Shown: one piece after another, positions 1 to 43,234 of the stretch
Layout: each line of letters starts with the position of its first letter
Numbering within the stretch: position 1 is the first letter of the stretch
Source of the DNA: an uncultured bacterium
GTDB lineage: Bacteria > Patescibacteriota > Minisyncoccia > Moranbacterales > GWC2-37-73
DNA length: 43,234 bases
Direction: 5' to 3'
Assembly: GCA_903861715.1 (NCBI GenBank)
Contig: CAIOVI010000041.1
Span: 1-43,234, forward strand
The notes under the pieces: generated by a model
Database searches by the model: none
What the model saw: only the letters and a program-made list of their open reading frames with translations
Told to the model about the DNA's origin: nothing
Made by a program: the position numbers and the translations under genes

Positions 1-1130
1 TCAAAGAAGACTTTCTTGAAAAAAATCTTCCAAAAATAACTCTAACCGCCACTGATGATCCTACGGTTATTGCTAAAGCTGACATTGTCATTGTTTGCGT
101 TCCAACGCCGATTGATGAAATGTATCTGCCAGATTTGCAGCCAGTCAAGACCGCCGTTTCAACCATTGCCAAAAACTTAAAGCCTGGACAATTAGTGGTG
201 ATTGAATCGACCATTAATCCTGGAGTTTGTGAAGAAATTGTTGCACCAATTTTTGCCAAAGCGGGCTACATGGTTGGCAAAGACTATGAATTGGCACACT
301 CGCCTGAACGCATCAATCCTGGCGATCCAAAATGGAATGTGACCAATATCCCCCGTGTGGTTGGTTCTTTCACTGAAAAAGGTTTGACCCAGGCAGTTAA
401 ATTTTATGAAGATATTATCGACGCATCCATCATGCCCATGGAGACTATTCGTGAAGCTGAAGCCGTGAAGATTGTGGAGAATTCTTTTCGTGACATCAAC
501 ATCGCTTTTGTCAACGAACTGGCAAAATCTTTCGACCGCCTCGATATCAACATCACTAATGTTATCAAGGGAGCCTCGACCAAGCCCTATGCCTTTATGC
601 CTCATTGGCCAAGCTGCGGCGTCGGTGGACATTGCATCCCAGTTGATCCTTATTATCTGATTGAACGTGCCAAGGCTTCCGGTTTTGATCATGAATTTTT
701 GAAGATAGCTCGCAAGATTAATAACTCCATGCCTGAATACACTGTTGAATTGATGCAAGATGCGCTCAACACGATTAAATTGCCTCTCAATGGAACCACG
801 GTTGGGCTGTTGGGAATTTCCTACAAAGCCAATGTGGCCGACCTGCGAGAATCTCCTTCCCTGCAGATCATCAAATATCTCAAACGGCATGGGGCTGAGG
901 TTGTCACCTTTGACCCACACACGCCCAATCATTCAACTGAAAAATTTTTGGGAGATCTTTTGGACAAATCAATTGCCATCATCATCGCCACTGACCACCG
1001 AGAATTCAAAGCTATCACGCCAGAGACTTTCAAAAAAGCTGGCATCCAAATTATTGTTGACGGAAAAAATTGTCTCGACAAGCTTGCGATTGAAAAAAGT
1101 GGTATAATCTATAAAGGAATCGGACGCTGA
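1..1130 (+). CDS. UDP-N-acetyl-D-mannosamine/glucosamine dehydrogenase, 5'-truncated by window edge
   Basis: Nucleotide-sugar dehydrogenase that oxidises C6 of a UDP-N-acetylhexosamine to the uronic acid with two NAD+, giving a precursor for surface glycan. The reading frame is open from base 3, before the first ATG at 120, so the N-terminal Rossmann glycine motif lies outside the window. Seen: the substrate-binding motif SPERINPGD, then GGHCIPVDPYYL carrying the catalytic cysteine, then a C-terminal domain with GISYKANVADLRESPS and FDPH. SPER.NPGD plus GGHCIPVDP is the WecC/WbpA/TviB pattern rather than the FGGSCFPKD pattern of UDP-glucose dehydrogenase, which is encoded separately at 33560-34885. 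The exact epimer used (GlcNAc or ManNAc) cannot be told from sequence alone. Confidence 0.9.
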   Translation, partial: KEDFLEKNLPKITLTATDDPTVIAKADIVIVCVPTPIDEMYLPDLQPVKTAVSTIAKNLKPGQLVVIESTINPGVCEEIVAPIFAKAGYMVGKDYELAHSPERINPGDPKWNVTNIPRVVGSFTEKGLTQAVKFYEDIIDASIMPMETIREAEAVKIVENSFRDINIAFVNELAKSFDRLDINITNVIKGASTKPYAFMPHWPSCGVGGHCIPVDPYYLIERAKASGFDHEFLKIARKINNSMPEYTVELMQDALNTIKLPLNGTTVGLLGISYKANVADLRESPSLQIIKYLKRHGAEVVTFDPHTPNHSTEKFLGDLLDKSIAIIIATDHREFKAITPETFKKAGIQIIVDGKNCLDKLAIEKSGIIYKGIGR

Positions 1131-1229
1131 GTCGCTGAGCGCATAAAACATAGAACACATAATATATAACATGAAATGCGGATTCGGAATTTTTTGTTCC
1201 ATACTCCATGTTCCATGATCCATGAATTT

Positions 1230-1460
1230 ATGTTTCACCTCTTAAAACTCATTGTTTGGTTAGCGGGAATTGCAGTGATAATTTATTTTGCCCTGCCATT
1301 TTTTGGCTATGAAATCAACACGAACTATTTCAACAAAAGCACCAGCCTGTGCCAACAACAGCTCAATGATTGTTCAAAAAATATCCTCAACAAGGGAACT
1401 CAAAATGCAAAATGCGATCTCAATTGTGTCAATCCTAGCTTAATCATTAAAAAGAAATAG
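1230..1460 (+). CDS. Small single-pass membrane protein, unknown
   Basis: I do not recognise this 76-residue protein. It has one hydrophobic segment (about residues 3-25, rich in L, I, V and A) followed by a polar tail with four cysteines in the pattern CQQQLNDC...CDLNC, suggesting disulfides on the outside. The frame could begin at 1176 or 1215, but those extra residues are the translation of a TTCCATG-type degenerate repeat, so I place the start at 1230, where the membrane segment begins directly. The stop is 2 bases before the next GT2 gene, so it is probably co-transcribed with it. It could be a partner or anchor for the downstream transferase; that is inference. Confidence 0.5.
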   Translation: MFHLLKLIVWLAGIAVIIYFALPFFGYEINTNYFNKSTSLCQQQLNDCSKNILNKGTQNAKCDLNCVNPSLIIKKK

Positions 1461-1462
1461 CG

Positions 1463-2443
1463 ATGAAACTAATTGTAAACATCCCGGCCTACAATGAAGA
1501 AAAGGATCTTGGAGCAACTATCCAAAAAATCAGGAAAAGTTTTGATTTGGATTTTTATTCGAAATTAGGCCTGGTTATTAAGGAAAAACTGATCCAGGTT
1601 GTTGATGATGGTTCAACTGACCAGACTGTCGCCATTGCTAAAGCAGCTGGGGCTGATATCGTTGTGTCTTATAAACCAAATCGTAAACTTGCCTATTCCT
1701 TCAAGCGAGCCGTGGAAAGTTCCTTGGAAAATGGCGCTGACCTTATGGTCAACATTGATGCTGACGGACAGTTTAATCCAAACGATATCCCTAAACTCTT
1801 AACGCCCATCCTCGAAGGAAATTATGATATGGTTATCGCCAACAGATTCAGCAATTTGGTGGCAAAAAACATTCCGTGGATCAGAAGCTTTCTCAATCGT
1901 TTTGCTGCTTCCGTGGTTGGTTTCTTTTTGAATTACAAAACTGAAGATCTTACTTGCGGTTTTCGAGCTCACAATCGAGAAACTTTGCTTCGCTTTAATC
2001 TTACGAATATGAATTTCACTTACACTCAAGAAACTATCATTGATGCCATTGGGAAAAATCTGAAACTCAAATGGGTGCCAATTCAAGTGACTTATTTTGC
2101 TGACCGTAAACCCAAGATAACTAAATCCATTTGGAAATTTGTCAACAATGGCTTCAAAATCATCATCAAGGCGGTGCGCGATGTTCGTCCAATGAAATTT
2201 TTTGGCATCCCAGCTTTGATTTTAATTCTGATTTCAGCTGGTTTTTTCCTCTACTTCATGGGGCTATATTTTCAAGATTTCAAAATCACCCCCCATCGAA
2301 ATTATCTCTTAACCTCAATTACCCTCTTGCTGGTCGGCGTTCAATTTTTGGTTTTTGCTTTGATTGCTGATATGGTCAAATCAAATCGCAATCTGACTGA
2401 AGAACAAATGTATTTGTTTAAATCAGAAAAATACAAAAAGTAA
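1463..2443 (+). CDS. Family 2 glycosyltransferase, membrane-anchored (DPM/GtrB-like)
   Basis: GT-A fold enzyme that probably moves a sugar from a nucleotide donor to polyprenyl phosphate or a lipid-linked acceptor on the cytoplasmic face. Motifs in order: NIPAYNEEKDLG at the start, VDDGSTDQT, NIDADGQFNPND (the DxD metal-binding motif), then CGFRAHNRETLL and TYTQETIID, typical of polyprenyl-phosphate glycosyltransferases. The last about 100 residues contain two hydrophobic helices (ALILILISAGFFLYF and LLTSITLLLVGVQFLVF), the usual GtrB/DPM tail. It follows the small membrane protein by 2 bases and is closed by a terminator at 2490. Sugar specificity is unknown. Confidence 0.85.
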   Translation: MKLIVNIPAYNEEKDLGATIQKIRKSFDLDFYSKLGLVIKEKLIQVVDDGSTDQTVAIAKAAGADIVVSYKPNRKLAYSFKRAVESSLENGADLMVNIDADGQFNPNDIPKLLTPILEGNYDMVIANRFSNLVAKNIPWIRSFLNRFAASVVGFFLNYKTEDLTCGFRAHNRETLLRFNLTNMNFTYTQETIIDAIGKNLKLKWVPIQVTYFADRKPKITKSIWKFVNNGFKIIIKAVRDVRPMKFFGIPALILILISAGFFLYFMGLYFQDFKITPHRNYLLTSITLLLVGVQFLVFALIADMVKSNRNLTEEQMYLFKSEKYKK

Positions 2444-2489
2444 ACTTTCTCATTTTTACAATAAAATTTGCAAGTTCTGCTGCAATATT

Positions 2490-2517
2490 AAAAAGATGCC
2501 ACGAAAGGCATCTTTTT
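2490..2517 (+). terminator. Rho-independent terminator
   Basis: An 11-base stem AAAAAGATGCC, a loop ACGAAA, and GGCATCTTTTT form a perfect A-tract/U-tract hairpin 46 bases after the GT2 stop codon. It ends the first operon before a new promoter at 2520. Confidence 0.85.
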
Positions 2518-2519
2518 AC

Positions 2520-2548
2520 TTGAAACTAATTTGATTTTGAGCTACAAT
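2520..2548 (+). promoter_or_regulatory. Sigma70-type promoter, leaderless
   Basis: TTGAAA and TACAAT are separated by 17 bases. Transcription should start near 2555, only about 2 bases before the ATG at 2557, so the mRNA would be essentially leaderless; no Shine-Dalgarno is present. Confidence 0.6.
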
Positions 2549-2556
2549 AAAATTGT

Positions 2557-3687
2557 ATGGAAAAGCCAAAAATCATCTTTATTTCTCACACCTATCCCCC
2601 AATTGTGGGCGGCATTGAGACCCAAAATTTTGAACTTGCCAATTGGCTTTCCGAGTTGACCCGAGTCACGGTCATTGCCAACACTCGCGGTCGCTGGTTT
2701 CTGCCTTTTTTTGCGCCCTACGCTCTGATCAAAACCTTTTGGCTGCTTGGCAAAAACGACGTGGTGATTTTGGGCAGTGGTGTCCTGGCTATCAATGGTT
2801 GGATCCTCAAACTGTTTTCAAAAAAACCAGTCATCTGCATTATCCATGGGTTGGACATTAATTGGAATTCCGCTTCGCTTGGAGTTTGGTATGAAAAGCT
2901 TTTAATTGCTATTTATCAAGTTCTTTGGACAAAAATTTTTCTTCCAAAACTCAACAAGCTTATTGCTGTTGGAAATGAAACTGTCAAAGTTGCAGTCGAA
3001 AAAGGCATCCCAATTGAAAAAATTTTTTTTATTCCAAATGGCGTTGATACGGAAAAAAATCTAACCGAAGCTTCAAAGGTTGATTTAGAAAAAATTCTAG
3101 GTATTTCAATAGTGGCCAAGAAAATCTTGTTGACCTCTGGTCGGCTTGCTAAACACAAGGGTGCTGCGTGGTTTATTCGCAACGTAATGTCGAAATTGCC
3201 GAAAGAATATATTTACGTTATTGCAGGTAATGGAAAAGACAAAGCAAATATTGTTAAGGCAATAGCTGAGCAAGAATTAAGTGAACGAATTTTAATGTTG
3301 GGTTATGTTACTGACGAAGTTCGCAACACGCTTTGGGCAACTTGCGATTTGTTCATTCAACCCAACATCAAAATAGCCGGGGATATGGAAGGTTTTGGCA
3401 TTTCCGTAATTGAAGCAGGGGCTTGTCGCTTGCCAGTGTTAGCTTCCGATTTAGAGGGCTTAAAGGATGCTATCAAGGATGGCAAGAATGGATTTTTGGT
3501 TCAGCCGGAAAATGCCCAAGCATATATCAAGAAAATAACCGAGCTGTTTGCCAATGGCAGCCCCCGCGAGATTTTTGGTCAAACCGTCAGAGATTATGTG
3601 GTTGAGAATTATCAATGGCGGCGCATCGCCCAATTATATTTGGCAGAAATCGAGAAAGTGATAATTAGAAATCAGAAAAAGCACTAA
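2557..3687 (+). CDS. Family 4 glycosyltransferase
   Basis: GT-B fold retaining glycosyltransferase of 376 residues, predicted to act in the cytoplasm or at the inner membrane face in glycan assembly. The N-terminal acceptor domain opens with SHTYPPIVGGIETQNFELA, the common GT4 start. The donor domain shows NGVDTEKN, LLTSGRLAKHKG, and the C-terminal EGFGISVIEAGACRLPVLAS with the E(x7)E pattern that contacts the nucleotide sugar. It has its own promoter directly in front of the ATG and is followed by a dispersed repeat, so it appears monocistronic. Donor and acceptor cannot be predicted. Confidence 0.88.
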   Translation: MEKPKIIFISHTYPPIVGGIETQNFELANWLSELTRVTVIANTRGRWFLPFFAPYALIKTFWLLGKNDVVILGSGVLAINGWILKLFSKKPVICIIHGLDINWNSASLGVWYEKLLIAIYQVLWTKIFLPKLNKLIAVGNETVKVAVEKGIPIEKIFFIPNGVDTEKNLTEASKVDLEKILGISIVAKKILLTSGRLAKHKGAAWFIRNVMSKLPKEYIYVIAGNGKDKANIVKAIAEQELSERILMLGYVTDEVRNTLWATCDLFIQPNIKIAGDMEGFGISVIEAGACRLPVLASDLEGLKDAIKDGKNGFLVQPENAQAYIKKITELFANGSPREIFGQTVRDYVVENYQWRRIAQLYLAEIEKVIIRNQKKH

Positions 3688-3709
3688 TAAATTTTCTACG
3701 TATTTTCTT

Positions 3710-3830
3710 CCTCCTTTAGAAAAGGAGGATTGAGGTGGATTTGAAAGATTAACTTAAACAAAGAAAGTTTTTCAAATCCCTCCGCAAATGCTGCACTTGC
3801 TAGCACTTGCCACTTTTCCAAAGGGAGGAG
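3710..3830. repeat. CCTCC-ended hairpin repeat, copy 1 (variant)
   Basis: Each end is itself a small hairpin: CCTCCTTTAGAAAAGGAGG at the left and a CTTTTCCAAAGGGAGG end at the right; the middle reads AACAAAGAAAGTTTT. The same element is at 11991-12088, but this copy carries about 25 extra bases (GCAAATGCTGCACTTGC...) between the CCCTCC and the right end. It fills most of the 250-base gap between two + strand genes. Confidence 0.75.
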
Positions 3831-3850
3831 TAATATTTATTCATAATTGC

Positions 3851-3878
3851 TTGCATATTTATAATTGATTCGTATATT
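3851..3878 (+). promoter_or_regulatory. Probable promoter for the 641-residue membrane protein
   Basis: TTGCAT and TATATT with a 16-base spacer, about 60 bases before the ATG at 3938 and just beyond the repeat. A moderate match to sigma70 consensus. Confidence 0.4.
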
Positions 3879-3937
3879 AGTAAAAGATTAGTATTTTCGT
3901 GGGGAGATAACTTAATTAAAAATGTCAATCAGATTTT

Positions 3938-5863
3938 ATGCTTTCATTTATTTCCGAACAATTTTCTTTTTTTCTTAGTCTAGGACTAGTCCTTTTTATT
4001 CCAGGATTTTGTTTGCTTTTGGCCACCGGCATGAAAAATCTTTTTTCGGGTTTGGAAAAATTTGTGCTTTCTTTCAGCTTAAGCATTGTTGTTGTTGATT
4101 TTATTTTGATTTTAATCGATAAAATAGGCCTTCAAATAGACAGAGTTACCATCTTAACCTTCCTGACAATTTTTATCAGTGCGTGCCTGGGCCTTTATTT
4201 TTACTTCATCAAAAACAGGCAACCAGGTGAGCTTAAACAAACTGAGTCAAAAATTTCTCCAAAATCAACTCTTTTGGTAATTTTGCTAATTTTCTTGACT
4301 GTTTTTATTAAGACCATTTATCTGCAAGATGTGATTTTTCCCACCGCCACCGACATGGGTCATCACATGTTTTGGACAAAAACCATCATCACTACTGGGC
4401 AACTTCCCCAATATGCCAAAGCTGACATCACAGCTGACTACACCATCAGTCAACCCGCTCCCATTGCTGATTTTATCATTGGCGAACATCTTATTTTTGC
4501 CGCCCTGGGCATCATTTCAGGCGCTGAGTTGATTTCAGCTTTTCCAATTCTCATGCTTTTTTTGATTAACATTATGTCCGTGCTGGCAGTTTTCATTGTG
4601 GCTAAAGAACTTTTCAAAGACCATAAGCGAGAAAATCTGATTTCTATCTTGGTGCTTTTTCTGGTTGGGCCGCTCTATGCCCTGGCCTCTCCTCAAGCCA
4701 AATTTGCCAGTGGGGGCGTGATTGGCAACACAATCGGCAATCTTCTGATTCCAATGATGATTTTGCTATATCTCCGAGCCTTCAAAGAGAGGAAATCTGG
4801 TTATTTTGCCTTAGCAGTTTTTCTCAGTCTCGGCCTGGCCTACACTCATCATTTGAGCACTTTCGTTTTCATCTTTATTGCTTTTTTCTCTTTGCTCATT
4901 TTTGCCATTCTTAATCGCAAAGACCTCAAAAAATATTCTCGCCAATGGCTGAAAATAATTCTCTCGCCTTCCGTGCTGGCCGTTTTTGGTCTGGCGCTTC
5001 TTTTTGTTTTTTTCATCTACACTCCCACTTATCTCAATTCAAAAGCCATTAACACCGCCGTGGGAGCACCTAGCAAGGCCAGTCGCGCAGGCCTGACCCT
5101 GACGCAACTGAAATCCACAGCTGGTGAAGCTCGCTTTGCACTGGCCGTCATTGCCGTGCTAATTTTGTTGCTAGCCAAAAAAATGGACAAATACTCTCGC
5201 GCCTTTCTGCTGGGTTGGACTATTTCGCTTTCCGTGATGTCCCTTCGCCCCGACTGGCTGCTTGTCGACATTCCCTCGGATCGCATTGCCAGTTATGTCA
5301 TTTTCCCAAGCGCCTTAGCGGCGGCTTACGGTTTTGTTTTTGTTTTTGAAAAAATGAAAACTGCCAACTGCGAAAAAAATTATCTCAAACAAGCTTTTCT
5401 TTTTTATGCTTTCTTCCTTTTGGTAACCTTTTTTGCGGTCAATGGTTTTTATGAAGATTCAATGGCGCTAAGCACTGGTGGCAGCGCACCCAAAGCCATC
5501 CAAACCTATGCGGCTTCAGCTTATTTAGCCAAAAAATTAACAACTAAAGACGTAGTGCTTAAAGACCACAACTATTTGGCAGGTGATTCCTGGGTGAAAT
5601 TGTTTTTTATGCGCGGCTATAATTTTCCTTTTTCCAGAGGCTATTTCAAACGTTATCAAGATGACACCAAGACTCGCGAACAATGCACCAACAATATGAT
5701 TTCCCTTCCTAACAGTCCAGAAGCTCAGAAATGTTTTGCTGGCACCAAGATTGATTTTGTGATGCTTAATCCCAACAATGACGCCGCTCAATTCAATCGC
5801 CTCAACAATTTCTGGCAAATTTACACTGCTGACGACGTGGCAATTTTTTATAAAGCCAAGTAG
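3938..5863 (+). CDS. Polytopic membrane protein, probable GT-C-like glycosyltransferase
   Basis: A 641-residue protein with about 12-14 membrane helices. Residues 1-90 contain three helices with the phrase LFIPGFCLLL and a following amphipathic LEKFVLSFSLS, which resembles the start of DUF1616/DUF6541-type membrane proteins. After a fourth helix (about 110-128) comes an extracytoplasmic loop with PTATDMGHHMFW (135-146). An acidic residue with histidines here is typical of GT-C enzymes that bind polyprenyl-phosphate sugars. Residues about 500-641 are mostly soluble and would lie outside the cell. No close family can be named with certainty. The next gene, a small membrane-anchored protein, may act with it. 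Alternative roles are an O-antigen ligase- or polymerase-like protein. Confidence 0.6.
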   Translation: MLSFISEQFSFFLSLGLVLFIPGFCLLLATGMKNLFSGLEKFVLSFSLSIVVVDFILILIDKIGLQIDRVTILTFLTIFISACLGLYFYFIKNRQPGELKQTESKISPKSTLLVILLIFLTVFIKTIYLQDVIFPTATDMGHHMFWTKTIITTGQLPQYAKADITADYTISQPAPIADFIIGEHLIFAALGIISGAELISAFPILMLFLINIMSVLAVFIVAKELFKDHKRENLISILVLFLVGPLYALASPQAKFASGGVIGNTIGNLLIPMMILLYLRAFKERKSGYFALAVFLSLGLAYTHHLSTFVFIFIAFFSLLIFAILNRKDLKKYSRQWLKIILSPSVLAVFGLALLFVFFIYTPTYLNSKAINTAVGAPSKASRAGLTLTQLKSTAGEARFALAVIAVLILLLAKKMDKYSRAFLLGWTISLSVMSLRPDWLLVDIPSDRIASYVIFPSALAAAYGFVFVFEKMKTANCEKNYLKQAFLFYAFFLLVTFFAVNGFYEDSMALSTGGSAPKAIQTYAASAYLAKKLTTKDVVLKDHNYLAGDSWVKLFFMRGYNFPFSRGYFKRYQDDTKTREQCTNNMISLPNSPEAQKCFAGTKIDFVMLNPNNDAAQFNRLNNFWQIYTADDVAIFYKAK

Positions 5864-5882
5864 AGCTACCAGTAGATACGAT

Positions 5883-6014
5883 GGGACTGATGTATTTTTT
5901 CGAAAATTACTTACGACTGGCTCACTTAACGAAAAAGACTTAAATTAGACCAGGATAAACTTACTTAGCAAATAGCTCATGCTCTAGGAATTTTAGAACA
6001 AATACATAAGTTCC
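5883..6014. repeat. TIR element (MITE-like) family 1, copy 1
   Basis: About 132 bases with degenerate terminal inverted repeats (left GGGACTGATGTATTT, right AAATACATAAGTTCC). The interior matches the copy at 6459-6595, including AGCTCATGCTCTAGGAATTT near the right end. It fills most of the gap between 5863 and 6069. Confidence 0.75.
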
Positions 6015-6068
6015 AGAGTCACTCTCTCACTTCATTAGATAATAAGCCAATAAAATTCAAGCAAAAAC

Positions 6069-6428
6069 ATGAACAACAAGACTATTATTTTTTCAACCAT
6101 TTTTTTCCTGATCGTTAGTTTTGCTTTTCTTTCCTTGGTGGAAAAAAACAAAGCTGACATCAACAACCAAAACGTTTGGTCACTTTACTTTGAAAATCCC
6201 CAGAGTCAGGCGCTTGATTTTGACCTTGAAAATCACTCAACTAACCTGACTTTTCATTGGCAGCTCATCGCCGACAAAACCGTGCTCAAAGAAGCCAGCG
6301 TCGTCGTCCAGCAAGGCGAAATCAGAAAAATTCCAGTTCCGAATACCAACTTCGAGACTGCTGGCAAAAAAATCATCATCTCCGTGACGGCTGAGAAAAA
6401 AACGAAAGAAATATACAAGAATTTTTAA
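6069..6428 (+). CDS. Small membrane-anchored extracytoplasmic protein, unknown
   Basis: A 119-residue protein with one N-terminal hydrophobic helix (about residues 5-24) followed by about 90 residues with alternating hydrophobic and polar stretches (WSLYFENPQSQALDFDLEN, TFHWQLIADKT, VVVQQGEIRKIPVP, KKIIISVTAEKK). This reads as a small beta-sandwich of the kind that supports membrane glycosyltransferases. Archaeal and bacterial DUF1616 proteins have a similar beta-rich extracellular part, so this may be a split-off partner of the protein at 3938-5863; that link is inference. It lies between two copies of the same TIR element, which is unusual. Confidence 0.6.
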   Translation: MNNKTIIFSTIFFLIVSFAFLSLVEKNKADINNQNVWSLYFENPQSQALDFDLENHSTNLTFHWQLIADKTVLKEASVVVQQGEIRKIPVPNTNFETAGKKIIISVTAEKKTKEIYKNF

Positions 6429-6458
6429 TGACAAATGTCTAATGTTTAATAAATGAAT

Positions 6459-6595
6459 TTAGGACTTACGCATTTGATCGAAAAATTACTTACAGCTGAT
6501 TTGCTTAGCGAAAGAGACTTGAAGTAGACCAGGGGCAGCTTGCTTAGCAGGTAGCTCATGCTCTAGGAATTTGAGAGCAAATGCGTAAGCCCTAA
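6459..6595. repeat. TIR element (MITE-like) family 1, copy 2 (best preserved)
   Basis: About 137 bases bounded by 18-base inverted repeats: TTAGGACTTACGCATTTG (6459-6476) and CAAATGCGTAAGCCCTAA (6578-6595), 17 of 18 paired. The interior is about three-quarters identical by eye to copy 1. Two C-G pairs in the terminal stem are T-A pairs in copy 1, so pairing is kept. No transposase is encoded. A third, left-end-only copy is at 31375. Confidence 0.8.
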
Positions 6596-6596
6596 A

Positions 6597-6626
6597 ATTG
6601 CTATAATAAAAGGGTATTAATACCCC
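6597..6626 (+). promoter_or_regulatory. Extended -10 promoter-like module with palindrome
   Basis: TTGCTATAATAAAA (an extended -10 TGCTATAAT) runs straight into the palindrome GGGTATTAATACCC. The same module occurs at 33486-33511 in an unrelated place. No good -35 box is visible. It could start a transcript toward the GT4 at 6793, with a long structured leader holding the CCAGGGC/GCCCTGG hairpin (from about 6625) and the 36-base palindrome at 6732. Confidence 0.35.
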
Positions 6627-6731
6627 AGGGCAAGCCCTGGACCCTTCAGGCTCACGAGGCCCGTCTCGACTGAGGCTCGCCGAGGTGGACAAGCCTCGTA
6701 GGCAAAATACCTTTTGTTATCGTCGCTCGCT

Positions 6732-6767
6732 GCGAAATGAATTCGCCAGCTGGCGAATTCATTTCGC
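6732..6767. repeat. Perfect 36-base palindrome
   Basis: GCGAAATGAATTCGCCAG (6732-6749) is followed immediately by its exact reverse complement CTGGCGAATTCATTTCGC (6750-6767), with no spacer. It lies 25 bases before the ATG of the GT4 gene. It could extrude as a cruciform, bind a dimeric protein, or fold as an RNA hairpin. The rest of the 6429-6792 gap holds the TIR element and the module at 6597; nothing coding was seen. Confidence 0.9.
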
Positions 6768-6792
6768 TCACTTTGCTAGATAATAAAATTTT

Positions 6793-7908
6793 ATGAAAAA
6801 AATTATATTAGTCACTCGCCCGATTGCCCCACCGTGGGATGAAGCTTCAAAAAGTTTTGCTTTTTATTTGGCTAAGAGTGTGGAAAATTTTGAATTTAGC
6901 GTGCTCACGCCTGGCAAAGTGGATGCTCTGCCATTGAAAATTAAACAAATTCCGATTTACACCAGCAATCACCTTAATCTTGGCCTAGCTCAACAAGCCA
7001 GATTATTAAAACTGGTGCCCCTGATTGGAAAATTTGACCTTGCGCATTTTATGCTGACCCCCAACAAACTCAACGCCCTGGGTTTCAAACTTTTTCTGTC
7101 TAGACTTAACACCAAAACCGTCCAAACCGTCGCCACTTTGCGTGAAGATCTTTTTTCTGACAAAGATTTCAAAAAAATCATTTTTGCCGACCTGATCATC
7201 ACCTATTCTGATTATGCCAAAAAGAAACTGACCAAACTTGGATTTAAAAATGTTGCGCGCATTTATCCTGGCATTGATCTGGAACTTTTTTCGCCAGCCC
7301 CAAAAAATCTGGCAACCATGGCCTTTTTTAATATTCAACAAAATGATTTTATTGTTTCTTATCAAGGTGAATACACTCGCCTGGGCGCCACGGACACGAT
7401 CGTGGAAAGCCTGCCAGCGCTTTTCGCAAAAATTCCCAACGCCAAATTTATTTTTGCCAACCGCGTGAAAAATGAAAAAGACGCCATCAAAAAAGCCGAG
7501 GTTATCGAAACTCTGAAAAAGCATGGGATTATTGATAAAGTCATTTTCACTGACACCTTTTCCGATATGCCAAAAATATACAACCTTTCAGACGTGGTCA
7601 TTTTTCCTGCTCAAAATATGCATGGCAAATTTGATGTGCCCTTGGTTGTCATCGAGGCGATGGCTTGCGCCAAGCCAGTTGTCATTTCCAATTTGCCAAT
7701 TCTGCAAGAATTTTCCTCCAGCGAAAACTCGATTGCCATTGACCCAACTAGTCAGACCCAACTAGTCCAGGCCATTGTTGACCTGTTTGAAAACCAAGCA
7801 AAATGCGCTAAACTGGGGAAAGCAGCTCGCCAATACGTGAGCGAAAATTTCGACATCAAGGCAGTTGCCAAACAGTATGAGAAGGCATATCAAGATTTAT
7901 TGAAGTAA
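6793..7908 (+). CDS. Family 4 glycosyltransferase
   Basis: A 371-residue GT-B enzyme. The N-terminus (KKIILVTRPIAPPWDEASK) is a GT4-type opening. The donor-binding half contains YPGIDLELFSP, VSYQGEYTRLGA, and VVIEAMACAKPVVISN with the E(x7)-type pattern for the nucleotide-sugar diphosphate. Low similarity to the GT4 at 2557 suggests different sugars. A GATAAT box at 6779-6784 lies about 8 bases before the ATG, so the mRNA may be nearly leaderless. It is followed after 80 bases by the RtcB-like gene on the same strand. Confidence 0.87.
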   Translation: MKKIILVTRPIAPPWDEASKSFAFYLAKSVENFEFSVLTPGKVDALPLKIKQIPIYTSNHLNLGLAQQARLLKLVPLIGKFDLAHFMLTPNKLNALGFKLFLSRLNTKTVQTVATLREDLFSDKDFKKIIFADLIITYSDYAKKKLTKLGFKNVARIYPGIDLELFSPAPKNLATMAFFNIQQNDFIVSYQGEYTRLGATDTIVESLPALFAKIPNAKFIFANRVKNEKDAIKKAEVIETLKKHGIIDKVIFTDTFSDMPKIYNLSDVVIFPAQNMHGKFDVPLVVIEAMACAKPVVISNLPILQEFSSSENSIAIDPTSQTQLVQAIVDLFENQAKCAKLGKAARQYVSENFDIKAVAKQYEKAYQDLLK

Positions 7909-7912
7909 TTAT

Positions 7913-7944
7913 TAAGACCTATAAGACATATATGACGTATAAAA
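7913..7944. repeat. Degenerate short-period repeat (GACCTATAAG type)
   Basis: AAGACCTATAAGACATATA then TGACGTATAA is a run of a roughly 10-base degenerate unit. A related run in the opposite orientation is at 34905-34930. It overlaps the longest possible start (7932) of the next gene. Confidence 0.5.
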
Positions 7945-7988
7945 TAAATTCACTTTCTCAAAACAAAAAAGAACTTAAGACGGAAAGA

Positions 7989-9428
7989 ATGAAAGTTCCG
8001 ACCATTCTGCATGGCAGCGATGAACTGTTGCCGGATGAAGAAACCTTGGCCAAGTTGGAAGACATTGCAAGCGACGAGCGTCTTTTCCACCACGTGGCTT
8101 CCATGAGCGACGTGCATTCCAAAAAAGGTCGCAAGACTCCGACTGGCAGTGTGATTGCCACCCTTAATGATTTCTTGCCCCAAGTCAACGACACGGCTCC
8201 CAATTGCGGCATGCGTTTGCTGAAAACTGATTTGAATCAGGAAAATACTACCCAAGAGCAACTTGAAAAACTTTTTCAAGAGCTGGTTGAAGTAATCCCG
8301 ACCAAAAAATATATCGGCACCGCCATCCCCTTTCGCTTGGCGCTCGACGTTTGCAAACAAGGCATTGCGCCCTTGATCAAACATTTGGGCTCGCGCACCA
8401 AAAATGAAATTTCCAACGCTTTTGCCGAGGGGAATTTTTTCCGCCAAGAAAAAGTCACCGACCAAGACATTCTCAACGCCGTGCCAAAACTTTTTTTTCA
8501 CATTGGAAAATTCCGACTTGGGATCTTGGGCGCCGCTGGCAATCACTTTTTGGATTTGATGAAAATCACCGACGTCAAAAATTCCGTAATTGCTGAAAAA
8601 TTTGGGCTCAAGGAAGGCCAATATGTTTTCTTGATGCACACTGGTTCGGGCTTGTTTGGTCAATATGCGTCATATATGTATACCCCCAAGAAAAAAGAAC
8701 ATTTGAGTCAACGAATCATTTTGAAACTTGGCACCACTTTTTTTGGCAGTCAATTGAAAAATGTTTACGCCAAGATTGCCAAGGAAATTGAGAAATACAA
8801 AAATAGCAACGATTTCATTGGCTACAAAGCTGACAGCGCCGAAGGCCAAATGTTTTTCACCGCTCACAAAGCCAGCGCCAATTTCGGTTTTGCCAACCGA
8901 ACAGTTCTCAATCATCACCTCGATCAAGCATTGGAAAAAACCTTCGGAAGGCAGATCCAATTAGATATGCTCTACGACACCACCCATATCTCCATCGAGA
9001 AGGAAAATCACTATGACAAGGCCGTCTGGGTGCACAGAAACGGCTCAGTTCGTGCCAATGGGCCAAAAGGGATGTTTGGGCACCCCCTCTTTTCTCAGAC
9101 CGGGGAGCCCGTTTTTATTCCTTCCTCTATGGCTACCCCCGCCTATATCGCTGTCGGCACCGATGAAAACCAGTCTTCTTTCTTCTCTGCCCCGCATGGA
9201 ACTGGCCGCCGCGCCAAACTTTCCGAAGAAACCGCCAAGGACAAAGATCAGCTTTTCAAAAAGATGGATGCAAGTCACGTGAAACTCTACAACGCCAAGT
9301 CCAAAGGCGTCATCATGCAAGACAGCGCTTACTACAAAGACATCGACGAAGTAGTTTCTGGCATGGAAGAAAACAAAATGGTCAACGTTGTGGCCAAGAT
9401 GCAACCCGTGGCAGTACTGATGTACTAA
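7989..9428 (+). CDS. Divergent RtcB-family RNA ligase-like protein
   Basis: RtcB joins RNA 2',3'-cyclic-phosphate or 3'-phosphate ends to 5'-OH ends using GTP and Mn2+. With the start at 7989 it has 479 residues. Seen in order: MSDVHSKKG (40-47, for MPDVHxGxG), NCGM with the metal cysteine C73, GNHF (184-187), HTGSG (217-221, for HSGSRG), TTH (331-333), VHRNGSVRA (348-356, for VHRKGATRA) and HGTGR (403-407) with the histidine that is guanylylated in RtcB. Usual GVDIGCGM reads NDTAPNCGM, so the metal aspartate three residues before the cysteine is alanine. An upstream ATG at 7932 exists, but its residues come from a repeat. Activity may be altered. Other possibilities are an RtcB paralogue for RNA repair or a non-ligase relative. 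Confidence 0.8.
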   Translation: MKVPTILHGSDELLPDEETLAKLEDIASDERLFHHVASMSDVHSKKGRKTPTGSVIATLNDFLPQVNDTAPNCGMRLLKTDLNQENTTQEQLEKLFQELVEVIPTKKYIGTAIPFRLALDVCKQGIAPLIKHLGSRTKNEISNAFAEGNFFRQEKVTDQDILNAVPKLFFHIGKFRLGILGAAGNHFLDLMKITDVKNSVIAEKFGLKEGQYVFLMHTGSGLFGQYASYMYTPKKKEHLSQRIILKLGTTFFGSQLKNVYAKIAKEIEKYKNSNDFIGYKADSAEGQMFFTAHKASANFGFANRTVLNHHLDQALEKTFGRQIQLDMLYDTTHISIEKENHYDKAVWVHRNGSVRANGPKGMFGHPLFSQTGEPVFIPSSMATPAYIAVGTDENQSSFFSAPHGTGRRAKLSEETAKDKDQLFKKMDASHVKLYNAKSKGVIMQDSAYYKDIDEVVSGMEENKMVNVVAKMQPVAVLMY

Positions 9429-9549
9429 GAAAAAATTTTAAAGGCTAAATTTAAAATTTTAAATAAATGTTTAAATTTAAATTGCTAAATGTTTTAAAAT
9501 TTAGTCATTTAGATTTCATTTCAAATTTAAAATTAAAAAATTCAAATTA
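9429..9549. other. AT-only degenerate repeat spacer
   Basis: The 121-base gap is almost pure A/T made of variants of AAATTTAAAATTTTA. No hairpin with a GC stem and no convincing promoter was seen. Confidence 0.5.
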
Positions 9550-10170
9550 ATGCGCATCATCTCAATTTCCGGCCTCGATGGCTCGGGAAAGTCAACTCAA
9601 ATAGAATTGCTGAAAGAATATTTCCAAGCTCGTGGAAAAAAAGTTTGCTATTTCCACGCCGTGGCTTTTTCGATTGCCAATAAGGGCGCAAAGCGTGGAG
9701 CGCAAAGCGTGAAACGTGAAAATAAATCTATAACAACTGCAAGTTGGCTGCAAATTCAGCTTCGCAAGATCGCTTTATTCATTGATCTTCTGCGTTTCAA
9801 AAAATTACTAAGAAAATTAGAAAAATCAGGTTATGACTACTTACTATCAGACCGCTATTTTTATGACAGTTTAATAAATATCAATTATCTTGAATCAAAA
9901 AATCATCAGCCTAAAAGCTATCAGCTAAAAGCTAAAAGCTGCACAAACATCCTCAGTCCTGACTTTGCTTTTTTCCTCAACGCCGACCCTGCCAAAATCA
10001 TGCAGCGTCCTCGCCCAGCCGACCAAGGCCTCGACTATCTCATCGCCAAACAAAAAATTCTGACGCAATTTGCCAAAGAAAATAGTTTAATTGAAATTGA
10101 TGGGAATAAATCACAGCAAGAAGTGTTTGGAGAAATAATTACTATAATTGAAACAAGTAGAAACAAATAG
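9550..10170 (+). CDS. Thymidylate kinase-like P-loop nucleotide kinase
   Basis: A 206-residue P-loop kinase resembling Tmk, which phosphorylates dTMP to dTDP. Residues 6-16 are ISGLDGSGKST (Walker A), residues about 96-101 are SDRYFY (DRY motif that binds the substrate), and a late FLNADPAKIMQRPRP matches the LID/sugar-binding part. Two stretches look like repeat DNA translated in frame: 9686-9720 (GCGCAAAGCGT units giving KRGAQSVKR) and 9909-9941 (AGCTAAAAGC units giving PKSYQLKAKS). These replace or extend surface loops. It may be a paralogue rather than the housekeeping enzyme. Confidence 0.72.
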   Translation: MRIISISGLDGSGKSTQIELLKEYFQARGKKVCYFHAVAFSIANKGAKRGAQSVKRENKSITTASWLQIQLRKIALFIDLLRFKKLLRKLEKSGYDYLLSDRYFYDSLININYLESKNHQPKSYQLKAKSCTNILSPDFAFFLNADPAKIMQRPRPADQGLDYLIAKQKILTQFAKENSLIEIDGNKSQQEVFGEIITIIETSRNK

Positions 10171-10320
10171 AAATTCCGTAGAGATATAATAGAGATAAAT
10201 AGAAGCAAAATAGAAATGCGGTAGAAAAAAAGTTGAAATAAGAAAGAAGATAGAATGGGGATATATGATAGAAATGCAATAGAAACATGGTAGAAATATA
10301 GTAGAGATATAATAAAGGAA
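10151..10320. repeat. Degenerate 11-base tandem repeat (TAGAAATNNNN)
   Basis: TAGAAA/TAGAGA recurs at 10-11 base steps, for example TAGAAATGCAA, TAGAAACATGG, TAGAAATATAG, TAGAGATATAA in a row at about 10269-10312. Two phased blocks are separated by a less regular part. It begins in the last codons of the kinase and fills half of the 322-base gap before the orphan gene. The remaining gap (10321-10492) is A/T-rich with no clear signal. Confidence 0.75.
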
Positions 10321-10492
10321 AGAAACAAAGAATTTCTATTTTATTTCGCGAAGCATATTTCAATTATATTTCCATAAAATCATTTCATTAAGTATATTTC
10401 TATATATCTCTATAAAATAATACAGAAAAAAGTAACTCACACCCATAAATTAATATATAGGTCTAAGAAAATAATAAGTAGCGAAAAATCAT

Positions 10493-11962
10493 ATGAGCAT
10501 GGAAGACAATTTTTTGAAATCGCAGACGCAGACTGCAAATATCCCGAAGAAAAAACCGGTGGAAGAATTGCAGGTGGAAAAGTCGCAAGAGGAAGTGGAG
10601 CAATCCCCTGCTGAAAATTCAGGGCCGAAGATTGAACCTGTCAAAAATCGCCTGGCTCAAGAGCGCAGAAAGCAAACAATTGAAATTGAATTTGATGGCA
10701 TCAAAATTCCCCTCGAGACTGAGTCATATGATTTTGAATATCCTAAACACATTCAAGAAGAAACGGGGATTTTGGGATATGAGAGGACGAAGATTTCAAA
10801 TGATGCAATTTTTGATGCACTCAAAGCCTCCAAAAAGAAAACTCGCAGTATAGATTTTACAATAAGTAACAATATTGAAAAGATTAAAAAGAAAAAAAGG
10901 GTGCGAATAGATTATAAAACCGAAAATGCACGGGTTATTGGTGGTAGCATACTTATGGAATTGTCGAATGGTGAATATCCGAGATTTTGTTACAATCATA
11001 AAATGAACGCGTCCATACATAGCAGTAAACAGGAAAGCGCTCAGTCAAATGCATTCATGGAAGATAAATTTTTTGTGCAAAGAATGTATGGTCTTAATAG
11101 AACAGAAAAGCATCTTGAAAACTTTCAAAAAAAAGAGATCTATAATAATCCAGCATATGCGGAGGAGAGGGACAGAAAAAAGATATTCTGCGCATTTGAT
11201 AAAAAAACAGGGGCAATCTTGGAAGATGAACTTTACCCTGGTGACATTCCCGAGGTGCTACAGAAAAATCCTGAGGCGTTCATTGCGCCACAACGGGATG
11301 GAATAAATCTATTGGTCTCAAATTTCTTCAATGGCCTGAAAATAGATTCAACCTCATTCGGATTTCCAATGAAGCTTGAGTCGCACATGAAAGATTATAT
11401 GGGACAATGCCTCCATTTCTATTCAAATAAAAAGAATGGTATTAAGCCAGAGATTGCATCCACTATATTTGGAGGGCATTTAGAGAACTCTCTTCTTATG
11501 CTGTCTCTTGATGAGATACTACGAGATGAAGAGTTGCTTGCTAAAATGTTAGCCATGATAAATAAATATCCCGAATCTCCTGATCCTGATAAGGCTAAGA
11601 CGGCACTTATTTGTAAGATTTTTGAAAAAATATGCATAAAATACGAATTGAAAATTGATTCGCTAGTAAGTGAATATACATGGAGAGATAAATTTGTGAG
11701 CCGAGATAGAAATATTCAAGAATCTTTGATAGCTCATGTAGCACTTGCATTGGATATTATTGGTGATCCTGAATCTTACTCGATTCAAGGGGATGGGGAT
11801 CATGCGTATCTTCCAGTTTTTATCAATCACGACGAAATTCCGCAACTCGCTTGGGGTCATGCGAAATACGCACATTATTCCAACGAAAAAAGTTTCAATT
11901 TTTTCAAATTCAAACACGCGGAGCATTTACCAGAGCCACAAAAAGTGAAACACGAAGAATGA
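10493..11962 (+). CDS. Orphan cytoplasmic protein, unknown
   Basis: I do not recognise this 489-residue protein. Residues 1-55 are charged and disordered (KKKPVEELQVEKSQEEVEQ). The rest looks soluble and mixed alpha/beta, with no signal peptide or membrane helix. Visible landmarks are FDGIKIPLETE, ENARVIGGSILMELSNGEYP, FCAFDKKTGAILEDELYPGD, a helical part with LMLSLDEILRDEELLAKMLAMI, and a late ESYSIQGDGDHAYLPVFIN. Codon use is richer in ATA, AGA and GAT than in the neighbouring glycosyltransferases. It sits between the 11-base repeats and a CCTCC repeat, which suggests an acquired insert. The start could be 10493 or 10499; no Shine-Dalgarno helps. Confidence 0.75.
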   Translation: MSMEDNFLKSQTQTANIPKKKPVEELQVEKSQEEVEQSPAENSGPKIEPVKNRLAQERRKQTIEIEFDGIKIPLETESYDFEYPKHIQEETGILGYERTKISNDAIFDALKASKKKTRSIDFTISNNIEKIKKKKRVRIDYKTENARVIGGSILMELSNGEYPRFCYNHKMNASIHSSKQESAQSNAFMEDKFFVQRMYGLNRTEKHLENFQKKEIYNNPAYAEERDRKKIFCAFDKKTGAILEDELYPGDIPEVLQKNPEAFIAPQRDGINLLVSNFFNGLKIDSTSFGFPMKLESHMKDYMGQCLHFYSNKKNGIKPEIASTIFGGHLENSLLMLSLDEILRDEELLAKMLAMINKYPESPDPDKAKTALICKIFEKICIKYELKIDSLVSEYTWRDKFVSRDRNIQESLIAHVALALDIIGDPESYSIQGDGDHAYLPVFINHDEIPQLAWGHAKYAHYSNEKSFNFFKFKHAEHLPEPQKVKHEE

Positions 11963-11990
11963 AATTTAATAATCATTAATATTTGATTTT

Positions 11991-12088
11991 CCTCCTTTAG
12001 AAAAGGAGGATTAAGGTGGATTTGAAAAACTTAATAAACAAAGAAAGTTTTCCAATCCCTCCCAACCTCCCTTTTCCAAAGGGAGGAG
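11991..12088. repeat. CCTCC-ended hairpin repeat, copy 2 (compact)
   Basis: Same family as 3710-3830: left hairpin CCTCCTTTAGAAAAGGAGG, central AACAAAGAAAGTTTT, right hairpin CCTCCCTTTTCCAAAGGGAGG. Left and right ends are also inverted copies of each other. It ends 22 bases before the flippase start, so it forms part of that gene's upstream region. Confidence 0.8.
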
Positions 12089-12110
12089 AAAAATCTTTTT
12101 TAAAATATTT

Positions 12111-13655
12111 ATGTCCTCCAATAATCTTGCAAAATCAACTGTCTGGCTCATTGTCTCGGAATTGATTTTTAACCTTTCGGGTTATTTCATTCATTCTTTC
12201 GTTGGCCGCATCCTTGGGCCGGCTGATTATGGCCGCTACGGTTTGGTCGTGACGCTGACCACGATGGTCATTATTTTGATTGGCAACGGCATCCCGACCG
12301 CTATGAGCAAATATATGAGCGAGGTTTTTGAAACCAATCCCAGTCTCATTCCTGTCATCAAGCGTCAAGCCATCATTATGCAAGGCCTGCTGATTGCAGC
12401 TGTGACCGTGATTTTTTATTTTTCGGCTTCATTGATTGCCAAAGTCTTGGGCGATCCATCTTTGACTGCCCTGTTCAAACTCTCGGCTTGGATTATTCCT
12501 TCTTTTGCGCTAGCATCTTTCTATTTCTCCTACTATACTGGCCTGCATCAATTCAATTTGCAGTCCATCATGAAAACCGTGCGTTCTGTTTTCAAGGTTG
12601 TCATCATTGTGGGCATGGCCTGGAAATGGGGCGTGCCTGGCTCAGTGCTGGGTTATGCTTTCTCAACCTTCGCCGTTTATTTTATCGCCGTAGCCATTGA
12701 TAAGTTGAAATTTTCTCGAGATTTGAAAAAACAAATCGCTCTCCAACAGCAAACAGCAACTAAGCCAATTGATGTTTTTTTTGATTACAAAAAACTTCTC
12801 AACTATGCTTGGCAAGTCATCATTTTCTTTTTGGCCTATGAACTCCTCATCAGTATCGACCTTTATCTCGTCAAAGGAATTCTGCATGATGATTATCTGA
12901 CCGGAATCTATAACGCCGCCCTGACCGTTGGACGCATTCCCTACTACATTTTCTACGCGCTAACCATCATGCTCTTGCCAGTCATTTCCAAAACCACAGC
13001 TGAAAATGATCACGCGCAAACCAACGCCGTCATCAGTCAATCCCTGCGCCTCATGCTAATCCTGCTGATTCCTGCGGTAATTTTGATGTCACAATTTTCG
13101 CGTCCCATCATCAAACTTTTTTACAGCGCTAAATATCTCGATGCCGCTTATCCAATGTCAATTCTGGCCTATGGGGTGGGCTTTTTGACCATCTTTTATG
13201 TCATGAGTTTTGTGCTCAACGGCGCCGGTAAAACCAAGATCCCAATGTGGATTTCAATTTTTGGCGTGATTATCAATTCAATTTTAAATTATGTTTTCAT
13301 CAAACGCTATGGCCTCGCTGGTAGCGCCATTGCCACCACCCTCACTTCCTTTGTCACCATGCTGGCAATTCTCTTTTACATCCAGCGCGATTTTGGGGTG
13401 ATGATTCATTTGAAAAGCTTGCTCAAACTTTCGTTGGCTGGAATTTTGCTGTATCTGGCTTCACTTTTCTTCAGTCAGGGCGCTTTTATTTTCCTGCTTT
13501 GGGCAACCCTGCTTTTTGTCGGCTATTTGCTTGTCCTCTATTTGCTTGGGGAAATAACCCCGGCCGACCTTGATTATCTGCAAGAAATAATTTCCAAGAA
13601 AGCCAAGAAAGTTGAAATCCAAGAAGAACTTTCCGGCAATGAACCAAAAGCGTAA
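12111..13655 (+). CDS. Wzx/PST-type lipid-linked oligosaccharide flippase
   Basis: A 514-residue polytopic protein of the MOP superfamily (polysaccharide transport) that would move polyprenyl-linked oligosaccharide across the membrane. The N-terminus has the family look (STVWLIVSELIFNLSGYFIHSFVGRILGPADYGRYG), followed by GIPTAMSKYMSE and about 12-14 hydrophobic helices. The mid-protein FVLNGAGKTKIPMWISIFGVIINSILNY is a typical PST repeat-half signature. It has no direct co-transcribed partner and ends at a strong bidirectional terminator. In the context of the locus it is the candidate exporter for block-assembled glycan. Confidence 0.88.
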   Translation: MSSNNLAKSTVWLIVSELIFNLSGYFIHSFVGRILGPADYGRYGLVVTLTTMVIILIGNGIPTAMSKYMSEVFETNPSLIPVIKRQAIIMQGLLIAAVTVIFYFSASLIAKVLGDPSLTALFKLSAWIIPSFALASFYFSYYTGLHQFNLQSIMKTVRSVFKVVIIVGMAWKWGVPGSVLGYAFSTFAVYFIAVAIDKLKFSRDLKKQIALQQQTATKPIDVFFDYKKLLNYAWQVIIFFLAYELLISIDLYLVKGILHDDYLTGIYNAALTVGRIPYYIFYALTIMLLPVISKTTAENDHAQTNAVISQSLRLMLILLIPAVILMSQFSRPIIKLFYSAKYLDAAYPMSILAYGVGFLTIFYVMSFVLNGAGKTKIPMWISIFGVIINSILNYVFIKRYGLAGSAIATTLTSFVTMLAILFYIQRDFGVMIHLKSLLKLSLAGILLYLASLFFSQGAFIFLLWATLLFVGYLLVLYLLGEITPADLDYLQEIISKKAKKVEIQEELSGNEPKA

Positions 13656-13721
13656 ATCATACAAGCATTTAATCATATAAACATATAAACAAAAAGGACG
13701 ACTTACTATCCATCATAAACA

Positions 13722-13759
13722 AAAAAACTGCCGACATTTTATTGTCTGGCAGTTTTTTA
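13722..13759. terminator. Bidirectional terminator between convergent genes
   Basis: AAAAAACTGCC-GACA and TGTC-TGGCAGTTTTTT pair across a TTTTAT loop with one bulged base. A-tract and T-tract flank both sides, so it can end transcription from either direction. Confidence 0.8.
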
Positions 13760-13780
13760 TAATTCGATATAAAACTTTTC

Positions 13781-13818
13781 CACGTTCCACGTTCCACGTT
13801 ACGCGTTATGCGTTCCCA
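13781..13818. repeat. Degenerate hexamer-type repeat (TTCCACG)
   Basis: TTCCACGTTCCACGTTCCACG followed by TTACGCGTTATGCGTTCC; it belongs to the same family as runs at 1190-1225, 33424-33448, 33527-33557 and 37459-37505. Confidence 0.6.
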
Positions 13819-13819
13819 C

Positions 13820-13930
13820 GACTTATACCAAATTAACTAAAACACTGTTAGTTTCAAGGAGGCTCAACCTCCATTATGGAGGTTGAGCCTCCAACGTCTA
13901 TCTACCATTAATTAAGTTAATTCTGTATTA
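13820..13930. repeat. TIR element (MITE-like) family 2, long copy with hairpin
   Basis: The ends are inverted repeats: CTTATACCAAATTAACT near the left and AGTTAATTCTGTATTAG at the right (about 14 of 17 matching). Inside is a perfect hairpin (13858-13892), GGAGGCTCAACCTCCA / TGGAGGTTGAGCCTCC with loop TTA. A short copy lacking the hairpin is at 31407-31456. The right end supplies the TAA stop codon of the GT2 gene on the minus strand. Confidence 0.75.
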
Positions 13931-14869
13931 GATATTCTTCTTCCTAATCACATAAATTGGACGATTGATGACCTCGCGATGGATATTGGCCACATAAAGA
14001 GCCAACAGTCCAATGGACATCAAAATGATTCCGACCAAGAAAAGAATCAAGATCGCCAAGTTTTCAGAATCAGAAAAGGTTGAGGCAAAGTGCGTGCGAA
14101 AAACATATTTCCCCAGCATAATATAAAAGCCCGAAAGACCTGAAAACAAAGTGATGAAGATTCCCAAAGAGCCAGCCAACTTGAGCGGCATCAGACTCAA
14201 AGAAATAAAGCTATTCATGGCCAAGCCAAACAATTTCCAAAAACTATAACTAGCCGTGCCATGGAGTCGCTCATTGGCGTCAAAATAAATAAAATCCCGC
14301 TTGAAACCAAGCCAATCAATGAGCGCCCTGGTCATGCGACTGGTTTCCGTGAAACGAGAAAATTCAGCCACCACAACTTTGTCAATCAATCTAAAGTCCG
14401 TGGCGTTTGGCACCACTTTCACCTCCGCTATTTTGTTGATGATGTTGTAAAAAAGTTTCGAACCAAGTTTTTTGATCCAGCCATCACTCTTGTTTTTGTT
14501 TCTGATTCCAATCACCACATCAAAACCTTTTTCCCACCTGGCGATAAATTCTGGAATGAGCTCCACCGGATGTTGCAAATCAGCATCCACCATGATGCAA
14601 GCGTCGGCCTGACAATTGTTGATTCCGGCTGTGGTGGCAACCTCCTTGCCAAAATTTCTCGAAAAATCAATGAATTTTACCCTCGGATCGGCGGCGGCCA
14701 ATTTTTCAATTTCACCAATCGTGTTGTCCTTGCTGCCATCATTGACAAACAAAATCTCAAAGGCATACTGGCTTTCAAGGGGGGCAAAAATCTTCGTAAT
14801 TTCCCTGTGGAAAGGCAAAATGTTCCTTTCTTCGTTGTAAGCTGGAACAATAATTTGAATTGATTTCAT
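13928..14869 (-). CDS. GtrB/CsbB-like polyprenyl-phosphate glycosyltransferase (GT2)
   Basis: A 313-residue inverting GT-A enzyme, closest in pattern to bactoprenol glucosyltransferases (GtrB, YfdH, CsbB), which make undecaprenyl-phosphate-glucose from UDP-glucose at the inner membrane. Motifs: IIVPAYNEERNI, FVNDGSKDNT, DFSRNFGKEVATTAG (the RNFGK(x)A signature), MVDADLQHP with the DxD-type metal site, NATDFRLIDK, and HGTASYSFWKL. The C-terminus has two long helices, and ends in basic residues. It has a strong promoter at 14906-14934. In context it makes the lipid-linked sugar used by the adjacent GT-C enzymes. Confidence 0.9.
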   Translation of the reverse strand: MKSIQIIVPAYNEERNILPFHREITKIFAPLESQYAFEILFVNDGSKDNTIGEIEKLAAADPRVKFIDFSRNFGKEVATTAGINNCQADACIMVDADLQHPVELIPEFIARWEKGFDVVIGIRNKNKSDGWIKKLGSKLFYNIINKIAEVKVVPNATDFRLIDKVVVAEFSRFTETSRMTRALIDWLGFKRDFIYFDANERLHGTASYSFWKLFGLAMNSFISLSLMPLKLAGSLGIFITLFSGLSGFYIMLGKYVFRTHFASTFSDSENLAILILFLVGIILMSIGLLALYVANIHREVINRPIYVIRKKNI

Positions 14870-14905
14870 ATGGTTTTTTATAAATGAATAGTCCCCTATT
14901 TTTTA

Positions 14906-14934
14906 ATTATAGCATAGGGAAGGGATATATTCAA
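14906..14934 (-). promoter_or_regulatory. Strong sigma70-type promoter for the GtrB-like gene
   Basis: On the minus strand TTGAAT, a 17-base spacer and TATAAT (extended as TGCTATAAT). It lies between the structured element (14961-15078) and the start codon at 14869, so from this promoter the element would not be in the transcript. Confidence 0.7.
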
Positions 14935-14960
14935 TCAACTTTCAATGACTCAGCAGTTTT

Positions 14961-15078
14961 AAATTTTGCGAGCCTGTTTTCTCATTTGACCATATGCGCG
15001 ACAGCGGATCCGAGCTTTTGGCCATAGTCTTGGGCCAAAAGCGTGTCAAAAGAGAAAACGGGCGAGACGAAATATTTT
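14961..15078 (-). repeat. Structured repeat SR, copy A
   Basis: About 115 bases that fold as a three-way junction. The long outer stem pairs CCTGTTTTCTCATTTGAC with GTCAAAAGAGAAAACGGG. A small hairpin closes a GACA loop (GCGCGACAGCG). A 10-bp hairpin pairs GCTTTTGGCC with GGCCAAAAGC around ATAGTCTTG. It lies 30 bases beyond the stop of the GT-C gene 15109 and 92 bases before the start of the GtrB-like gene. Strand is given as that of the flanking genes; which strand acts is unknown. Confidence 0.8.
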
Positions 15079-15108
15079 CAGAAAAAATTTAAAATGCTAA
15101 GAAAATTC

Positions 15109-16689
15109 CTAATTACCACTCAAGGACAAAATTGCAAAGTCTCCATAATCTTGGAACTGCAAAACTTTCACATTTGGATCTTTCAAGAATTTCTCTCTAT
15201 CCTTGACAGTTCCGAGATAAAAATATTGAGCTGGCAAAGGAGCTTTTTTGTTGACTTGAGAAAGTTCCAAACCAGACCTGCCCACCAAATAGCGAACTGG
15301 CTTATAGGCCTTGAAAAGAAACTTGGCGTCACCCTCGATCACAGCGTTTTTAGGATCACTGGAATTTGCCAAAATAAACCGCGCAAAAGTTTCGGCTTCA
15401 CTGAGAATTGTGATGTCCATATTGCCACCCTTACCCTTTCCATAAGCCGCAAACTCGGCAAAATATTTTTGCACAAAAAACAAATTTCCACCAATCAGAA
15501 TTATTGCACCAAAAAGTAACAGCGAGGTATATTTTGTTTGAAATTTTTTCTTCAAAAACTCCAGCCAAAATCCAGCCAAGAAAAACGGCAAAAAAATTAA
15601 AATCAAATAAAACCGCACCGAAAGCTCGAAGGCTAATTTTAAAAATACCAAAAATGTAACTCCCATGAAAACGCCTAACACGAAAAGCAATTTTTGCTTT
15701 TCGTCATCTTTTTCCTGACGGATGGCCTGAAATCCCAAAATTGTGCCGCCCACCACAAAGATCAGCCCCAGCAGAAAAGCCAAGGTGTCACTTTTATGAG
15801 CAGCCAGAGTGAAGGAACATTTGTCAGAAATTTCATAGCCAGAAATAATGTCTAAATTGCCTTGAACCCAACAGCTGGCTCCATGCAAAGCATTGTCAAA
15901 AAAATTGCTTTCAGTCGCTTGCTTGGTTTTCACTCCCCCAAAGAAAGCTTGGATATTTTTGCCACCACTTTGATATTCACCAAATAGTTGTGGAGCATTG
16001 AGCAATAATGAAAAAACTAAGATAATGAAAAAATACCTCACAATTTTGATATTTTTTATAGCCAGATAGCCAAACACAATGATGGTCGTTATTGGTAAAA
16101 ATAGCAGCAGAGTTGTGTGCAGTTGCACGCCCACACCAATCGCCAGACCGCAAACAATGGCCCACAAAGCTTTGCGCTGACTTTTTTCAGCCACGACTTT
16201 ATGCATGGCATAAAGGGCCAACATGGTCCAAAATGGGGTTGAGTTTGGATTCCAAGCGAAACGGGCATAGCGAATAGCATAATTTGAAACCGCAAAAATT
16301 GCCGTGAGCGTCAATGAAATTTTTTGATCAAAATATTTTCGCAAAAGAAAAAACAGCAGGGGGATGCAAAGCAGCCCAGAAAGCAAATCTGGATAGGCCA
16401 TCTTGTCAGGGGCATTGCCAAAAATTTTAGCTGAAACTATTTCAAAATAGTAAAAAGCTCCGCCCAATTTGAATTCGGTGCCGCCGGCTTTGGGTCCAAG
16501 CAATGGCCAAACAACTTTGCCATCAACAACGCTAGAAACAAGCTCACTATCTCGACCTTGATCCGCATTGAACCTCAGCCAATCATGAAAATTATAGGTG
16601 CGCAGGAAAAAACCCACCAGCAAAATTGCCAACAAAATCCAAGCGGCTTTGGGAATATTTTTAATTTTTTGCGAAATAAATTCTTTCAT
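15109..16689 (-). CDS. GT39/ArnT-like GT-C glycosyltransferase, paralogue 1
   Basis: A 526-residue membrane glycosyltransferase, expected to take a sugar from a polyprenyl-phosphate carrier and add it to an acceptor outside the membrane. After helix 1 comes the array signature RTYNFHDWLRFNADQGRD (30-47). The acidic DQGRD is in the first external loop, where PMT/ArnT enzymes keep the catalytic Asp. Next are GGAFYYFEIVSAKIFGNAPDKMAYPDLL and FAWNPNSTPFW, then many helices and an external C-terminal domain of about 110 residues. Its closest relative in the array is paralogue 5 (21962-23542), which shares LLGPKAGGT and NPNSTPFW. Both are followed by an SR element. Confidence 0.82.
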   Translation of the reverse strand: MKEFISQKIKNIPKAAWILLAILLVGFFLRTYNFHDWLRFNADQGRDSELVSSVVDGKVVWPLLGPKAGGTEFKLGGAFYYFEIVSAKIFGNAPDKMAYPDLLSGLLCIPLLFFLLRKYFDQKISLTLTAIFAVSNYAIRYARFAWNPNSTPFWTMLALYAMHKVVAEKSQRKALWAIVCGLAIGVGVQLHTTLLLFLPITTIIVFGYLAIKNIKIVRYFFIILVFSLLLNAPQLFGEYQSGGKNIQAFFGGVKTKQATESNFFDNALHGASCWVQGNLDIISGYEISDKCSFTLAAHKSDTLAFLLGLIFVVGGTILGFQAIRQEKDDEKQKLLFVLGVFMGVTFLVFLKLAFELSVRFYLILIFLPFFLAGFWLEFLKKKFQTKYTSLLLFGAIILIGGNLFFVQKYFAEFAAYGKGKGGNMDITILSEAETFARFILANSSDPKNAVIEGDAKFLFKAYKPVRYLVGRSGLELSQVNKKAPLPAQYFYLGTVKDREKFLKDPNVKVLQFQDYGDFAILSLSGN

Positions 16690-16755
16690 AAAATTAGGAA
16701 AACGACTTAGGGTTTCTACTTTGCTTATTTTCTTTACAAATCAACATTACACCAA

Positions 16756-16790
16756 GGGAGCTCAACTCCCATTATGGGAGTTGAGCTCCC
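16756..16790. repeat. Perfect 16-bp hairpin of the GGAGGCTC family
   Basis: GGGAGCTCAACTCCCA pairs perfectly with TGGGAGTTGAGCTCCC around a TTA loop. It is the same hairpin as 13858-13892 with compensated base changes. It lies in the gap between paralogues 2 and 1, 67 bases before the start of paralogue 1, and could act as a processing or attenuation site or be a mobile hairpin. No T-tract follows. Confidence 0.8.
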
Positions 16791-16840
16791 AAGCTATAAG
16801 CACAAAAAACTAATTTAATTTAATATAATATAATTTAGTC

Positions 16841-18463
16841 CTAATCCGTTAAATGAAAAATCGCTACTTGGTCAAAAAGCCTATAATCAGCATAACTCAT
16901 TCCATTAATTTGGGTAAGAGTCGGACTGCCACCCCAGATACTAAGATAAAATTTGGCCTTTCCTGGCGGAACAACGTCTTTGTCCCCCGTTTTAAGCAAG
17001 GCCACCCCTTTTTGACTGGCAATGTATCTGAGTGATTTGAGATAATCTAATGCACTCGAATCAACATAAAGATAAATCCCTGTTTGAGCATTGCTACCAG
17101 CAATCACATAACTCACCATTTCCTCAACTGGCCCCAAAATAATCCGCGACTGGACAAAATTATTTTTAATTTGCAAATAAGTGGCATTAAGATTAAGCCC
17201 TGCAATCAACAAGAAAAGCACAACTACGGGCGCAAGATATTTTTGAGAAAATTTTTCAGCCAGAAATTCTGTTAAAAGGCCCAGTAGAATAAGGGGCAAA
17301 AAGAACAAATGCACGAAATATCTAATGGCGCTATCGAGAATTGGCAGCATCACGAAAAAAGACAGGCCCATATAAAGCAGTAACAAGCCCAGAAAATATT
17401 TTTTGGCTGGTTGATTTTTTTTTCTGAAATTGATTACTAACATACCATAGCCCAACAAGGAAAAAAGCAGACAAAGCACAATTTTAAGGTCAAACTTAGG
17501 CTCGGCAATTTTTTTCAAAAAAGCCTTGCCTGCACCGCCTCCGGCCAAAAATTGACTTACTGAAAAATCACAATTGCCATCCCCAACTGCAGAAAGCATG
17601 TAGGCGTTGGCCTGGAAATTGCAACTCAAATCATTGGAAGCTCTGACTAGCCAGCTATCCTGGCTTTTGGTGCTCGGACCAGTGATCGAGTCAAGAAAAA
17701 TTTTCGTATTCTTAAAATCATTTTGTCTTTCCCCCACAATTTGCCCCAAATTGAGAATTAGCATCAGCAAAATAACTACCAGCATTTTTTTCCAAATTTT
17801 CCAATCTTTGCGCAAGAAAAACAGCCAGCCAAAAAACAAAGTAGCCGGAAATAAAACCAGCAAAATCGCATGGAGCTGAATGCTGACTCCCAGAGCAACT
17901 CCCAAGGATACAATCCAACCCCAATGAGTTTTTTCTTTAGCCAGCATAAATTCATAAAGCGCCGCTAAAAACAGCAGTGAGAAAAAAGGAATGGAATTAA
18001 CATTCCAAGCTGAATGAGAAAAAGAAAGGGCGTAAAAAGAAATGGCATAAAGACCAGTGAGGGCAATCGAGAGATTAACGGAGAAAATTTTTCGCAGAAA
18101 ATAAAAGAAAAGCGGCAAAGAAAGAATTGAGAAAAGCAGGTCGGGGAGGGCCATCGACACAGGATTGTTGCCAAACAGCTTAGCTGAAACAATTTCAAAG
18201 TCATAATAAATTGGACCCAATCGAAAACGATTGGCCCTCCCACCTTTGCCACTGTTGCCCATATCTGGCCCATAGGCTGGCCAAGGAGCTCGCCCCTCAA
18301 TCACGTCACCAACCCTGGTGGCATCGTTAACTTGGTCAGAACCAAAATCCAGCCAGGCATGGAAATTGTAAGTCCGCATGAAAATTCCCAGGCAGATGAT
18401 TGCCACTAACACCCAAAAATGGCTGGGCAAGGTTTTAAATTTGTTTTTCAGTTGATTAAACAT
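16841..18463 (-). CDS. GT39/ArnT-like GT-C glycosyltransferase, paralogue 2
   Basis: A 540-residue member of the array with the same layout: one helix, the external loop RTYNFHAWLDFGSD (30-43), about ten further helices and an external C-terminal domain. The loop motif reads DQVND (43-47) where the six others read DQ(G/A/S)RD, so the arginine is replaced by asparagine. RLGPIYYDFEIVSAKLFGN and AWNVNSIPFFSLLFL are conserved. It shares a long insert (MGNSGKGG region) with paralogues 3 and 6, which mark a subgroup. The stop of paralogue 3 is 6 bases upstream, so they are co-transcribed. A changed acceptor or donor, or reduced activity, is possible. Confidence 0.82.
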   Translation of the reverse strand: MFNQLKNKFKTLPSHFWVLVAIICLGIFMRTYNFHAWLDFGSDQVNDATRVGDVIEGRAPWPAYGPDMGNSGKGGRANRFRLGPIYYDFEIVSAKLFGNNPVSMALPDLLFSILSLPLFFYFLRKIFSVNLSIALTGLYAISFYALSFSHSAWNVNSIPFFSLLFLAALYEFMLAKEKTHWGWIVSLGVALGVSIQLHAILLVLFPATLFFGWLFFLRKDWKIWKKMLVVILLMLILNLGQIVGERQNDFKNTKIFLDSITGPSTKSQDSWLVRASNDLSCNFQANAYMLSAVGDGNCDFSVSQFLAGGGAGKAFLKKIAEPKFDLKIVLCLLFSLLGYGMLVINFRKKNQPAKKYFLGLLLLYMGLSFFVMLPILDSAIRYFVHLFFLPLILLGLLTEFLAEKFSQKYLAPVVVLFLLIAGLNLNATYLQIKNNFVQSRIILGPVEEMVSYVIAGSNAQTGIYLYVDSSALDYLKSLRYIASQKGVALLKTGDKDVVPPGKAKFYLSIWGGSPTLTQINGMSYADYRLFDQVAIFHLTD

Positions 18464-18469
18464 GGCTTT

Positions 18470-20143
18470 CTAATTTTTCAACTTATAAATTATACTCTGC
18501 CCAATAATCCTTGTTTCCTTGATATTGTGCCCCGTAACTTGGGTCTGCTCATCAGTAATTTTTGCATTTTTGGCCAAATAAAACAAGGGTCTGCTTGCAA
18601 CTATTTCAGTGTCTTTCTCAACTTCAATAATATCAAACTTTTGGTCTTTTAATAAATAGCTTAAGGGTTTCAAGAAATTATCAAAATAACCCTTTTCTCC
18701 GGTCAAATAAATTGTTGTCTGCCTTTCGGTGCCTAAATAATTGGCCAGTGACTCGGCTTCACCTAAGAAAACTGGATTAGTGTCGCGAACTTTTTGCCCT
18801 TGAAATTCCTTGATGGCCAATCTAATTGAATTCAAATTAAAACTCGCAAGCCCCGCAAAAACAAGCAGCAAAATCACCAAATGAACTTTTGGGAATTTTT
18901 GTTTCAAAAAAATCAACAGCAAACCCAGCAACACAAATGGCACAAAAAAAACTTGATTAAAATAGCGAAACTCCTTAAAGCCTCCGCTATTAAGCGCCAG
19001 CATAATGAAAAAGGAAATTACTGTAAATAAAGTAATTAAGCCTAAGAAACTTTTCTTCGTCGTTTCTTTTTCTTTAAGAAAAAAATAACCCAAAGCCAAA
19101 TAGCCTAAGATAGAAAGGATATTTCTGGGAACTATCCAAAACCAAAAAACTGGTTTTTGCAAAAATTTTGAAAAATCACCCCGCCCAAAAGCCTTAAGAT
19201 AGGCAAAATCACAACCAGCAGAACCAACTGAAAGGCTATCCGTGCCAGAAGTGAGTAGCAGTAAATAAGTATTGGCCTCAAAATTGCAGCTGACAGTTTC
19301 TGAAAAATTAAGAATTTTTTCACTCAGCTCTGGATGACTGTTGACAGCTGGAAAACTCAAGAAAGCTACCTCATTGGAAAAATTATTCTTGCCCTCTGTC
19401 ACGAGCTGATTGACGTTTAAAACTAGCGCCACCAAAAAAACCAACAGCCACTTGTTCCAGCTTTGCCAATTTTTTCTCAACAAAAAAACAAAAGCAACAA
19501 CGAAAAAAGTTGTTGCCAAAAAAAGCACAATCAACACTGCGTGCAATTGCACGCCAACCCCAATGGAAATCCCCAAGACGCTTGCCCATCCCCAACTGAC
19601 TTTTTCTTTTTTCACCAAAAATTCATGCAGAGCTAGCAAAAACAAAAGCACAAAAAAAGGAATTGAATTGGAATTCCAGGCAAAGCGAGAGTATTGAATA
19701 GCAAAGAAAGAAATTGCCAAGATGCCAGTAGCAGCCAAAGAAAAATTTTGCTCAAAATAACGCCTCAAAAAATAATAAAAAAGTGGAATAGTTAAAATTG
19801 AAAATAATAGATCTGGATAGGCTAAGGAAGTTGGGATATTGCCAAATAGCTTAGCTGAAATGATTTGAAAATCATAATAAATTGGACCAAGATGAAACAA
19901 TTTATCCTCAGAAACTCCAGACTTTCGCATGGTTGGCCCGATTTGAGGCCAAGCAGTTTCGCCGCTAATCACTTGGGAAACCAGGGTGGCATCCCGGGCT
20001 TGATCATCTTCAAATTTGAGCCAGGCATGGAAATTGTAAGTTCGCAAAAAAATTCCAACCAAAAGAATAGCCAAAAGAATCCAGAGATGTCCAGGCAAAG
20101 ATTTTTTGATTTTTGAAAAATAATTTTTCAATTCAAGCGGCAT
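18470..20143 (-). CDS. GT39/ArnT-like GT-C glycosyltransferase, paralogue 3
   Basis: A 557-residue array member. Helix 1 (about 18-33) leads into RTYNFHAWLKFEDDQARD (34-51). Then follow HLGPIYYDFQIISAKLFGN, YPDLLFSILTIPLFYYFLRRYF, and FAWNSNSIPFFVLLFLLALHEFL. The C-terminal about 120 residues are soluble and external. It belongs with paralogues 2 and 6 by the longer loop after GPTM/GPDM and by the paired cysteine region CNFEANTYLL...CDFAYL, probably a disulfide outside the cell. The gene starts 10 bases after the stop of paralogue 4, forming one operon 21788 to 16841. Confidence 0.82.
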   Translation of the reverse strand: MPLELKNYFSKIKKSLPGHLWILLAILLVGIFLRTYNFHAWLKFEDDQARDATLVSQVISGETAWPQIGPTMRKSGVSEDKLFHLGPIYYDFQIISAKLFGNIPTSLAYPDLLFSILTIPLFYYFLRRYFEQNFSLAATGILAISFFAIQYSRFAWNSNSIPFFVLLFLLALHEFLVKKEKVSWGWASVLGISIGVGVQLHAVLIVLFLATTFFVVAFVFLLRKNWQSWNKWLLVFLVALVLNVNQLVTEGKNNFSNEVAFLSFPAVNSHPELSEKILNFSETVSCNFEANTYLLLLTSGTDSLSVGSAGCDFAYLKAFGRGDFSKFLQKPVFWFWIVPRNILSILGYLALGYFFLKEKETTKKSFLGLITLFTVISFFIMLALNSGGFKEFRYFNQVFFVPFVLLGLLLIFLKQKFPKVHLVILLLVFAGLASFNLNSIRLAIKEFQGQKVRDTNPVFLGEAESLANYLGTERQTTIYLTGEKGYFDNFLKPLSYLLKDQKFDIIEVEKDTEIVASRPLFYLAKNAKITDEQTQVTGHNIKETRIIGQSIIYKLKN

Positions 20144-20153
20144 GGTTTCTCGA

Positions 20154-21788
20154 TTAGTTGGTTATTCGATAAACAGCAACATTGCCAAAATTTTTGTAAT
20201 ACAAAACCTTAAAGCCCATTTCGATTGGCAAGGTTTGATACTTCCCAATTTCAGCAGCATCTGGATTCTGATCAATGAAAAAAATTGGTTTTTCCGCAGG
20301 AATGTCCTCTGGATGACGACTAACCCTATTCAAATTGAAACCTTTTTGCGCTGCCGCATAAAAGAGTTGACGATAAAAATTCTGCATATATTTTTGACCG
20401 CCAAAAACATAAGCTTCTTTTTGGGGTTGCGATTGAGCGATAATATATTGGCTTACTTCTTCCAACTCTCCAAGCACCACATATTGAGCATTGCTACGAG
20501 TTTTAGCCTGAAGCTGGGAAACCTCAGTAAAAATGGTAAAAATATTAAGTCCAGCCAAAATAATCACCCCAATAATAAGCCAGCGAGATTTCTTAGCAAA
20601 TTTCTCCAGAAAATATTTTCCAACTAAACCTAAAAACAAAAAGGGCAAAAAAATGATTGGCAGGAAGTAGCGCACTTGCCCATTATGGCTAACAATTGGA
20701 AAAATAACCAAAAAAGTCAGCGCCCCGAAAACCAAATTTAGTCCCAAAAATATTTTTTTCTTTTCTGTTTGCTCTTGGCGCCAGCAGTAAACCAGTCGCC
20801 AATAGCCAAAAATCAAAAGCCCAAGACCTATTAACATACTTGTCCAGGTGCTGACATATTCTGCAATTTTGAAATTAACATAGTCTCCGTTTTTCAAATA
20901 TGACAAAGAATCACATTCGTCTTTGTTTTGAAAAGAAGACACATACAGCGAATTGGCTTGCGCATTGCAAATGACATCCAAGGCCAAATTTTGCAAAGCG
21001 CCAACACTTTCGTTTGGTGAGCGATCACCAAGAACTGCGACAAAATATTTGGTGTTTTTGAAACCACTGCGAGTTTCGCTGATAATTTGTCCGATATTTA
21101 AGACAAGGGCTACCAGCAAAATAACCAACCATTTTTGCCAGGCTTTATTTTGATTAACTGCAAAATAATACCCAAAAGCCACCACCAACGTCAACGGCAA
21201 CAAAATGAGCAGCACCGTGTGAAGTTGAACGCCAACTCCCAAGGCAATTCCAAGCGCAACAATCCATCTCCAGGCAGTTTTTTCTTTGCCAACCAAGAAT
21301 TCCCACAGTGCCAGCAAAAAAAGCAACACAAAAAATGGAATTGGGTTGGAATTCCAAGCAAATCTGGAATATCTGATGGCATAAAAAGAAATACTATAAA
21401 GTCCCGTGAGTGCCAAGGAAAATCGCTCGTCAAAATATTTTTTTAAAAAGAGATAGAGCAATGGGATGGACAAGATTCCAAACAACACATCTGGATAGGC
21501 CATCACTGCTGGACTTGAGCCAAAAATTTTGGCCGCAATGATTTGAAAATAAGAATACATTGCCCCCAATTGAAACTTACTGCTAGCCGCCTTGAAACCC
21601 AATAATGGCAAGTCAGCTCGGCCGCCAAGATAATCATCCACAATCATCAAATCGCGCGCCTGATCAGGATAAAAATAAAGCCAATTGTGCAATTGATAGG
21701 TTCGCAAAAAGATGCCCAATATAATAATAGCTATTAAAATCCAAGTTGTTTTGGAAATTTTTTGCAAAGCTTTTTTGATTTTGTTCAT
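20154..21788 (-). CDS. GT39/ArnT-like GT-C glycosyltransferase, paralogue 4
   Basis: A 544-residue array member starting at MNKIKKALQK. The open frame runs on upstream to 21890, but those 34 residues are the translation of the SR element, so I reject that start. The motif is RTYQLHNWLYFYPDQARD (29-46), where the otherwise common NFH is QLH. GAMYSYFQIIAAKIFGSSP, FAWNSNPIPFFVLLFLLAL and LGIALGVGVQLHTVLLILLPLT follow. An external cysteine pair (CNAQANSLY...CDSLSYL) matches paralogue 3. It is the first gene of the 21788-16841 operon, directly behind SR copy B. Confidence 0.82.
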   Translation of the reverse strand: MNKIKKALQKISKTTWILIAIIILGIFLRTYQLHNWLYFYPDQARDLMIVDDYLGGRADLPLLGFKAASSKFQLGAMYSYFQIIAAKIFGSSPAVMAYPDVLFGILSIPLLYLFLKKYFDERFSLALTGLYSISFYAIRYSRFAWNSNPIPFFVLLFLLALWEFLVGKEKTAWRWIVALGIALGVGVQLHTVLLILLPLTLVVAFGYYFAVNQNKAWQKWLVILLVALVLNIGQIISETRSGFKNTKYFVAVLGDRSPNESVGALQNLALDVICNAQANSLYVSSFQNKDECDSLSYLKNGDYVNFKIAEYVSTWTSMLIGLGLLIFGYWRLVYCWRQEQTEKKKIFLGLNLVFGALTFLVIFPIVSHNGQVRYFLPIIFLPFLFLGLVGKYFLEKFAKKSRWLIIGVIILAGLNIFTIFTEVSQLQAKTRSNAQYVVLGELEEVSQYIIAQSQPQKEAYVFGGQKYMQNFYRQLFYAAAQKGFNLNRVSRHPEDIPAEKPIFFIDQNPDAAEIGKYQTLPIEMGFKVLYYKNFGNVAVYRITN

Positions 21789-21812
21789 AAAAACATTTGA
21801 TATTATTAGGGT

Positions 21813-21928
21813 GGCTTTTGCGAGCCTGTTTTTTCTTTTGACCATATGCGCGACAGCGGATCCGAGTTTTTGGCTATAGCCTTGGGCCAAAAGCGTGTCA
21901 AAAGAGAAAATAGGCGAGGCAAAAGCTA
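21813..21928 (-). repeat. Structured repeat SR, copy B
   Basis: Nearly identical to copy A (about nine differences over 108 positions by eye). The outer stem is extended by GGCTTTTG paired with CAAAAGCT. The 10-bp hairpin keeps pairing with two G-U wobbles (GTTTTTGGCT with GGCCAAAAGC). It lies 34 bases beyond the stop of paralogue 5 and 25 bases before the start of paralogue 4. Confidence 0.8.
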
Positions 21929-21961
21929 GAGGTGCTTATTATATTTTCTTACACTTAGAAA

Positions 21962-23542
21962 CTATTTCTTCTCTAACATTAAAATTGAAAATTTTCCATA
22001 GGTTTCTTGTTTGGTCACCACATAATTGGGATCATTGTCAAAATTATCCAATTTGTTTTCTCGCACAATGTAAAAAAACTTTGCCAGTTTCGCCTGCCCT
22101 ATTTCATTTGAACCAATCATATTTAAATCAAGACCTGCCCTTTTGATAAGATAGCTAATTGAGCGAGATGACACGAACAAAAACTTCTTGTCACCCCCAA
22201 CATAGGCCACCCCCTGGCCAGCAGAAGCACTAATGATAAATTTGGAAAATCTCTCCATCTCACCCAGGGTGGCAATGTCGACCGAACCCACGCCCTTATA
22301 ATAACCATCAAACTCTTCAAAATATTTTTTGACAAAAAACAAATTTGAAAAAATCAAGAGCAAAACTGTCGCTAGCAAAATGAAATTCCAAGCGCTGGCC
22401 CATTTTTCCTTCAAAAACTGCAGCCAAAAACCCAACAAGAAAAAAGGCACAAAAAACAAAACCAGATACATCCTGACTGAAATCGTGAAGGCAAGTTTGA
22501 TGAAAAGCAAATATAAGACCCCCACGTATACCGCCAAAATCATCAAGAATAGTTTCTTGTCTTCAGACTTTTCTTTTTTAAAATAAACGATTCCAAGGAC
22601 TAGTCCACTCAAAGTAAGCAGCCCGCCCAGCGCCGAAATCAACACGTCGACGTTGTGCTTGCCATCAAAACTCAATTTGAAATTGTCCCCCACCTCATAG
22701 CCCCCAAGAATATTTGGCACAATTTGAGCTACACTGCTGTTACCTTGGACAAAATTTTCCACCGTTGAATGTTGATTTTCTTCTTTGGTCGTGATGCCAC
22801 CAAAAAAAGCAGCCGTATTGGCACCTTTGGAGGCACATTCGCTCATCATTTGGGGAATGTTGAAAACAAGGGCCAAAGCAAAAATAAGCAAAAAATATCG
22901 CCAAGTTTTTTCTTTTTTGATCAGTAAATAGCCACCTAAAATAAATAAAGTGATCGGCATAGCTAACAACAACATCGTATGAAGTTGCACTCCAATCCCA
23001 ACAGTCAGTCCAGCCACCAGCGACCACAAAAATTTTCGATTATCTTTTTTAATGATGATTTCATGCAGGGCATACAAAAATAAAAGCACCCAAAATGGCG
23101 TTGAGTTTGGATTCCAGGCGAAACGCGCCCAACGAATTGCAAACTGTGACAAAGCAAAGACGACACTGAGCGCAAAAGAAATTTTGACTTCAAAATATTT
23201 ACGCAGAAAAAGAAACAACAGTGGAATGGCCAAAATTCCAGCCAGCAAATCTGGATAAGCCATCTTGTCAGGCGTATTGCCAAAAACCTTAGCTGAAGCT
23301 ATTTGAAAATAATAGAAAACTGGACCTAATTGAAAAGTGGTGCCCCCCGCCTTAGGGCCAAGCAAAGGCCAAGCTTGGGTTCCTTCCAAAACTTCAGAAA
23401 CAATTTCGGCATCCCGTCCTTGATCTGCATTAAACCTAAGCCAATCGTGAAAATTATAAGTTCGCAAGAAAATGCCAACCACTAAAATTGCACCTACCAG
23501 CAACCAGACTACGACATTTATTTTCTTATTTTCCTCGCTCAT
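21962..23542 (-). CDS. GT39/ArnT-like GT-C glycosyltransferase, paralogue 5
   Basis: A 526-residue array member very similar to paralogue 1: RTYNFHDWLRFNADQGRD (27-44), PLLGPKAGGT, FYYFQIASAKVFGNTPDKM, and RFAWNPNSTPFWVLLFLYAL. Then come LTVGIGVQLHTMLLLAMPIT and a C-terminal soluble part ending in about 120 residues. The gene stands alone between two direct copies of the SR element (B downstream, C upstream), so it may be a separate transcription unit or a duplicated cassette. Specificity is probably close to that of paralogue 1. Confidence 0.82.
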   Translation of the reverse strand: MSEENKKINVVVWLLVGAILVVGIFLRTYNFHDWLRFNADQGRDAEIVSEVLEGTQAWPLLGPKAGGTTFQLGPVFYYFQIASAKVFGNTPDKMAYPDLLAGILAIPLLFLFLRKYFEVKISFALSVVFALSQFAIRWARFAWNPNSTPFWVLLFLYALHEIIIKKDNRKFLWSLVAGLTVGIGVQLHTMLLLAMPITLFILGGYLLIKKEKTWRYFLLIFALALVFNIPQMMSECASKGANTAAFFGGITTKEENQHSTVENFVQGNSSVAQIVPNILGGYEVGDNFKLSFDGKHNVDVLISALGGLLTLSGLVLGIVYFKKEKSEDKKLFLMILAVYVGVLYLLFIKLAFTISVRMYLVLFFVPFFLLGFWLQFLKEKWASAWNFILLATVLLLIFSNLFFVKKYFEEFDGYYKGVGSVDIATLGEMERFSKFIISASAGQGVAYVGGDKKFLFVSSRSISYLIKRAGLDLNMIGSNEIGQAKLAKFFYIVRENKLDNFDNDPNYVVTKQETYGKFSILMLEKK

Positions 23543-23581
23543 GCTTTTGATAATTTAATCAATTTGACCTAATTATAATAT

Positions 23582-23696
23582 AAATTTTACGAGCTTGTTT
23601 TCTCTTTTGACCATATGAGCGACAGCGATTCAGAGCGCCTGACCATAGTCTTGGGTCAGGAGCGGGTCAAAAAAGAAAATGAGCGAGCTAAAATTT
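23582..23696 (-). repeat. Structured repeat SR, copy C
   Basis: Same fold as copies A and B with changed pairs: outer stem AAATTTTA with TAAAATTT, and the 10-bp hairpin GCGCCTGACC with GGTCAGGAGC, where three pairs differ from copy A but stay complementary. It lies 28 bases beyond the stop of paralogue 6 and 39 bases before the start of paralogue 5. Confidence 0.8.
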
Positions 23697-23724
23697 TTCG
23701 CAATAACCATATAACTACAAACTT

Positions 23725-25359
23725 TTATTTATTCAATTTATAAACAAAAATGCTATTAACTTCTGCGTAGGGATAATAGTTTTGGGCGCCCGCTTTACAA
23801 CTAACCATGTAAGTTGGACCTTCTTTATTTTCAGACAATTGGGGTTCAGCTGGAATTTCCTCGGAAGTAACCCCGTGCTTTTTCAAGACATAAGCCAAGG
23901 GCATATACACTACTCGGAAAGTCTTATCGCCACCAAAATAAATCGGCTGGCGCCCACCAGAGTTTGCCATCAGATACTGCGCCACAGGCTCAAGCTCCCC
24001 GATGGTCGTCGAATGAGATGAGCAAGTTCGATCTTTGGCCACCAATGGCAGTGCCTGATCCGCAATAGCCACACCATTGGTAAAAATTAATAGTAAAACA
24101 AGCAAAGTCAAAAGTCCCCGCATCTGCTGCTTTGAAAATTTCTCCTGAATAAATTCAACTAGCAACGCCAAAAGCACGAATGGCACAAAGAAAACCGGTG
24201 TCAGATATCTCAAATCATTAAATTTATCCATGCTCAAGGAAATCATAAGCAGAAAATTAATGGCGCAATAAAAAACAATCAGCCGCAAAAAGTATTGTTG
24301 ACTTTTCCCTTTCTCGTTTTTCGCCTTTTTAAACAAGAGGAAATAACCGAAAAATGAAAAGACCACCGCCAGTAGCATCACCAACCGGCTAAACACATCT
24401 TGAAAAAATTTCGAAGAATTTTTGGTTCTGACCTCAGCATAGGCTACAGGATTCAAAAAATCATAAATGCAATTACTGCTGCCATAGGAAGACAAATAAT
24501 AAGCGTTGGCTTCAACATGACAGTCTAAATCATTTTTGATGAGCGTAAACTTGCTTATTCCAGGACCATTGTCTCGCGAAGAAGAACTCAGCAAAATTTT
24601 AGTGTTACTAAAATTGCTTTTTAGCTCGCTGATGATTTGAGTGGTGTTTAAAACGCAGACTAGCAAAAAAACCAACATCCATTGGGGCCAAGCCTTGAAA
24701 CTCTTTTTCAAGGAAAACAGCATCACAAAAAAAGCAACTACCAAAAACAAAACCATTATAATCACGTGGAGTTGCACGCCCACGCCCACTGAAATTCCCA
24801 ACAAGCTTGCCCAGCGCCACTTCGCCTGCTCGTTTTTCTCCAAAAGTTTGTGCAGTGAAAACAAAAATAAAAGCACAAAAAAGGGAATCAAATTGGTGTT
24901 CCAAGCAAAACGCGAATACTGCACAAAATAGGAAGAGATGGCAAAAAGTCCCGCGACCCCCAATGAAGTTTCTCGTCTGAAATAAATTCGCAAAAACAAA
25001 TAGAGCAGCGGAATTGCCAGCACCCCAAACAACACATCTGGATAGGCCAATTTATCGGCATAATTGCCAAAAACTTTGCTTGAGATAATCTGAAAATAAT
25101 AATAAATTGGACCCAAATGAAAAGAATTTGTTTCCAAATGATCACCATCGCCAGAATAACTCATGTAGGCGCCCATCATTGGCCAAGGTTTTTCACCCTG
25201 CACAACTTGACTGACCAGAGTCGCGTCTCTGGCTTGATCATCCCTGAATTTAAGCCAACTGTGAAAATTATAGGTTCGCAAAAAAATACCTACCAAGATG
25301 ATTACAGTCAAAATCCAAATATGGGTTGGAACTTTTTTTAATTTTTTAGAAAAATTCAT
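23725..25359 (-). CDS. GT39/ArnT-like GT-C glycosyltransferase, paralogue 6
   Basis: A 544-residue array member: helix 1, then RTYNFHSWLKFRDDQARD (28-45), FHLGPIYYYFQIISSKVFGN, YPDVLFGVLAIPLLYLFLRIYF, and FAWNTNLIPFFVLLFLFSL. It carries the long loop of the paralogue 2/3 subgroup (MGAYMSYSGDGDH). The external cysteines CHVEANAYYL...CIYDFL are conserved, and the C-terminal domain ends with SCKAGAQNYYPYAEV. It starts 62 bases after the frameshifted ALG10-like gene and closes the operon that begins at the metallophosphoesterase. Confidence 0.82.
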   Translation of the reverse strand: MNFSKKLKKVPTHIWILTVIILVGIFLRTYNFHSWLKFRDDQARDATLVSQVVQGEKPWPMMGAYMSYSGDGDHLETNSFHLGPIYYYFQIISSKVFGNYADKLAYPDVLFGVLAIPLLYLFLRIYFRRETSLGVAGLFAISSYFVQYSRFAWNTNLIPFFVLLFLFSLHKLLEKNEQAKWRWASLLGISVGVGVQLHVIIMVLFLVVAFFVMLFSLKKSFKAWPQWMLVFLLVCVLNTTQIISELKSNFSNTKILLSSSSRDNGPGISKFTLIKNDLDCHVEANAYYLSSYGSSNCIYDFLNPVAYAEVRTKNSSKFFQDVFSRLVMLLAVVFSFFGYFLLFKKAKNEKGKSQQYFLRLIVFYCAINFLLMISLSMDKFNDLRYLTPVFFVPFVLLALLVEFIQEKFSKQQMRGLLTLLVLLLIFTNGVAIADQALPLVAKDRTCSSHSTTIGELEPVAQYLMANSGGRQPIYFGGDKTFRVVYMPLAYVLKKHGVTSEEIPAEPQLSENKEGPTYMVSCKAGAQNYYPYAEVNSIFVYKLNK

Positions 25360-25421
25360 ATAATTTTTTTAAATTAAATATATACCCGTTTAAAGACTTA
25401 GGCACTTATAGGAAATTAACC

Positions 25422-26637
25422 CTAAAACCCAAATCGAAAAAGCAGAATACTATAACCGATCGAGAAAAACAAAAAATAGAAAACCAGCAGATATTCTTTC
25501 TTTGGCTCAAATTCTTTCCTAAATAATAACACAAAAACCAATGGAATAATATAATATCGCTCATCAATAAACATCGATGGCACCAAACTCAAAACAACAA
25601 AAGCATAGAAAAGCGCCATTTTTTTCTCCAGCTTTATCTGAACAAGCGTCAAATATCCCAACAAGATTGCGCCTGCATAGGCCCAGACATATTTACTATA
25701 CGCCAAGCACAATAAATCATTTTTCAAAAATTTAGTCTTGAGAAAATTATATTCATGCAATTTTGGCGTAAAAAAAAACAAATGAAAGTGCTAGCACAAT
25801 TCCCACCCCAAGACTGAAAAACAAAAACTTTTTATTTTTGAAAGCAAGATAATTGCTACGAAAATTAAACAAAATTGTTGGCCAAAAAAGCAGGCCCGCC
25901 ACAACCAACAAAAAATAAAGATTGCCTCGATAAAGGCCAATCTGCTGCATTTCCTTGTCTCCAAAAGCAATGCCCTTGTTGAGCCACAAAAAAAATGCTC
26001 CGATCGCAAAAACCACCACGAATCCAACCGTTTGACGCAGGTGAATAAGCAGTTTTTTGCTTGAGAAAGTCCAATCGTTTTCTGCCAGATAAATATAAAC
26101 CCAAAAAAACAAAATCCAAACAATATTGGTTTGGCGCACTAGCAGTGAAATTAAAGAAAAAATGGCCGCTGACCAATAGCGTTTCTTCAAAGAAAAATAA
26201 AACGCCAGCAGCACCCAAAGCAATGAAAAAATATCGGTGTAAAGCAGTGGAAAATAAACGAAAGACAAAGGCAAGAAAATAAATTGGATCGTTTTCACCA
26301 GAGGATTTTCCGCCTTAAGCTGCCTTGCAATCAAGAAAAATATCCCAATGGAAAAAAGGGCCAGCCCTAAACTAAGCAGGCGCATGCCTTGAAGCGAAAC
26401 TGCCCCTGTCAATTTAGCGAAGCTTGCAATTGTGACATGGTATCCTGGAATAGTCGTCAAATCTGGCAAAATTTCAAATTTTCCATCCAAAAAACGATGA
26501 ATTTGACGGTTGTGCGTTCGCTCGTCAACATGGGTGCTTTTTTCGGAAAAAATAATGCCTAGCCAAATAGCCAGAGCTACGCCCAGCAGAAAAACAAACG
26601 CTTTGTTTTTTTCAATAAATGACTTCAGGTCAAACAT
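25422..26637 (-). pseudogene. ALG10-like membrane glycosyltransferase, frameshifted at a T9 run
   Basis: Two overlapping frames (26637-25753 and 25781-25422) together match the intact gene 36187-37413 from end to end. The first frame has VDER (37-40), LTTIPGYH (60-67), FPLLYTDIF (129-137) and RQTNIVW (168-174), the marks of the DIE2/ALG10 (GT59) family. It breaks after SFVFF at a run of nine Ts on the minus strand (25778-25770). One more T would give SFVFFFTPKLHEYN and join the second frame, whose end matches the paralogue (LVPSMFIDERYYIIPLVFVLL with LLPSFLVEQRYALVSFVLL). This could be a real mutation, phase variation, ribosomal slippage or a sequencing error. It lies inside the GT-C operon, 9 bases after paralogue 7. 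Confidence 0.8.
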
Positions 26638-26646
26638 GCAATTTTA

Positions 26647-28395
26647 CTATTTCTTGATAAAAATATTAGCCACATCTTTCCAATAAATTCGATCTTCACT
26701 ATCTTTTGATTTCTTGAATTTAAAATCAGCTGAGACTACTCGATTAGTAAAATTTATTTCATAAACCGTCAATTGTCCAAATTGCTGCGAAGCAATTACA
26801 GCGACATCCCTGCCATATTTTGCATAAACATCATCCAAGCCGTTTTTGGCTGGCGTGATTGCAAAAAATTGCGCCTTGGGATTTTGATCAATTCGCATAG
26901 TGACAAAATTCAAATTTTTGTCTTTTTTCTCCAAAAGCAGAAAATCTATTGGTCTGACATGTTCTGGTTTGACATAATAATAAAGCGTCCAACCTTCTTT
27001 ACGACGACCGTACATCCAATCAGTGACTCCCTGCAACTGACTAAGCGTCACCCCATCCTTGGCCTTTAAAATCAAGGTTCTTTTTACCTCAAGCGCTTTC
27101 TTTTGCGAACTGGCTTGTTCCTTGAACCAAGCATAAGTGCCGTGACTATTCCAAGCAACAATCCCCACTGTGAACAAAATTGCCAACGCAATTGCTTGCT
27201 CTTTTTTGAGCTTTTCTTCAAAAAATTCAAAAGCGAGTCCCAAAAAAATAAACGGGATAGCAAAAACCACAATGAAAAATCTTGGCCTGAGTTGAAAAGC
27301 AACTGGAATCGTCAAAATTGAAAACACCCCGACCCAAATGAGCAGCATTGCCAAAAAATCACGTTGCAAAAGATTGGTCTTTTTGCGCAGCCCTCTGACA
27401 GACAAGCTCAAACCAGCCAGCAAGACCAGCCCAGTGACCAAAAGAGCAGGCACTTCTTTTTTAATGCTACTGCCATAGCATTGCGAAGTGGTAACCAAAC
27501 AATAATATTTGGCATTTTCTTTGACATCCTTGAAAATTTTCTCCCCGAAAGAATCCTTGCTTGGTTTGGAACCCATCGCTTCAAAAAAATTATGAGTGTT
27601 CTCCCCTTTTTTGAAAACATCACTTATGATAACTGGGGTATAAAGAAAAAGAAAAACTGCCAAGGCAATTGCCGCATACCCTGCCATTTTTTTCAGCATC
27701 TCTCGCTGCAACAAGGTTTTGATTTTAGCCAGCTTCCAAAGTTGATGATGAAAACCAATCAAAAGACCAGACGCTCCAAGCAACGTGAAAAAACCAAAAA
27801 AATGAAGTTGCGAACCAATGGTAGCAGCAAAAGCCCAGAGCGCTATCCACCAACGACGCTTTTTTTCATTTGGTTCATTGAGCATCCTGAGCAGACCATA
27901 AAAACTCAGTAGCAGAAAAAATTGCAAAGCATTTGGATTCCAAGAAAAACGTGAATATTGAATAATGATGAATGAAAACGCATACATGGTGGCGATGAGC
28001 AAAGAATTTAACCTTGAAAAATAAAGTTTGGCCAAAAAGAAAAGCATTGGAATAGCCAGGATCCCAAAGAAAAGATCAGGATACGCCAAAACATAAGGCT
28101 CTGTTGAATTGAAAAGTTTTCCCGCCACATATTCAAAATAATAAAAAGCTGGTCCCAAGCGCAAAAAGCCGTGCTTGAGTTTCACAGCGCCGGCCCTGGC
28201 TCCCAACAGTGGCAGATATTGCGGACCTTCATTGATGGATTTGCTCATCAAAATTGCATCTCGCGATTGATCCATTTTGAAATAAAGCCAATCATCAAAT
28301 TTGTAAGTGCGCACAAAGACTCCCCCTGCAATAACAACCAGCAGCACCAACGAAACCCAGTTCTTTTTGGCCCAAGTTAAAATCGGATTATTCAT
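26647..28395 (-). CDS. GT39/ArnT-like GT-C glycosyltransferase, paralogue 7 (most divergent)
   Basis: A 582-residue array member, the longest. RTYKFDDWLYFKMDQSRD (29-46) is recognisable but diverged, followed by LLGARAGAVKLKHGFLRLGP, FYYFEYVAGKLFNSTEP and RFSWNPNALQFFLLLSFYGLL. The C-terminal external domain is about 180 residues, larger than in the others. It starts 1 base after the stop of the metallophosphoesterase, so the two are translationally coupled. It is the first glycosyltransferase in the 29302-23725 operon. Confidence 0.8.
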   Translation of the reverse strand: MNNPILTWAKKNWVSLVLLVVIAGGVFVRTYKFDDWLYFKMDQSRDAILMSKSINEGPQYLPLLGARAGAVKLKHGFLRLGPAFYYFEYVAGKLFNSTEPYVLAYPDLFFGILAIPMLFFLAKLYFSRLNSLLIATMYAFSFIIIQYSRFSWNPNALQFFLLLSFYGLLRMLNEPNEKKRRWWIALWAFAATIGSQLHFFGFFTLLGASGLLIGFHHQLWKLAKIKTLLQREMLKKMAGYAAIALAVFLFLYTPVIISDVFKKGENTHNFFEAMGSKPSKDSFGEKIFKDVKENAKYYCLVTTSQCYGSSIKKEVPALLVTGLVLLAGLSLSVRGLRKKTNLLQRDFLAMLLIWVGVFSILTIPVAFQLRPRFFIVVFAIPFIFLGLAFEFFEEKLKKEQAIALAILFTVGIVAWNSHGTYAWFKEQASSQKKALEVKRTLILKAKDGVTLSQLQGVTDWMYGRRKEGWTLYYYVKPEHVRPIDFLLLEKKDKNLNFVTMRIDQNPKAQFFAITPAKNGLDDVYAKYGRDVAVIASQQFGQLTVYEINFTNRVVSADFKFKKSKDSEDRIYWKDVANIFIKK

Positions 28396-28396
28396 A

Positions 28397-29302
28397 TTAT
28401 TTTGTGTAAAGATATTGAACTGACATTTTATTTAAATCAATTATACCATAGCCACCTAGCTCATTTTCTCTCGTCAATGCGCTCTCACCGAAAAAATTCA
28501 GACCGTCAAATTGCTTGTTCCATTTCACGTGAAAATGTCCAGAAAGCACCAAGCCAATATTACCGCTATCGTGCAAAATCTTTTCAAGTTCCGTGTCCTG
28601 GGAAAGCACCCGTGCCTCTTGAGTCACTGGAAAAATCGGCACATGCATCGCCACCACGACTTTTTTGTCAGTCGCAAGGGTGTCCTTAAGCCAAGCAAAT
28701 TGCGCAGCATCAATACTCTTAGCTTCATAAGCTTGGACACTGTCGTCTAAAACAACTACGCGCGTCTGGCCAAAATCTTTAGCATAGTAAAAATTATTTC
28801 CAACCAAACCAAGTTTGCGCATCGAAGCGTCACTGTCATGATTGCCTTTCACCCAAAGTACCTGCATGTTTTTTCGATAGGCAATTTTGGCAAGTTCTTC
28901 ACTGTAACCCTCATCACCAGAATTCACGTTGTCCCCAGTAGCCAAAACTGTGGTGATGCCCTGGAAACGAAGTTCATCAAAAACTTTTGGCAAATACTCC
29001 GAATAGCTCTTCGGAAATAAAGTTCCACTTTCCACGGTTCTGCGCTTGAACCTGTCAGCGTGAATGTCAGTCACCCAACCAAGCTTGGTCGGCTTGCTTT
29101 GATCATAGCCATGGGCAAAATCACTAAAGCGAAGCCAATCATGCTGAACCTCAATTGAAATTGCAGAAGTTGTCTTGTCATAAGCATCGAGGAACCTGTT
29201 CTTGAAAGAATTCTTACCCTTGATTGAAAAGACCAACAACAAAGCAACCAACAAGATGCCAGCAAGCGAAATCAGCAGTTTCTGCTTTTTAGATAAAACC
29301 AT
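28397..29302 (-). CDS. Membrane-anchored calcineurin-like metallophosphoesterase
   Basis: A 301-residue protein with one N-terminal membrane anchor (about residues 8-27) and an external phosphoesterase domain. The metal and catalytic motifs are complete and in order: TDIHAD (78-83), GDN (123-125), GNHD (153-156), AMH (218-220) and GHFH (255-258), the calcineurin/purple-phosphatase pattern with two metals. A promoter with a palindromic spacer precedes it. Heading a GT-C operon, it could free polyprenyl phosphate or remove a phosphate from the glycan outside the cell; that is inference. A nuclease or nucleotide phosphatase is also possible. Confidence 0.88.
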   Translation of the reverse strand: MVLSKKQKLLISLAGILLVALLLVFSIKGKNSFKNRFLDAYDKTTSAISIEVQHDWLRFSDFAHGYDQSKPTKLGWVTDIHADRFKRRTVESGTLFPKSYSEYLPKVFDELRFQGITTVLATGDNVNSGDEGYSEELAKIAYRKNMQVLWVKGNHDSDASMRKLGLVGNNFYYAKDFGQTRVVVLDDSVQAYEAKSIDAAQFAWLKDTLATDKKVVVAMHVPIFPVTQEARVLSQDTELEKILHDSGNIGLVLSGHFHVKWNKQFDGLNFFGESALTRENELGGYGIIDLNKMSVQYLYTK

Positions 29303-29360
29303 TATTTTTTACTTTAGATTTAAACTTAGGCCACTTTTGCCAAGTGTTTCAATGCCTTTC

Positions 29361-29389
29361 ATTATAGCCCCCAAAGGGCTTTTTGAAAA
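29361..29389 (-). promoter_or_regulatory. Promoter of the metallophosphoesterase-GT-C operon
   Basis: On the minus strand TTTTCA, 17 bases, TATAAT. The spacer holds AGCCC-TTTGG-GGGCT, a 5-base inverted repeat between the two boxes that could be an operator. Start of transcription is predicted near 29354, about 50 bases before the ATG. Confidence 0.6.
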
Positions 29390-29413
29390 GACCTGCAACA
29401 AATTCTCGACTTG

Positions 29414-29443
29414 TTTACAAAAGAATCATTTTAGAAGTATAAT
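29414..29443 (+). promoter_or_regulatory. Divergent promoter for the GT-C gene at 29517
   Basis: TTTACA, 18 bases, TATAAT. Transcription should begin near 29450, leaving a leader of about 65 bases with no obvious Shine-Dalgarno. Confidence 0.6.
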
Positions 29444-29516
29444 ACCTGATATAAAGAGGCCAAGATTTTTTAATTATTGCTTGAGTTTTAATTTAACTTA
29501 CCTATCCATCAAAATT

Positions 29517-31355
29517 ATGAAAGCAAAAATAATCACTATCGCAATCTTTGCGACTATTATATTGTCGAGCTTTTATTTCGGCTATGAACGACTGACCAAT
29601 TTTTCTGGGGTTGATGAACCCTATTGGTCATATGGCCGAGTGCCAAACTTCTGGAATGCCATCAAAACTCACCAATGGAAAAAAACCAACATCTGCGACA
29701 AGCCTGGCATTCCCTTGGCGGCAATTTCCGGCGCAGGCCTGCCTTTCATTAATGGCAATTTGAAAAGTCTGAAGAGTCTACGCTTTGATCCCAAGACTCC
29801 CGAACAGGTTACCCAAATCCGCGATGCCTATTTCCGTTTGCGGCTGCCAGTTTTTCTTTTCACTTTGCTAAGTTTGCCTCTTTTTTATTTTCTGATCAAA
29901 AAATTGCTCGGGCAGCAAACAGCTAAGTTTGCCACCATTTTCATTGGCTTTTCGCCAGTGCTGCTGGGAATTTCCCTGATCATCAACTCTGATGCCATGC
30001 TTTGGATTTTGACAGCCCTTTCCACGCTGAGTCTTTTTGTTTTTTTCAAAAACGACCAGCGAAAATATCTGCTCCTCTCTGGTTTTTTTCTCGGCCTTTC
30101 CGTCATCACCAAATATGTGGCCAATGTGCTTTTTGTTTATTTCTTTTTGGTTTTTCTTTTGGAATATATTCTTTGGGCCCACCAAGCAATGGAAATTCAA
30201 AAATATCTCAAACTTGCCCTGAAAAATTATCTGCTGCTTTTTGTCACCGCTATGCTTACGGCTTTTGTTTTTTTTCCAGCCACCTGGGTCAAACTAAGTG
30301 TTCTCTATAACGCAACCTTGGGCAACAAAGTTTTTTCTTCAACCCTGCCGCTTTTCCTTGGCATTATTGTAATTTTGGCCATTGATATTCTGGCTTTCAA
30401 AGCAAAACTATCCAATTTTATTTTTGGTTTTTTTGTGAAAAATCGAAATCTTTGGGTCAAAATCACTGCCGGCGCTTTTCTGATTTTAACGGTTTTTGTT
30501 TTTTTGCATGTTTATGGGGGTCTGAAAATATATGACTTGCAGGCCATCATTTCCTCCCCCAAGGGCATTGGCTCTGGTAGCACACCTTACAGATATTTAG
30601 GGGCACTTTCAGGAGACCTTTACAGTTTGGTGTTTAGTCTTTCTCCCCTGGTTCTTGTTTTTTTGCTCCTTTCAATTGGCAACCTTTTCCGCAAAAACAA
30701 ACTCGAGCGCAATAGCATCACAGTCGTTTATATTGTGATTTTCATTTTTATTTTCTATTTAGGTTCCGCCGTCAATGAGGTGGTTAACACCGTGCGCTAT
30801 CAGATCATGGTTTATCCTTTGGCTTTCGTTTTGGCTGCTATTGGAATTTCACAAGTTTTTGAAATTGAAAAAATCAAAAAATTTGTTCCGGTTGAAGCTG
30901 CCTACGTCGCCTCGATTTTGATCTTATTGGTCAGTCTTTTCTTGGTCAGACCAAATTTCTTGGCCTACGCCTCAGAAATTTTGCCCAATAATTTCATCGT
31001 CAACCTCAAAGGCATGGGCGAAGGGAGCTTTGAGGCCGCCACCTATCTCAACAGTTTGACTGGTGCCCACGAGCTGACCATTTGGTCAGACAAGGGCGCC
31101 GTTTGTGAAGTTTTTGTCGGCAAGTGTTTTATTGATTTCAAAAAACCAACTTTTGCTGAAAACAAATTCGATTATTTTGTTGTTTCCACTGATCGAAAAT
31201 CAAGAACCTTGAAACTTTCTGGCGGAGTCAATGAGGTGGCAAATTTCAAAAAGGCTTATGCCACCCAAAATCCAGCCCATGATATCATCATCGATCAAAA
31301 CCCAAACAATTTTGTCAAAGTGATTAAAGGAGCAGCTATTTTGGTTCAACAGTAA
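29517..31355 (+). CDS. GT-C (PMT/GT39-like) glycosyltransferase
   Basis: A 612-residue polytopic enzyme, unrelated in detail to the seven-member array. The external loop after helix 1 has GVDEPYWSYGRVPNFW (31-46), with the adjacent acidic pair expected for polyprenyl-phosphate-sugar transferases of the GT39/GT83 type. Other motifs are LPLFYFLIKKLLG, FSPVLLGISLIINSDAML, and FFLGLSVITKYVANVLFVYF, as in PMT proteins. The C-terminal about 140 residues are external. The open frame goes on upstream to 29202, but it crosses the promoter and the opposite gene, so I use MKAKIITIAIFATIIL at 29517. A GtrA-like flippase follows 117 bases downstream. Confidence 0.8.
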   Translation: MKAKIITIAIFATIILSSFYFGYERLTNFSGVDEPYWSYGRVPNFWNAIKTHQWKKTNICDKPGIPLAAISGAGLPFINGNLKSLKSLRFDPKTPEQVTQIRDAYFRLRLPVFLFTLLSLPLFYFLIKKLLGQQTAKFATIFIGFSPVLLGISLIINSDAMLWILTALSTLSLFVFFKNDQRKYLLLSGFFLGLSVITKYVANVLFVYFFLVFLLEYILWAHQAMEIQKYLKLALKNYLLLFVTAMLTAFVFFPATWVKLSVLYNATLGNKVFSSTLPLFLGIIVILAIDILAFKAKLSNFIFGFFVKNRNLWVKITAGAFLILTVFVFLHVYGGLKIYDLQAIISSPKGIGSGSTPYRYLGALSGDLYSLVFSLSPLVLVFLLLSIGNLFRKNKLERNSITVVYIVIFIFIFYLGSAVNEVVNTVRYQIMVYPLAFVLAAIGISQVFEIEKIKKFVPVEAAYVASILILLVSLFLVRPNFLAYASEILPNNFIVNLKGMGEGSFEAATYLNSLTGAHELTIWSDKGAVCEVFVGKCFIDFKKPTFAENKFDYFVVSTDRKSRTLKLSGGVNEVANFKKAYATQNPAHDIIIDQNPNNFVKVIKGAAILVQQ

Positions 31356-31374
31356 TTTAACCTAGCTAAATATT

Positions 31375-31411
31375 TTAGGGCTTATACATTTGATCGAAAA
31401 ATTACTTATAC
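31375..31411. repeat. TIR element family 1, left end only
   Basis: TTAGGGCTTATACATTTG and then ATCGAAAAATTACTTA match the left 34 bases of the copy at 6459. The rest is missing; the sequence passes directly into the short family 2 element, so the two are fused at ACTTATA. Confidence 0.65.
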
Positions 31412-31456
31412 CAAATCAACGTCTGTCTACCATTAATTAAGTTAATTCCGTATTAC
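31407..31456. repeat. TIR element family 2, short copy without hairpin
   Basis: CTTATACCAAATCAAC at the left and AAGTTAATTCCGTATTAC at the right match the ends of 13820-13930, including TCTACCATTAATTAAG, but the internal hairpin block of about 58 bases is absent. Confidence 0.7.
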
Positions 31457-31472
31457 AATAACTTTATCTACT

Positions 31473-31943
31473 ATGATTTTAGCAAACATCGTTAACAAAA
31501 TTTTTGATTTTTTTCTGCCCAAAAAAACACCACCCAGTGTTCGTCAATTTTTGAACTACTTGATTTGCGGCGGAGTTGCTACGCTGGCAGACATGAGCGT
31601 GCTTTTTGTTTTCACCAAAGTTCTGCATCTCAACTATCTGCTCGCAGCCGCCGTTGGCTTCGTGATAGGCGTCACCACAAATTATGCCCTCAACACTGCC
31701 CTGGTCTTCAAGAGTCAAGGCAAGGTCAAAAAGGAACTTTCACTTTTTGCCTTGATTGGCATTGGCGGCTTGCTTTGGACAGAACTCATCCTGTGGCTTT
31801 TGGTCAAAAAATTTGGAATCTATTTGATGATCGCCAAAGCCATTGCGGTCATCCTGGTTTTGTTTTGGAACTTTTTCATGCGCAAAAGATTTGTTTTTTC
31901 TTCTCAACCAAATTTGGAAGACTTGGAAAAAAGTCTGCAATAA
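31473..31943 (+). CDS. GtrA-family membrane protein (putative lipid-linked sugar flippase)
   Basis: A 156-residue protein of the GtrA/DPMS family with four membrane helices. The first half has RQFLNYLICGGVATLADMSV, then FVIGVTTNYALNTALVF, and a late VLFWNFFMRKRFVF. These match the family pattern of F..VG......NF...R..VF. GtrA proteins are thought to flip polyprenyl-phosphate-glucose to the outer face. Together with the GtrB-like genes at 13928 and 34936 and the GT-C enzymes it would complete a GtrA/GtrB/GT-C system. It lies between a GT-C gene and a pair of terminators. Confidence 0.9.
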   Translation: MILANIVNKIFDFFLPKKTPPSVRQFLNYLICGGVATLADMSVLFVFTKVLHLNYLLAAAVGFVIGVTTNYALNTALVFKSQGKVKKELSLFALIGIGGLLWTELILWLLVKKFGIYLMIAKAIAVILVLFWNFFMRKRFVFSSQPNLEDLEKSLQ

Positions 31944-31962
31944 TCTTTTCACACTATCAATC

Positions 31963-31993
31963 AAAAAACACCAGTCAAAAACTGGTGTTTTAA
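31963..31993. terminator. Terminator after the GtrA-like gene
   Basis: AAAAAACACCAGT, loop CAAAA, ACTGGTGTTTTAA. A perfect GC-containing stem flanked by A- and T-runs, 20 bases after the stop. Confidence 0.8.
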
Positions 31994-32049
31994 TCAATTC
32001 AGTGTCACGTAACTTGCTACGTAACAAAAAAATTCTACCACAACCAAAC

Positions 32050-32083
32050 AACATTCTCACATTCTCAAGAATGTGAGAATGTT
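32050..32083. repeat. Perfect 15-bp inverted repeat
   Basis: AACATTCTCACATTC pairs exactly with GAATGTGAGAATGTT around a TCAA loop. It lies between two terminators in a convergent gap (31944-32254) that otherwise shows no gene. It is not flanked by a T-run, so it is not a terminator. It could be a protein-binding palindrome or a small RNA hairpin. Confidence 0.75.
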
Positions 32084-32204
32084 ATGAAGATACCCACAGA
32101 AGGTCCAGTAAACTAGGGCTAATAATTGATATGCTAAATCCCGCATATGCCAGGATTAACATATTGTCATTTTAAAAAATATAAACAGTAGCTGAGACAA
32201 AACA

Positions 32205-32232
32205 AAAAACACCAGCCGAAAGCTGGTGTTTT
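32205..32232. terminator. Terminator for the minus-strand operon ending at 32255
   Basis: AAAAAACACCAGC, loop CGAAA, GCTGGTGTTTTT. It resembles the terminator at 31963, with one compensated closing pair (T-A to C-G), and works in either direction. Confidence 0.8.
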
Positions 32233-32254
32233 TGATGATTTTAACTTTGGAAAA

Positions 32255-33415
32255 TTATCCTCGCTGAATTTGAGAAATGTTTTTTGTTTTAACGTAAAGT
32301 TCAAGATATTGTTGGGCAATGTTTTGCCAACTTAGTTGCTGAGCCAACTCCAAACTATTTTTGCCCATCGCCAGTTTCAAGTTTCTGTCCAAAATCAACT
32401 GTTCAATTTTCTCCACCAAATCGTCTGCCACATCAATCCTGACTGAAAAACCATTGAATCCGTCAATGACCAAATCCTGGGTGCCAAAAACTGGGGTAGT
32501 CACAACTGGCAAGCCCGCTGCCAGAGCCTGGCGAATTGCAAAGCCATTGTCAACTTGTTGATCCTGAGAAGGCAGCACAAAGACATCTGCCTGCTGATAA
32601 CAAGCCAATTTTTTTTCAAGTGAAAGCTCCCCCAGAAAGATAATTCTTTCAGCCACTTCCAAACTTCGAGCCAAGTCATATAGCGATTGACGCTCACTTC
32701 CCTCACCCGCAATCAAGAGTTGCAGATTTTCATAGCGACCCGCCAAAATTTTGAAAGCTTGAATCAAAAAACGAATTCCCTTGCTAGGGATGATTTGACT
32801 GTCGCACAAAATGCCGAATTGCTCAGCCTCTTGCTTGGTTGCAGCTGGAGAAAAGAAATCCAAATCCACACCCTTTTTAAGCAGACCAATTTCTTTTGCA
32901 ACGGAAACTTTCGCCAAAAAACCTCTCAGGTTTTGATTATCCACGATCAAAAAACTTGAATTTTTCCAAACCCTAAAGACAAAATATTTCAACAAAGGAT
33001 TCCCAACCATGCCAGCATCTTGATTTTCGGCAGAAATCAAATAGGGCACTTTCTTTTTTCGACTCAGTAATTGGCAAATCAATCCATCTGGAAAAGAAGT
33101 GAAAGCGTGCGCAATTTCAAAAACATTGCCCTCGGCCATAAGCTCAAGTGAAAATTTGTAAGCTCGGCTAGCATAACTAAACATTTCAAGCACTGAAAGA
33201 TTGCTAGCCTTAACTTGCTTTTTGCCTATTGCTAAGCAATGGATAGTGACATTTTCACCCATTTTCAAAAGATGATCTTGCCCGTCAGTTGAAATGGTCA
33301 CCAAATCAATTTCAAATTCTGGATTCTTGGCATATTCGCGCAGCAAATAAAAAGAAGTGCTTCCCTCGCCTTCCCCTGCCGGCAAAAAATTGTGATCAAA
33401 AAAAAGTATTCTCAT
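32255..33415 (-). CDS. Family 4 glycosyltransferase
   Basis: A 386-residue GT-B enzyme beginning MRILFFDHNFLPAGEGEGST, a GT4 N-terminus. The frame extends to 33451, but those 12 residues (MFHVPWFMF...) are the translation of a TTCCATG-type repeat. Domain 2 has KKGVDLDFFSPA, IIPSKGIRFLIQAF, LLIAGEGSERQSLYDLA, and QQADVFVLPSQDQQVDNGFAIRQALAAGLPVV, the nucleotide-sugar binding region. It is the last gene of the 35874-32255 operon with GtrB/DPM-like and UDP-glucose dehydrogenase genes, so it may use UDP-glucuronate or a product; that is inference. Confidence 0.86.
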   Translation of the reverse strand: MRILFFDHNFLPAGEGEGSTSFYLLREYAKNPEFEIDLVTISTDGQDHLLKMGENVTIHCLAIGKKQVKASNLSVLEMFSYASRAYKFSLELMAEGNVFEIAHAFTSFPDGLICQLLSRKKKVPYLISAENQDAGMVGNPLLKYFVFRVWKNSSFLIVDNQNLRGFLAKVSVAKEIGLLKKGVDLDFFSPAATKQEAEQFGILCDSQIIPSKGIRFLIQAFKILAGRYENLQLLIAGEGSERQSLYDLARSLEVAERIIFLGELSLEKKLACYQQADVFVLPSQDQQVDNGFAIRQALAAGLPVVTTPVFGTQDLVIDGFNGFSVRIDVADDLVEKIEQLILDRNLKLAMGKNSLELAQQLSWQNIAQQYLELYVKTKNISQIQRG

Positions 33416-33431
33416 TTTTTCACAAAACATG

Positions 33432-33473
33432 AACCATGGAACATGGAACAAAAAATCAAGCTATTCCATGGTT
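33432..33473. repeat. Inverted repeat in the leader of the GT4 gene
   Basis: AACCATGGAA (33432-33441) and TTCCATGGTT (33464-33473) form a 10-bp stem within a TTCCATG-type degenerate repeat. It lies 17 bases before the start codon of the minus-strand GT4 gene and could hide it in a hairpin. Confidence 0.55.
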
Positions 33474-33485
33474 TCATTTTAAAAA

Positions 33486-33511
33486 ATTGTTATAAAAGGG
33501 CATTAATACCC
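33486..33511 (+). promoter_or_regulatory. Promoter-like module with palindrome, orphan copy
   Basis: ATTGTTATAAAAGGGCATTA followed by ATACCC repeats the module at 6597-6626 (extended -10 plus GGGTATTAATACCC-type palindrome). It points to the + strand where no gene follows for 2.7 kb, so it is more likely a repeat than an active promoter. Confidence 0.35.
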
Positions 33512-33559
33512 GTTTATTATTGGCTGTTACATGTTTCATGCTTTATGCTCCATTATCAC

Positions 33560-34885
33560 TTATCTTCCTATTGATTTATATTCAAATCCGAGTTGTTTCA
33601 TTTTTTTGGGTTCATAGAGCAGGCGACCATCAAAAATCAGCAGGGCTTTCAAAAGCTTTTTGATTTGCTCAAAATCTGGCGTGCGAAATTCTTTCCATTC
33701 AGTGATGATGAGCATAGCATCAGCTCCAGCGAGCGCTTCATATTTGTTTTCAAAATAAGTGATGCTGGGATTCTCTCCAAAATAAGCTGGAGTTTTGGCC
33801 ATTTTCATCGCCTCTGGATCATGCGCTTGGATTTTGGCTCCTCTTTTAATAAGCTCGCTTAAAATTGTGAGGGCCGGAGATTCGCGCATGTCATCAGTTC
33901 CTGCTTTGAAAGCCAAGCCCCAAGCGCCAAAGATTTTGCCATGCAAATCTTCTCCAAATTTATCCACCACCATTTGTGACAAAACAAATTTTTGCTTTTC
34001 ATTGGTCTGCAAGGTTTGCCTCAACATTTCAGCGTCATAGCCAAAATCCTTGGCAGTTTTGACCAACGCTTTCACATCCTTGGGAAAACAAGAGCCGCCA
34101 AATCCAGAACTAGCATACATAAAGGCTTCTCCAATGCGCGGATCAGCGCCCATGGCCTTGCGCACGTTTTCATAGTCAGCGCCGACCTTAGAGCAAACAT
34201 TAGCCAAATCATTAGCAGCTGAAATTTTAACGGCCAAAAAACAATTTGAAGCATATTTCACAATTTCAGCCGTTTTGGCATCCATAGCAAAGAAACGACT
34301 TTCTCGTCGAGTGAAAGGTTCATAAAGTTCTCGCATCGTCTCGATGGTTTTTGAATCATCAGCGCCAATCACAATCCGACTTGGCTCAAGAAAATCTTTG
34401 ACCGCTGTGCCTTGAGCCAAAAACTCTGGGTTACTGACCACGTGAAAAGGAATTTCAACTCCTCTTTTTTCAAGCTGCTGTTTGATATTTTTTGCAACCA
34501 ATTCCGCCGTGCCAACCGGCACCGTTGATTTGTCGACAATGATAAGTTCATGCTCCATCAGTTGTCCGATGGATGTGGCCACCCCAAGCACGTGACTCAA
34601 ATCAGCGCTTCCGTCTTCATTGGGCGGAGTGCCCACAGCAATAAAAATAATTTCACTTTCTTTGAGGGCTTTTTCCAAATCAGTCGTGAAAGTCAAAGTT
34701 TTGTTTTTCAAATTTCGAGCCACCAATTCATCCAAACCTTTTTCATGGAGCGGCACTTTGCCAGACTCAAACTGATCAATTTTCTTTTGATCTTTGTCAA
34801 CGCAAATCACCGTGTTTCCCATTTCGGCAAAACACGCCCCCGTAACCGACCCCACATAACCAGTCCCCACAACGCCAATTTTCAT
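33560..34885 (-). CDS. ugd: UDP-glucose 6-dehydrogenase
   Basis: Oxidises UDP-glucose to UDP-glucuronate with two NAD+. The 441 residues match the family length. Seen: the Rossmann motif GVVGTGYVGSVTGACFAEMG (4-23), AVGTPPNEDGSADLS (83-97), KSTVPVGT (119-126), NPEFLAQGTAVKDFLEP (152-168), and the active-site GFGGSCFPKD (261-270) with catalytic Cys266. C-terminal GLAFKAGTDDMRESPA is the third domain signature. It starts 50 bases after the stop of the upstream GT2, in the same operon. UDP-glucuronate would feed glycan synthesis. Confidence 0.95.
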   Translation of the reverse strand: MKIGVVGTGYVGSVTGACFAEMGNTVICVDKDQKKIDQFESGKVPLHEKGLDELVARNLKNKTLTFTTDLEKALKESEIIFIAVGTPPNEDGSADLSHVLGVATSIGQLMEHELIIVDKSTVPVGTAELVAKNIKQQLEKRGVEIPFHVVSNPEFLAQGTAVKDFLEPSRIVIGADDSKTIETMRELYEPFTRRESRFFAMDAKTAEIVKYASNCFLAVKISAANDLANVCSKVGADYENVRKAMGADPRIGEAFMYASSGFGGSCFPKDVKALVKTAKDFGYDAEMLRQTLQTNEKQKFVLSQMVVDKFGEDLHGKIFGAWGLAFKAGTDDMRESPALTILSELIKRGAKIQAHDPEAMKMAKTPAYFGENPSITYFENKYEALAGADAMLIITEWKEFRTPDFEQIKKLLKALLIFDGRLLYEPKKMKQLGFEYKSIGR

Positions 34886-34935
34886 AAAAATAAATAGGAT
34901 TTATCTGACAAATCTGACCTATACGTCCTATGAAA

Positions 34936-35874
34936 TTAATTTTGAATGATTTCTTTAATATTATAATTCATCTTCCCTTGTCCTTTGTAATAACTCTTGA
35001 GAATAATGTCAGCCAAGAGTCCGAAGACGAAAAGTTGCACCCCAACCAAAATCAAAAAGATGCCAACCAAAGGCCATATTTTTTCGGAAAGTTGAACTTT
35101 GAACAAAATTTTGTCCACCAGCATCCACAGCAAAATGAGCGATCCAACCAGGGAAAGCGTGATGCCAGCGCCGCCAAAGAGATGCAAGGGTCGGTTGGAA
35201 TATTTTCGCCAAAACCAAATTGAAATCATGTCCACAAAACCTTTCATGGCACGCTTCCAATTGTATTTTGTGACTCCAGAAGTGCGAGGATGGTGACTGA
35301 CTTTAACTTCGCCCACGCTATAGCCTTGTAATTCCAACAGCGCTGGAATGAAACGATGCATCTCACCAAACAAATCCATGTCTTCAAAACAAGTTCTTCG
35401 ATAGGCTTTCAGCGAACAACCACTGTCGTGAATTTGGTCTTGAATCAAAATCTTGCGCAAAATGTTGGCACCGCGAGAAAAAAACTTTTTGCTCAAACTG
35501 TCTTTACGCTTCCAACGCCAACCAGCCACCACGTCAAAACCTTCTCCGATTTTCGCCAGCAGCAGCTTGATGTCCGCTGGATCATTTTGCAAATCGCCAT
35601 CCATCATCACAATGATTTCACCTTTGGATTGCTTGATGCCGGCATCAAAGGAAGCAGTCTGTCCAAAGTTTTTTCGAAATTTGATCAAAGTCAGCGGCGA
35701 AAGTCCTTCACAATTTTTCACCGTGCCGTCCTTTGAACCATCATCCACGAAAATAATTTCAAAAGGTTTGCCAATTGCCTGACACGCCTCCAAAATGCGC
35801 CTGTGCAGCTCTTTTACATTGCCCTCTTCATCATACAAAGGAACCACCACTGACAAATAAAGATTTTCATCCAT
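34936..35874 (-). CDS. GtrB/DPM-like polyprenyl-phosphate glycosyltransferase (GT2)
   Basis: A 312-residue inverting GT2. Motifs: VVVPLYDEEGNV, FVDDGSKDGT, KFRKNFGQTASFDAG, MMDGDLQNDPADI (metal-binding DGD), DSGCSLKAYRR, and HHPRTSGVTKYNW. Two C-terminal helices (about 230-250 and 260-290) place it at the membrane. This set matches ArnC/DPM1/GtrB enzymes that make polyprenyl-phosphate sugars. It is the first gene in an operon with UDP-glucose dehydrogenase and a GT4. SR copy D lies 64 bases upstream. Confidence 0.88.
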   Translation of the reverse strand: MDENLYLSVVVPLYDEEGNVKELHRRILEACQAIGKPFEIIFVDDGSKDGTVKNCEGLSPLTLIKFRKNFGQTASFDAGIKQSKGEIIVMMDGDLQNDPADIKLLLAKIGEGFDVVAGWRWKRKDSLSKKFFSRGANILRKILIQDQIHDSGCSLKAYRRTCFEDMDLFGEMHRFIPALLELQGYSVGEVKVSHHPRTSGVTKYNWKRAMKGFVDMISIWFWRKYSNRPLHLFGGAGITLSLVGSLILLWMLVDKILFKVQLSEKIWPLVGIFLILVGVQLFVFGLLADIILKSYYKGQGKMNYNIKEIIQN

Positions 35875-35937
35875 ATTATTAAAGTTAAGATTAGATTGAT
35901 TACTCTTTAATCTGGCTCATACCGCAGTTTATGGTTT

Positions 35938-36056
35938 AAATTTTTACGAGCTTGTTTGCTTTTTAGACCATTATGAACGACAGTGAATTCTGAACGATTG
36001 GCCATTGTTTTCGGCCAAGAGTGTGTCCTAAAAAGTAAACAAGGGAAGTAAAAATT
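35938..36056 (-). repeat. Structured repeat SR, copy D (most diverged)
   Basis: Outer stem CTTGTTTGCTTTTTAG with CTAAAAAGTAAACAAG (one G-U), extended by AATTTTTAC with GTAAAAATT. The GACA-loop hairpin is kept, with an A-T pair where the others have G-C. The third hairpin pairs TTGGCC with GGCCAA. It occupies the divergent gap 35875-36186 with no other gene, upstream of both flanking genes. Confidence 0.75.
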
Positions 36057-36112
36057 ACTGACTTAGTTTCCAACACCCTATATTGCGTATGCTTTTTTAA
36101 TTTTAGCCAATT

Positions 36113-36142
36113 TTGGGCAAAAAAGCAAACTAATGCTATGAT
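36113..36142 (+). promoter_or_regulatory. Probable promoter of the ALG10-like gene
   Basis: TTGGGC, 18 bases, TATGAT (extended TGCTATGAT), about 45 bases before the ATG at 36187. Confidence 0.45.
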
Positions 36143-36186
36143 TAGATTATTAAAAATAACCGATCCCTAGCTTCCAGTGTAAATTT

Positions 36187-37413
36187 ATGTTTAACAAAAA
36201 TTCAAAATTAACCAAAAATAAGTGGGGCTTTCTCTTTTTGTTGGGACTGGCTTTTGCGGTCTGGTTTTTCATTCTCCTCACCAGCAACAATCATTTTGGC
36301 GATGAAACGGTGCACCACCATCAAATCAAACAATTTTTCAAAGGAAACTATGACATCTTGCCAGAATTGACGACTATTCCAGGCTATCATTTCGCCATTT
36401 CTTCTTTTTCTAACGTTTTCAGTGATCCAACATTGCAAAATTTTCGTCTGGTCAGCCTGCTGCTTTCCAGCTTTTCAATTTGGATTTTCTATTTGATTGC
36501 CAGGAAACTCCAAAACGGAAATCCTTTCACCAGAACACTTCAATTTATTTTTTTGCCAATTACCTTTCTTTATTTTCCCCTCCTTTACACTGATATTTTT
36601 TCTTTACTGTTTGTGCTATTGGCCTTCTATTTCACCCTCAAAAAACAATTCAAACTTTCTGCCTTGCTTTCCTTGCTCTCACTTTTGATTCGCCAAAACA
36701 ACATCGTCTGGATTGTTTTCATTTGGGTCTATGGCTATGTTTCAAATGCTGGCTTTGCTTTCTCACGAAAAACATTAATTGAATATTTCAAAAACACGTT
36801 TGAATATTTTTTCGTTTTTTTGGCTTTTGTTGTTTTTGTTTTTCTCAACAAAGGCATTGCCATTGGAGACGTTGAGGGTCATCCAACTGGCTTTTATTTG
36901 GGCAATCTTTATTTTGCGCTGGCACTGACTGGCTTTTTATTTTTGCCTTTCCTGCTAACCTCCCTAGCCAAATTTGATTTTGCCAAAAGAAAAACTTTTT
37001 TGTTCGGAGCAATTTTGCTTGGCATCCTCATTGCATCTTCTTTTATGCTCTTTCCACCTGCAATTCATCCCTACAACCTCACCACCCTCAAGGTTCACTT
37101 TTTGCGAAACCTAATTTTGCAAGCCGCCTATAATCAGAACATGTGGCTCTACGGCCTGGCAATTTTTGCCGGATTTTTGACTCTTTTTCTTTTAAAATTT
37201 GAGAAGAAAAATCTTTTGCTTTTTCCTTTTTCCGTGCTGGTCCTGCTTCCGTCTTTTCTGGTCGAACAACGCTATGCACTGGTTTCTTTTGTTTTGCTGC
37301 TACTTTTTTATGAAGAAGAAAACAGTAAGCTTGAAAAAATTACAATTTTTTATTGGCTTTTAATTTCACTCGGACTGACCTATATGATTTTAAACCTGAA
37401 CACTTTTCTCTAA
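36187..37413 (+). CDS. ALG10/DIE2-like (GT59) membrane glycosyltransferase, intact
   Basis: A 408-residue polytopic protein. Eukaryotic ALG10 adds the last alpha-1,2-glucose to the dolichol-linked N-glycan precursor using dolichyl-phosphate-glucose. Family marks seen: GDETVHHHQIKQFFKGNYDI (38-57) with the acidic pair in the first loop, LTTIPGYHF (61-69), FPLLYTDIFSLLFVLLAF (130-147) and IRQNNIVWIVF (168-178, for FRQTNIVW). About 10-11 helices follow. The C-terminus RYALVSFVLLLL matches the frameshifted copy at 25422. A bacterial enzyme of this family probably uses polyprenyl-phosphate-glucose outside the membrane; substrate is inference. The GalE gene follows after 94 bases. Confidence 0.78.
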   Translation: MFNKNSKLTKNKWGFLFLLGLAFAVWFFILLTSNNHFGDETVHHHQIKQFFKGNYDILPELTTIPGYHFAISSFSNVFSDPTLQNFRLVSLLLSSFSIWIFYLIARKLQNGNPFTRTLQFIFLPITFLYFPLLYTDIFSLLFVLLAFYFTLKKQFKLSALLSLLSLLIRQNNIVWIVFIWVYGYVSNAGFAFSRKTLIEYFKNTFEYFFVFLAFVVFVFLNKGIAIGDVEGHPTGFYLGNLYFALALTGFLFLPFLLTSLAKFDFAKRKTFLFGAILLGILIASSFMLFPPAIHPYNLTTLKVHFLRNLILQAAYNQNMWLYGLAIFAGFLTLFLLKFEKKNLLLFPFSVLVLLPSFLVEQRYALVSFVLLLLFYEEENSKLEKITIFYWLLISLGLTYMILNLNTFL

Positions 37414-37458
37414 AACTTTTTTAAAAAAACTATTAACCACGTAACCTGAAATGCAACA

Positions 37459-37505
37459 TGCGAAAATATTTTCCGTTTTACGTTTCACGTTTTACGTTCC
37501 ACGTC
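37459..37505. repeat. Degenerate TTTTACG/TTCCACG repeat before galE
   Basis: CGTTTTACGTTTCACG, TTTTACGTTCCACG and similar 9-10 base units. It is translated in frame as extra N-terminal residues in the longest GalE frame, which I reject. Confidence 0.6.
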
Positions 37506-37507
37506 CT

Positions 37508-38494
37508 ATGAAACTACTCGTCACTGGTGGTGCTGGCTATATCGGCAGTCACACCGTTCGCAAACTGAAAGCAGCCGGACATGAACTTGTCATCTTTGAC
37601 AATCTTTCTTCTGGCCATCAAGACGCCATCCAAACTTTTGAGCTCTTTGTCGGAGACCTGGTAAACAAGCAAGATTTGGAAAAAGTTTTTTCGCAGCACG
37701 CCTTCGACGGCGTGGTGCATTTTGCTGGCTCAATTGAAGCTGGCGAGTCCATGACTGATCCCAAAAGATTTTTCAACAACAATTTTGTTTGCGGACTCAA
37801 TCTTTTGGAAGCCATGCTGACTCACGACGTCAAAAAAATTATTTTTTCTTCTTCGGCGGCGGTTTATGGCGAACCAACAAAAATGCCGATCGAGGAAACT
37901 GCGCCCAAGAACCCAACCAATGTTTATGGCTTGACTAAATTGATGTTTGAGCAAGTCCTGGATGCCTATGATTATGCTTATGGTCTCAAATCTGTGGCCT
38001 TGCGCTATTTCAACGCCGTGGGCGCTGACCCTTCGGGCGAAATTGGCGCAGACCACAAAAACAAAACTCATTTGCTCACGCTCATGTTGCTGACCGCCCT
38101 TGGGCAGCACGACTCCATCAAAATCTTCGGCACTGATTTTCCCACCCCTGATGGCACTGGCATCCGTGACTATGTCCACGTCAACGACTTGGCTGATGCG
38201 CATGTCTTGGCCTTGGATTATCTGACGAAAAACAACAATTCCAACAAATTTAATCTTGGCAACGAAAAAGGCACTTCCGTGCGCCAAGTTATCGACCTGG
38301 CCAAAGAAATCACTGGCGTTGATTTCAAAGTCATCGAGGAGCCTCGCCGAGATGGCGACCCAGCCGAACTTTTTGCCAGCTCCCAAAAAGCCAAAACCAT
38401 CCTGGGTTGGCAGCCGCAATTTCCCGAAATGCGCCAAATCGTCGAAACTGCCTGGAATTGGCACCAAAAACATCCTCATGGATTTGAAAAATAG
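37508..38494 (+). CDS. galE: UDP-glucose 4-epimerase
   Basis: Interconverts UDP-glucose and UDP-galactose (or the GlcNAc/GalNAc pair). From 37508 it has 328 residues, near the usual 330-340. MKLLVTGGAGYIGSHT (1-16) is the NAD-binding GxxGxxG. SSSAAVYGEP (114-123) and YGLTK (140-144) carry the Ser/Tyr/Lys of the short-chain dehydrogenase active site. RYFNAVGADPSGEIG and RDYVHVNDLADAHVLAL are GalE signatures. An upstream ATG at 37451 gives residues encoded by a repeat. It supplies galactose-type donors to the glycan locus. Confidence 0.94.
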   Translation: MKLLVTGGAGYIGSHTVRKLKAAGHELVIFDNLSSGHQDAIQTFELFVGDLVNKQDLEKVFSQHAFDGVVHFAGSIEAGESMTDPKRFFNNNFVCGLNLLEAMLTHDVKKIIFSSSAAVYGEPTKMPIEETAPKNPTNVYGLTKLMFEQVLDAYDYAYGLKSVALRYFNAVGADPSGEIGADHKNKTHLLTLMLLTALGQHDSIKIFGTDFPTPDGTGIRDYVHVNDLADAHVLALDYLTKNNNSNKFNLGNEKGTSVRQVIDLAKEITGVDFKVIEEPRRDGDPAELFASSQKAKTILGWQPQFPEMRQIVETAWNWHQKHPHGFEK

Positions 38495-38518
38495 CCGCTA
38501 TTTTAGCCAATTTTAGGC

Positions 38519-38547
38519 TTGACATTCCGCAACTTTTGTGCAATGAT
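38519..38547 (+). promoter_or_regulatory. Promoter of the two-gene small-protein operon
   Basis: A perfect TTGACA, 17 bases, AATGAT, about 50 bases before the ATG at 38600. It marks the end of the glycan locus. Confidence 0.6.
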
Positions 38548-38599
38548 TGTGACAGTTTATTTTTGCTCGTTGATAATTTAAACACAAGGAATCACGAAA

Positions 38600-39052
38600 A
38601 TGAAAGCGTTAAATCTCCCATCTTTTGTCCGTTCAATCCGTTTGAATTGGACATTCCTTATTGGCCTTGCTTATGCCGTTTTTGCTTTTTTTAATTTCAA
38701 AAATGCTTTAGAAGCTAATGGTAATTTCGTTGTTGCAACTGGGTATGATAGCGTCTATATTGTTTTTGCATTTTTAGGCATAATTGCTGGCATAAAACCG
38801 ACAATGTCCAAAGGAGAAAGAAGCACTGAAATAATTGGAAGAATTTATTTTTCCACACATTTGATTAATTCTTACTTTGTATTGTCACTTGTGTCTTCAA
38901 ATTCAACTTTGCGAGCTTGCCCATCTGCAACTTTCATTATCACGCTGATTATCAGCGCTACTGGTATCATAATGCTTCTTTCGCCAAAGATTTGGCAGAG
39001 CATAAAAGAATTCTCCTTAAATTATGCAACCAGATTGTCTCTCAAGGAGTAG
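38600..39052 (+). CDS. Small four-helix membrane protein, unknown
   Basis: A 150-residue protein I do not recognise. Hydrophobic segments lie at about residues 16-33, 48-65, 84-100 and 109-128. The loops carry few charges, except KPTMSKGERSTE and the basic C-terminus. An AAGGAA upstream of the ATG is a weak ribosome site. It shares a promoter, and probably a terminator at 39421, with the next small gene. Codon use (GTT, TTA, ATT) is more A/T-rich than in the glycan locus, which may indicate a different history. Confidence 0.6.
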   Translation: MKALNLPSFVRSIRLNWTFLIGLAYAVFAFFNFKNALEANGNFVVATGYDSVYIVFAFLGIIAGIKPTMSKGERSTEIIGRIYFSTHLINSYFVLSLVSSNSTLRACPSATFIITLIISATGIIMLLSPKIWQSIKEFSLNYATRLSLKE

Positions 39053-39103
39053 GGAAAATTAAATTCATTTCCTTTAATCTTTTTCAAAAAGGGAGCTTAA
39101 AAA

Positions 39104-39409
39104 ATGATTAAAAAAATTTTCAAAGTCCCAACTTTCTTTGTATGCCTACCTTTCAATTTAGCACGTTTTTCACTTGCAACTGCGACATTGCTTGCTATTT
39201 ATACGCATGAAATGATGAAGAAAAAGGCTGCAATAAAAGCTCAGAGGAAAACCGCTTCACTACTTTTTATCGCTCACTCATTTCCACGGCGAAACCCAGA
39301 GTATTGCCAACGCAATGTGCAAGTTATGCAAAGATACGGAGATGCGTATGTTGAGGAAAACGGATGCCTAGAATCTCTTGCTGATAACTTAAAAAAGAGA
39401 AGGAATTAG
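39104..39409 (+). CDS. Small protein with one hydrophobic segment, unknown
   Basis: A 101-residue protein that I do not recognise. A hydrophobic part (about residues 9-33, FFVCLPFNLARFSLATATLLAIY) is followed by a basic stretch (MMKKKAAIKAQRK) and a polar tail with two cysteines. GGGAGC 10 bases before the ATG is a reasonable Shine-Dalgarno, one of the few in the window. It follows the previous gene by 51 bases. Confidence 0.55.
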   Translation: MIKKIFKVPTFFVCLPFNLARFSLATATLLAIYTHEMMKKKAAIKAQRKTASLLFIAHSFPRRNPEYCQRNVQVMQRYGDAYVEENGCLESLADNLKKRRN

Positions 39410-39420
39410 AATCTAGTTCA

Positions 39421-39452
39421 AAAAAAGGCGATACCACGGTGTCGCCTTTTTC
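39421..39452 (+). terminator. Rho-independent terminator
   Basis: AAAAAAGGCGA, loop TACCACGGTG, TCGCCTTTTTCC. It lies 12 bases after the stop of the small gene. Confidence 0.85.
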
Positions 39453-39515
39453 CTTTTCCTAAAAATTTTTTGTATTTGTATTTTCTAAAAAGCTAAGGCC
39501 TAATAAGCTATCCAG

Positions 39516-39755
39516 CTATTCCTTCGGCACTGGGTCATATCCCCCATCGTTCCATGGATGACAACGACCAATTCTTTTGGCGCCAAGCCAAAGACCCCTG
39601 ACCACCCCAAATTTTTCCACCGCTTCATAAGTATAGTTGCTGCAAGTTGGATGAAAACGACAAAATCTTTTTCGCAAAAACCACGAAAGCACGCCCTGGT
39701 CAAGTGAAAAAACTTTTTGATAAATTTTAATCAGCGCTAAAACAATTTTTTTCAT
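39516..39755 (-). CDS. yidD: Membrane protein insertion efficiency factor YidD
   Basis: A 79-residue protein with the full YidD signature: an amphipathic N-terminus, then [38 protein letters not shown] and DPVPKE. YidD assists YidC-mediated insertion of membrane proteins and lies at the inner face of the membrane. It is usually next to rnpA and yidC, but here it stands alone. Its promoter would give a leaderless mRNA, because transcription should begin 2 bases before the ATG. Confidence 0.95.
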
Positions 39756-39763
39756 ATGCCCTA

Positions 39764-39792
39764 ACCCTAGCGAGAATAAATTTCTTTGTCAA
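39764..39792 (-). promoter_or_regulatory. yidD promoter
   Basis: On the minus strand TTGACA, 17 bases, TAGGGT. The -35 box shares bases with that of the divergent + strand promoter at 39786. Confidence 0.5.
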
Positions 39793-39814
39793 TGCGAAAA
39801 AAATAAGGTATAAT
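39786..39814 (+). promoter_or_regulatory. Divergent + strand promoter
   Basis: TTGTCA, 17 bases, TATAAT: the best consensus match in the window. The predicted transcript begins near 39821 and would pass through the repeats of 39850-39955 into the CorA-like gene. Confidence 0.6.
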
Positions 39815-39854
39815 ATAGAAAGTAATCAGAAACTTGTAATTAGATATAAATAGT

Positions 39855-39955
39855 GCTGTCTTTGCGAGGAGGTAATCCTCCGAAGCAAACCAGGGCGTTG
39901 CAAGGCTCTGGATCGCCACGCATTTCCGATTACAGAAATGCTCGCGATGACAATT
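39855..39955. repeat. REP-like hairpin repeat
   Basis: Contains GGAGGTAATCCTCC and GCATTTC-CGATTACA-GAAATGC hairpins inside a TTTGCGAGG...CGCGATGACA frame. This is a widespread type of intergenic REP-like sequence. No coding potential was seen. Confidence 0.55.
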
Positions 39956-39972
39956 TTTATTTTTTGTATTTT

Positions 39973-40001
39973 TGCATGCCTCGACAATAGGCTGGTATAA
40001 T
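39973..40001 (+). promoter_or_regulatory. Probable promoter of the CorA-like gene inside a hairpin repeat
   Basis: TTGCAT, about 17-18 bases, TATAAT, ending 19 bases before the ATG at 40021. The spacer is a copy of the GCCTCGACAATAGGC hairpin repeat found again at 41011. The leader would be about 12 bases. Confidence 0.5.
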
Positions 40002-40020
40002 TTTGTAATTTCGTAGGTTT

Positions 40021-40929
40021 ATGAAAAGCATTTCCTATAAAAACATAACTTGGATTGATTTTTCCAACCCAGGCGCGGACGACATTGTCTATCTGCAAGA
40101 ACATTTTGACATTCACCCTTTGGCGATTGAAGAATTTGTCACACCAACTTTTCGTCCCAAGGCCACGAAATATCACAATTGTCTTTATCTGACAATTCAC
40201 ATCCCGCTTTTTGACGTGGATTCTCGCACCACCTATCCCGGCGAAATTGACATTGTCATTACCAAAGATCATTTGATCACTGGCCACATGAAGGACATCT
40301 ATCAATTTGACGATTTCTTCTCAAACCTGGAAAAAAGCGAGGGCAAACGCCGAATTTACATGGACAAAAGTCCTGCTCATTTGATCTACTATATCCTGGA
40401 AATGCTCCTGGAATCCTGCTTTCCAAGGCTTGATCACATCCATGAAAAACTGACTGACATTGAAGAGCAAGTTTTTTCTGGCAAGGAAAAAGAAATGGTG
40501 TTGGAAATTTCTTTGGTCAAACGTGATATTCTCAACTTCCGCCGAACCCTCAAACCTCAGCGTCACATCATTGAATCCTTGACCCAAATGGACACTGACC
40601 TGTTGCCTGAAGACCTCAAGCCCTATTTTCAAGATTTGGTCGGCACCAACATTCGCCTTTGGAACGCTCTGGAAAGCAACAAGGAAACCATCGAATCCAT
40701 GGAAGAAACCAACAATTCCCTGCTCTCCAACAAATTGAACTTGACCATGAAAGTTTTGACGATTTTCAACGCCATTTTTTTGCCAGTCACAGTCTATTCC
40801 AACATTATGTCCATGAGCACGCCAGTTCCACTCAGCAGTAGCGCTGATGATTTTTGGATTCACGTTTCCATCATGCTTTGCATTTCAGCCTTGACCATCA
40901 CCCTTTTCAAAATCAAGAAATGGCTGTAG
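40021..40929 (+). CDS. CorA-family divalent-cation channel-like protein lacking GMN
   Basis: A 302-residue protein with CorA layout: a cytoplasmic N-terminal domain (DIHPLAIEEFVTPTFRPKA, then YNCLYL-like strands and DIVITKDHLITGH), a long helical stalk (about 110-240, LLESCFPRLDHIHEKLTDIEEQ), and two C-terminal helices (LTIFNAIFLPVTVYS and VSIMLCISALTITLF). The pore-mouth signature GMN expected after the first helix is absent; the site reads SNIMSMSTPVP. Typical CorA moves Mg2+ as a pentamer. Without GMN the selectivity may differ (some CorA/ZntB relatives vary here), or it may not conduct Mg2+. Confidence 0.85.
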   Translation: MKSISYKNITWIDFSNPGADDIVYLQEHFDIHPLAIEEFVTPTFRPKATKYHNCLYLTIHIPLFDVDSRTTYPGEIDIVITKDHLITGHMKDIYQFDDFFSNLEKSEGKRRIYMDKSPAHLIYYILEMLLESCFPRLDHIHEKLTDIEEQVFSGKEKEMVLEISLVKRDILNFRRTLKPQRHIIESLTQMDTDLLPEDLKPYFQDLVGTNIRLWNALESNKETIESMEETNNSLLSNKLNLTMKVLTIFNAIFLPVTVYSNIMSMSTPVPLSSSADDFWIHVSIMLCISALTITLFKIKKWL

Positions 40930-41010
40930 GCTTCATCTACGAATTATAAACCGATTCGAAACTACGAAACAAAAACGAATCTACGAACGAAAAGGTATTT
41001 TATTTGTAGA

Positions 41011-41071
41011 TTTGCCTGCCTCGACAGTAGGCGGGTAGCCAATTTGCCTGCCTGTCCGGTAGGCAGGTAGA
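41011..41071. repeat. Tandem pair of CCTGCC hairpin repeats
   Basis: Two hairpins in a row: CCTGCC-TCGACAGTA-GGCGGG (41015-41035) and CCTGCC-TGTCCGGTA-GGCAGG (41047-41067), each in a TTTGCCTGCC...GGTAG frame. Related to 39973-39996. They lie 30 bases before cysS. Confidence 0.7.
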
Positions 41072-41102
41072 TTTGTGGGGACTTCCATTCTAAAACATTT
41101 TT

Positions 41103-42545
41103 ATGCTAAATTTATACAACACTCTATCAAAATCTAAAGTTGAATTTAAATCATTAAATCCCGGTAAGGTCGGAATGTATAGTTGTGGGCCGACAGTTTA
41201 TGGCTATGTGCACATTGGCAACGTCAGGGCCTATCTTTTGTCAGATGTGGTCAGACGCTATTTGGAATATCTTGGCTATGAAGTTCGCTTGATCAAAAAC
41301 ATCACTGATGTTGGACATTTGACAGATGACGAGGTGGCGCAAGGTGACAGCGGTGAGGACAAAATTGAAAAAGCCGCCGCCAAAGAAAAAAAATCTCCTG
41401 AAGAAATCGCCAGGTTCTATGAACAATATTTCAAACAACTTGAAAGCCAGCTCAACATTGAGCCAGCTCAATATTTCCCCCGTGCCACCGCTCATGTGCC
41501 CCAAATGATCAAAGTCATTGAAGGCCTTATTGAAAAAGGTTTTGCCTATGAAAAAAATGGCAATGTTTTTTTTGACGTCACAAAATTTGCTGACTATGGA
41601 AAACTTTCTGGCAACACCTTGGAAAATTTGAAAGTTGGCGCCCGCCTCGAGGAGCATCCTGACAAGAAAAATCCTTGGGATTTTGCGCTTTGGCTCAAGG
41701 CGCCCGCCGGACACCTCATGAAATGGCCCTCACCTTGGTCAGTTGGCTATCCTGGTTGGCACATTGAATGCTCAGCCATGAGCACAGAATATCTCGGCAG
41801 CACGCTCGACATTCACACTGGCGGCGAAGACAACATCTTCCCTCACCATGAAGCTGAAATTGCGCAAACGGAGTGTTTTACTGGTCAAAAATTCGTGCGC
41901 TTCTGGCTGCACAATCGTCATCTGCTCGTAGACGGCAAAAAAATGTCAAAATCCAAAGGCACTCTCTACACGTTGGAAGATATCAAAGACAAAGGTTTTT
42001 CGGCGATGGACTTGCGTTTATTTTTTCTTTCTTCGCACTATCGCAGTCAGATGGATTTTTCCTGGACAGCGCTCGAACAAGCCCACAAAAATTTGCAAAA
42101 AATCAACGACTTTGTTTTAAACCTCCAAGCCATCGCCAAGAGCAACAGCACTTCCGCCGATGATAATTTTTCCATTGAAAGTTTTAAAATAAATTTTGAA
42201 GCGGCTATGGATGACGACCTCAACACACCCTTGGCGCTGAGCAGTTTGTATGAATTTATCACTCAAGCAAACAAACAAATTGATGAGGACGCTTTGACTT
42301 CCAGTGACGCCAAAAAAATTCTGTCCTTTTGGGAAAAAGCAAATCACGTCTTCGGTTTCATTCTTGCTGGTCAAGCTGAGATCCCTGAAGAAATCAAGCA
42401 ACTCATCGCCCAACGTGAAAAAGCCCGCGCCGGCAAAGACTTCCAAAAATCCGACGACCTCCGCGCCCTCATCGAAAAGAAAGGCTTTATTCTTGAGGAT
42501 ACAAAGGATGGGATGAAAGTCAAAAAGACAGATTCCAGAAATTAG
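41103..42545 (+). CDS. cysS: Cysteinyl-tRNA synthetase
   Basis: Charges tRNA-Cys with cysteine using ATP. The 480 residues have all class I marks: SCGPTVYGYVHIGN (27-40) with the first zinc cysteine C28 and the HIGN form of HIGH, GYPGWHIECSAMS (215-227) with zinc ligand C223, GGEDNIFPHHEAE (240-252) with the zinc-binding His and Glu, and KMSKSKG (280-286). The C-terminal helical part ends with REKARAGKDFQKSDDLRALI, the usual DALR-type tRNA-binding region. It appears to be a stand-alone housekeeping gene. Confidence 0.97.
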   Translation: MLNLYNTLSKSKVEFKSLNPGKVGMYSCGPTVYGYVHIGNVRAYLLSDVVRRYLEYLGYEVRLIKNITDVGHLTDDEVAQGDSGEDKIEKAAAKEKKSPEEIARFYEQYFKQLESQLNIEPAQYFPRATAHVPQMIKVIEGLIEKGFAYEKNGNVFFDVTKFADYGKLSGNTLENLKVGARLEEHPDKKNPWDFALWLKAPAGHLMKWPSPWSVGYPGWHIECSAMSTEYLGSTLDIHTGGEDNIFPHHEAEIAQTECFTGQKFVRFWLHNRHLLVDGKKMSKSKGTLYTLEDIKDKGFSAMDLRLFFLSSHYRSQMDFSWTALEQAHKNLQKINDFVLNLQAIAKSNSTSADDNFSIESFKINFEAAMDDDLNTPLALSSLYEFITQANKQIDEDALTSSDAKKILSFWEKANHVFGFILAGQAEIPEEIKQLIAQREKARAGKDFQKSDDLRALIEKKGFILEDTKDGMKVKKTDSRN

Positions 42546-42930
42546 ATTTTGGATTCTAGAAGAACCTACAAATATACCTGCCCGCAATGCTTAAAGCATA
42601 GCGATGCAGGCGGGCAAATCTGCTACAAATCTACAAAAAGATTTTAGAAGTTAGCTTTTGGATTTTAGAAGTTGCATTTACAATGTCATCTTGAGCGTAG
42701 TTCATCCAACCCAAGAAGGGTGAACGCAGTCGAAAGATCTGATCCCAGATTCCTCGATTTCGCTCCGCTTCACTCGGAATGACAAACTCCTTTATTCTCA
42801 ATTTCATTAACTTTTTTCTAATCAAGTCTTTGTCATTCCCGCGTAGGCGGGAATCCAGCCCTACTTTATATCAAATAACTTCTTTTTAAAAAACGTAACC
42901 TAGATTCCCGTTTTCACGGGAATGACATAG
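42546..42930. repeat. Composite intergenic repeat block after cysS
   Basis: Gene-free. It contains degenerate units of TTGGATTTTAGAAG (42546-42560 and 42640-42675), a hairpin TGCCCGC...GCGGGCA (42579-42616) with an inner ATGCTT-A-AAGCAT, a GTCATCTTGAGCGTAG/GCAGTCGAAAGATCT pair (42680-42740), and two ATTCCC/GGGAAT type hairpins (about 42834-42855 and 42904-42923, like Neisseria dRS3). Hairpins of these types are common in MAGs of this kind and in many other bacteria. Confidence 0.6.
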
Positions 42931-43018
42931 TGAATTTTAAGTATAAAAAATAGCGAAGGTGTTTTAAAAACTCCTCCGCTATAATGGCAATGCCGATTTT
43001 TCGAAAACAAGAACATTT

Positions 43019-43045
43019 TCGGTTCAGGTCAGAGACACTGAACCG
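43019..43045. repeat. Inverted repeat hairpin
   Basis: TCGGTTCAG and CTGAACCGA form a perfect 9-bp stem around a 10-base loop (GTCAGAGACA). Confidence 0.55.
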
Positions 43046-43089
43046 ACATAGAGTTAGATTCTGGATTTTATAATTTGCATTTTGCATTC

Positions 43090-43234
43090 TTTTTCCGCAC
43101 ATTGCGCAGTGCGTAGGCAAAAGACGAGTGATGAGCGTTAAGAAATTTTCAGCGAGCTTTTTCAGCAGAAAAAGTGCAGCGGGAATTTTAGCGAAGAGTG
43201 AAGTCTTTGCCCCAGCAACAAGCACGTGTCGGGA
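43090..43234 (-). CDS. Possible 3' end of a minus-strand gene (partial)
   Basis: An open frame runs in from the window edge on the minus strand and reads GAKTSLFAKIPAALFLLKKL, then ITRLLPTHCAMCGKRM. After about 43090 the same frame continues through a TTTGCAT-type degenerate repeat, so the true C-terminus is unclear. The CAMCG could be part of a zinc knuckle. I do not recognise the protein and it may not be coding. Confidence 0.25.

Follow-up and report, generated by a model that had tools for sequence, protein, structure and literature searches.

In eukaryotes, ALG10 (GT59) is the Dol-P-Glc:Glc2Man9GlcNAc2-PP-Dol alpha-1,2-glucosyltransferase, and the ER-lumen enzymes that finish the N-glycan precursor have so far been treated as eukaryotic inventions. 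In GtrA/GtrB/Gtr serotype conversion, GtrA is accompanied by a GtrB-type GT2 enzyme that charges a lipid and by a membrane transferase that carries out the decoration on the outer face. The lumenal transferases, Alg10 included, "appear to be unique to eukaryotes" (Lombard 2016, PMC4973528), and the profile searches of that study led for the most part to PMT and DUF2029 proteins (PMC4973528). A prokaryotic DIE2_ALG10 (PF04922) branch was not found described in the full-text literature, which excludes most subscription papers, and such proteins are probably already flagged by automatic Pfam/InterPro annotation. What is new here is a DIE2/ALG10-family clade in prokaryotes that is distinct from ALG10 proper; one intact gene of this clade lies in the stretch of 43,234 nucleotides analysed (the window), taken from a genome of 1.28 Mb in 63 contigs that is 100% complete.

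The gene content of the window comprises UDP-sugar dehydrogenases, GT4s, GT2s, a flippase, GtrA, GtrB/ArnC/PgfS-like GT2s, GalE and an array of PMT_2-type GT-C proteins (Table 1), and the intact ALG10-like gene is located between the divergent GtrB-like GT2 and GalE genes. In NCBIfam, the GT2 next to it scored 158 bits with the ArnC-type model and 150 bits with PgfS, each below the cut-off, while the second GT2 scored 227 bits with PgfS, also below the cut-off. The GtrA/GtrB/GT-C surroundings pointed out in a preliminary description of this DNA are real, with GtrA assigned by PF04138, the GtrB-like GT2s by PF00535, and several PMT_2 or PMT GT-C genes. Its suggestion of a polyprenyl-linked system also fits the setting: from the flippase, GtrA, the GtrB-like GT2s and the GT-C array, the locus looks like a polyprenyl- or lipid-linked glycan system. 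An RtcB-type RNA ligase gene (7932-9428) is found inside the glycan region, beside a thymidylate kinase-like gene.

Table 1. Features of the glycan locus, with coordinates in the window
Feature	Coordinates	Strand	Assignment based on
Wzx/MurJ-type flippase	12111..13655	+	PF01943 77.3 bits, PF03023 57.9 bits
PgfS/GtrB-like GT2, second candidate polyprenyl-phosphate-sugar synthase	13928..14869	-	PF00535 100.6 bits
Array of six paralogous PMT_2-type GT-C proteins, 526-578 aa	15109..25359	-	PF13231; none to PF04922
Second DIE2/ALG10-family copy (copy 2), in two frames (25753-26637 and 25422-25781)	25422..26637	-	PF04922; relatives' profile
Run of nine identical bases (A on the + strand, T on the coding strand), frame change of copy 2	25770..25778	.	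one of two 9-runs in the window
PMT-type GT-C protein adjoining copy 2	26647..28395	-	PF02366 36.8 bits
PMT_2-type GT-C protein	29202..31355	+	PF13231 46.2 bits
GtrA/DPMS-type membrane protein	31473..31943	+	PF04138 90.6 bits
GT4 glycosyltransferase	32255..33451	-	PF00534 112.3 bits
UDP-glucose/GDP-mannose-type sugar dehydrogenase (UGD)	33560..34885	-	paralogue of the Pfam-assigned dehydrogenase at 120-1130
GtrB/ArnC/PgfS-like GT2, candidate polyprenyl-phosphate-sugar synthase, divergent from the intact gene	34936..35874	-	PF00535 104.7 bits
Intact DIE2/ALG10-family GT-C glycosyltransferase (P0001), 408 aa	36187..37413	+	PF04922; AlphaFold2 GT-C fold
GalE-type sugar epimerase, immediately downstream of the intact copy	37451..38494	+	PF01370 207.8 bits

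The product of the intact gene, P0001, is a predicted membrane protein encoded by a single open reading frame. It was matched by PF04922 at 118.9 bits (E=4.4e-34, in two stretches; the curated gathering cut-off is 27 bits) and by no other Pfam family at E up to 1. At that same threshold it was left unmatched by the PMT_2, PMT and GT87 profiles, whereas its GT-C neighbours match PMT_2 or PMT. The ALG10 marks previously read in it were all located, namely DE in loop 1 (D39 E40), TTIPGYH at 62-68, LLYTDIFS at 132-139 and RQNNIVW (RQxNIVW) at 169-175. The family is unnamed in NCBIfam, which gave weak sub-cut-off matches only, mainly to AZOBR_p60025 and LA_3751/3752.

For the comparison with eukaryotes, approximate sequences of human, Arabidopsis and yeast ALG10 were used and checked by their PF04922 score; since they reached 447, 448 and 385 bits, respectively, against the full model, they should be close to the real sequences, small errors being possible. 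A profile of the prokaryotic members matched these three proteins at 110-176 bits, co-linearly from loop 1 to the C-terminal loop. Common to the approximate eukaryotic ALG10 sequences are, in P0001 numbering, D39, E40, H43, Q46, P65, G66, R87, P124, Y134, T135, R169, Q170, W175, N221, G227, P254, H294, E360, R362 and Y363, and the family residues D39 E40, Y134 T135 D136, R169 Q170 N172 and E360 R362 Y363, likewise common to them, are all present in P0001. Two differences from the three approximate eukaryotic sequences appear to be fixed or nearly so: the prokaryotic H68 (PGYH) corresponds to a eukaryotic Y (PGLY/PGIY), and where the prokaryotic proteins have HPYN the eukaryotic ones have HPYLLADNRHY, the alignment there being uncertain by a few residues. 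Lacking LLADNRHY, having PGYH for PGLY, and falling outside the eukaryotic clade (see below), the protein is no strict orthologue of ALG10, and the name GT59 glucosyltransferase, first given to it, presupposes a donor and a linkage; as their sequences read, the prokaryotic proteins are members of the PF04922 family and not ALG10 itself.

Given the observed fold, motifs and locus, we assign a probability of roughly 0.7 to the reading that the gene at 36187-37413 encodes an accessory plasma-membrane GT-C enzyme of the prokaryotic DIE2/ALG10 family, which would transfer a single sugar (glucose is the most likely one) from a polyprenyl-phosphate carrier onto a lipid-linked glycan that has already been flipped, the donor, acceptor and linkage all being putative. 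A polyprenyl-linked glycan would be assembled by the cytoplasmic GT4 and GT2 enzymes of the locus and turned to the outer face by the Wzx/MurJ-type flippase. With a UDP-hexose as the sugar source, the GtrB/ArnC-like GT2 would load polyprenyl phosphate, and the loaded lipid would reach the outer face with the help of GtrA. There, the ALG10-like enzyme, with D39/E40 as the putative base, would transfer a single residue onto the flipped glycan with inversion of the linkage, and the neighbouring PMT_2-type GT-C proteins may supply other residues. By analogy, the mechanism known for ALG10 and other GT-C enzymes would be the simplest for the prokaryotic member. It can also be the case that enzyme type and mechanism are alike and the donor is other than polyprenyl-phosphate-glucose (it might carry galactose, a pentose or a sugar derived from glucuronate), or that a glycolipid or wall polymer serves as acceptor instead of a flipped oligosaccharide. 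The fixed differences in two conserved loops, PGYH in place of PGLY and the absent LLADNRHY, may reflect a different donor or acceptor, GalE and UGD in the locus provide other UDP-sugars, and the tandem copies of some genomes suggest that members differ in specificity. However, the only characterised PF04922 members use Dol-P-Glc (PMC12472385), and the loop-1, YTD, RQxN and ERY residues are common to both sides. We place this alternative at not quite an even chance.

That the gene is accessory can be seen in the sister genomes. The genus includes five other genomes, and no PF04922 match was obtained in any of them. In one of them (G003) the locus is conserved, with identities of 88% for the GT2, 84% for UGD, 74% for GtrA, 85% for GtrB, 90% for the flippase and 86% for GalE, and with orthologues of the two GT-C neighbours (66% identical for the PMT-type protein that adjoins copy 2, and 80% for the separate PMT_2-type protein). 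In this genome 161 bp separate GalE from the GT2, with no intervening gene, and the position of copy 2 is occupied by a 731-aa protein (L136:4236-6428) with no Pfam match and no relative in the window. Another congener (G005) keeps GalE, both GT2s and UGD without an ALG10-like gene. Because sister genomes keep the glycan locus without it, the ALG10-like gene is a plug-in component in a decoration module that varies, and for the same reason it probably diversifies the surface glycan. The six-gene PMT_2-type array also differs between species of the genus, both in copy number and in content.

The preliminary description counted two copies of the gene. Both do belong to the DIE2/ALG10 sequence family, as the PF04922 search shows, and both carry the same motifs (DE, TTIPGYH, LLYTDIFS and RQTNIVW in copy 2), but the window contains a single intact gene and a second copy that is frameshifted, 49% identical to each other. 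The N-terminal frame of copy 2 (294 aa, ending at a stop) was matched by PF04922 at 107.6 bits (E=1.2e-30). The C-terminal part (119 aa), which lies in another frame, reached 18.6 bits by itself with PF04922, and 95.6 bits (E=5.8e-28) with a profile of the relatives, as an ALG10-like C-terminus. The two are separated by a one-base frameshift at the run of nine A, and a run of eight A would give an open frame. Copy 2 is a frameshifted relative, probably inactive or switchable. Slippage in the nine-base run could toggle the gene on and off. In accordance with such phase variation, the remainder of copy 2 is undamaged, its C-terminal part is kept in the next frame, and the break coincides with one of only two runs of this length in the window, where 17 were expected. 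Nevertheless, a recent pseudogene or an assembly error would give an identical picture, and copy 2 is known from a single assembly; we consider phase variation rather unlikely. A/T runs of at least nine bases are about eight times rarer in the window (1-43234) than a first-order Markov simulation predicts (2 found vs 17 expected), as if they were selected against.

Outside the genus, a scan of named genomes with a seven-member alignment rendered 39 loci, distributed among Moranbacteria, Peribacteria, Shapirobacteria, Gottesmanbacteria, Omnitrophota, Verrucomicrobiota, Bacteroidota, Myxococcota (Archangium, Corallococcus), Pseudomonadota (Motilimonas, Microbulbifer, Rhodanobacter, Chiayiivirga, Chitiniphilus, Marinicella) and one Woesearchaeota archaeon. 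P0001 has its nearest named relatives in Candidatus Moranbacteria/Moraniibacteriota, so that the uncultured source organism is most likely a CPR bacterium. PF04922 matched every one of the 46 aligned prokaryotic members. With their own profile, full or nearly full-length members scored above 200 bits vs 19-54 bits for other GT-C proteins, and judged by these scores the prokaryotic members form a discrete group. In the order to which the window belongs, 15 of 131 genomes, the source genome included, had a PF04922 match over the cut-off. The counts per phylum, in which the query genomes themselves are included, were 2/380 for the window's own, 1/299 for that of Motilimonas, 1/193 for that of the Woesearchaeota genome, 2/237 for that of an Omnitrophota genome and 4/195 for that of Archangium. 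By these counts the family is widely scattered yet rare everywhere, and since similar genes occur sparsely across many bacteria, and in at least one archaeon as well, the family is not peculiar to eukaryotes. No relatives were found on viral contigs, nor, with two queries, on plasmids.

Some genomes have several copies together. In an Omnitrophota genome, five consecutive ALG10-like genes are found on one strand (L030:2612-9101, JAKLFP010000004.1), with a further match ca. 5 kb away; a gammaproteobacterial MAG has four in one locus (L039:2679-14781), and two other loci (L040 and L042) have two neighbouring copies each. Interleaved with the four genes of that MAG, on the other strand, are three paralogous proteins of about 650 aa, and the one that was scanned had no Pfam match. 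Directly downstream of the ALG10-like gene in Motilimonas (L023-L025) a second GT-C-like protein is encoded (e.g. L024:9168-10463), which is distantly related (20-35 bits with the family profiles) and has no Pfam match. As for the remaining neighbours, in other Moranbacteria the gene is flanked again by the same two GT-C families, including that of the PMT_2-type array; in Microbulbifer, Archangium and a gammaproteobacterium it is beside or near a GT2; and in several loci of unrelated bacteria, although not in all, the neighbour is a DUF2079 membrane protein or another GT-C protein (PMT_2, GT87). Several genomes have neighbours with no relation to glycans, such as chitinase, AcrB or PEPCK.

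In a tree that includes the three approximate eukaryotic sequences, these form a single, long-branched clade (100/100), and the window copies fall inside a clade of the Moranbacteria order (100/100). Grouping the two window copies as sisters was not favoured (p-AU 0.15), without being rejected. A recent transfer of the gene from a eukaryote might be suggested by its patchy presence in the order and by a family first described in eukaryotes, but joining the eukaryotes with the window copies was rejected (p-AU 4e-5) and the eukaryotes, as represented by these three approximate sequences, are one clade outside a diverse prokaryotic set, which makes such a transfer extremely improbable. When the tree was rooted with a weakly related GT-C outgroup, prokaryote monophyly received a support of 22 and the deep forks were weak; with that outgroup, a grouping of the eukaryotes with the Woesearchaeota protein was not rejected (p-AU 0.81). 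The phylogeny that had been called for hence separates the eukaryotes from the window copies and leaves the root and the deep order weak. The wide prokaryotic family matching PF04922 does bear on the origin of ALG10, as had been anticipated. Tentatively, and with the odds against it, ALG10 could have arisen outside the eukaryotes, as one branch of a mobile family of polyprenyl-phosphate-sugar transferases that is older and prokaryotic; a surface-glycan system of bacteria or archaea would then have been the source of the last glucosylation of the N-glycan precursor, and the terminal sugar that modern prokaryotic members place on lipid-linked glycans would differ from one member to the next. With a distinct prokaryotic branch that carries the ALG10 catalytic-loop motifs, the origin of one lumenal enzyme becomes testable, and, through proteins of ca. 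400 residues from culturable bacteria, a family for which sequence searches found no related solved structure becomes accessible to structural and enzymatic work.

The AlphaFold2 model of P0001, built with the 46-member alignment (pLDDT 94.3), is confidently predicted to fold as a GT-C enzyme. The leading Foldseek matches were GT-C enzymes, although weak (best E 1.3e-3), and VIA-align gave ALG12 as the best match (Z 21.6, rmsd 3.9, 306 residues), followed by yeast OST (Z 20.3), ArnT with undecaprenyl phosphate (20.1), Pmt4 (19.1), ALG3 (14.7) and ALG6 (13.5), with GT-C-fold proteins throughout among the matches listed. A search of the PDB with either P0001 or the 46-member profile gave no sequence-related solved structure. 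Thirteen plausible membrane spans were counted by hand in the model from helices and hydropathy; 13 membrane helices have been proposed for ALG10, and various GT-C enzymes require the acidic motif of loop 1 (PMC6801728). That P0001 is an ordinary PMT_2- or GT87-type protein merely resembling ALG10, as a fold common to those families and a position among PMT_2-type genes might suggest, is scarcely credible, since PF04922 is its sole Pfam match and no other GT-C family in Pfam matches it better, PF04922 does not match its neighbours at 15109-31355, which are matched by PMT_2 or PMT, and the family scores stand well apart from those of other GT-C proteins.

The proposed role of P0001 as an ALG10-family decorating enzyme can be set against three kinds of known systems. 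With ALG12, ArnT, STT3/PglB, PMT and ALG6 it has in common the fold and the use, in our reading, of polyprenyl-linked donors, whereas identity over the aligned residues is 9-13% and those enzymes belong to other Pfam families. The logic of the GtrA/GtrB/Gtr systems is alike, and GtrA and GtrB-like GT2 genes are found in the locus, but those systems are a phage cassette, whereas here there is an ALG10-family transferase and a large chromosomal GT-C array. Eukaryotic ALG10/DIE2 (GT59) is alike in PF04922, the loop-1 DE, PG, YTD/E, RQxN.xW, N.G..G....H and E.RY motifs and the GT-C fold; besides the loop differences described above, the prokaryotic proteins are shorter (about 408 aa vs 473-525 aa), and the prokaryotic gene is part of a variable bacterial glycan locus.
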